Assembly (NCBI GenBank): GCA_905479395.1
Contig: CAJQMI010000127.1
Coordinates: forward strand, 1-36,510
Length of the DNA stretch: 36,510 nt
Direction of reading: 5' to 3'
DNA from: an uncultured Flavobacteriales bacterium
Lineage (GTDB): Bacteria; Bacteroidota; Bacteroidia; Flavobacteriales_D; Sanyastnellaceae
In this document: in pieces, positions 1-36,510 of the stretch
How the letters are laid out: each line of letters starts with the position of its first letter
Position numbering within the stretch: the stretch's first letter is position 1
Notes under the pieces: model-generated
Databases searched by the model: none
Seen by the model: only the letters and a program-made list of their open reading frames with translations
Told to the model about the DNA's origin: nothing
Translations under genes and position numbers: made by a program

Positions 1-2
1 GT

Positions 3-632
3 TGGGAGACTGTTTGCGGCACGTTCATCGGCACCGGTCAAGAGGAATACCTGATCATCGGGGGGTTTCATCAAGATAGCGATGTCGAAGATGAAAAGAT
101 GAAGAAGCCAACAGGCATTGCAGGTGTCATTAAGAATCAGGCTTATTACTACTTGGACAATGTGAAACTTCGTCCCATCGATGCAAAATCGCAATGCGCT
201 TGTTCTGCAGCTGACGAGGTTCGCACAGACCTTGTTTATGGCTCATCGGTTGTTTTGAGTGAAAGCATGACGCCTGACGAAATTGTGAGCATTTCTGCCG
301 TGTACTATGCTTTTCTCAAGCGCAGACCTGCAGGGGCTGGATCGGCAACGGTTGCAAAGCTTGCCAAGATCCTCAAGGAAAATCCTTCATGGAAATTGCG
401 TGTGATCGGACATTCTGATGAAGACGAATTCAATGAAGGAAAGATCAATCCTCGATACCGTGGATTGGGGGAGAAGCGCACGGATCAAGTGGTTGCCAAA
501 TTTGGTGAGAATGGAATCGAGGCCTCACGGTTGGTGGTCGATACCATGGAAAACTCGGATCCTGCCAGCACCCGCGACACAGACATTAGCCGCGCTCAAA
601 ATCGTCGAGTGACATTTGAGTTGATCAAGTAA
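3..632 (+). CDS. OmpA-family C-terminal domain protein (5' truncated by window edge)
   Basis: The frame is open from base 3 with no stop, and it encodes sensible protein (WETVCGTFIGTG, then EEYLIIGGF) before the first Met at 99. The true start therefore lies left of the window. The N-terminal part resembles the carbohydrate-binding-like region of the next gene, ending in the shared YYYLDNVKLR and CAC motifs. The C-terminal part is an OmpA-like peptidoglycan-binding domain: VIGHSDED, the helix GLGEKRTDQVVAKFG and the closing AQNRRVTFEL. Such domains tether outer-membrane or periplasmic proteins to peptidoglycan. It lies 11 bp before a paralogous gene on the same strand, so the two are probably co-transcribed. 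The ligand of the N-terminal region is unknown. Confidence 0.85.
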   Translation, partial: WETVCGTFIGTGQEEYLIIGGFHQDSDVEDEKMKKPTGIAGVIKNQAYYYLDNVKLRPIDAKSQCACSAADEVRTDLVYGSSVVLSESMTPDEIVSISAVYYAFLKRRPAGAGSATVAKLAKILKENPSWKLRVIGHSDEDEFNEGKINPRYRGLGEKRTDQVVAKFGENGIEASRLVVDTMENSDPASTRDTDISRAQNRRVTFELIK

Positions 633-643
633 ACGGAGGGGAT

Positions 644-1813
644 ATGGCCGGCCACAATTCCTTGAGAGGATGTACGGCAGTCGTCTTGATTGTGTCCGCA
701 TGGCCAACTGTCCTTTTTGGTCAAAATCTTGGTTTCGGAACTGATTTGATTTCGAACGGAAGCTTCGAAGAAAGGTTCTGGTGCCCCGTAGATTACACGC
801 AGTCGCAACTGAAAACAATCGTGGATTGGAACCAGGCCAATGCTGGAACACCCGATCATTTTGATGCATGCTCAACGGGAGGGAAAGCGGGTGTTCCTGA
901 TAATATGTTTGGGAGTCAACCAGCGCTGGATGGCAAAGCGTATGCAGGGCTTGTGCTTTATTCGCAGTCAAAACCTTTTTACAGAGAGTATTTACAGACC
1001 TCTTTATTGCGCACACTAAAGAAGGGGGAATGGATTTGTGTCGAGTGGTGGGTTTGTGCAGCTGATGAAGGGAGGGTAATCACCGATGGTCTGGGGCTGT
1101 ATTTCACGCCGACGGCACCAAAAGCTGTCGGTGAAGGAATGTTGACAGGAATCCCTCAAGTGTCCAATCCTGATCTGCACTTGCTGAGCGATCGGTGGAG
1201 TTGGACCCGGTTGAGTGATGTTTTTCAAGCAGAGGGAGGGGAACAGTTTGTGACAATTGGAAACTTTATAGCGCCTCAAGAATTGCATGTGATGGAGCGG
1301 AATGATGCGCCAGCTGGCGCGAGCAATTGGGCCTATGTCTACCTCGACGATGTTCGTGTTCGATCCGTTTCCTCGCCAGAGCAATGCTCTTGTCTCAATC
1401 ATTCCATTGAGGCTGCAGTCACCGATCCTCCATGGCAAGTCTATCAAAGGGAACACGTCCGATGGGATGCTATTTTGTTTGATTTTGATGCACATGAATT
1501 GACTTCTGAGGCGACCGCTTCGTTGGACGTTTTGGCCAATGAAATGCTGGTCAACCGGTACCTCGTGATTGAAGTCAATGGCCACACAGATTTCATTGGT
1601 TCAGAATCCTACAACCTCCAGCTGAGCGAAAAGCGAGCAGAGTCTGTGATGTTGGCACTTCGTGAGAAAGGAGTGGATCCCAATCGGCTCAAACTTGAAT
1701 GGCACGGCAGTCAGATGCCAACTGGCGACAATTCTACAACAAAGGGACGGGAGCAAAATAGGAGGGTTGAGTTCGAGCTATTGGAACACGCCTACCTTCC
1801 TGTTTCGAATTGA
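644..1813 (+). CDS. Secreted OmpA-domain protein with N-terminal lectin-like region
   Basis: This 389-residue protein starts with a signal peptide that ends near residue 26 (VLFGQ). An NLxxNGSFEE-type opening follows (LISNGSFEE), typical of carbohydrate-binding-like beta-sandwich regions in Bacteroidota surface proteins. It ends in WAYVYLDDVRVR and a CSC motif at about residues 225-250. The last 110 residues form an OmpA domain with NGHTDFIGS, YNLQLSEKRAESV and EQNRRVEFEL, which should bind peptidoglycan. A purine-rich GGAGGGG run lies only 2 bases before the ATG, too close for an ideal ribosome-binding site. It is a tandem paralog of the preceding gene. The role of the N-terminal domain is inferred only from its general pattern. 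Confidence 0.88.
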   Translation: MAGHNSLRGCTAVVLIVSAWPTVLFGQNLGFGTDLISNGSFEERFWCPVDYTQSQLKTIVDWNQANAGTPDHFDACSTGGKAGVPDNMFGSQPALDGKAYAGLVLYSQSKPFYREYLQTSLLRTLKKGEWICVEWWVCAADEGRVITDGLGLYFTPTAPKAVGEGMLTGIPQVSNPDLHLLSDRWSWTRLSDVFQAEGGEQFVTIGNFIAPQELHVMERNDAPAGASNWAYVYLDDVRVRSVSSPEQCSCLNHSIEAAVTDPPWQVYQREHVRWDAILFDFDAHELTSEATASLDVLANEMLVNRYLVIEVNGHTDFIGSESYNLQLSEKRAESVMLALREKGVDPNRLKLEWHGSQMPTGDNSTTKGREQNRRVEFELLEHAYLPVSN

Positions 1814-1837
1814 ACGATGTCTTCTTGAGCGATGAAC

Positions 1838-3166
1838 TCAAGCCTCGAGCATGGGCTGATTCTTCGGGATAAGGTTGAGGAAAATCAGGCTAATTGCGAA
1901 GAAGACAATCAGTGCCAATACACTTGAGCGCATTGATCCAGTGAAGCCCTCGATGTATCCCCAACTGAACATTCCAATGATCAACCCTCCTTTTTCAAGG
2001 ACTTCGTAAAAGCTAAAGTATGAGGCATGATCCTTGGTTTCTGGGAGCATTTTGGAGTAACTGGAGCGGTTCAGACTTTGTGTTCCTCCCATCATGAAAC
2101 CAATGATGCCAGCGGCAACATAAAAACCATTGACATCATTGACCAAGCCGTATGTATAAACGCACACCCCAGCCCAAATGACTACGCACCCCATCAGTGT
2201 CTTTATGTTTCCAATTTTGCTGCTTACCCACGAAACAAAGAATGCACCTGGAATTGAGAGAAGTTGAACGGCGATGATGGCTACAATGAGTTCGTTGTCT
2301 TTTAGGTTCACTTCCTTGATCCCGAATGAAGATGCCATGAGCATGATGGTTTGCAACGCCATGGATAGAATGAAGAAAGCCCATAGAAATCGGATCATAT
2401 CTTTTCTTCCGGCCATGTCTCGTGCGACTTGCCGCAATTCGCGAAATCCGCGACCAAATAAGTCTCGGGTTATTTTGTGGTTGAGGTGGTTCGAAGGCAA
2501 TGTTCGAAACGTTGTTTGCGACCAGGTGATCCACCAGACTGCAACCAAGACAAAAGCCCAAGGCGTCATGAAACTGCCTACGCCCATTATTAAAGCTAAG
2601 CACACCAAAAGCAACAAAACGCTTCCCACATAGCCCATTGCAAATCCTTTCGCGCTGAGCTTGTCATGCTCCTCCCGGGGCGCGATTTCAGGCAAGAAAG
2701 CATTGTAAAATCCCAAGCTTCCCCAAAAGCCGATGTTGGCCAAAAACAGCGCAGCCATGCTCCATTCGAGGTGTTCGGGATTGAAGAAGTAGAGACTAAT
2801 GCATCCCAATGCTCCGCTGTAACAGAAGATTTTCATCATCTGCAGTTTTCGTCCAGTAACGTCCGCCATGCCACTGAGCAAGGGAGAGGCAATGATGACA
2901 AATAAGAAGCTTGCTCCGAGAACGTAACTATAAAGCTGGGTGTTGATGAGTTCACGCCCCCAAAAAATCACGGTATCGTTGATGATTTCACCCGCTTCAT
3001 TTCGCTCCGAAGTAAGTGCGTTGAAGAAGATGGGGAAGATTGCGGTCGTGATGACAAGCGAATAAACACTGTTGGCCCAGTCATACATGGTCCAAGCTTT
3101 TTTGACCTGTTCCGGTGTTTTGTCTATTCGACGGGTGTTTCCTGCAGCTTTGTGTGCATTGCTCAT
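1838..3166 (-). CDS. MFS transporter, UMF1 (Atg22-like) family
   Basis: This 442-residue, highly hydrophobic protein should have about 12 membrane spans. Near the N-terminus it carries the family signature WTMYDWANSVYSLVITTAIF, typical of bacterial UMF1 transporters related to the yeast vacuolar effluxer Atg22. Later it has the MFS-like stretch GFYNAFLPEIAPREEHDKLS and a central loop of basic residues. The substrate of bacterial UMF1 proteins is not established, so none is given. It is divergent from lhgO, and the two ATGs are separated by only 37 bp. The TATCTTGG sequence 4 bases upstream of its ATG may be a -7 promoter element giving a leaderless transcript. Its 3' end converges with the OmpA gene. 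Confidence 0.9.
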   Translation of the reverse strand: MSNAHKAAGNTRRIDKTPEQVKKAWTMYDWANSVYSLVITTAIFPIFFNALTSERNEAGEIINDTVIFWGRELINTQLYSYVLGASFLFVIIASPLLSGMADVTGRKLQMMKIFCYSGALGCISLYFFNPEHLEWSMAALFLANIGFWGSLGFYNAFLPEIAPREEHDKLSAKGFAMGYVGSVLLLLVCLALIMGVGSFMTPWAFVLVAVWWITWSQTTFRTLPSNHLNHKITRDLFGRGFRELRQVARDMAGRKDMIRFLWAFFILSMALQTIMLMASSFGIKEVNLKDNELIVAIIAVQLLSIPGAFFVSWVSSKIGNIKTLMGCVVIWAGVCVYTYGLVNDVNGFYVAAGIIGFMMGGTQSLNRSSYSKMLPETKDHASYFSFYEVLEKGGLIIGMFSWGYIEGFTGSMRSSVLALIVFFAISLIFLNLIPKNQPMLEA

Positions 3167-3170
3167 GTGT

Positions 3171-3178
3171 CCAAGATA
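3171..3178 (-). promoter_or_regulatory. Candidate -7 element of the UMF1 transporter gene
   Basis: On the minus strand this reads TATCTTGG, 7 of 8 matches to the Bacteroidota -7 consensus TAnnTTTG. It is followed by ACAC and the ATG. No -33 TTG is visible at 19-20 bp. If used, transcription would begin at or next to the start codon. Confidence 0.4.
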
Positions 3179-3190
3179 GGAAGTCCGTTG

Positions 3191-3198
3191 TACTTTTG
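3191..3198 (+). promoter_or_regulatory. Candidate -7 element of lhgO
   Basis: TACTTTTG matches the Bacteroidota -7 consensus TAnnTTTG exactly and lies 5 bases before the lhgO ATG at 3204. No -33 TTG is present at the usual spacing. It shares a 37-bp divergent region with the opposite-strand element at 3171-3178. Confidence 0.5.
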
Positions 3199-3203
3199 CC
3201 CCG

Positions 3204-4442
3204 ATGATTCACGAAAAGACCCCCAGTGCCGCTTTTGACATTGTAATTGTAGGTGGAGGAATCGTTGGTGCAGCTACCCTGTACCAGCTGCAGCAGCGCT
3301 ATCCAAACCGTACCATCTTGCTCATTGAAAAAGAGCGAGAACTGGCAGGGCATCAGACGGGAAACAATTCAGGGGTAATCCATTCAGGGCTTTACTATCC
3401 GCCGGGATCATTGAAGGCGAAAAATTGTGTGGAAGGGCGAAGGGCTTTGGTCCGTTTTGCAGAAGAGCACAAAGTACCGCATGATGTTTGTGGTAAAGTT
3501 GTTGTCGCGGTGGAGCCATCTGAATTGCCTATGCTGGAGAAGATTCATGGAATTGGTCAGAAGAATGAAATTGAAGGTCTGGAGCGTATTGATGGCGATC
3601 AGCTCAGGGACATAGAGCCACATTGCAAGGGTGTTGGTGCTCTTTGGGTTCCATGCACAGGTATCATCGATTACCGCGCGGCCACGCGAAAGATGGTCGA
3701 TTTGGCGCTTGGATTGCAGTCTCATAGTGCTTTGCGTCTTGGGGAAGAAGTGGTCTCTTTTGAGCACTCAGAAGATCACACCATAGTGCGGACAGATCAA
3801 TCACAAGACGGCATTCGTGCCAAGCATGTGGTCGTTTGCGGTGGCCTTCAGGCAGATCGTTTGGCCCGAAAGGACGGGGTGCCGCTGAAAGAGCGCGTCG
3901 TCGGGTTTCGAGGCGACTATTATGAGTTGACAGAACAGGCAAAGCATAAGGTCAAAAATCTCATATACCCGGTTCCCAATCCAGACTTTCCTTTTTTAGG
4001 AGTTCACTTCACCCGAATGACGGATGGTGAAATTGAATGTGGTCCAAACGCAGTTTTCACTTTTAAAAGGGAAGGTTACGGGAAAACAGACTTTGACTTG
4101 AAAGACACGATGGAAGCCCTTGGATACGGTGGTACATGGAAGCTTTTCTTCAATAACATGGCCTTTGGCATCAACGAATACCGCCGTGCATTTTCGAAGC
4201 GTCTTTTCTTGAAGACGTTGCAGCGAATGATTCCAGACTTGACAATGGAAGATTTGCGTCCAGGTCGCTCTGGTGTTCGAGCCTTGCTTCTGTCTCAGGA
4301 TGGTGACACGCGAGATGATTTTCGGATCTCTTATACCGACCGAAACATCCACGTCCTAAATGCACCTTCTCCAGCTGCGACCGCAGCATTGGCTATCGGA
4401 GAACACATCGCCGAGTTAGCCGAGGAACGATTTACGTTTTGA
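3204..4442 (+). CDS. lhgO: L-2-hydroxyglutarate oxidase
   Basis: This 412-residue FAD-dependent oxidoreductase of the DAO family oxidises L-2-hydroxyglutarate to 2-oxoglutarate and is expected at the inner face of the membrane, donating electrons to the quinone pool. The N-terminal dinucleotide-binding motif VIVGGGIVGAATLYQL (residues ~10-25) is followed by the LhgO/YgaF-typical HQTGNNSGVIHSGLYYPPGS. Further family motifs are GIIDYRAAT and, near the C-terminus, DLRPGRSGVRALL and NAPSPAATAALAIGEHIA. The length matches the family. LhgO acts as metabolite repair or in lysine and glutarate catabolism. No other gene of those pathways is nearby, so a repair role is the simpler inference. It is monocistronic and ends before the hairpin at 4482-4501. 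Confidence 0.93.
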   Translation: MIHEKTPSAAFDIVIVGGGIVGAATLYQLQQRYPNRTILLIEKERELAGHQTGNNSGVIHSGLYYPPGSLKAKNCVEGRRALVRFAEEHKVPHDVCGKVVVAVEPSELPMLEKIHGIGQKNEIEGLERIDGDQLRDIEPHCKGVGALWVPCTGIIDYRAATRKMVDLALGLQSHSALRLGEEVVSFEHSEDHTIVRTDQSQDGIRAKHVVVCGGLQADRLARKDGVPLKERVVGFRGDYYELTEQAKHKVKNLIYPVPNPDFPFLGVHFTRMTDGEIECGPNAVFTFKREGYGKTDFDLKDTMEALGYGGTWKLFFNNMAFGINEYRRAFSKRLFLKTLQRMIPDLTMEDLRPGRSGVRALLLSQDGDTRDDFRISYTDRNIHVLNAPSPAATAALAIGEHIAELAEERFTF

Positions 4443-4481
4443 GCAATGGTCACAGGTAGTGGCAAATTGATGAAAAGAAAA

Positions 4482-4501
4482 AGCCGCCCCAAGGGGCGGC
4501 T
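4482..4501 (-). terminator. Rho-independent terminator, mainly for the minus-strand Cys-rich gene
   Basis: A perfect 9-bp GC-rich stem (AGCCGCCCC/GGGGCGGCT) has a 2-base gap at its centre, so it closes with a slightly shortened stem. On the minus strand it is followed by a T-rich tract (TTTTTCTTTT). The plus side has only a weak tract, so it may also stop lhgO transcripts, but less clearly. Confidence 0.75.
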
Positions 4502-4594
4502 TTCAAAACTCAAGTCTCTGGCAAGGGTGCACTAAGTCTTTGGTGAACTTAATGCGGCGATACTTTTAGTTCTAGAGCACAAGCTCTAAACCAC

Positions 4595-4990
4595 TTAGTC
4601 TTTCTTTTTCTTCGAATCTTTGGAACAGCTTTCAGCTGACTTCTCTGAGCAGCATGATTTCCCGTCCTTGTTGTCCGCAGTTGAAGACTTCGAAGAACAG
4701 CATGATGCTGATTTCCCATCCTTGGATTTTCCACTGTTGTCTGCAGAAGACTTCGATGAGCAGCATGATGCTCCGTCTTTTCCTTTTGCGTTGTCTCCTT
4801 TGCTGCAAGTGGATTTGCTGTCAGCATTCGCGGCGTTTCCGCCAAGGGCTACGCTCTTTGCTGATGATCCTGCATCTTTGGTTTGTGCAACTTCAGACGA
4901 GGTCGTTTTTGCTGCGGAGTTAGCGTCTGTTTGCGCGCTCGCTGCAAAAGCGAAGAATGCGAAAACGCTGAAAATCAGTACTTTTTTCAT
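4595..4990 (-). CDS. Small secreted Ser/Lys/Cys-rich repeat protein
   Basis: This 131-residue protein has a clear signal peptide (MKKVLIFSVFAFFAFAASAQ). The mature part is low-complexity, rich in Ser, Lys, Asp and Ala, with eight cysteines. Six of them lie in three CC pairs within repeats: ASCCSSKSS, SASCCSSKSS and KSCCSEKSA. At the DNA level the repeats lie about 50-63 bp apart. The protein ends in a basic tail (KDSKKKKD). I recognise no family. Paired cysteines in a disordered, exported chain suggest metal or thiol binding, by analogy only. It lies upstream of, and divergent from, the tRNA-Ser gene and the sulfur operon, which also handles thiols, but nothing shows co-regulation. Confidence 0.75.
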   Translation of the reverse strand: MKKVLIFSVFAFFAFAASAQTDANSAAKTTSSEVAQTKDAGSSAKSVALGGNAANADSKSTCSKGDNAKGKDGASCCSSKSSADNSGKSKDGKSASCCSSKSSTADNKDGKSCCSEKSAESCSKDSKKKKD

Positions 4991-5050
4991 GAAACAATTC
5001 TTTTGGTTGATGGCTCAAAAATGGTCGAGTGTGTAAGATAGGGATTTTTG

Positions 5051-5080
5051 TTGTTTTCGCAATGCTTTATCGTAACTTTG
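5051..5080 (+). promoter_or_regulatory. Promoter of tRNA-Ser
   Basis: A TTG at 5051-5053 is followed after 19 bp by TAACTTTG at 5073-5080. This is the full Bacteroidota sigma-factor consensus (TTG, 19 bp, TAnnTTTG). The mature tRNA begins 34 bases downstream. Confidence 0.7.
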
Positions 5081-5113
5081 TGGCCGCTTTGGAAACAACC
5101 CTAGCGACTTTTT

Positions 5114-5200
5114 GGAGAGGTGCCAGAGTGGTAATGGAGCAGTTTGCTAAACTGTCGACGGGCAACCGTCGCCGGGGTTCGAATCCCCGTCTCTCCGCCA
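5114..5200 (+). tRNA. tRNA-Ser(GCT)
   Basis: The 7-bp acceptor stem GGAGAGG pairs with TCTCTCC (last pair G-T). The anticodon loop TTGCTAA carries GCT, which reads AGC and AGT. There is a long variable arm (GTCGACGGGCAACCGTCGC region), as expected for class II tRNAs, and a T arm CGGGGTTCGAATCCCCG. The discriminator base is G5197 and CCA is encoded at 5198-5200. Confidence 0.96.
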
Positions 5201-5211
5201 AGAACGAAAAA

Positions 5212-5232
5212 AACCAGCGCATTCCGCTGGTT
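5212..5232 (+). terminator. Rho-independent terminator after tRNA-Ser
   Basis: An 8-bp stem AACCAGCG/CGCTGGTT with a 5-base loop is flanked by an A run on the left and eight Ts on the right. It begins 11 bases after the encoded CCA. Confidence 0.85.
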
Positions 5233-5318
5233 TTTTTTGTGCCATGAGTTTGAGTGATTTTTTTTGATTCTGGGAACGCATGGCCAAGGCTTGAACTCAG
5301 TTTGCAATTCATTTCATT

Positions 5319-5354
5319 AAATAAACATTTTATGAAATGATAAAATGTATATTT
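5319..5354. promoter_or_regulatory. Palindromic operator candidate of the ArsR sulfur operon
   Basis: A perfect 9-bp inverted repeat, ACATTTTAT and ATAAAATGT (5325-5333 and 5340-5348), is separated by 6 bases. It extends outward with one mismatch to 5319 and 5354. It lies just before the regulator gene and overlaps the candidate -7 element TATATTTG (5348-5355). ArsR-family repressors bind such AT-rich palindromes and often control their own operon, so autorepression is inferred. Confidence 0.6.
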
Positions 5355-5355
5355 G
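5348..5355 (+). promoter_or_regulatory. Candidate -7 element of the ArsR operon
   Basis: TATATTTG matches TAnnTTTG exactly and overlaps the right arm of the palindrome. A GTG in frame with the regulator lies 4 bases downstream at 5360. Transcription from here would start downstream of the ATG at 5345 and exclude it as start codon. Confidence 0.45.
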
Positions 5356-5359
5356 TTTT

Positions 5360-5683
5360 GTGAACCAGACAAAACGCAATCATTCAGAAGAAGACCTTGA
5401 GGCTATGGCTAGGATTCTAAAAACCGTAGCGCATCCAGTTAAGTTGGAGATTTTGCTGGTTTTGGAAAGCCATGAGCCCTTGGATGTTTCTTCCATTTGC
5501 GCTGAGATTGGGGCTGCGTGTCAAATTTCGATGATGTCGCAGCATTTGGCTAAGATGAAAGTCAATGGTGTTTTGAAGTCCGAAAAAAAGGGCAAGCAAG
5601 TCTTTTATAGCATTGCCAATCGGCGCCTTCTGCATGTCTTGGATTGCATGGCAGGTGCGTTTGATGCAAAGTCAGCTGAGTGA
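5360..5683 (+). CDS. ArsR/SmtB-family regulator of the sulfur operon
   Basis: This is a winged-helix repressor of about 107 residues. The family core ILKTVAHPVKLEILLVL leads into a helix-turn-helix (SMMSQHLAKMKVNGVLKSEKKGKQVFYSI). From its neighbours it should sense sulfane sulfur or related thiols, like BigR and SqrR. However, the BigR sensor cysteine in the LVC motif aligns with Leu here. The cysteines instead lie at 47 and 54 (SSICAEIGAAC) and 96 (VLDC). I prefer the GTG at 5360, because a promoter element and palindrome cover the ATG at 5345. The longer form would add five residues (MYICF). The stop overlaps the next ATG (TGATG), so the two genes are translationally coupled. Confidence 0.88.
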   Translation: MNQTKRNHSEEDLEAMARILKTVAHPVKLEILLVLESHEPLDVSSICAEIGAACQISMMSQHLAKMKVNGVLKSEKKGKQVFYSIANRRLLHVLDCMAGAFDAKSAE

Positions 5684-6483
5684 TGGAAATCCTCGGTTAC
5701 TTCATGGCGTTGGTCGTTGGGTTGTCACTTGGACTCATCGGAGGGGGAGGTTCTATTTTGGCCGTCCCAATTCTGGCTTATTTGTTTGGTTTAGATGAGA
5801 AAATAGCTACTGCTTATTCTTTGTTCGTGGTGGGGTCTGCTGCATTGGTGGGTGCAGTGCGGCAATATCAGATTGGAAACATCGATGGTCGAACAGCAGT
5901 TGTATTTGGTTTGCCTGCAGTTCTTGGTGTCTGGATTGTGCGTCATTTTTTGATTCCGATGCTGCCAGAGGTATTGTTCGCATTCTCTGATTTTGAATTT
6001 ACCCGTCGTATGGGAATGTTCGGTTTATTTTCATTGCTCATGTTTTGGGCGGCATTTTCCATGCTCTCTTCCAAGGAACGCAAAAGTGGAACGGGCATAA
6101 TCACTTACAATTATCCGGTTATTTTCTTGGAAGGACTCGTCGTGGGCGCATTGACGGGATTTGTCGGTGCAGGTGGTGGGTTTCTGATCATCCCAGCATT
6201 GGTGATGTTTGCCAATCTTGAAATCAAGCGAGCTATTGGCACATCGCTCTTGATCATTGCATTTAAATCATTGCTCGGTTTCCTTCTTGGGGACGCTATG
6301 CAAGAAACCATTGATTGGCCCTTTTTGCTTTGTTTCTCTGGAGTTGCGGTCATAGGCATTTTTGTTGGTGTTGGTCTTGGCACCTTCATCGACGGAAGCA
6401 GGCTGAAACGGGGTTTTGGCTATTTCATAATTGCAATGGCTTGTTTCATTTTTAGCATGGAATTCATCGTACAACCTCATTAA
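5683..6483 (+). CDS. TauE/SafE-family sulfite/sulfur-anion permease
   Basis: This 266-residue integral membrane protein shows the two half-repeats of TauE/SafE (COG0730) exporters, each with a glycine-rich signature: GLIGGGGSILAVPILAYL near residues 18-35 and GFVGAGGGFLIIPALVMF near 160-178. About eight membrane spans are expected. The family moves sulfite, sulfoacetate or related anions. Between a thiol-type ArsR regulator and a persulfide dioxygenase, export of the sulfite or thiosulfate made by the dioxygenase is the best inference. The ATG at 5683 overlaps the regulator stop; a GTG at 5680 is an alternative. The next gene starts 19 bp after its stop. Confidence 0.9.
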   Translation: MEILGYFMALVVGLSLGLIGGGGSILAVPILAYLFGLDEKIATAYSLFVVGSAALVGAVRQYQIGNIDGRTAVVFGLPAVLGVWIVRHFLIPMLPEVLFAFSDFEFTRRMGMFGLFSLLMFWAAFSMLSSKERKSGTGIITYNYPVIFLEGLVVGALTGFVGAGGGFLIIPALVMFANLEIKRAIGTSLLIIAFKSLLGFLLGDAMQETIDWPFLLCFSGVAVIGIFVGVGLGTFIDGSRLKRGFGYFIIAMACFIFSMEFIVQPH

Positions 6484-6502
6484 ATTTGCCATCCACATTG
6501 CC

Positions 6503-7915
6503 ATGAAAATAGAACAGATATATACCGGATGTTTGGCTCAAGGAGCTTACTTCATCCAAAGCAAAGGAGAAGCGGCGGTCATCGACCCATTGAGAGAGGT
6601 AGCTCCTTATCTGGGGCGTGCGGAACGAGACAGCGTTGTCATTAAGTACATCTTTGAGACGCATTTTCATGCAGATTTTGTCAGCGGCCATGTGACGCTC
6701 GCCGAGAAAACAGGAGGGAGGATTGTTTACGGTCCCAACGCCCAAACTTCCTATGACGCTCATATCGCTGCTGATGGTGAAGAGTTTCAGGTAGGGGATG
6801 TTACCATTCGCGCTTTGCATACGCCTGGACACACCATGGAAAGCACGACCTACCTTCTGCTTGACGCCGAGGGCAGAGAGCACGCAATTTTCACGGGAGA
6901 CACTTTGTTCTTGGGAGATGTTGGTCGTCCTGATTTGGCCCAAAAGTCGGCGTCTTTGACCCAGGAACAGCTGGCGGGAACATTGTTCAACAGCTTGCGA
7001 GAGAAAATCATGCCATTGCCAGACGATGTCATTGTATACCCAGCGCATGGTGCTGGTTCGGCGTGCGGAAAGAACATGATGAAAGAAACGGTCGATACTT
7101 TGGGCAACCAAAAACGCATGAATTATGCGCTTCGACCGGATATGACTCAGGTCGAATTCATTCAAGAAGTTACAGATGGATTGATGCCACCTCCGCCATA
7201 CTTCCCAATCAATGTGAAGTTGAACAAAGAAGGAGGGTATGCTGACATTGATGAGGTTTTAAATCAAGGGTTGCGGTCTCTGTCACCCGCAGAATTCGAG
7301 GCTGCAGCGGATGAAGTTTCTGCTCTCGTTCTTGATGTCCGTTCCCCGGAAGAATTCGCGGTTGGCCACGTGCCAAACAGCATCTTCATTGGTTTGGATG
7401 GTAACTTTGCCCCGTGGGTTGGGGAGCTTATTGTTGATGTGCAGCAACCTATTTTGTTGGTCGTGTCAGAGGGTCGGGAAGAAGAGGCGGTTACTCGCCT
7501 TGCGCGTGTTGGGTTTGATCGCACCCTTGGGTTTCTGAAGGGTGGCACCGAAGCTTGGATCAACGCGGGCATGTCCACAGAGACGGTAAATTCTATCTCT
7601 GCCGAGCAATTTGAAGCTGAACATTCATCAAATCAAGACCGAATTTTTGATGTTCGAAAGCAGGGGGAACATCGGTCTGAGCATCTTGAAGGAGCTCACC
7701 ATACGCCTCTCAGCGCGTTGAATGATCACCTCGCGGAGTTTCCTGCGGTGGAGCCGTTTTACCTGCATTGCGCAGGCGGTTACCGCTCTATGATTGCGTC
7801 ATCCATGCTGAAGGCACGAGGCATTCATAATATGGTGGATGTACAGGGGGGCTTTACGGCGATTTCAGAGACGAAAATCCCAAGGACTAGCTATGTCTGT
7901 CCGTCGACCTTGTGA
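6503..7915 (+). CDS. Persulfide dioxygenase-rhodanese fusion (CstB-like)
   Basis: This 470-residue protein should oxidise persulfides to sulfite or thiosulfate in sulfide detoxification. Residues 1-240 form an ETHE1-like metallo-beta-lactamase fold with probable iron ligands His54, His110 and Asp133 (THFHADF, TPGHT, TGDTLF). The usual final His of HxHxDH is Phe59, which fits a mononuclear iron enzyme. Residues ~262-360 form a rhodanese domain lacking the catalytic Cys (ILLVVSEG). Residues ~366-460 form an active rhodanese with Cys423 in LHCAGGYRS. The order dioxygenase, pseudo-rhodanese, rhodanese matches staphylococcal CstB. The Met at 6503 begins the conserved MKIEQIYTGC; an upstream in-frame Met at 6431 lies inside the permease gene and is rejected. 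Confidence 0.92.
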   Translation: MKIEQIYTGCLAQGAYFIQSKGEAAVIDPLREVAPYLGRAERDSVVIKYIFETHFHADFVSGHVTLAEKTGGRIVYGPNAQTSYDAHIAADGEEFQVGDVTIRALHTPGHTMESTTYLLLDAEGREHAIFTGDTLFLGDVGRPDLAQKSASLTQEQLAGTLFNSLREKIMPLPDDVIVYPAHGAGSACGKNMMKETVDTLGNQKRMNYALRPDMTQVEFIQEVTDGLMPPPPYFPINVKLNKEGGYADIDEVLNQGLRSLSPAEFEAAADEVSALVLDVRSPEEFAVGHVPNSIFIGLDGNFAPWVGELIVDVQQPILLVVSEGREEEAVTRLARVGFDRTLGFLKGGTEAWINAGMSTETVNSISAEQFEAEHSSNQDRIFDVRKQGEHRSEHLEGAHHTPLSALNDHLAEFPAVEPFYLHCAGGYRSMIASSMLKARGIHNMVDVQGGFTAISETKIPRTSYVCPSTL

Positions 7916-7965
7916 TTGTGACACTGGTGCAAAACGAACAATAAACGATTATTCCTGAAGCAGCA

Positions 7966-7995
7966 TTGCACACAGAATAATTTCGAGTATCTTTG
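7966..7995 (+). promoter_or_regulatory. Promoter of tRNA-Pro
   Basis: TTG at 7966-7968, then 19 bp, then TATCTTTG at 7988-7995. This is the full Bacteroidota consensus, with the same spacing as the tRNA-Ser promoter. The mature tRNA begins 17 bases after the element. Confidence 0.75.
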
Positions 7996-8011
7996 CCCTC
8001 GCTTTAGAGCA

Positions 8012-8086
8012 CGGGGCGTGGCCTAGTCCGGTTACGGCGCCTGGTTTGGGACCAGGAGATCGCAGGTTCGAATCCTGCCGCCCCGA
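8012..8086 (+). tRNA. tRNA-Pro(TGG)
   Basis: The acceptor stem CGGGGCG pairs with CGCCCCG. The anticodon stem CCTGG/CCAGG encloses the loop TTTGGGA with anticodon TGG. The T arm is GCAGGTTCGAATCCTGC and the discriminator base is A8086. CCA is not encoded. Confidence 0.95.
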
Positions 8087-8100
8087 CACAACAAGAGAAA

Positions 8101-8125
8101 CGCTCAGTTCCACGAGGACTGAGCG
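8101..8125 (+). terminator. Rho-independent terminator after tRNA-Pro
   Basis: The 8-bp stem CGCTCAGT/ACTGAGCG is flanked by AAA on the left and followed by five Ts, 14 bases after the tRNA. Confidence 0.8.
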
Positions 8126-8138
8126 TTTTTGTTTCCAT

Positions 8139-8170
8139 TAAATGCTGGATGAGCTAAATGCTGGATGAGC
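8139..8170 (+). repeat. Perfect 16-bp tandem duplication
   Basis: TAAATGCTGGATGAGC occurs twice head to tail (8139-8154 and 8155-8170), between the tRNA-Pro terminator and the 3' end of the small lipoprotein gene. It looks like a recent slippage duplication. Confidence 0.9.
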
Positions 8171-8197
8171 GTGTTCCTGAATTTGGGAGATTTTGGT

Positions 8198-8563
8198 CTA
8201 AAAGTTCAAGTCCATCACATGCTCATCTCCGCAGTCGATATCGAAGGAGCGGGAAATGACTTCCTCCTCAAGTCCACACAGGTTATTCCCGAAAGCGTCG
8301 TTTCCGCAGTATGCGTCAAATGTTTGACTGCCTCGAAAGAACTCGTATGTGCGCGTTTCACCCGCGTCGACGACATAGACATCTCCATTCTGCCAAGTCA
8401 CTTCGCAATTGCACCACAAGCGGTCCGAATTGTCAAAGGTCACTTTTCCCTTGACTTCGCAAACATCGCATGCAGAAAGAATGCACAGCAGCATCGCGTA
8501 TATCGAAACACTTGAGACTGAAAAAGATGTTTTGGAGCGTCTGTTGAAATGGTTTGTCGTCAT
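8198..8563 (-). CDS. Small Cys-containing putative lipoprotein
   Basis: I do not recognise a family. The 121-residue frame has a basic N-terminus (MTTNHFNRRSK), a hydrophobic stretch and a lipobox-like LLCILSAC, suggesting lipidation at the Cys near residue 32. The mature part is short and acidic with several cysteines (CDVCEVKG, LWCNCEV, AYCGNDAFGNNLCG, DIDCGDEH). It ends in HVMDLNF. That cysteine spacing suggests a small disulfide-bonded domain. Starts at 8593 and 8494 are also possible; 8563 has an A-rich upstream typical of Bacteroidota. An overlapping plus-strand frame of similar length lacks such signals. Confidence 0.6.
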   Translation of the reverse strand: MTTNHFNRRSKTSFSVSSVSIYAMLLCILSACDVCEVKGKVTFDNSDRLWCNCEVTWQNGDVYVVDAGETRTYEFFRGSQTFDAYCGNDAFGNNLCGLEEEVISRSFDIDCGDEHVMDLNF

Positions 8564-8760
8564 TTTTGATGTTGTTTTTGGAATGCAAAGCAAAGTGCAG
8601 TTGAGTCGATTCTCGAGCTAAGGCGATGTTGCGAGAACGAGAAATACATCTAACACGCTTTTTTTTTTAAACAAATGAAACATTTTCAAATAAAAAGCTG
8701 TTATTGCAAATAGATTCATTCCATGAAGTAAGGGTTAGTTTTTGGATTTATTGAATCTTA

Positions 8761-8799
8761 GAAGAGCTGCTTCCGCAAGGGAGCGGCTCTTCGTTTTTT
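8761..8799 (+). terminator. Strong hairpin with T tract on the plus strand (orphan terminator)
   Basis: A 14-bp stem (8761-8774 with 8779-8792, two G-T pairs) is closed by a GCAA tetraloop and followed by six Ts on the plus strand. On the minus strand, the strand of the metalloprotease gene ending at 8813, there is no T tract. No plus-strand gene lies between the tRNA-Pro terminator and this hairpin. Nothing else is recognisable in 8594-8760 beyond AT-rich sequence. Confidence 0.65.
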
Positions 8800-8812
8800 A
8801 ATCGTAAAAAAC

Positions 8813-11062
8813 TCAAGGACAAGGTGTTCCGAAGAAAACGAGGAAAATCAATAAATCTTGAACGTTTGTTTGATTGTCATTCGTCAAGTCGCCAAAGCAA
8901 GGAGGACTCGAGCAACCAATGTCGCTGAGAAAAAGCAACAAGTCCGATGAGGTTATTTGTCCATCGTCGTCGAAATCGGCGGGACATGGGCAGTTTTCAA
9001 ATTGACAACTTCCATCGTCAGAGGTTGCTGTATCATCAAAGTTACAGGCTTCTGAATTTGTGCAGCCCGGGTTGTCAAAGTCGCCTTCACAGAGCCCGTT
9101 AAAGGTGAGGGTTGTTTCGTACGATGCTCCATTGGAGTTGTTCCAAGAATTCAAGATTGTAATTGTCCAAGAACCAATCCCTTGGATCGGTTCTTCAAAT
9201 ACAACGGATGCCGTGTATGTTCCTTGCGCACTGGTATTCCAGTCGCCTGGCCACAGCCCTGCACTTGGGCAGTCCAGCGATAAATTGTAACCTCCTATCT
9301 GCAGGCAGGTGCCATCAGGAGACGTGAGGCCCACCATCATTTCGTTGGCCCAAGATTGGTCCGGTGGTAAATCTTGAAAGACCAGCACAGCCTCCAATCC
9401 AGTGACAAAACCAGCCCCTTGGATCGTTTCGCTTGCGGTTTCGCCCGCGCTTAGGTTGACATCAAAGGATGCAGCGTGCAAGCATGCGCACGCGGCCCCA
9501 TCCGGAGCCAAATAGCAGCTCCCGTCTTCGATCAGGGCCTCTGCGTCGTAATTGCAGGCGAGTGGGTCTGTGCAGCCAGAGCATGATTCGTTGTTGCCTC
9601 CGCATACCCCACAATCGTCAAATGTCAATGCACATGTGCCGTCATCCAAAATTGCATCCAAATCATAATTGCAAGCTTCAGGATCTGTGCAACCATAGTA
9701 ACTGCAGCTGGTTGTCCAGTCCACACAATCTCCAAAGCAAGATCCGTCTGCGCTGATCGTGGGAATCAACGCTTCGCTGATGACGGTCGGGTGAAAATTT
9801 AGATTCACTGAACCCCCAGCAACTGCGTGGCAATAACTCATCATGGTTCCGACCTGAGATTGTGGGTCGTTGGCGCAACTCCCTTCGACGTCATAACAAT
9901 TGTCAATGGGGCCATTGGACCACCCACACCAATGCGTGTGATTGGATCCGAAATTGTGCCCCATTTCATGGCCTACGACGTTGAGGTTCCAACTGTAATT
10001 GTTGAGGTCGTAGGTGTTGCCTGTTTGAAGGTAAGAGCTAAAACCAGCCGCATATTGTGGGAAGCAAACAACATCGAGGTAGGCTATCCCTCCTGTGCCA
10101 GTGTTTTGTCGTCGAGTCAATAAGTGCACCAAGTCACGCTGTACCTCCATGAGGTTCGCATTGGTCAACCATTCCAGCCGAAAGGCGTCAAGCATGGCGC
10201 CTGAATTGCTGGTGATTTCATCGTAAGGATCGACCGTCTCCCAAACATGAATGTAGGAGGCTTGGATGTTGATGGTGTTATCGAGGTCGTTGGTATAAAT
10301 CGTATTGACGCCAGCCATGATGGCCAAAGCCCATTCAATGGCAGGATAGCATTCGTTATCGAATGTCCCAAACGTATGAAAATCGATGTCAAAAGCCACC
10401 TCCACACACGAAGTCGAAGTGCTCTGCAGGGACGGCTGCATGCCCATGGGTGCGGCCTGCCGAAACGGACGAATTTCATCCGCATTGCATTTGAATTCCA
10501 TGGGTTGCTTGGCGTCTGATAGCAAGAACAAGACATGCCGTCCAGACGCTCCGTTTTCAATGGCGCTGATGTCATATTGTTGGCCATTCCACTGCAATGT
10601 GCCCATGACATATTGTTCCATGATCACGAGTGTCCCTCGCATACCCGGGCTCACGATGCGATACGACAATAGCTGTGGGATGTACGATTCCTCCTCATAT
10701 TTCCCCGTGGGCAGTGATCTTCCAATTTTAAAATCAGCGGAAAATGGAAGGAACGATTCAAGTTCAATTTGGAGTTGCTTTCCGTCAAGGAAAGGCAAGG
10801 TTATAGAGAGTTCATTGTACTTGCGTGACCTGAGCTCTTGAAATGCATCGGCGTTAAGAGCGAGTCCAACTTGGTTTTTGGCCAGTCGCGTCGGTTGCTC
10901 CATACCATTGATTTCAATGGCTGAGAACAATGCGACCGCATCCTCTGCTTGCGTGCATTGACCCGACAATTCAAGCGAAAGCATCATCGCAAGCGCGAGT
11001 GAAAAAAAAGCGCATGAACGGGACCAAAAAGAAAAGAAAGAACCGCCGGTTGTCATGACCAT
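8813..11062 (-). CDS. Secreted reprolysin-like metalloprotease with Cys-rich repeats and dockerin-like tail
   Basis: A protein of about 749 residues. It has a signal peptide (to ~35, ending LSGQC) and a propeptide-like region. The M12B-type catalytic domain has a zinc site HEMGHNFGSNHTH (first His ~365) and Met-turn GTMMSYCH. Then come a GCTDPEACNY...DDGTC repeat, [13 protein letters not shown], another GCTDPLACNY repeat, a P-domain-like beta-sandwich (SPDGTCLQIGGY, GIGSWTITILNSW) and a GCTNSEACNF repeat. A double dockerin-like calcium loop (ADFDDDGQITSSDLL, GDLTNDNQTNVQDLL) ends in GTPCP. No T9SS tail is visible. It is a paralog of the gene at 17490-20000. The start is 11062 or 11056; the open frame continues upstream through antisense tRNA-Arg, which is not coding. 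Confidence 0.9.
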   Translation of the reverse strand: MVMTTGGSFFSFWSRSCAFFSLALAMMLSLELSGQCTQAEDAVALFSAIEINGMEQPTRLAKNQVGLALNADAFQELRSRKYNELSITLPFLDGKQLQIELESFLPFSADFKIGRSLPTGKYEEESYIPQLLSYRIVSPGMRGTLVIMEQYVMGTLQWNGQQYDISAIENGASGRHVLFLLSDAKQPMEFKCNADEIRPFRQAAPMGMQPSLQSTSTSCVEVAFDIDFHTFGTFDNECYPAIEWALAIMAGVNTIYTNDLDNTINIQASYIHVWETVDPYDEITSNSGAMLDAFRLEWLTNANLMEVQRDLVHLLTRRQNTGTGGIAYLDVVCFPQYAAGFSSYLQTGNTYDLNNYSWNLNVVGHEMGHNFGSNHTHWCGWSNGPIDNCYDVEGSCANDPQSQVGTMMSYCHAVAGGSVNLNFHPTVISEALIPTISADGSCFGDCVDWTTSCSYYGCTDPEACNYDLDAILDDGTCALTFDDCGVCGGNNESCSGCTDPLACNYDAEALIEDGSCYLAPDGAACACLHAASFDVNLSAGETASETIQGAGFVTGLEAVLVFQDLPPDQSWANEMMVGLTSPDGTCLQIGGYNLSLDCPSAGLWPGDWNTSAQGTYTASVVFEEPIQGIGSWTITILNSWNNSNGASYETTLTFNGLCEGDFDNPGCTNSEACNFDDTATSDDGSCQFENCPCPADFDDDGQITSSDLLLFLSDIGCSSPPCFGDLTNDNQTNVQDLLIFLVFFGTPCP

Positions 11063-11095
11063 CAATTTAAATAAAGATAATGCATTTCTATTTCG

Positions 11096-11103
11096 CATCT
11101 TTG
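11096..11103 (+). promoter_or_regulatory. Candidate -7 element of tRNA-Arg
   Basis: CATCTTTG differs from TAnnTTTG at one position and lies 15 bases before the tRNA, the same distance as for tRNA-Pro. No TTG is found 19 bp upstream. Confidence 0.45.
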
Positions 11104-11118
11104 CACCGTCTGAAAATT

Positions 11119-11195
11119 GGTCCCGTAGCTCAACTGGATAGAGCATCTGCCTTCTAAGCAGACGGTTTTGGGTTCGAGTCCCAACGGGATCACCA
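11119..11195 (+). tRNA. tRNA-Arg(TCT)
   Basis: The acceptor stem GGTCCCG pairs with CGGGATC (one G-T pair). The anticodon stem TCTGC/GCAGA holds the loop CTTCTAA with anticodon TCT. The T arm is TTGGGTTCGAGTCCCAA, and CCA is encoded at 11193-11195. It lies between the divergent protease and DUF4920 genes. Confidence 0.96.
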
Positions 11196-11242
11196 TTGAA
11201 TCCTGACTTCTCGGTTGCTGTGTCAAACGAAAATGTTTCTCG

Positions 11243-11250
11243 TACATTGG
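11243..11250 (+). promoter_or_regulatory. Candidate -7 element of the DUF4920 gene
   Basis: TACATTGG matches TAnnTTTG at 7 of 8 positions and lies 4 bases before the ATG at 11255. It is the same variant and spacing as before the UMF1 gene at 3166. Confidence 0.35.
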
Positions 11251-11254
11251 ATGC

Positions 11255-11761
11255 ATGAAAAATCCTTTTCAAATTTCCCAGGTGCTTTGCGGAGCGGCCA
11301 TAGCAATAATAGGCACCGTTGGATGCAGTTCTTCTGACAACGCAACAGCTCCAGCTTCTGATTTTGAAGGTCAGACTTTTTATGGTTCCGTCATTGAGTT
11401 GAGTGATGCCTTGGATGCACAAGGTTTGCGTTCTGTTTTGGTAGACGAGGGCCGGGCTCAGGTTCGCTTTCAAGGCGAGGTTGCGGCGACTTGTGCCAAA
11501 AAAGGATGTTGGATGGACGTCGCTTCAGGAGAGGACACGGTATTTGTTCGGTTTCAAGATTACGGTTTTTTCGTGCCAACGGAAGGCGCTGAGGGAAAAC
11601 AGACGGTCATGGAAGGAGAGGCTTTTTTTGATACCATCACGGTCGAAATGCGCAAGCACTATGCTGAGGATGCAGGCGAATCAGAGGAATTCATTGCTGG
11701 GATCACAGAACCGGAATTGCGATTGGCCTTCACGGCGACCGGTGTGATGATTGAAGACTGA
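11255..11761 (+). CDS. DUF4920-family lipoprotein
   Basis: This 168-residue protein has a lipoprotein signal peptide (IIGTVGCSS, lipidated Cys ~24). The domain has the DUF4920 hallmark VAATCAKKGCWMDVASG, followed by VFVRFQDYGFFVP, a small beta-rich fold with a CxxxxC pair. Its function is unknown; the cysteine pair suggests a metal or redox role, by inference only. The next gene begins 10 bp after its stop, or overlaps it if a TTG start is used, and carries a possible haem motif. The two are probably one transcript in the envelope. Confidence 0.85.
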   Translation: MKNPFQISQVLCGAAIAIIGTVGCSSSDNATAPASDFEGQTFYGSVIELSDALDAQGLRSVLVDEGRAQVRFQGEVAATCAKKGCWMDVASGEDTVFVRFQDYGFFVPTEGAEGKQTVMEGEAFFDTITVEMRKHYAEDAGESEEFIAGITEPELRLAFTATGVMIED

Positions 11762-11771
11762 CCTGAAAGCG

Positions 11772-12224
11772 ATGCGCGAAGCCTTGAAAAATAGCAAAGC
11801 AGTGTGGATGGTGTCCGTTTTTTCACTCGGCCTCGTTTTTTGCGGCGTTGAGGACAACCCACCCGAGGCCAAACTCGCACCGATTCAGCCAAATCAAACT
11901 TCTGAATTGGCGCAGGCCATGCGCACCATGGACAGCGAACTCGTTGACCTTCTTGCTCAGCATGCCCAAACGGACAATTGGATAGGCGCTTCATTGTCAC
12001 CAATGGACTTGACCCGATTGATGCCAACCGATAGCAGCATGTTGGTTCAAGGATACAAGGCTTATGCTTTGGCTTTCGCAAACCACGTGGGTTCCTTCAA
12101 TGAAAATCCGAGTGCTGAGACTTATTCAAAGGTTGTGATCGGTTGCCTTTCATGCCATCAACAGGCTTGTCCAGGTCCTATAGAGCGCATCAATAAGCGT
12201 AAGCTCGAACCGTTCGTTCAGTAG
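11772..12224 (+). CDS. Exported protein with a single CxxCH haem-c motif
   Basis: About 150 residues. A hydrophobic N-terminal segment (VWMVSVFSLGLVFCG) is a signal or anchor; the LVFC sequence is not a canonical lipobox. A helical region (SELAQAMRTMDSELVDLLAQ) follows, and near the C-terminus GCLSCHQQACPGPIERI contains CLSCH, the covalent haem-c binding pattern. The CPGPI extension after CxxCH is familiar from small uncharacterised Bacteroidota proteins, a memory rather than a search result. It could carry electrons or sense a ligand. The ATG at 11772 is chosen over a TTG at 11751, which would overlap the DUF4920 gene by 11 bases. Confidence 0.75.
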   Translation: MREALKNSKAVWMVSVFSLGLVFCGVEDNPPEAKLAPIQPNQTSELAQAMRTMDSELVDLLAQHAQTDNWIGASLSPMDLTRLMPTDSSMLVQGYKAYALAFANHVGSFNENPSAETYSKVVIGCLSCHQQACPGPIERINKRKLEPFVQ

Positions 12225-12445
12225 CGCGCGAACATTTGTGAGATTGGCATTTTGATGCTGGATGGAGCTTGGTTAATTCTGTTTTTATCGGTTCTTCGAA
12301 TCGAGGGCAATAGGAACAGTGATAATTTGATCAGGATTCAGACGGCTCAGTGGTTCCGACTTATTCCGCAAATTTCATTATATTTTGGGCAAAGCAATGA
12401 AAAGCGTTTGTATGCTCTATTTGCTGTAACCCAAATGAAAGCCTT

Positions 12446-13129
12446 ATGATGCTCCCCAAATCCGGAGAAATTCCTTTGCAGGAATTGGACTGCAAATTGC
12501 CTTTTCTACCAGCAATGCAATCTGATGTTCTAGCCGCAGGAAGGGCTTTTTTATTTGAACAAGAGACCGTCGTATTTCGAGAAGGAGAAAAGCTGAAATG
12601 GGCGCTAATTCTCGTGAAGGGGGCCGTCCGATTGTTTCATCGAAACCACAACAGTGATCGCGAATTGATGATGTATGAGGTGGCGCCGAAAGCACCTGCT
12701 AAGATAACTTGTGTGACTTTCTATAGTGCCGAATACGAGGTGAATATGTGCGCTATGGCAGAACCAGACTCCATTCTTTTGTATATCCCTGTTCCTGTTT
12801 TAGAGAAATGGGCAGATACGAGCTTGGAATGGAATAAGCTGGTGGTTGAGTCGTTTCGCTCAATCTTCGATGCACTGGTTTGTACGCTCAAAAGTGTTGG
12901 CACCACCAATTTGGAGGAAAGGATTCTGTACCTTTTGAAATGTCGGGCTCAGCGTGAGGGCAGTGATGTTATCCAATTGACGCATCAACAAATCGCAAAT
13001 TTTGTAGGCTCTTCCCGCGTGGTGGTGTCTCGCATTTTGAAGGAGGTTGAGACCCGTGGTGAAATTGAGCTCCAGCATGGTCGTGTCAAATTACGCTCCC
13101 TCTCTTCTGTTGAATCTTTGGCGGTTTAA
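12446..13129 (+). CDS. Crp/Fnr-family transcriptional regulator
   Basis: This 227-residue protein has an N-terminal cyclic-nucleotide-binding-like beta-barrel (FREGEKLKWALILVKGAVRLF at ~45-65), a long dimer helix and a C-terminal Crp-type winged helix (LTHQQIANFVGSSRVVVSRIL). Between them is TNLEERILYLLKCRAQREG. The phosphate-binding residues of true cAMP receptors (the RxS motif) are not seen, so cAMP is an unlikely ligand. There is no N-terminal Cys cluster for an Fnr-type iron-sulfur centre, although scattered cysteines (16, 89, 102, 146, 165) exist. The upstream CxxCH/DUF4920 pair hints at redox control, without direct evidence. The 221-bp gap before it shows no clear promoter. It converges with the SGNH gene, 9 bp apart. 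Confidence 0.88.
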   Translation: MMLPKSGEIPLQELDCKLPFLPAMQSDVLAAGRAFLFEQETVVFREGEKLKWALILVKGAVRLFHRNHNSDRELMMYEVAPKAPAKITCVTFYSAEYEVNMCAMAEPDSILLYIPVPVLEKWADTSLEWNKLVVESFRSIFDALVCTLKSVGTTNLEERILYLLKCRAQREGSDVIQLTHQQIANFVGSSRVVVSRILKEVETRGEIELQHGRVKLRSLSSVESLAV

Positions 13130-13138
13130 GGGCTTTGT

Positions 13139-14395
13139 TCAGCGTTGAATAAGCACTTTTTGCGTTCCCGTTGATACCCCATCAACCCGGGTTTCGAGGA
13201 AGTATAATCCTGCAGGGATGAATGAGACATCGAGCACGTACGCGTCATTTGACGTCCACTCGGCAACCCTCACTCCTTGGCAATCGTTCAGGAAAAAACA
13301 CGACCATTCTCCCGTGGGGTTGACCACCCATATCGATTCTGTGGCTGGGTTCGGGTAGATGTCAGGTTCTGTGGTTTCGTGCTCTTGCATGGAACTAGTG
13401 CCCGAATAAAATGTTTCTGAGAACGCGATTGGTTCAGAACAGCCACTGTAGATAATGGCCTCCAGAGTGACGCTTTCTGCAAAATTTAAGGATGCAATAT
13501 CTCCATCTTGCATGATGAAATCGAATTCGCTGTTACTCACCCAAATGCTATCGACGTAAGGGCTTGCGCTGACCTGAATGTTGCAGCCTTCAGGAGTGGT
13601 TTGGCTATAAAATTCAACCTCAAGGAGGTCGTACTGCAACCACGCATTGGGTTGATCCTGCCAAACATCCCAGATTGCTTCATCAATGGTGGTGCTCACA
13701 CCAAGGCCAATGGGTCCAGAGTATTCAGATTCTTGCGGGTTCTCTCCGAACAATGCGACAAACATCGTGCTGGCTGCGAGGTAAGAACCAGCGGCTGATG
13801 GGTGCGATCCGTCGGCATTGTACAGATTGATGCTTGTGAGATCCAAGACGTCTTCCCATATCATGCCCACAGGTGCGCTCCATGATTGGGTGTTGTTCGC
13901 GGCTTCCAAGTAGCGCTCTGTCAAGAGCTCTTGCATTCCTCCGTAGGTGCAAACTGGCGGCCACCATTCACAATTTTGCGCATCTCCATTTTCGCGTCCC
14001 CAAGTCATGTAAAGCAAAGGCACTGCACATTCATTGTGCAAGTGAATGGAAGCCACTAGCGCCTCTACGGCTGGAAAAAAGTCAGCAACCACCTGATCAT
14101 ACGGCAACGATGCCTTTTGACTTTGTTCTTGCAGAACAACGTAATCCCAATCGCCCTGTTCGATGAGGCTTTGGGAAGTTGTGTTGCTCAAGTGTCCTTG
14201 TAAACTGGCGCCTCCGGGCGTGTTTTGAGCCGTCACAACAACATGTCCCATGCTTGCTGCTAATTCGGAAAGAATGGTCGGGAGGTCATTGAAAAATGTG
14301 TAGCTGTTTCCAAGAAATAATACCCGAGTCGTGTCTTGTGCCATCGCCGCTGGCATGGCTAACAAAAGAAGAAGCAGAGATGAGAAGTGTCGCAT
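13139..14395 (-). CDS. Secreted SGNH-family hydrolase with T9SS type A sorting domain
   Basis: This 418-residue protein has a signal peptide (LLLLLLAMPAAMAQ). Its SGNH/GDSL-like hydrolase domain has block I VLFLGNSYTFFND with the nucleophile Ser, a central VLQEQSQKA block and the terminal DxxH motif in NADGSHPSAAGSYLAA. It is probably a carbohydrate esterase. An Ig-like linker region follows. The last ~80 residues are a typical T9SS sorting domain: YPNPATESIWV at the start, then IPAGLYFLETRVDG and a basic end (KVLIQR). The protein should cross the outer membrane by type IX secretion. It contrasts with the neighbouring Cys-rich repeat proteins, which lack this tail. Confidence 0.88.
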   Translation of the reverse strand: MRHFSSLLLLLLAMPAAMAQDTTRVLFLGNSYTFFNDLPTILSELAASMGHVVVTAQNTPGGASLQGHLSNTTSQSLIEQGDWDYVVLQEQSQKASLPYDQVVADFFPAVEALVASIHLHNECAVPLLYMTWGRENGDAQNCEWWPPVCTYGGMQELLTERYLEAANNTQSWSAPVGMIWEDVLDLTSINLYNADGSHPSAAGSYLAASTMFVALFGENPQESEYSGPIGLGVSTTIDEAIWDVWQDQPNAWLQYDLLEVEFYSQTTPEGCNIQVSASPYVDSIWVSNSEFDFIMQDGDIASLNFAESVTLEAIIYSGCSEPIAFSETFYSGTSSMQEHETTEPDIYPNPATESIWVVNPTGEWSCFFLNDCQGVRVAEWTSNDAYVLDVSFIPAGLYFLETRVDGVSTGTQKVLIQR

Positions 14396-14451
14396 GCAGA
14401 TTTCGATAGAGTCTGCAATTTAGGTCGAAAAGAAGCCGTCATGTGTCCAAG

Positions 14452-15603
14452 TCACTCGCAGGGATTGCCGTAGCTCTCGAAGAAAATCAAGAGATCAAAC
14501 ACATCCACAGCGCCATCTCCGTCGATGTCCGAGACGCACGGAGCAGGATAATCGCAAGCTCCTGGGACATTTGCATTGACGTCAAAATCAAATCCAATGG
14601 GATCCATGCAGCCGAGGATGAGGCAATTGCCATCATCTTCTATCGCTGCTGCGTCAAAATTTAACGCGGCGGGATTTGTGCAACCAGCAAAAATGCAATT
14701 TCCATCATCATAAGTGGCAGTTGCGGTGTAATTGTAAGCCATTGGATAGGTGCAGCCTCCAATGACACAAGTGCCATCATCAAGTGTGGCATCCGGATCG
14801 AAATTGTCCGCATCCGGTTGGGTGCATCCAGGCAAATCTTCTTGCTCCTCGCAATCGCAAACGCCATCGCTGTTGGCATCAAGGCAGTTGCCATCGCAAT
14901 CTTCACAATCCAACGGGTAGATGCACGCAGAGCTGTCCGTTCCGTCGGGTGTGTAATTGCAAGCAGTGGCATCGTCGCATCCACTTGGGAAAATGATGGA
15001 TACGTCTTGAACCACGCTGTTTTGGCTTTGAAAACCATTGATGAACATTTGAATGTTCAGGCTACTTTCAACGATTCCCGAGGTGGTGAGCTGTCCAATG
15101 AGCACCCGAAGATCATCTCCCGCGGCAGCCGTGGGATCTCCGGCGAGGCTAAAGATTGATCCGCCGATGGAGTTGTCAACTACAAAATCGCCTCCTGAGT
15201 TGAATGAATTGAAGGCGCCTTCCATCCCAATCGTATTTCCCATATTTGAACTTTCGCCCGAGTTGGAGGCACCGATGGTCAGCCAAGAGTCGTATTGGAT
15301 GAGAGGAAAGAATGGGAGCAATGCGGGATTGATCTCCCAGCCCAGATCTGAACCCAAGGACAAGTTGTAAAAGCTAGTGGTTGAAGAGATGCTCAAAGGG
15401 CTTTCTGAATCCCCGAAAATTGCAGAAATCTCATCGTCTTCGTTGGTCATTTCAACATAAATGCGGTACGTAATCATTCCTTCCAATTCAGCAATTCCAG
15501 TGGTATCGTGATTGGCGAAAGGCTCCGCAATTATTTGTGTGATTTGCCCCTGAACGAAAGTTGTGAGCATGCAAGTGAAGCACGCGAGAAGTAGAATTCT
15601 CAT
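14452..15603 (-). CDS. Secreted Cys-rich repeat protein with TYRIYV/DSWLTIG module and dockerin-like tail
   Basis: This 383-residue protein has a signal peptide (MRILLLACFTCMLTTFVQGQ). Residues ~25-205 form one copy of a module also present four times in the giant protein at 20208-25964. Its landmarks are [40 protein letters not shown] and VLIGQLTTSG. Several GC...DDGTC or DDGNC repeats follow (GCDDATACNY, GCTQPDADNF, GCTYPMAYNY, GCTNPAALNF, GCMDPIGFDF) around a Cys-rich TSP3-like stretch (DANSDGVCDCEEQ). One dockerin-like loop (SDIDGDGAVDVFDLL) leads to the end, YGNPCE. No known family name applies; a calcium-binding surface or matrix protein is inferred. The first 46 codons of the longer open frame are non-coding upstream sequence. 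Confidence 0.82.
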   Translation of the reverse strand: MRILLLACFTCMLTTFVQGQITQIIAEPFANHDTTGIAELEGMITYRIYVEMTNEDDEISAIFGDSESPLSISSTTSFYNLSLGSDLGWEINPALLPFFPLIQYDSWLTIGASNSGESSNMGNTIGMEGAFNSFNSGGDFVVDNSIGGSIFSLAGDPTAAAGDDLRVLIGQLTTSGIVESSLNIQMFINGFQSQNSVVQDVSIIFPSGCDDATACNYTPDGTDSSACIYPLDCEDCDGNCLDANSDGVCDCEEQEDLPGCTQPDADNFDPDATLDDGTCVIGGCTYPMAYNYTATATYDDGNCIFAGCTNPAALNFDAAAIEDDGNCLILGCMDPIGFDFDVNANVPGACDYPAPCVSDIDGDGAVDVFDLLIFFESYGNPCE

Positions 15604-15641
15604 GGTGGTTGGTTTTTCGGTAAAGCGTTGTGAGGCGTAAT

Positions 15642-15649
15642 GAAAGATA
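15642..15649 (-). promoter_or_regulatory. Candidate -7 element of the 383-residue repeat protein gene
   Basis: On the minus strand TATCTTTC (one mismatch to TAnnTTTG) is preceded by a TTG after about 20 bp. It lies 38 bases upstream of the ATG at 15603. Confidence 0.45.
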
Positions 15650-15809
15650 GGTACAAAAATTATAGAATACAAAAAAACATATTTCGTCGAAATTATAGAG
15701 TTGAAATGGAAATGAAGATGTGCGCTGAGTAAAAAGATCAATCGGTTTGTTTTCGAGGATCGATTGACCAGAATACCTTACTTTAAGCGCACCGAATACA
15801 TGAGTAATT

Positions 15810-16877
15810 ATGAAATGTAAACCTACTTTTTTCCTTGTATCTGCTGCGTTCGCTCTAATTGTGGTCACCAGCTGCGGCGATGAATCAGAGCCAGGATTTT
15901 CAGAAACCCAATCCGATCGCGCTGAGTCTCCTTATGCGATGGTGTTTTCTGCAGAACAACAATTGGAACGTGAGGCCAAATGGACAGAGTCCGGTGCACG
16001 TCGCATAGAATTGTCCAGCGGTCATAAAGTTTTTACTCAGACGTTCGGGGAGAATCCCGAAGTCTGCATCTTGGCCTTGCATGGTGGACCGGCAGCCACG
16101 CACGAATATTTGCTTTCTCTAGCCTATGATTTGCCGACGAAACACGGATTTGAGGTGGTTATGTATGATCAGCTAGGGAGTTTTTTCAGCGACCAACCGA
16201 CCGAGGATATTTGGAACATTGATCGATGGGTGGAGGAAGTCGAGGAGGTTCGGAAGTCCCTTGGTTATGATGCATCCAATTTTTATTTGCTCGGCAACAG
16301 TTGGGGAGGGATCCTCGCGATGGAATACGCTTTGCGGTACCAAGAGCACCTCAACGGTCTCATCGTTTGCAACATGGTTTCCAGCATTCCTGAATATGCA
16401 GATTACAATGTCCAGGTCCTGAGACCTCAGATGCGTCCGAGTTTATTGGATTCGCTAAATGCCTTTGAAGAAGCCGGTGATTTTCAAAATGAAACCTACC
16501 TCGAATTGATTCAAAATGAATTTTATAACAAACACATTTGCCGTTTAGAAGAATGGCCAGAGGAGGTTGATGTTTCTTTTGCTAAGATGAATTACCCGTT
16601 GTACGACCTGATGCAGGGCCCAAGTGAGTTTAAAGTCGGTGGTCGCCTCATTGATTGGGACATCACGGATCGATTGAAGGATATATCTGTGCCTACACTC
16701 ATGGTAGGTGCCACCTATGACACCATGGATCCCAAGGCGATGAAACGTCAGTCAGGATTGGTTCAGGACGGGCAGAGTCTCACGTGTGAAAATGGATCGC
16801 ACCTCTGCATGTGGGACGACCGCGAGACATTCATGTCGGGAGTTGCCGATTTTATCGCTGGCATTGAAACCAGGTGA
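15810..16877 (+). CDS. Proline-iminopeptidase-like lipoprotein (alpha/beta hydrolase, S33)
   Basis: This 355-residue protein has a lipoprotein signal peptide (VVTSCGDE, lipidated Cys22). The alpha/beta-hydrolase fold carries the prolyl aminopeptidase signatures LALHGGPAATHEY (oxyanion HGGP, ~90-100), YDQLGSFFSDQP (119-130) and nucleophile elbow GNSWGG with Ser164. The acid residue is likely in GATYDTMDP and the catalytic His in NGSHLCMWDD. All triad positions are present. Members release N-terminal amino acids, often proline, from peptides or hydrolyse amino-acid amides. As an envelope lipoprotein it could trim peptides made by secreted proteases, such as the metalloproteases nearby; this link is inference. 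It is convergent with the next gene, 26 bp apart. Confidence 0.9.
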   Translation: MKCKPTFFLVSAAFALIVVTSCGDESEPGFSETQSDRAESPYAMVFSAEQQLEREAKWTESGARRIELSSGHKVFTQTFGENPEVCILALHGGPAATHEYLLSLAYDLPTKHGFEVVMYDQLGSFFSDQPTEDIWNIDRWVEEVEEVRKSLGYDASNFYLLGNSWGGILAMEYALRYQEHLNGLIVCNMVSSIPEYADYNVQVLRPQMRPSLLDSLNAFEEAGDFQNETYLELIQNEFYNKHICRLEEWPEEVDVSFAKMNYPLYDLMQGPSEFKVGGRLIDWDITDRLKDISVPTLMVGATYDTMDPKAMKRQSGLVQDGQSLTCENGSHLCMWDDRETFMSGVADFIAGIETR

Positions 16878-16903
16878 TTGGCAACAAGAGGCTCATTTAC
16901 CTT

Positions 16904-17473
16904 TTACTCAGTCTCCGAGAGCTGCACGAAAAAAGTGGGTTCACTTGAAGTGCCTATGCATCGAACTCCTTGGGATTTGGTGTCCACAACGAGTGCGTAT
17001 TGTCGGTAAGCACCTGTGTCTGTGGCAGCCAATTCACACACGATTGCTCGCAAGCGAGGTGGGCTGGCTGATGCGTCAATCGAAGGAGGCTGATTCTCGT
17101 CAATTTGTCCCTTCCAGGTGCCTTCGAAATTCATGATTCTTCCATCGTCGACGACCTGTTGCAAGGAAGCCACTCCATCTTTGCGGATGGTAAAAGTGAA
17201 TTGACTTCCTTTGACATTGGCGGCCATGCCCCGCACGACGATGGGCTCTCCATTTGCATTGTACATCGGATACTCTGGCTGATCACCCCTCCAAGTGCCA
17301 TTCCAAGATTCAACGGCAAAAATCGGTTCATCAGTGCGATGTTCCTCGACCACGGCAACGGCAATTTCTGACTTGGAATCTTCCGAGGATTGAGCTGAGG
17401 GCTTCGCAACTTCGGCGCATCCCACATGCAGCAAACTTCCCAAAAGAACGAGCGGTAACATGTTCATAGCCAT
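16904..17473 (-). CDS. Putative lipoprotein of unknown function
   Basis: I recognise no family. The 189-residue protein has a short hydrophobic N-terminus with a lipobox-like LLHVGC (Cys19) and then a Ser/Glu-rich linker. A beta-rich domain begins with SWNGTWRGDQPEYPMYNANG, contains FEGTWKGQI and ends in TFFVQLSETE. The two GTW(R/K)G motifs suggest a small barrel such as those in extracytoplasmic lipid- or ligand-binding proteins, but this is only a pattern guess. It lies 16 bp upstream of nothing on its strand; the protease gene stop at 17490 precedes it, so read-through from that gene is possible. Start alternatives are Met3 and Met5. Confidence 0.72.
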   Translation of the reverse strand: MAMNMLPLVLLGSLLHVGCAEVAKPSAQSSEDSKSEIAVAVVEEHRTDEPIFAVESWNGTWRGDQPEYPMYNANGEPIVVRGMAANVKGSQFTFTIRKDGVASLQQVVDDGRIMNFEGTWKGQIDENQPPSIDASASPPRLRAIVCELAATDTGAYRQYALVVDTKSQGVRCIGTSSEPTFFVQLSETE

Positions 17474-17489
17474 TGTTTTAGCGTGTCGT

Positions 17490-20000
17490 TTATCCCGCTG
17501 TGCATGATTCGCTAAATTGACTCAATAGAAGCAGCAAGTCACTCACATTGGTGTTGTTATCCCCGTTGATGTCGCCAATGCAAACCGGCACGTCACAACC
17601 ATAGTCCGCCAGAAATATCAGAACGTCGATGACGGCGATGATTCCGTCGTTGTCCAAATCACCAGCGCAGCTGTTGCAGTTGTAAGTGCACGTTCCATTT
17701 TCGATGGTTGCACCAGGATCATAATTGCAAGCTTCGAAATTGGTGCATCCAGCGCAACTGAAATACTCGCAGCTGTCGTCTGCAATGGTGGCGTCCAAAT
17801 CGAAGTTGCATGCTCCTACTTCGGTGCATCCTAGACAGGTGATGAATTCACATGACCCATTTTCGATGGTGGCGCCTGAAGTGTAATTGCACGCGGAAGC
17901 GTCGGTGCACCCATAGCAACTTTCAAAATCACAGCTTCCATCGTCTGTCGTGGCAGCGGGATTGAAGTTGCATCCAAATGGATCCATGCAACCTTCGGGA
18001 TCAACTTCCAAACACAAATTAAAGATGGAAATATCGGCTTGAAAAGTCGCGCCAGCTGAACCACTCCAACCATTTCCAATGCGGATGTACCAGTTTCCGA
18101 TTCCTTCGAGTGCATTTCCGATATTGGCTCCTACCGTGTATTCTCCATCCGCAGTATTCTGCCATGAAGACGGCCAAAAGCCTTGGCTGGTGCATCCAAA
18201 ATCTACGTCGAACCCTCCAATTTGAGTGCAGCTTCCATCTGGTGATTCGATGATGACAGCGAGGTCGCTCGCCTCGGTCAAGTCTTGCTGGGAATTGCTG
18301 AATTGAAGGGTGACGTAAACTGTGGCAGCTGAACCGAATCCACTTACTGCAGTGCTTTCAGTTTCTCCCGGGCCCAATTCGGCTTCAAGAGAAACGATGG
18401 CTTCGCAATTGCATGCTCCTCCGAGTGGGGAGAAAAAGCAAGACCCATCATCAAACAAAAATGCTTCGTCATAATTGCAGGCAACAGGGTCCGTGCATCC
18501 GATGCATGACATCCCATCTCCTCCGCAAACTCCACAATCATCTGGCAAGGTGCATGACCCATCGTTAATTTCCGCATCCGGGTCATAATTGCAATAGAAA
18601 GGAAGGGTGCAGCCATAATTTTGGCAGCTTGTGGCAAATTCATCGCACGAGTCAAAACATGAACCTTGACCGTTGATGGTTGGAATCAAAGCGTTGTTTT
18701 CTATGGTGGGATGAAATTCGAGGTTCACGGATCCACCTGATACGGCATGGCAGTAGCTCATAATGGTTCCCGTCTGTGGAGCTGGTGTATTTGAACAACT
18801 TCCTTCAGCAGCGTAGCAGTCATCAACGGGGCCTCCGGGCCACCCGCACCAGTGGGTGTGATTGGAACCAAAGTTGTGCCCCAATTCATGCGCAACCACA
18901 TTCAGATTCCAGCTATAGTTGTTCAAATTGTATGTCATTGATGGGTTCAAGTAGGCGGAGAATCCAGCGGCATAGTTTGGACTGCAAACCACATTGAGAT
19001 ATGCGATTCCACCAGTGCCGGTGTCCGGTCTGCGTGTCATAAGATGAATCAAATCTCTCGGTCGATTTGCCAGGTCGGGGTTGTTGAGCCATTCAAGTCG
19101 AAAGGCGTCGAGCATGGCTCCGGCATTGCCGACAAACGATGCGTAAGGGTCTGATACCTCCCAGACATTCACGTAAGACGCCGATAAGTTGATCAAATTA
19201 TCCAGTTCTGTTTCATAGATTTCCGAAACTCCCGCGAGCAGTGCCAACGACCACTCAACAGAATTTGCACAACTCTGATTGAAGGAGTTGTACGTGTAGA
19301 AATCGATGTCCAATGCCACTTCTACGCATGATGATACCGACGATCGTTGGGAACGAGGCGCTGGTACATGCTGACCAGACCTTACGTTTTTTTCTGCTTC
19401 GTCCATGCCGCAATGAAAGGCGGGTGGGTTGATGGCATCGGAAATATCGAAGAGCACGTGGAGTTCCGTTGCTGTTTGATTGCATTCCAATCCTCCAATT
19501 TCATATTGAACTCCTTTGTGCCTCAGGGTGCCGGCAATTTCGTCCTGCATGATGACAAGGGTTCCGTTGAATCCTGCAGTTCCGAAGCGATAGGTCAGCA
19601 ATTGTGGCGTATAACGCTCGGTCCGCACTCCATCTTTGGTCATGTGGCCAATTTCGAAATCAACTGTATGGGCAAGAAAGCGATGCATTTCAACCCATTC
19701 ATGTGTTCCATCCGGAAGCGATACTGCCAACGTCCAAAGATCAGGTCGCGTTGTTTGCAGCTTGCTTTTTACGATTTCATTTGTCGTCAGGAACAAGGCG
19801 GATTCTTTGTGAAGCGTAGGGGAGCACAAGCCGTCAGGGTCATCTGCTGCAATGAATAAAGCCAGGGGTTCCGTAATTTCAATGCAACCCTGCTGGCTGT
19901 GCAATGCAGCCATCGAGCATAAGGTCAGGAACAATGTGGCCCCCATTCGAACCATAAAATGGGTCAATTGAGAGGCAATGGACTGAGTGATTGCCATCAT
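17490..20000 (-). CDS. Secreted reprolysin-like metalloprotease with Cys-rich repeats (paralog)
   Basis: This 836-residue protein has an N-terminal signal segment (LFLTLCSMAALHSQQ). The order of domains matches the protein at 8813-11062: propeptide-like region with YTPQLLTYRFGTAGFNGTLV, M12B-type catalytic domain with HELGHNFGSNHTH (first His 371) and Met-turn GTIMSYCH, a GCTLPFYCNY repeat, [13 protein letters not shown], a GCTDPVACNY repeat and a P-domain-like sandwich (SPDGSCTQIGGF, GIGNWYIRIGNGW). Five further short Cys repeats follow (GCMDPFGCNF, GCTDASACNY, GCTEVGACNF, GCTNFEACNY types). Two dockerin-like loops (GDLDNDGIIAVIDVL, GDINGDNNTNVSDLL) end in ESCTAG. The same Cys pattern in the two proteases and the giant neighbour suggests joint assembly or processing. 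It is divergent from the giant gene. Confidence 0.9.
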   Translation of the reverse strand: MMAITQSIASQLTHFMVRMGATLFLTLCSMAALHSQQGCIEITEPLALFIAADDPDGLCSPTLHKESALFLTTNEIVKSKLQTTRPDLWTLAVSLPDGTHEWVEMHRFLAHTVDFEIGHMTKDGVRTERYTPQLLTYRFGTAGFNGTLVIMQDEIAGTLRHKGVQYEIGGLECNQTATELHVLFDISDAINPPAFHCGMDEAEKNVRSGQHVPAPRSQRSSVSSCVEVALDIDFYTYNSFNQSCANSVEWSLALLAGVSEIYETELDNLINLSASYVNVWEVSDPYASFVGNAGAMLDAFRLEWLNNPDLANRPRDLIHLMTRRPDTGTGGIAYLNVVCSPNYAAGFSAYLNPSMTYNLNNYSWNLNVVAHELGHNFGSNHTHWCGWPGGPVDDCYAAEGSCSNTPAPQTGTIMSYCHAVSGGSVNLEFHPTIENNALIPTINGQGSCFDSCDEFATSCQNYGCTLPFYCNYDPDAEINDGSCTLPDDCGVCGGDGMSCIGCTDPVACNYDEAFLFDDGSCFFSPLGGACNCEAIVSLEAELGPGETESTAVSGFGSAATVYVTLQFSNSQQDLTEASDLAVIIESPDGSCTQIGGFDVDFGCTSQGFWPSSWQNTADGEYTVGANIGNALEGIGNWYIRIGNGWSGSAGATFQADISIFNLCLEVDPEGCMDPFGCNFNPAATTDDGSCDFESCYGCTDASACNYTSGATIENGSCEFITCLGCTEVGACNFDLDATIADDSCEYFSCAGCTNFEACNYDPGATIENGTCTYNCNSCAGDLDNDGIIAVIDVLIFLADYGCDVPVCIGDINGDNNTNVSDLLLLLSQFSESCTAG

Positions 20001-20196
20001 TTAGCGATTGGTTGAATCTGTAAAGTAGTGATTTTCGGTCAGATGAAAATACGTTGGGCTTAAAACGCAACTTTAACAGCGTGAACAGCGTAGAGGAAGG
20101 CGTTCGTGCTGCTTAAAACCTAGACAGCGCGGTGTATTTTAGATTTATAATCGAAAAAAATACCGACGAACGATAGTATAATACACATGAATTTGC

Positions 20197-20204
20197 TATC
20201 TTTA
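20197..20204 (+). promoter_or_regulatory. Candidate -7 element of the giant repeat-protein gene
   Basis: TATCTTTA (one mismatch to TAnnTTTG) lies 3 bases before the ATG at 20208. If used, it rules out the upstream ATG at 20187. Confidence 0.35.
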
Positions 20205-20207
20205 ATA

Positions 20208-23200
20208 ATGAATTGGATTCAATCCGCGATGAAATATTCAACTATCACAACCACATGGAAGCGCTTTTCGCTGCTTTCAATCTCCACCTTGTTCCTTTCG
20301 GCAGCAGGGTTTTCTCAGTTTTCAGGTCTGGAGAGCGAAATTCACGCCACATCTGAACACGGAACAACTTACCGCATTTATGCGCACTTTGACTCGCCTA
20401 CCGACGAGGTCTTAGCCGTGTATTCTATTGGTCAGGAAGAAGACGGCACGGTGAATCTCGATCTAGAGACCACCACCAGCTTCTTCCAAGAGACAACCTA
20501 TGGGGTAAACTTGGCTTCTGACTTGTTTGGCTTTTTGCTTGGGATGTTTCCGAACGTAGCCTACGACAGTTGGTTGACCATTGGTTCCACAAGCAATACC
20601 GATCCTTCGGTTGCGAGCATCGGAATGTCCGGAGCTTTCATCGACTTCAATACGGGATCAGGTTTTACATTGGATGGATCTGTTGGTGGCAGCTGGTATG
20701 TTACTCCAGGTTCCAATGCGCTTGCCATGGCCGGTGAGAACGGAAAAGTATTGTTGGCTCAATTGACTGCAGCGGATGCCGTCGATGGAGTGGGACATGT
20801 GACTTGCAACTGGAACATCAATTGGAGGGACGCCAATGGAAATCCCCACTATGAGCAAGAGATTGTGTTGAATACACTCGATTTTGTTGTTGAAGAATAC
20901 GGTTGCATGGACGAATTGGCCTGCAACTTTGATGCGACAGCAACAGCAGATGATGATTCATGTGATTATTTGGATGAGTGCGGCGTTTGCGGCGGGTCAG
21001 GCATTGCAGATGGAACTTGCGATTGTGATGGATCCCTCCCGGATGCCGGATACGATTGTGCAGGAGATTGTCTTGCTGACGAAGACTCTGACGGGGTATG
21101 CGACTTGTTTGACCCTTGCGTAGGAACGTTGGATGCCTGCGGCATTTGCAACGGTCCTGGTGAGATTTACGAGTGCGGTTGCACTGACACTCCTGAAGGC
21201 GACTGCGATTGCGATGGAAACGATTTGGACGCATTGGGCGTTTGCGGAGGCTCTTGCAATGCAGATGCAGATGCAGACGGTATCTGCGACGATGCAGATG
21301 AGTGTGTTGGTTCTTTGGATGCTTGTGGCATTTGCAATGGTCCAGGTGATGTTTACGAATGCGGGTGTGCCGACATTCCTGAAGGCGATTGCGATTGCAA
21401 CGGAAACCAATCAGACGCTTCTGGTGACTGCGGTGGGGCTTGCTCTGCCGACGCCGACGAAGATGGAATTTGCGATGACATTGATTCATGCGTAGGTGAA
21501 TTGGATAGCTGTGGCATTTGCAATGGTCCAGGTGCTATTTATGACTGTGGCTGCGATGAAATGCCTGCTACTGACTGCGATTGCGATGGAAACGAATTGG
21601 ACGCCTTAGGCGTTTGTGGAGGCGCTTGTTCGGCCGATGTTGATGCGGATGGCATCTGCGATGATGTGGACGAATGTGTGGGCACTTTGGATGCTTGCGG
21701 CATTTGCAACGGTCCAGGAGCGATTTATTCTTGCGGCTGTTCGGATACCCCTGAAGGTGATTGCGATTGCGATGGCAATGTGCTCGATGCGCTCGGTGAG
21801 TGCGGAGGTTCTTGCGTGGCTGACGTGGATGAAGATGGCGTCTGCGATGCTGTTGAAGTCTTTGGCTGCACCAACGAATTAGCGATTAATTTCCAAGCTT
21901 CTGCAACCGAAGACGACGGAAGTTGTGATGTGCCGACCTACCCATTCTTGAATGCATCTGTTCATGCGACGGGTGCCGAGGGAACAACGTATCGTTTGTA
22001 TGCACATTTCGAGAGCCAATTTGATGAGTGCATTGCAATGTTTGCAGTGGGTTCGGACGAATTGTCGCCTGTGGAACTCGACTTGGAGGTTTCAACCAAT
22101 TTCTTTCAAGTTCCCCTAGGGATGGGTGGATCTGATTTGGGTTCAGGCATTCAAGAATTTTTGTTTGCAATGTTCCCAGAGGTCGAACTTGACAGCTGGG
22201 TGACCATTGGTTCAGCAAGCAGTTCAGATGGTGATGTGAGCTCTGTGGGGATGTCTGATGCTTTTTCAGAGTTTAACACCGGTTCCGGATTCACTTTGGG
22301 CGGCGTGACCGGTGGAAGTTGGTATGTCATTCCAGGCACAAACTCCTCAGCTGTTGCTGGAGAGGACGAAACAGTCTTGCTCGGTCAGTTTACCGTTGCA
22401 GATGATGAAAACGGCGATCCAGGAATCTTAAGTGGAACGTGGAACATGCAATGGCGCGCAGAAGGACAGACGACGGTTGAAAACCGCGGTCTAACATTTA
22501 CCACAGCGGACTATGTGCCACCTGTGTTGGGTTGTACAGACGATATGGCCTGCAATTTCGATGTTGACGCCAACACCGATGATGGTTCGTGCTTGTTCAC
22601 GGATGATTGCGGAGTTTGCGGCGGTTCAGGCATTGCATCTGGCGCTTGCGATTGCGATGGCAATTTTCCAAACTCAGGCTATGACTGCGATGGCGTTTGC
22701 TTGACCGACACCGATGGTGACGGCGTATGCGACGAATTTGAAGTTGAGGGTTGCACCGATGCCACAGCTTGTAATTATGAAGAGAATGCAACGGATGATG
22801 ACGGTTCATGCTTACAGCTTGACGATTGTGGAATTTGCGGGGGTGCTGGCATTGCCGAAGGATCGTGCGGTTGCGACGGTACGTTCCCCGAAGATGGATA
22901 CGATTGTGATGGCAATTGCCTCATCGATTCTGATGGTGACGGAATCTGCGATTCATTTGAAATCCCAGGTTGTACCGTTTCAGTAGCGTGCAACTATGAC
23001 GCTGCAGCTACCGACGAAGATGGTTCTTGTGTTTATGCAACACCCGGCACCAACTGCGGTGGTGATTGCATCGATGATCATGACGGGGATGGCATTTGCA
23101 ATGAATATGAATTGGCAGGATGTACGTCTTCTTCGGCTGTGAACTACAACACTCAAGCCACAGACGATGATGGCTCATGCGAGTGGCCTGAAGGCCTCTT

Positions 23201-25964
23201 TACGGGCCTGAGTTATGAACTCGTTGGCCACGATTTGATTGAAGGCACTTCGACGTATCGCCTCTATGCGAATTTTAATGCAGATACAATTATCCAAGTG
23301 ACTGCGGCATACGGAACGCAGGAGGATAACTGGGCAATCAGCTCTACCGAGCCATTCTATCAAGATGAAAATGGAAATTTATTGGCACAAAGCATCAACC
23401 CAGATTTCTTCACCTTCTTTCCAACAGTAGAATTTGATTCTTGGTTGGCCTTGGGAGGAGGACCGGGATCGCCTGTTGCCTTGCAATCGGTGGGCCTTGA
23501 AACCTTCTTTGCCGACTTTGAAGAAACAGGTGCAGATGTATTGGTGAATACGGCTGTCGGAGCCAGCCTTTACTACATCCCTGGAAACATGGGAAGCCCT
23601 CTTTCTTTTGTAAGCGATGGACAGATGCTCTTGGGACAATTCACAACTGCCGGTGTCGTTTCAGTCTCTTACAACTTGCAATTCCGGGATGAAGCCGAAT
23701 CATCGCACTATGCGACCGATTTAAACTTGGTCTTCCCTGAATTTGGTGTGGGTTGCACAGATGAAACAGCTTGTAACTTCGACGTTGCTGCCACCGATGA
23801 TGACGGCACATGCTTTTACGAAACAGCGTTCCGCGATTGCGAAGGCGCTTGCAACAACGATACGGATGGAGATGACGTTTGCGACGAAGAAGAAATTCCA
23901 GGTTGCACAGATGAAACAGCATTCAATTACAATGCATCAGCTACAGATGAAGACGGCACGTGCTTGAGCATCGGTTGTTTTGATGAACTTGCCTGCAATT
24001 ACACCCCTGATGCAGATGTCAATGTGCTTGACACATGCGAATATCCTGAACCATTCTCAGATTGTGATGGCAATTGCAATGGCGACTACGAAGGCGACGG
24101 CATCGAAGAGTGCGCTGAAGTTGCAGGTTGTGCGTCAGAATCAGCCAATAATTTCAATCCATTGGCGACCAATGATGATGGTAGCTGTGAATGGGGAGAT
24201 GACACTTTCCAAGGTTTGATTTATGAATTAGTAGGCGAGAATACAATCGATGCGGCCACCACTTACCGGGTTTACGCTCAGTTCGATACCGATGCTGCAG
24301 TGGACATGACCTCGCTCTTTGGAAATTCTCAAGACCCTTGGTTGACCACTTCTACGGAAAGTTTTTATCAGCATCCGCTCGGAGCCGATTTCGGAGGAAA
24401 CATCAACCCTGGATTTTACGGACTCTTCCCTGAGTTGGAGTATGACTCTTGGTTGACCATTGGTGCTTCTCCCGGGGACTACAATGCGCTTGCTCAAGAA
24501 AATATGTATCTGTACTTGCCTGAATTCAACCTCGGCAATGATTTGATCATAGACACAGAGATGGGTGCACAGATTTTCTTAAATCCAGGTGCCTCGGATA
24601 CACAGGGAGTCCCAGATGAAGAAGGGCGATTGCTTGTGGGACAATTCACCACCTCTGGTGTTGTTTTCTTGCGGTACAACATCCGATTCCAAGGCGCAGA
24701 TGATGCCCTCTATGAATACACCGATGTGGAGTTGACCTTCCCTGCAGTCGAGGGTGGTTGCACGGATGAAGGAGCATCTAATTTTGATCCTTCTGCCAAT
24801 TTCAATGACTTGACTTGCATCTATGATGGGTGTACGGATGAGACGGCAGACAACTACAATCCGGCCTCGAACTTGAATGATGGATCTTGCTTGTACTTCG
24901 GCTGCATGGATACAGATGCGGATAACTATGATGCGCAGGCCAATGGCGGCGATCAGGATGCGCTTTGCCTCTATTCAGGTTGCATGGATGCAACGGCAGA
25001 CAACTACAATGTTCAGGCCAACACAGGTGATCAACTGGAGCTTTGCATTTATTACGGTTGCACCAATGATATAGCTGATAACTACGATTCAGGCGCCAAT
25101 GTGGATGATGGATCATGTCTGTTTACGGGTTGCTTTGATGCCGCAGCGGACAACTATTACGCACTGGCAAATACAGGAGACCAAGATGAGCTTTGCGAGT
25201 ACTTGGGTTGCACCGATTCTAGTGCAGATAACTTTGACTCAGGTGCAAACGTGGATGATGCTTCTTGCCTATACACGGGTTGCATGAATCAAATTGCAGA
25301 CAACTACAATGCCCAAGCAAACACCGGGGATCAAGACGCTCTCTGTTTGTACACGGGTTGTATGGATAGTGTGGCTTCAAACTTTAACCCCATCGCGAAT
25401 ACGGGCGACCAAGAGGTGTTGTGTGAATACCTGGGCTGCACCAATTCAGATGCAGACAATTTCAATTCAGGTGCCAATGTGGATGACGGTTCTTGTATTG
25501 TTGCAGGATGTATGTATGACGATGGAGTCAACTACAACGCAGCAGCGACTTACGACGATGGGTCTTGCTTGTTCCCTGTTCAGGGTTGCACGGATGAGAA
25601 TGCGAGCAACTACAATGCTGAAGCGGGAATGGAAAACGGTTCATGTTTGTTCAGCGGTTGCACCATAATCTCAGCGACGAACTACGATGCTACCGCGTCA
25701 ATTGACGATGGCTCGTGTGAATTTGCTGGTTGCATGGATGAGGCGGCTTGCAATTATGATGTGAATGCGACATCCGATGATGGCTCTTGCCTGATTGTCG
25801 GTTGCATGGATACAGATGGATTGAATTTTGATCCCAACGCCAACTTCCCAGGCGGTTGCGATTATCCAGACGCCTGCCCGGGTGACATCAATGGCGATTC
25901 GTTCGTCGATGTATCGGACTTGCTCACATTCTTCCAGTATTACGGAACTCCTTGTCCTGAATAA
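20208..25964 (+). CDS. Giant secreted Cys-rich, TSP3-like and GC-DDGSC repeat protein
   Basis: About 1,918 residues. A signal segment ([17 protein letters not shown]) is followed by four copies of an unnamed ~185-residue module (about 20319-20880, 21940-22515, 23194-23735, 24204-24740). Landmarks are TYR(I/L/V)YA and DSW(L/V)(T/A). Between copies lie GCxDxxACNF...DDGSC repeats, CGVCGGSG motifs and DxDxDGxCD calcium loops like thrombospondin type 3. These include four tandem 62-residue units at 21105-21848. The C-terminus has 15 short repeats (24756-25859) and one dockerin-like loop ([15 protein letters not shown]) ending in GTPCPE. I know no named family; an extracellular adhesin or matrix scaffold is inferred. 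Starts at 20187 and 20229 are alternatives. Confidence 0.88.
21105..21848 (+). repeat. Four tandem 186-bp coding repeats (62 residues each)
   Basis: Equivalent codons fall at 21105, 21291, 21477, 21663 and 21849, exactly 186 bp apart. Each unit reads roughly [19 protein letters not shown], xYx[11 protein letters not shown], LDALGxCGG and DxDxDGICD. The units differ by substitutions only, with no length change. Confidence 0.92.
24756..25859 (+). repeat. Array of 15 GC(T/M)D...C repeats (24-26 residues each)
   Basis: Fifteen consecutive units start with GC plus T, M or F. They fall in two length classes: about 24 residues ending in GANVDDGSC-type sequence, and 26 residues ending in ANTGDQDxLC-type sequence. 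Only unit 14 keeps the middle Cys (AACNY) common in the rest of the family; most others read ADNY or ASNF. Confidence 0.9.
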
Positions 25965-26006
25965 GGCTTGGACAGATTGGACCAACCATCCAAATTCACT
26001 TGAAAA

Positions 26007-26032
26007 AAAGAGCTGCCTTCGGGTGGCTCTTT
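26007..26032 (+). terminator. Rho-independent terminator after the giant gene
   Basis: An 11-bp stem with a TTCG tetraloop (AAAGAGCTGCC, then GGTGGCTCTTT with two G-T pairs) is followed by CTTTTTT. An A run on the left makes it potentially bidirectional. Confidence 0.85.
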
Positions 26033-26058
26033 TCTTTTTTCACCAAAGCAGGAAGACC

Positions 26059-26066
26059 TATTTTTG
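26059..26066 (+). promoter_or_regulatory. Candidate -7 element of the BNR-propeller gene
   Basis: TATTTTTG matches TAnnTTTG exactly and sits 3 bases before the ATG at 26070. No -33 TTG is visible; the region 19-20 bp upstream is the T tract of the preceding terminator. Confidence 0.45.
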
Positions 26067-26069
26067 AGC

Positions 26070-29000
26070 ATGCTCCGAATTCAATCAACCACACTTGCAG
26101 TCCTGGGAATGATGATGTTGCTCTCGGTTCAAGCGCAATACGTTCCTCAAACGCCCTATTTGGCGGGTGATGACGCACCAGCTTGGGTGAAAATGATGTA
26201 TTCGGATGACGCCAATCCCGATGCTGTTCGGGCAGCTTTTGATGCACATTATGCCGATGCACCCTTTGTGAAAAATCGTGACACGCAATTTTACAAGCGT
26301 TGGATGCGAAATCATGAAGTGCTTGCGCCTCATCCAACGAGAGTCTACATGGATCGTCATCACGCAGCTGCTGAACGGATCAGTGGAAATTGGGAAGAAA
26401 TGGGGCCATGGAGTTACGATCCTGAAGTTGCAATGGAATTTCAGGTTCAAAGCCCAGGAGCGTGCCACGTATATACCGTCGAGCAAGCACCTTCCAACCA
26501 TGAAGTGGTGTGGTGTGGAACGGCCACTGCTGGTGCTTGGAAAACAGAAGATCACGGACAGCATTGGCAGCTCATGACAAGGAATCTCCCTTTGACGAGT
26601 GTCTACAGCATTGCCATCCATCCGATTGACCCTGATCGGGTTTGGGTGGGCTCTGGTTCGGGTCAATTGTGGCGCACTTCCAATGGCGGGATGAGCTGGG
26701 AGGTTTGTGGTAGTTCGAACTTCCAGGGAGCGGATCGATGGTACCGTGACGTCATTTTTGCACCAATGATTGACGGCCAAGAACCGATGCTTTTCGCAGC
26801 CACAAACTTCGGGTTATTTCGCACAGAGGATGAGGGAAATTCAATGATCCAAGTGAGTGGAGGTGAGTTTATGGAGTTGGTTTTTCATCCTGAAATGGAT
26901 AGCATTTGCTATGCAATTCAACTCCTCGGCGAGGGTACCATTTTCAAGCGTTCTACGGATGGTGGAATCACATTTTCCTCAGGTGCTGTGGGATGGCCAA
27001 ACATTGCATCGGGTGAAGGTCAGAGGCGTTGCGAAATGGCGGTTTCTCCGTCAGATCCTGATGTGGTGGTCGTATTGGCTTCTGGATCAACAGATGATGG
27101 AGGAGGGCTTTTTGGTATTTACAAAAGCGAGGATGCTGGCCAGACCTTTGAATTTATCTGCTGTGGTGACGGCCCAGGTGGACCGTGGGAAGCGGAGATC
27201 AACCCCAATATTTTGGGGTGGTCAGAAGATGGGACGGGTGATGGCGGTCAGTATTATTATGACCTCGCTTTGGCCGTTAGTCCGACCGATGTGGACCGTC
27301 AATTTGCTGCTGGAATTTGTGTTTGGCGATCTGAAAACGGGGGTGCCGATTGGGATTTGAATGGACACTGGGTCACTTGGGCTGGCGAATTCACATCTGA
27401 TCGATACACGCATGCCGATGTGCATGACGTGAAATTCTTCACGCGCACCGATGGAACCGTGGACATGTGGGTAGCTTCTGATGGCGGGCTGTATTACTCT
27501 GCTGACCAAGGAGACCACATGGAGCCACGCATGTACGGTCTTCATGGAACGGATTTCTGGGGTTGGCAGGCAGGCTGGCGAGGCCCCGAGGTGATGGTGG
27601 GAGGAACCTACCACAACGGGACGCTCATCCGCAACGGCGATCTCTATCAATGGGGAGCTGATGGCGACTCTGTAGGTGGCTGGTTGGCTGAATTGGCTGG
27701 AGATAATTTTCGGGGATTCATCAATCCAGGTGATCCCACGGTGGGTTATCACGATGGCGGCTCTTTCCGATTTACCAATGATCGTTTTGACCGCATCGAT
27801 AACTTACCATTTGACGACAGTAAAAACCCCAACACAGCGTACTGGTTTGGTGAGTATGGAAACTTGGAATGGGATCCCACATGTTATCAATGCCTTTATT
27901 CGCCTGTGGGTTCAGAATTGTGGAACTCTCAGGATGGCGGTGCCACATGGTCATTGATCCACGATTTTGGAGGGGAGAAAATCATCTCTGTCAAGGTGAG
28001 TCCTCGCGATCCAGACCGCATGTATGTCTCTCAGAAATTGAGTGGCTCCCTTTGGCGCATTCATCGCTCGACAGATGGTGGTGTCAGTTGGGAGGTGGCT
28101 ACGCCTTCACCTGCTGAGAATGGGAGCAACAACAATCAACCGATTTACTTGGACGTTGATGGGAGCAATCCCGACGTCTTGTGGTGCATCTTGACCGGCA
28201 CACAAAATGGTCACAAAGTTTTGCTGAGTCAGGATGCCGGCGATTCTTGGCAGGATCTCACGACTTCCACCATCGCTGGAGAGCGTGTGGTGAGCATCGC
28301 TCACCAAAGAGGCACAGACGGCGGTGTATACATTGGTACTACGCAAGCTGTTTATTACCGCGACAATGCCATGGAGGATTGGTTGTTATACAATGCAGGG
28401 CTTCCCATGATCAATGTTTCGACGTTTGTGCAGCCCGATTATTGTGGGGGACACATTCGCGTGGCGGGAACACGTGGTGTGCATCAAGCAGCTTTCAAGG
28501 ATTCATCATCGGTCTTGGCCGGTTTTATGGCGGACCGTCGCCGCATAAATTTGGCTTCACCGTGCACTGTTTCTCCCGTTCATTTTGTCAGCGTCTCAGT
28601 TGTGTTGTGCGAAGGAGTGCAGTACGAGTGGGATTTTCCGGGGGGTGATGCAGCTGTCGTAGACGAAGAAGAGGCTTGGGTTTGGTATCAAGAAGAAGGA
28701 AGTTTTCCTGTGACACTAACTGTAACCGACGCAGCGGGCAATTCTGATGCCTGGACTTGGGATGATATGATTGAAGTGGTCAATGAGCCAGTGCTTCCTG
28801 CTGGAGGGTTTGCTGAGAATTTTGATGGTGCCACTTTCCCGCCTGAACATTGGCGTTTGGAGGTGAACGGCCATGCTTGGGAGCAGGCGTGGGATTTGAC
28901 GAACGCCAGCAATGGAGTGGCGCAATTCCCCAATTATTGGGTGGATGCAGGAGGGGCTGAAGATCTTTTGATTACACCCGCTTTTGATCCTGAAGGCATG

Positions 29001-29567
29001 AGTCATGTGACATTTGATGTGGCGCATCAGATGTATTCCAATAACATGGACGGATTGGAATTGTGGGGCCGCGCGGGTGGCGATGAAAACTGGACATCCC
29101 TCTGGTCTGCTTATGGCTCAGAGTTGTCGGTGCCGGGATGCTACATGTGGTTTTGGTACGACACTGGAGGAGAACTGGTGTGGGCCAATCATGAGGTATC
29201 GCTCCCGCTGGACTGGACTCAGGGTGATGTGTCTTGTTTGGAATTGGCCTTTGTGAATATTGGTGCTTACGGAAATCATATTTGGATCGACAATGTCACG
29301 CTAAACACCGCCTATTCCATCGTAGAAAATGATGACGCGGCTCGTGCAGACTTGATGATTCATCCCAATCCAAGCGGGGGGCAATGCCAGGTGATTGTTC
29401 CTTCTCTATGGCTCGGTAAGCACTACGGTGTGTATGATGCGGCTGGTCGATTGGTTGCCGAGAGTACGTTCAAGCGCACGCATGAGCAGTGGGCGATGGA
29501 TTTGCCTGCGGGAATTTTCACCATACAAATTGAGGGGCAGCGCGCCGTGCGTTGGGTCATCCGATGA
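26070..29567 (+). CDS. Secreted BNR/sortilin-like beta-propeller protein with PKD and T9SS sorting domains
   Basis: About 1,165 residues with a signal peptide (LGMMMLLSVQAQ). A large propeller has repeated Asp-box/BNR motifs such as WKTEDHGQHWQL, WRTSNGGMSWEV, YKSEDAGQTFEF, WRSENGGADWDL, WNSQDGGATWSL and LSQDAGDSWQDL. It resembles VPS10/sialidase-type propellers common in Bacteroidota secreted proteins. At about 28560-28775 lies a PKD-like domain (YEWDFPGGDA, GSFPVTLTVTDAAG). Then comes a jelly-roll adhesion-like domain (FAENFDGATFPPEHWRL to IWIDNVTL) and a T9SS type A tail (MIHPNPSGGQ, DLPAGIFTIQIEG). Its substrate is unknown; adhesion or glycan binding is inferred. The ATG at 26070 is preferred over a TTG at 26064. 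Its stop overlaps the mnmH start (ATGA). Confidence 0.9.
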   Translation: MLRIQSTTLAVLGMMMLLSVQAQYVPQTPYLAGDDAPAWVKMMYSDDANPDAVRAAFDAHYADAPFVKNRDTQFYKRWMRNHEVLAPHPTRVYMDRHHAAAERISGNWEEMGPWSYDPEVAMEFQVQSPGACHVYTVEQAPSNHEVVWCGTATAGAWKTEDHGQHWQLMTRNLPLTSVYSIAIHPIDPDRVWVGSGSGQLWRTSNGGMSWEVCGSSNFQGADRWYRDVIFAPMIDGQEPMLFAATNFGLFRTEDEGNSMIQVSGGEFMELVFHPEMDSICYAIQLLGEGTIFKRSTDGGITFSSGAVGWPNIASGEGQRRCEMAVSPSDPDVVVVLASGSTDDGGGLFGIYKSEDAGQTFEFICCGDGPGGPWEAEINPNILGWSEDGTGDGGQYYYDLALAVSPTDVDRQFAAGICVWRSENGGADWDLNGHWVTWAGEFTSDRYTHADVHDVKFFTRTDGTVDMWVASDGGLYYSADQGDHMEPRMYGLHGTDFWGWQAGWRGPEVMVGGTYHNGTLIRNGDLYQWGADGDSVGGWLAELAGDNFRGFINPGDPTVGYHDGGSFRFTNDRFDRIDNLPFDDSKNPNTAYWFGEYGNLEWDPTCYQCLYSPVGSELWNSQDGGATWSLIHDFGGEKIISVKVSPRDPDRMYVSQKLSGSLWRIHRSTDGGVSWEVATPSPAENGSNNNQPIYLDVDGSNPDVLWCILTGTQNGHKVLLSQDAGDSWQDLTTSTIAGERVVSIAHQRGTDGGVYIGTTQAVYYRDNAMEDWLLYNAGLPMINVSTFVQPDYCGGHIRVAGTRGVHQAAFKDSSSVLAGFMADRRRINLASPCTVSPVHFVSVSVVLCEGVQYEWDFPGGDAAVVDEEEAWVWYQEEGSFPVTLTVTDAAGNSDAWTWDDMIEVVNEPVLPAGGFAENFDGATFPPEHWRLEVNGHAWEQAWDLTNASNGVAQFPNYWVDAGGAEDLLITPAFDPEGMSHVTFDVAHQMYSNNMDGLELWGRAGGDENWTSLWSAYGSELSVPGCYMWFWYDTGGELVWANHEVSLPLDWTQGDVSCLELAFVNIGAYGNHIWIDNVTLNTAYSIVENDDAARADLMIHPNPSGGQCQVIVPSLWLGKHYGVYDAAGRLVAESTFKRTHEQWAMDLPAGIFTIQIEGQRAVRWVIR

Positions 29568-30598
29568 AAGAGCCAACTCACCAGGTGGATTTAGGCGATT
29601 GGATTTATGCGCCAGGAAGGGTGATACTCGATACCCGATCTCCGGGCGAATATGCCAAAGGCCATATTCACGGAGCTACACCGATGCCCATTTTTGAAGA
29701 TGATGAGCGCGCAGTCATTGGCACATTGTACAAGCAGCAGGGAAAGCCTGCTGCGGTTGAGAAGGGGCTCGAATTTGTTGCTCCTAAAATGGGTGAATTG
29801 TTGCGGATGGCACGGGAACTGTTTGAAGCACAAGAGAACGAGGAGCCGATTATCGTGCATTGCTGGCGAGGTGGCATGCGTTCGGGTGCAGTGGCTTGGT
29901 TGCTGGAGACCGCAGGGCTTCCTGTCGTTAAATTGATTGGAGGATACAAAGCATACCGGACATGGGCACGTCACGACTTCGAATCCATTCGCTGCTTGAG
30001 AGTGGTAGGGGGGATGACGGGAGTTGGCAAAACCAAAGTGCTCCATGCCTTGCATGAAATCGGAGCGCAAGTACTTGATTTGGAAGGAATTGCCAAGCAT
30101 TTAGGTTCCGCTTTCGGAAATCTTGAAAGGATTGCACAGCCGAGTTCGGAGCAATTTTCGAACGATTGTCATCGAATCTTGAAAGGATTCGACTGGAATT
30201 TGCCGATTTGGACAGAAAATGAAAGTCGGGCAATAGGCACTGTGCATTTGCCGCAAGAGTTTTTTGACTCCATGCGTGCTTCCCCAGTTTGGACCCTCGA
30301 GCGCACGCAAGATGAACGATTGGACGTTTTGTGCGAGGTGTATGGAACCGCAAGCACTCCCTTGCTTGTATCAGCCTTTGAACGCATTCGAGAAAAGCTC
30401 GGAGGTTTGCGCTGCCAGGAGGCGATTGATGCATTGCGCAAGGATGATTTGCGCACAGCAGCTGCCATTGGATTGGTTTATTATGACAAACTTTATGACC
30501 ACACGCAGCATCGGTACCCGCGGGAGCATAATTTTGCCATGGACGGCAAAGGACTTGCTCATCTTGATATCGCCAAACATTTGCATGCGCTCGATTGA
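29564..30598 (+). CDS. mnmH: tRNA 2-selenouridine synthase (SelU/MnmH)
   Basis: This 344-residue enzyme converts the 2-thiouridine at wobble position 34 of certain tRNAs to 2-selenouridine through a geranylated intermediate, using selenophosphate. The N-terminal rhodanese domain begins with VILDTRSPGEYAKGHIHGA and has catalytic Cys100 in VHCWRGGMRS, matching Cys97 of the E. coli enzyme. The C-terminal domain has a Walker A motif GGMTGVGKT (149-157). The ATG at 29564 overlaps the stop of the preceding T9SS cargo gene (ATGA), so translation may be coupled. The selenophosphate-supplying selD follows 35 bp downstream, which fits the pathway. Confidence 0.94.
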   Translation: MKEPTHQVDLGDWIYAPGRVILDTRSPGEYAKGHIHGATPMPIFEDDERAVIGTLYKQQGKPAAVEKGLEFVAPKMGELLRMARELFEAQENEEPIIVHCWRGGMRSGAVAWLLETAGLPVVKLIGGYKAYRTWARHDFESIRCLRVVGGMTGVGKTKVLHALHEIGAQVLDLEGIAKHLGSAFGNLERIAQPSSEQFSNDCHRILKGFDWNLPIWTENESRAIGTVHLPQEFFDSMRASPVWTLERTQDERLDVLCEVYGTASTPLLVSAFERIREKLGGLRCQEAIDALRKDDLRTAAAIGLVYYDKLYDHTQHRYPREHNFAMDGKGLAHLDIAKHLHALD

Positions 30599-30633
30599 CT
30601 CAGCGCTGTGCAGCATCTAAAATTTACTTGACA

Positions 30634-31686
30634 ATGGATCCAATTCACTTGACCCAGTTTTCTCATGGCGCAGGCTGTGGCTGCAAGCTTTCCCCTGCAG
30701 TGTTGCACGAAATCCTCTCGGGGGTCGATCGTTCTGAATCATTTCCGTCCTTACTCATTGGCAATGACACCAAGGATGATGCAGCGGTAATGGATTTGGG
30801 GGATGGGACGGGCATCATTTCCACTACGGATTTCTTCATGCCAATTGTGGATGATCCCCGAACGTTTGGCCGCATTGCAGCAGCCAATGCGATCAGTGAT
30901 GTTTATGCGATGGGAGGTGAGCCCTTGATGGCGATTGCTATACTTGGATGGCCTTTGGGGAAAATTCCGGAATCGGCAGCTAGTGCTGTGCTTGATGGAG
31001 GACGAAGCATATGCTCAGAGGCCAAGATTCCTTTGGCAGGGGGCCACAGCATAGATAGCCCTGAACCTATTTTTGGCCTGGCTGTGACAGGACGTGTGAA
31101 ATTGGATCGTTTAAAAGCCAATGCAGCTGCGAAAGCAGGGGATCATTTGTTTTTGACCAAAGCCGTGGGTGTTGGGATGGTCACAACCGCACAGAAAAAG
31201 GGGTTGGTAACTGATGCGGATTTATTCGCTGCAGTTGATTCCATGCAAGCCTTAAATATGATTGGGACAAAACTTTCCCAAATCTCAGCGGTTCATGCCA
31301 TGACGGACGTCACAGGTTTCGGCCTTTTGGGGCATTTGGTTGAAATGTGCGAAGGCGCAAAACTCAGTGCTAAGGTTGATTTTGCGGCAGTTCCAATGTT
31401 GTCTGCGGAGCGCCTCAAGCATTATCATTCCAATGGTTGTGTGCCAGGCGGAAGCCACAGAAATTGGGCGAGTTATGGTCAATATGTCGAGGCCATTGAT
31501 GGATTTGAAAGGGACCTCTTGTGCGATCCACAGACAAGTGGCGGGCTTTTGATTTCCGTCGGTGATGAGGGAGTAGAGCAAGTTGAGGCTCTCTTGAAGC
31601 GGGAGGGTCTCCCTCATGTTTCCATTGGTCAAATGGACAACGGATTGGATGTGAAATCGCCTTCGTCGTTGATTTCGTTTCATTAA
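30634..31686 (+). CDS. selD: Selenide, water dikinase (selenophosphate synthetase)
   Basis: This 350-residue enzyme makes selenophosphate from selenide and ATP. The N-terminal active-site loop HGAGCGCKLSP carries Cys15, Cys17 and Lys18, equivalent to Cys17, Cys19 and Lys20 of E. coli SelD. It is therefore the cysteine form, not a selenoprotein. Further family motifs are DDAAVMDLGDGTGIISTTDFF, NAISDVYAMGGEPLMAIAIL, GGHSIDSPEPIFGLAVTG, MTDVTGFGLLGHLVEM and DPQTSGGLL. The ATG at 30634 is chosen because it begins the conserved MDPIHLTQFSHG. It probably shares a transcript with mnmH. No selA or selB is in the window, so use in tRNA selenouridine is the visible outlet. Confidence 0.95.
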   Translation: MDPIHLTQFSHGAGCGCKLSPAVLHEILSGVDRSESFPSLLIGNDTKDDAAVMDLGDGTGIISTTDFFMPIVDDPRTFGRIAAANAISDVYAMGGEPLMAIAILGWPLGKIPESAASAVLDGGRSICSEAKIPLAGGHSIDSPEPIFGLAVTGRVKLDRLKANAAAKAGDHLFLTKAVGVGMVTTAQKKGLVTDADLFAAVDSMQALNMIGTKLSQISAVHAMTDVTGFGLLGHLVEMCEGAKLSAKVDFAAVPMLSAERLKHYHSNGCVPGGSHRNWASYGQYVEAIDGFERDLLCDPQTSGGLLISVGDEGVEQVEALLKREGLPHVSIGQMDNGLDVKSPSSLISFH

Positions 31687-31702
31687 AAACAGGGCAAAAA
31701 AA

Positions 31703-31729
31703 AACCGCCGACCCAGAGGATCGGCGGTT
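31703..31729 (-). terminator. Rho-independent terminator of the proteorhodopsin gene
   Basis: A 9-bp stem AACCGCCGA/TCGGCGGTT with a 9-base loop. On the minus strand it is followed by a run of nine Ts. It lies 31 bp beyond the rhodopsin stop. A second, weaker hairpin on the plus strand (ACGTT, CAGG, AACGT then TAATTTTT, near 31731-31752) may serve selD. Confidence 0.8.
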
Positions 31730-31759
31730 CACGTTCAGGAACGTTAATTTTTCAAGGGT

Positions 31760-32476
31760 TTAGTCCTTGCTTACAGCCAAGCTGTAGATGACCAAGCCGA
31801 AGCCGATCTTGTTGATTGCGTCACCGATGTTGTAAACAACATCCATGTTGAGTCCGATTCCATCAACGAAATCGTACCAGCCTGTCGTGCCAATCATGTA
31901 TCCCAAAGGATAGATGCCCCAACCGATGAGGACGAACTTGCACAGAATACCGTGAGCTCGTTGCACTGATGCAGATGATTTGTCAGCCAAAGCTTTTGCC
32001 TCTCCAAACATGATGAGGTAAACAATGTAGAAATATGCAATGCCTGAGAATAATCCCCACATAGCAGCTTGGTCTGTGTAGACTGCCTCCCCGATGTAAC
32101 CGGTTACGAGCATTACTACGGAAGCCCAGATCAATTTCCAGAGAAGACCTGTCTTCGCGCCAGCGGCCTTGAGGATCAGGTAAAATTCAACGCACATCAA
32201 CGGAACTGTCAATGTCCAGTCTACATAGCGGAAGAATGTTGGTGATTCACCTACTTCTGCCCAATAGTCGCGCATGTAGTAATAGTGAACTGCGGCGATG
32301 AATGTGATCAGTCCGCTGACCAATAAAGATGTTTTCCATTTTCCTTCAACCATGTTGATTGAGAGGAAGAAGAATGCTGATGCTGCCATCATAGCCATGG
32401 TGCCCACGAAGAATGTGAATCCTACGTAGTCATCCGTTGGCATTGCTTTAATAGCAGATAGAATAAAAGATGTCAT
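31760..32476 (-). CDS. Proteorhodopsin (light-driven outward proton pump)
   Basis: This 238-residue seven-helix protein has the helix C motif RYVDWTLTVPLMCVEFYLIL, giving the proton-pump signature Asp86, Thr90 and Glu97 (DTE; Asp97, Thr101 and Glu108 in green proteorhodopsin). The tuning position equivalent to 105 is Met94, as in green-light-absorbing flavobacterial forms. His64 (AVHYYYMRD) matches the His that pairs with the proton acceptor. The retinal Schiff-base Lys is Lys223 in GDAINKIGFGL. It is not an NDQ sodium pump. No retinal biosynthesis gene is in the window. The promoter is not obvious, with only a weak CTTATTTG about 24 bases upstream of the ATG. A strong terminator follows. Confidence 0.96.
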   Translation of the reverse strand: MTSFILSAIKAMPTDDYVGFTFFVGTMAMMAASAFFFLSINMVEGKWKTSLLVSGLITFIAAVHYYYMRDYWAEVGESPTFFRYVDWTLTVPLMCVEFYLILKAAGAKTGLLWKLIWASVVMLVTGYIGEAVYTDQAAMWGLFSGIAYFYIVYLIMFGEAKALADKSSASVQRAHGILCKFVLIGWGIYPLGYMIGTTGWYDFVDGIGLNMDVVYNIGDAINKIGFGLVIYSLAVSKD

Positions 32477-32600
32477 GTGTTTGGGTTTTGGTTACAAATA
32501 AGAAACGTGTCCTGAGAACATGGAATTAACATCCTTTGACAGATGTTGTTCATTGCAATCTCGAAAAAGTTAAACACATATCCCATTAAAATTCCTAACG

Positions 32601-33191
32601 TTATGATTTCAAATTGTTTAAAAGATTGAAGAGGAGGTGAGTGGGCAACCCCATTACGGTAAAGTAAGATCCGTTCAGTGACGTTACACCTGAAAATCCG
32701 ATCAAATCCTGTACTCCGTACCCGCCAGCCTTGTCAAACGGCTCATAGCGTGCGATGTAATGATCAATCAAAGCCAGATCAAGCTTTGCGAAAGTGACCT
32801 CGCAAGTATCCACCGCTGAACAAATCCCTTCGGCTTTGGTCGTCACAGCGATGCCAGACGCCACAGTGTGCGTGCGATTGCTGAGTTTGTCTAACATCGT
32901 GCGAGCTTGTTCTGCTGATTTGGGTTTACCGAGCACTTCATTGTCGAGAAGAACCACGGTGTCTCCGGTGATAAGCACATCATGGTCTTCCAGCTCACTC
33001 AGGTAAGCTTCTGCTTTTTTGCGAGTCACGTATTCGGCAACCGCAGGCCCCGCAATGTTGGGCGGATAGGATTCGTCGACGTCTTTGAGTCGAATGATGG
33101 GGTCAAGTTCCAAACCTCTGACCAACTCCAGTCGGCGGGGAGACTGACTGGCAAGAATGATGCGCTTGCCTTGAATGTTTTGGTGAATCAT
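32601..33191 (-). CDS. maf: Maf-family nucleoside triphosphate pyrophosphatase
   Basis: This 196-residue protein of the Maf/HAM1-like family hydrolyses non-canonical or modified nucleoside triphosphates to monophosphates and pyrophosphate, as a housecleaning enzyme. The N-terminal motif RIILASQSPRRLELV, the metal site TGDTVVLLDNEVLGKPKS, the THTVASGIAV strand and the FDKAGGYGVQ motif are all present. It ends with LNGSYFTVMGLPTHLL. The Met at 33191 is chosen because ILASQSPRR normally lies close to the N-terminus. It also has TATTTTTG four bases upstream. A start at 33221 would add ten residues. It is divergent from guaA, with 95 bp between start codons. Confidence 0.93.
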   Translation of the reverse strand: MIHQNIQGKRIILASQSPRRLELVRGLELDPIIRLKDVDESYPPNIAGPAVAEYVTRKKAEAYLSELEDHDVLITGDTVVLLDNEVLGKPKSAEQARTMLDKLSNRTHTVASGIAVTTKAEGICSAVDTCEVTFAKLDLALIDHYIARYEPFDKAGGYGVQDLIGFSGVTSLNGSYFTVMGLPTHLLFNLLNNLKS

Positions 33192-33195
33192 GGTG

Positions 33196-33203
33196 CAAAA
33201 ATA
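33196..33203 (-). promoter_or_regulatory. Candidate -7 element of maf
   Basis: On the minus strand TATTTTTG, an exact TAnnTTTG match, is followed by CACC and the ATG at 33191. No TTG lies at 19-20 bp; one lies at 15 bp. Confidence 0.45.
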
Positions 33204-33240
33204 CCGTTTCCATTTCGTCAACGAGCCGGAATGACCAAGC

Positions 33241-33248
33241 TACCTTTG
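33241..33248 (+). promoter_or_regulatory. Candidate -7 element of guaA
   Basis: TACCTTTG matches TAnnTTTG exactly and lies 38 bases before the guaA ATG, giving a leader of about 30 bases. No -33 TTG is present at 19 bp. Confidence 0.45.
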
Positions 33249-33286
33249 CTTTTTGAAATTAAGAACCCCAAAGAAGCGACGAGCTC

Positions 33287-34822
33287 ATGGCACATCAGCG
33301 TATTCTTATTCTGGATTTTGGCAGTCAATACACCCAACTCATCGCACGAAGGGTGAGGGAATTAAATGTTTATTCTGAAATCATCCCTTGGCACGCGTAC
33401 GAGGGATTGAATGATGATATCCAAGGAGTCATCCTTTCGGGGTCTCCACACAGTGTTCGCGATGAAGATGCCCCCAAACCGGATTTATCTACGATGCTTG
33501 GACAAGTGCCTGTTTTGGGGGTTTGTTACGGGGCACAATACCTCGCTCAAACTCATGGAGGGTCTGTTGAAGCCTCGAATACACGAGAGTACGGAAGAGC
33601 CCACTTAGCAGAGGTGGATACAACCGATGATCTCCTCAAAGGCATGAGTGCTCAGTCGCAAGTGTGGATGAGTCATGGGGACACCATTCTATCATTGGGA
33701 TCTGGGTTTGAAACAATTTGCAGCACGCATGATGTCAAATTTGCCGGTTTCCGAGATGTGAATCGGCCGGCTTGGGGCATTCAATTTCATCCTGAAGTTT
33801 GGCACAGTTCAGAAGGAACCATCTTGCTCGGCAACTTTGTCAAGGGGATTTGCGGATGCGCGGGTGATTGGACGCCGGCGAACTTTGCCGATGAGACCGT
33901 CGCGCGCCTCAAGGATCAGATTGGCGATGATCGCGTCATCTTGGGACTCAGTGGGGGTGTGGATTCTACAGTAGCGGCAAGTTTGCTGCACCGGGCCATT
34001 GGAAAGCAGTTGCACTGCATATTCGTTGACAATGGGTTGTTGCGAAAGAATGAGTTTGAGCAGGTGCTAGACACGTATGAAGACATGGGGTTGCAAGTCA
34101 AGGGCATTCAAGCAGGTGACAGATTCCTCGAAGCTCTCGCAGGGGAGTCCGATCCCGAAAAGAAGCGAAAGGCCATTGGCAAGGTGTTCATCGATGTATT
34201 TGATGATGCATCCAAAGAAGTGGAAGGAGCAAAATGGCTTGCGCAAGGCACCATCTATCCCGATGTCATTGAAAGCGTGAGTGCGACCGGCGGTCCTTCT
34301 GCGACCATTAAAAGTCATCACAACGTGGGAGGCCTGCCAGATTTCATGAAACTCAAAGTGGTGGAGCCGCTGCGGTTGATTTTCAAAGACGAGGTGCGAC
34401 GCGTGGGCAAAGAACTGGGCATCAAGCAAGCTATTTTGGGACGTCATCCGTTTCCTGGACCAGGTTTGGCCATTCGCATTCTAGGAGATATCACGGAGGA
34501 GAAAGTGAGGATTTTGCAAGAAGTAGATGCCATTTGGATCAATGGATTGAAGGAAGCTGACCTGTACGATGAGGTTTGGCAGGCAGGCGCAATTTTGTTG
34601 CCGGTGCAAAGCGTCGGAGTCATGGGTGATGAGCGAACATATGAGCAGGCAGTGGCTCTTCGGGCGGTGAGTTCTACCGATGGCATGACTGCTGACTGGA
34701 GTCATTTGCCCTATGAGTTCTTGGCCAAGGTATCCAATGATATCATCAACAAGGTTCGGGGTGTGAATCGCGTCGTTTATGACATCAGCTCAAAGCCACC
34801 TGCAACCATCGAATGGGAATGA
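33287..34822 (+). CDS. guaA: GMP synthase (glutamine-hydrolysing)
   Basis: This 511-residue enzyme aminates XMP to GMP with ATP and glutamine, the last step of guanine nucleotide synthesis. The class I glutamine amidotransferase domain begins [20 protein letters not shown] and has catalytic Cys80 ([10 protein letters not shown]), His168 and Glu170 ([10 protein letters not shown]). The ATP pyrophosphatase domain has the PP-loop [11 protein letters not shown] at 221-231. The C-terminal dimerisation domain has [13 protein letters not shown] and ends in KPPATIEWE. Its length matches the family. The next gene begins downstream on the same strand. Confidence 0.97.
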
Positions 34823-34946
34823 AATGATTTGTATTCCCGCCGAAATACCATCCGAGTTGAATGAGATTCGTGATGGAGTCAGCTGGAATGGCAAAAAGCA
34901 GACCGAGAAGATTTATACCTTGCGCATTTCAACGTGGAAAAAGCCA

Positions 34947-36494
34947 ATGATTAATCTGGAAAAGAAGTTGCCACGCGCAGCGAGCATGACATGGTTGACG
35001 ATATGCTTGGCCTTTGCCCTGTCATTTGTCACATCCACGAACGCACAAGTTTGGTACACGGCCTTGCCTGGAGATACATATGACCGGCTTGCGCGCAGCA
35101 ACGACTTGACACTTTCTGAATTGACGGAGGCGAACATCAACGTTGCAAAACCTTTGACTCCAGGTTTGAAAATTTGGATTCCGGCTTCTGTTCAGTTGGT
35201 GCCTCCTACTGAACGGGTGTTGTGGCGTGGCGATCACCATGTTGTGGCTGTTGGAGAAACGTGGTATGGCATTTCGAAGCGATACGGAATCACAGATGCA
35301 GAATTGCAGATGGCCAATGGTCATATGCAGTCTGTATTGGGCATTGGGGATGTGTTGCTTGTGCCGACGGTTGCAGAAGGCGATTCGTTGGCTGAACATG
35401 TCAATTTTGAGTCATCTCCAGTGCTGCGATCAGATACCTTGCGTGTCCTGGCTATGCTTCCTTTTATGCTGGAGGTTGATACTGTTGTTGGAGGTGAATA
35501 CGACGCCCGCACCACACGCCTTCGGGAAGTTTCGTTGGACTTTTTTCATGGAATGGAATGGGCGGCTCAATTGCTCCAAGACAGCGGGTATGCAGTTCAG
35601 TTGCGGGTCGTAGACACAGAGCCTGACACCCTCGGAATTCACAGTTGGAGCGAGGCGGACTTGAACTGGTCAGATGTGGTTCTCGGACCTCTTCGCAGTG
35701 CGAAGATGGACTCCGTGAATCAGCTGCTGTCGCAGACCAAAACGCCGCAATGGCTTTTGACCCCATTGAAGCCGGCGGTTTGGTCGCATCACAACCGGGT
35801 GTTTTCCTTGCGTTCTGACGAACGAGACGGAATGCGCAAACTGGGAGCACTGGTGGCCCGCACTCATCCAATGGATACGGTGCTGCTTTTGGAAACACGA
35901 GGGAAAGATGCGGCGCTCGAGTCTGCCTTCAAAGAAGGATTTTTCGATGTTCGAGGCTCATTGGGTGGTCTTGAATCATTGCCTACGAACAACCGATTTG
36001 CGGAAGGAATTACAGTTAGCATGGACACTTCGAAACTGAATGTTGTGGCTATACCTGCTGGGAAATCAGCTCAATCCATGATCGCATACGTTCAAACTGA
36101 GCTGCAGTTGGCTGATTCTTTTCCCATTCGCATCTACGCAAATTCGATGACTGCTGAGCTTGATTTCATGGAGCGTGACTTCATGACTCGAGCCAGTTGG
36201 ACCGTTCCAATCTCCAATTTTATCGATTGGACCGACGAAAGTGTGCAGCGCCAGACGCTGCGATTTAGGGAGCTGTATGGTTCGGACCCAGGGCCCTATT
36301 CCATTGTGGCATTTGATGCATTGGTCGAGTGCTCCAAGTGGATGGAAGCCACGGAGCAGGAGAGGGCTTTGCTCGCTCCCATGCAGTACAGTGTTCAGTG
36401 GAAGTGGGATGACAGTGCGGCACAGCTGGTAAACAGCAATTGGCATATCCGCAGGTTCTCCAACGGAGATTGGTCGAGGCTGATTGCGGACTGA
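34947..36494 (+). CDS. LysM-domain protein with periplasmic binding-like domain
   Basis: About 515 residues. A signal peptide (MTWLTICLAFALSFVTSTNAQ) is followed by two LysM-like repeats for peptidoglycan binding: YTALPGDTYDRLARSNDLTLSEL and HHVVAVGETWYGISKRYG, each ending in a short IW or LLVP strand. From about residue 155 a type I periplasmic-binding-protein-like fold follows (VLAMLPFMLEVD, DFFHGMEWAAQLLQ, VVLGPLRSAKMDSVNQLL, FSLRSDERDGMRKL, YSIVAFDALVECSKWM). Such LysM/PBP1-like fusions are common but uncharacterised in Bacteroidota, perhaps in envelope or cell-wall sensing. The start at 34947 gives a normal signal peptide. An ATG at 34824 just after guaA would add 41 unlikely residues. 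Confidence 0.87.
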   Translation: MINLEKKLPRAASMTWLTICLAFALSFVTSTNAQVWYTALPGDTYDRLARSNDLTLSELTEANINVAKPLTPGLKIWIPASVQLVPPTERVLWRGDHHVVAVGETWYGISKRYGITDAELQMANGHMQSVLGIGDVLLVPTVAEGDSLAEHVNFESSPVLRSDTLRVLAMLPFMLEVDTVVGGEYDARTTRLREVSLDFFHGMEWAAQLLQDSGYAVQLRVVDTEPDTLGIHSWSEADLNWSDVVLGPLRSAKMDSVNQLLSQTKTPQWLLTPLKPAVWSHHNRVFSLRSDERDGMRKLGALVARTHPMDTVLLLETRGKDAALESAFKEGFFDVRGSLGGLESLPTNNRFAEGITVSMDTSKLNVVAIPAGKSAQSMIAYVQTELQLADSFPIRIYANSMTAELDFMERDFMTRASWTVPISNFIDWTDESVQRQTLRFRELYGSDPGPYSIVAFDALVECSKWMEATEQERALLAPMQYSVQWKWDDSAAQLVNSNWHIRRFSNGDWSRLIAD

Positions 36495-36510
36495 TTCGAC
36501 TTAAAGTCGG

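Follow-up and report, generated by a model that had tools for sequence, protein, structure and literature searches.

The window, by which we mean the whole 36,510-nucleotide stretch of DNA analysed here, holds four ORFs whose products end in calcium loops flanked by cysteines, two of them metalloproteases and two of them repeat proteins. Two neighbouring genes provide the contrast of a T9SS type A tail. The features are as follows.

8813-11062, minus strand: M12B (reprolysin-like) metalloprotease of 749 aa, with three DDGSC Cys repeats and a two-unit dockerin tail
8897-8986, minus strand: first dockerin unit of the 8813 protease
8816-8899, minus strand: second dockerin unit of the 8813 protease, at its C-terminus
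13145-13360, minus strand: for contrast, the T9SS type A tail of a neighbour, the DUF4886 protein
14452-15603, minus strand: exported protein of 383 aa, with one YR domain, Cys repeats and one dockerin unit
14455-14538, minus strand: C-terminal dockerin unit of the 14452 protein
14974-15504, minus strand: YR domain of the 14452 protein (unnamed; candidate receptor module)
17490-20000, minus strand: M12B metalloprotease of 836 aa, with Cys repeats and a two-unit dockerin tail
17580-17669, minus strand: first dockerin unit of the 17490 protease
17493-17582, minus strand: second dockerin unit of the 17490 protease, at its C-terminus
20208-25964, plus strand: protein of 1918 aa in a scaffoldin-like layout, with four YR domains, Cys-rich repeats between them and one C-terminal dockerin unit
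20334-20888, plus strand: YR domain 1 of the 20208 protein
21954-22517, plus strand: YR domain 2 of the 20208 protein
23220-23747, plus strand: YR domain 3 of the 20208 protein
24228-24749, plus strand: YR domain 4 of the 20208 protein
25875-25961, plus strand: C-terminal dockerin unit of the 20208 protein
29358-29540, plus strand: for contrast, the T9SS type A tail of a neighbour, the sortilin/PKD protein

The four ORFs and their ends are as the preliminary description of this DNA had them: the proteases (8813 and 17490) carry two loops and the repeat proteins (14452 and 20208) one, and three of the proteins close with FGTPC, YGNPC or YGTPC and the fourth with SESC. The loop motif given there holds as a calcium-loop end, but its opening “GD” is not strict, as PAD and VSD also occur. 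A six-frame regex scan of the window returned the six units listed above as its sole matches. None of the four proteins was thought to have a T9SS tail, and indeed no NCBIfam T9SS tail model matched any of them; the unit does not score as a T9SS sorting domain with these models. The two neighbours were said to be T9SS-tailed, which is the case by six-frame search (25.5 and 27.6 bits), but the assignment is marginal, the whole proteins scoring 22.8 and 22.1 bits vs a cut-off of 23.

The conserved frame of the unit reads C-x2-D-x-[ND]-x-D ... D-[LV]-L ... C, in which the D, the L and the last C were invariant in 29/29 C-terminal units. That the tail is dockerin-like was confirmed by sequence profile and by predicted structure, the fold comparison being made with the two-unit form. 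A profile of the two-unit tail matches solved dockerins (best 2y3n_B, E = 1.2e-5), and an AlphaFold model of the last 92 residues of the 8813 protease (mean pLDDT 76, with blocks at 91-95 in residues 41-80) was aligned by Foldseek to 2y3n_B with prob 1.00, a TM of 0.82 by target length and 1.8 A over 58 columns; the best 25 PDB rows were all dockerin-containing entries. Acidic or polar residues occupy positions 1, 3, 5 and 12 of the loop and a helix follows, as in dockerins, with two copies in the two-unit tails only. Judging by the pattern of residues, the units may bind Ca2+ and their flanking cysteines are probably stapled by disulfides.

With the curated models, the window proteases score 14.2 and 13.2 bits against PF00404 (Dockerin_1; cut-off 22.9), neither one-unit window protein was matched by it, and 17/33 tail pieces of the genome match it at E <= 1. 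At the same E-value, 14/33 tail pieces match NF041540 (GC-type dockerin), whose cut-off of 29 bits is passed by two of ten two-unit tails (L038, 36.0 bits; L050, 34.4 bits) and also by L113 (33.4 bits), and is missed by the window proteases (24.4 and 19.7 bits). Because the profile and the predicted fold both match 2y3n_B but few tails pass NF041540, we regard the tail module as a dockerin by fold and sequence and as a borderline relative of the GC-type dockerin by curated thresholds. GC-type dockerins had been rightly picked out as its nearest named relatives.

A profile built from the six window units gave 56 matches in the 2.29-Mb source genome, 54 of them at E <= 0.05 and the best at 2.7e-17. 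This abundance is far above chance, as 23 genomes of the order that lie outside the family have 0 or 1 match each. The unit is present in 40 ORFs, 35 of which end in units and 5 of which have units elsewhere (internal or N-terminal). Among the 35 tailed ORFs, which include several contig-edge or very short frames (e.g., L035:2-112 and L054), 33 stop no more than 8 residues past the unit, and L048 and L053 end in a weaker second unit. By Pfam, 33 tailed proteins contain a mixture of domains, with FG-GAP in four, reprolysin in three, LTD in two and CotH, endonuclease I and others in one each. At L044:5644-11178 there are three tandem FG-GAP proteins, all dockerin-tailed; L150, another FG-GAP protein encoded in this genome, is their homologue and is T9SS-tailed. 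At L039:1981-3702, L067:456-2534 and L086:12786-13799 one internal unit is followed by a conserved domain of ~200 residues, which we take to be FISUMP-like.

The relatives sampled were 60 genomes, 22 of the same genus, 15 others of the family and 23 from other families of the order. Unit matches numbered 31-57 in each of the 22/22 same-genus genomes and 1-105 in 15/15 other genomes of the family; in the other families, 3/23 genomes (G039, G044, and G059) had one match each and 20/23 had none. With 37/37 genomes inside the family vs 3/23 outside, the dockerin tail is a family-level expansion. A phylum-wide sample, in which up to 20 candidates were scored in each genome, had at least 3/395 genomes with a unit match, two of these from Sanyastnellaceae. 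Most of the named protease loci are on MAGs of Flavobacteriales, and Flavobacteriales bacterium UBA1531 (L064 and L082) is the nearest of them. The protease loci L113 and L089 come from MAG contigs assigned to Euryarchaeota (SP189) and Chryseobacterium gleum, which are probably mis-binned.

The idea of a genome-wide C-terminal tag on exported proteins is supported by these data. In addition to the 35/40 ORFs of the source genome, the unit is C-terminal in 108/113 uncut ORFs in the relatives' loci, although these 108 are not independent of one another as 64/108 are M12B-protease-like. The expectation that the carriers have signal peptides was upheld in part: a crude script was positive for 22/30 complete-start ORFs, and 6 of the other 8 have a signal peptide by eye, but the script is weak evidence as it is too permissive, with 67/203 background ORFs also positive. 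As for the Cys-rich repeats described as shared by the window proteins, they are real and are enriched in tailed proteins (regex match in 24/35 tailed vs 4/60 T9SS-like ORFs; Fisher p 2e-10), but they form a separate module which is often, not always, found with the tail. The repeat was rejected as a required part of the tag because 11/35 tailed ORFs have no regex match; among the 11 there are 4 frames that are very short or lie at a contig edge, and two, L046:5374-6519 and L052, that show a degenerate repeat by eye. Some T9SS-tailed proteins carry Cys repeats as well. In the scans run here, neither Pfam nor NCBIfam matched the GCTDxxAxNYxxxAxxDDGSC repeat (window 9000-9100 and many tailed proteins), and the Cys-repeat profile weakly matches macrophage-expressed gene 1 (perforin-2) structures at residues 327-357 (E 0.0086-0.02).

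The source genome has 84 T9SS type A tail matches, 71 of them over the cut-off. The dockerin tail had been expected to exclude T9SS tails, and no ORF examined carried both: the YPNP motif occurs in 0/35 tailed ORFs of the source genome, the unit profile found a single 1.5-bit match, which is noise, among 60 T9SS-like ORFs, and the unit is present in 0/35 T9SS-like ORFs of the relatives' loci. The M12B protease was followed at 76 loci, where 59 proteins are dockerin-tailed, 3 have a T9SS-like end, 6 have another end and 8 are cut. The three proteins with a T9SS-like end, L128, L132 and L137, and the contig-cut L139 pass the T9SS-tail cut-off (45.2, 35.4, 39.6 and 33.5 bits, respectively), and the T9SS-tailed homologues are among the less similar relatives of the protease (31-38% identity). 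L129, L130 and L135 were considered as further T9SS-tailed cases, having half a tail by eye; L129 and L130 had no T9SS-model match and none of the three was counted. Within the source genome, where the T9SS status of a partner means an HMM match in a six-frame search, 11/31 tailed proteins have a T9SS-tailed relative once repeats and YR are masked. The closest pair is L047 with L141 (61% identity over 439 residues), and the tailed L043 and its T9SS-tailed relative L164 lie on the same contig (C139). There is thus good evidence from sequence comparison that the two tails are alternatives at the same place, which does not imply that they do the same job.

On a tree of the catalytic part of the protease the dockerin label has to change four times or more, partly through rows of unknown tail, so that a single origin or single replacement of the tail is unsupported. 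The tree holds 66 of 78 rows, the 12 dropped rows (including L129, L130, and L135) having been missed by the zinc-motif regex. The numbers of units and of T9SS tails show a weak inverse trend (rho -0.43, p 0.11), in which the T9SS numbers are those of first-look candidates, as the tail counts of the relatives are limited to 80 in any one genome. SprA was found in all but one of the 60 genomes, the exception being 64% complete. A second T9SS translocon was considered and rejected, as SprA looks to be single-copy and, where it matches twice, the two matches are parts of a single gene. The SprA match is split near model position 1565-1575 in several of the family's genera (G000:C133, G001, G027, G028, G031, and others), which suggests an insertion. 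Adaptation of SprA to the tail was dropped as a reading of it because the split does not track unit number, the tail-rich G025 and G032 having no split match.

The unit also has a relative that lacks the cysteines, YNPD-x-D ... DLL, which hhalign pairs with the C-terminal form at 95.9% (E 6e-9) and which was found in 22/22 genomes of the genus (1-10 matches each), 6/15 other genomes of the family and 0/23 others.

L198-L227; G000:C112:4744-4839 and C122:4340-4435: Cys-less N-terminal units

By eye, it lies directly behind a signal-peptide-like stretch in the 30 fetched loci, and the proteins that bear it often have repetitive trimeric-adhesin-like sequence. A place at the mature N-terminus is unexpected for a C-terminal secretion signal, whereas a docking module fits either end. 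The suggestion that the tail is a sorting tag is thus unsupported, given this N-terminal relative, the fold of a binding module and the fact that no sorting enzyme was identified.

If the tail docks, the YR domain is a candidate for its socket. It is predicted to be all-beta (~155 residues; pLDDT 90, pTM 0.86 for the model), and had no Pfam match above chance among 38 members and no PDB sequence match. It was rejected as a cohesin by sequence (none of the 38 members matched a Pfam cohesin model, and hhalign gave a probability of 0.2% with six cohesin domains from Flavobacteriales). By fold, the best Foldseek row is a cohesin at a weak prob of 0.25; with VIA the best Z is 5.0, to a pilin, and cohesins, at up to 4.8, fill 20/50 rows and are tied with collagen adhesins, all within a range that is common for this tool.

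YR and the dockerin unit are present in the same 40/60 genomes, including the same three outside the family, a coincidence of three outsiders among 23 having a chance of 1/1771. These three genomes represent three different families, and in each the sole dockerin-tailed gene adjoins YR genes; the lone tailed proteins are homologous to each other and to the tailed L032 of the source genome. Two of the clusters, L251 and L252, have 9 YR ORFs between them; T9SS tails were found in 7/7 of those scanned, and no NCBIfam T9SS tail model matched any of the three dockerin proteins of the outside genomes. In the family, 33/58 tail-bearing proteases have a YR ORF no more than 3 kb away and 25/58 have none in that range, as against 0/9 loci with a YR ORF in range where the protease has no dockerin tail; at 11 tail-bearing loci a YR-only protein is 8-52 bases away. 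In the source genome three YR proteins are T9SS-tailed (L142), five are dockerin-tailed and two are cut by contig ends. Copy numbers of YR and unit correlate across genera (rho 0.89, n = 15), a relation which is trivial in part, since dockerin-tailed proteins themselves carry many of the YR domains. The main alternative to YR as a socket is indeed a chance correlation between two family-specific modules that partly share the same proteins; however, fusion does not explain the clusters of the three outside genomes or the YR-only neighbours, and these are evidence for a link.

We propose, giving it an even chance, that the tail is a dockerin docking plug that stands in place of the T9SS tail and has YR as its likeliest candidate receptor. 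In Sanyastnellaceae a dockerin module has spread over some 35 exported proteins per genome, at the place where their homologues have the T9SS C-terminal domain (CTD). The tailed proteins would leave the cytosol by Sec and would not be recognised and cleaved as T9SS cargo; instead, a receptor would hold them in a Ca2+-dependent manner, presumably at the outer surface. YR is the best candidate for this receptor, its carriers being T9SS-tailed proteins, dockerin-ended multi-YR scaffold-like proteins and small YR-only proteins beside dockerin-tailed proteases. The outer membrane might be crossed by a route of the proteins' own, or by riding folded with a T9SS-exported YR partner.

A fuller version of this proposal, which we advance only tentatively, is a cellulosome-like display that is independent of cohesins. 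Dockerin-tailed enzymes, adhesins and scaffolds would plug into YR, and the YR carriers would be exported and anchored by the T9SS, so that the cargo could reach the surface or be held there without a T9SS tail of its own, possibly crossing the outer membrane folded together with the carrier. At least three other Flavobacteriales families would have kept the founding locus, in which T9SS-tailed YR genes lie next to a single gene for a dockerin-tailed protein, and Sanyastnellaceae would have expanded it.

The position of the unit, which ends 0-8 residues before the stop in 35/40 ORFs, would also be expected if the unit itself were a C-terminal export or sorting signal, that is, a new class of CTD read by the T9SS or by a dedicated translocase or sortase. 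Such a signal would also account for the replacement and exclusion of T9SS tails in homologues, and the near-constant presence of SprA is compatible with it. However, GC-type dockerins occur in Planctomycetes, which are not known to have a T9SS, and no second SprA was seen. The related unit at the mature N-terminus and the five ORFs with internal or N-terminal units fit poorly with a signal of this kind. Moreover, known T9SS CTDs are Ig-like beta-sandwiches (PMC11285876), whilst the module here is predicted to be EF-like and helical. On this evidence a sorting signal appears unlikely.

Less likely still is that the tail is a structural cap only, a partnerless end stabilised by Ca2+ and disulfides which protects Cys-rich exported proteins. 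The predicted fold is small and stable and the Cys repeats accompany most of the tailed ORFs (24/35), as a cap would have it, but a cap would leave unexplained why T9SS tails also take its place in proteins that have no Cys repeats (L038 with L181), the co-occurrence and gene adjacency with YR, and the Cys-less versions at the N-terminus. A classical, cellulosome-like cohesin-dockerin system with ordinary cohesins seems very improbable and is largely refuted for the genus: the dockerin fold is predicted and 4/15 other genomes of the family have cohesin matches, but no cohesin was found in the source genome even at E <= 10, nor in any of the 22 same-genus genomes, despite 31-57 units in each, and four of the 5/23 other-family genomes with cohesin matches have no dockerin unit. 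A cellulosome proper was likewise rejected, on the lack of cohesins in source genome and genus and the mixed Pfam domains of the tailed proteins.

Should the docking proposal be true, T9SS-bearing bacteria would have a second modular means of surface display, in which one exported carrier with interchangeable plugs takes the place of one secretion tail per cargo, and dozens of exported proteins per genome without a T9SS tail would be explained. YR would be the first candidate dockerin receptor outside the cohesin family, the pair would offer a new orthogonal, Ca2+-dependent plug and socket for engineering, and the long-open question of the docking partner of GC-type dockerins would become directly testable with small, expressible domains. 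A literature search, to which most subscription journals were closed, found nothing on “GC-type dockerin” or on dockerins in connection with Crocinitomicaceae or Cryomorphaceae.

While dockerins, those of the GC type and T9SS tails are already known, three things are new here: that dockerin tails have replaced T9SS tails across a whole family, that the unit has an N-terminal variant, and that it is associated with YR. The tails share with the GC-type dockerin (NF041540) two loops, a Cys after each and a C-terminal place on exported proteins, but most of them fall below its cut-off, many have one unit and they alternate with T9SS tails. The tails agree with the type I/II dockerins of cellulosomes (PF00404; PDB 2y3n) in the positions of the loop and in predicted fold, and differ from them in their flanking cysteines, their single-unit forms, the lack of a detectable cohesin in the genus and their carriers, which are proteases and other proteins and not mainly cellulases. 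The T9SS type A CTD (TIGR04183) is unrelated in sequence and fold and was never found together with the tail in the ORFs examined, but occupies the same place in homologous proteins. Finally, YR is not a cohesin by sequence and is a candidate receptor only, yet the proteins that carry it resemble the cellulosome scaffoldin in combining a multi-copy beta-sandwich module, linkers and either a terminal dockerin, as in the 20208-25964 protein, or a T9SS anchoring tail, as in L142:4603-9714.
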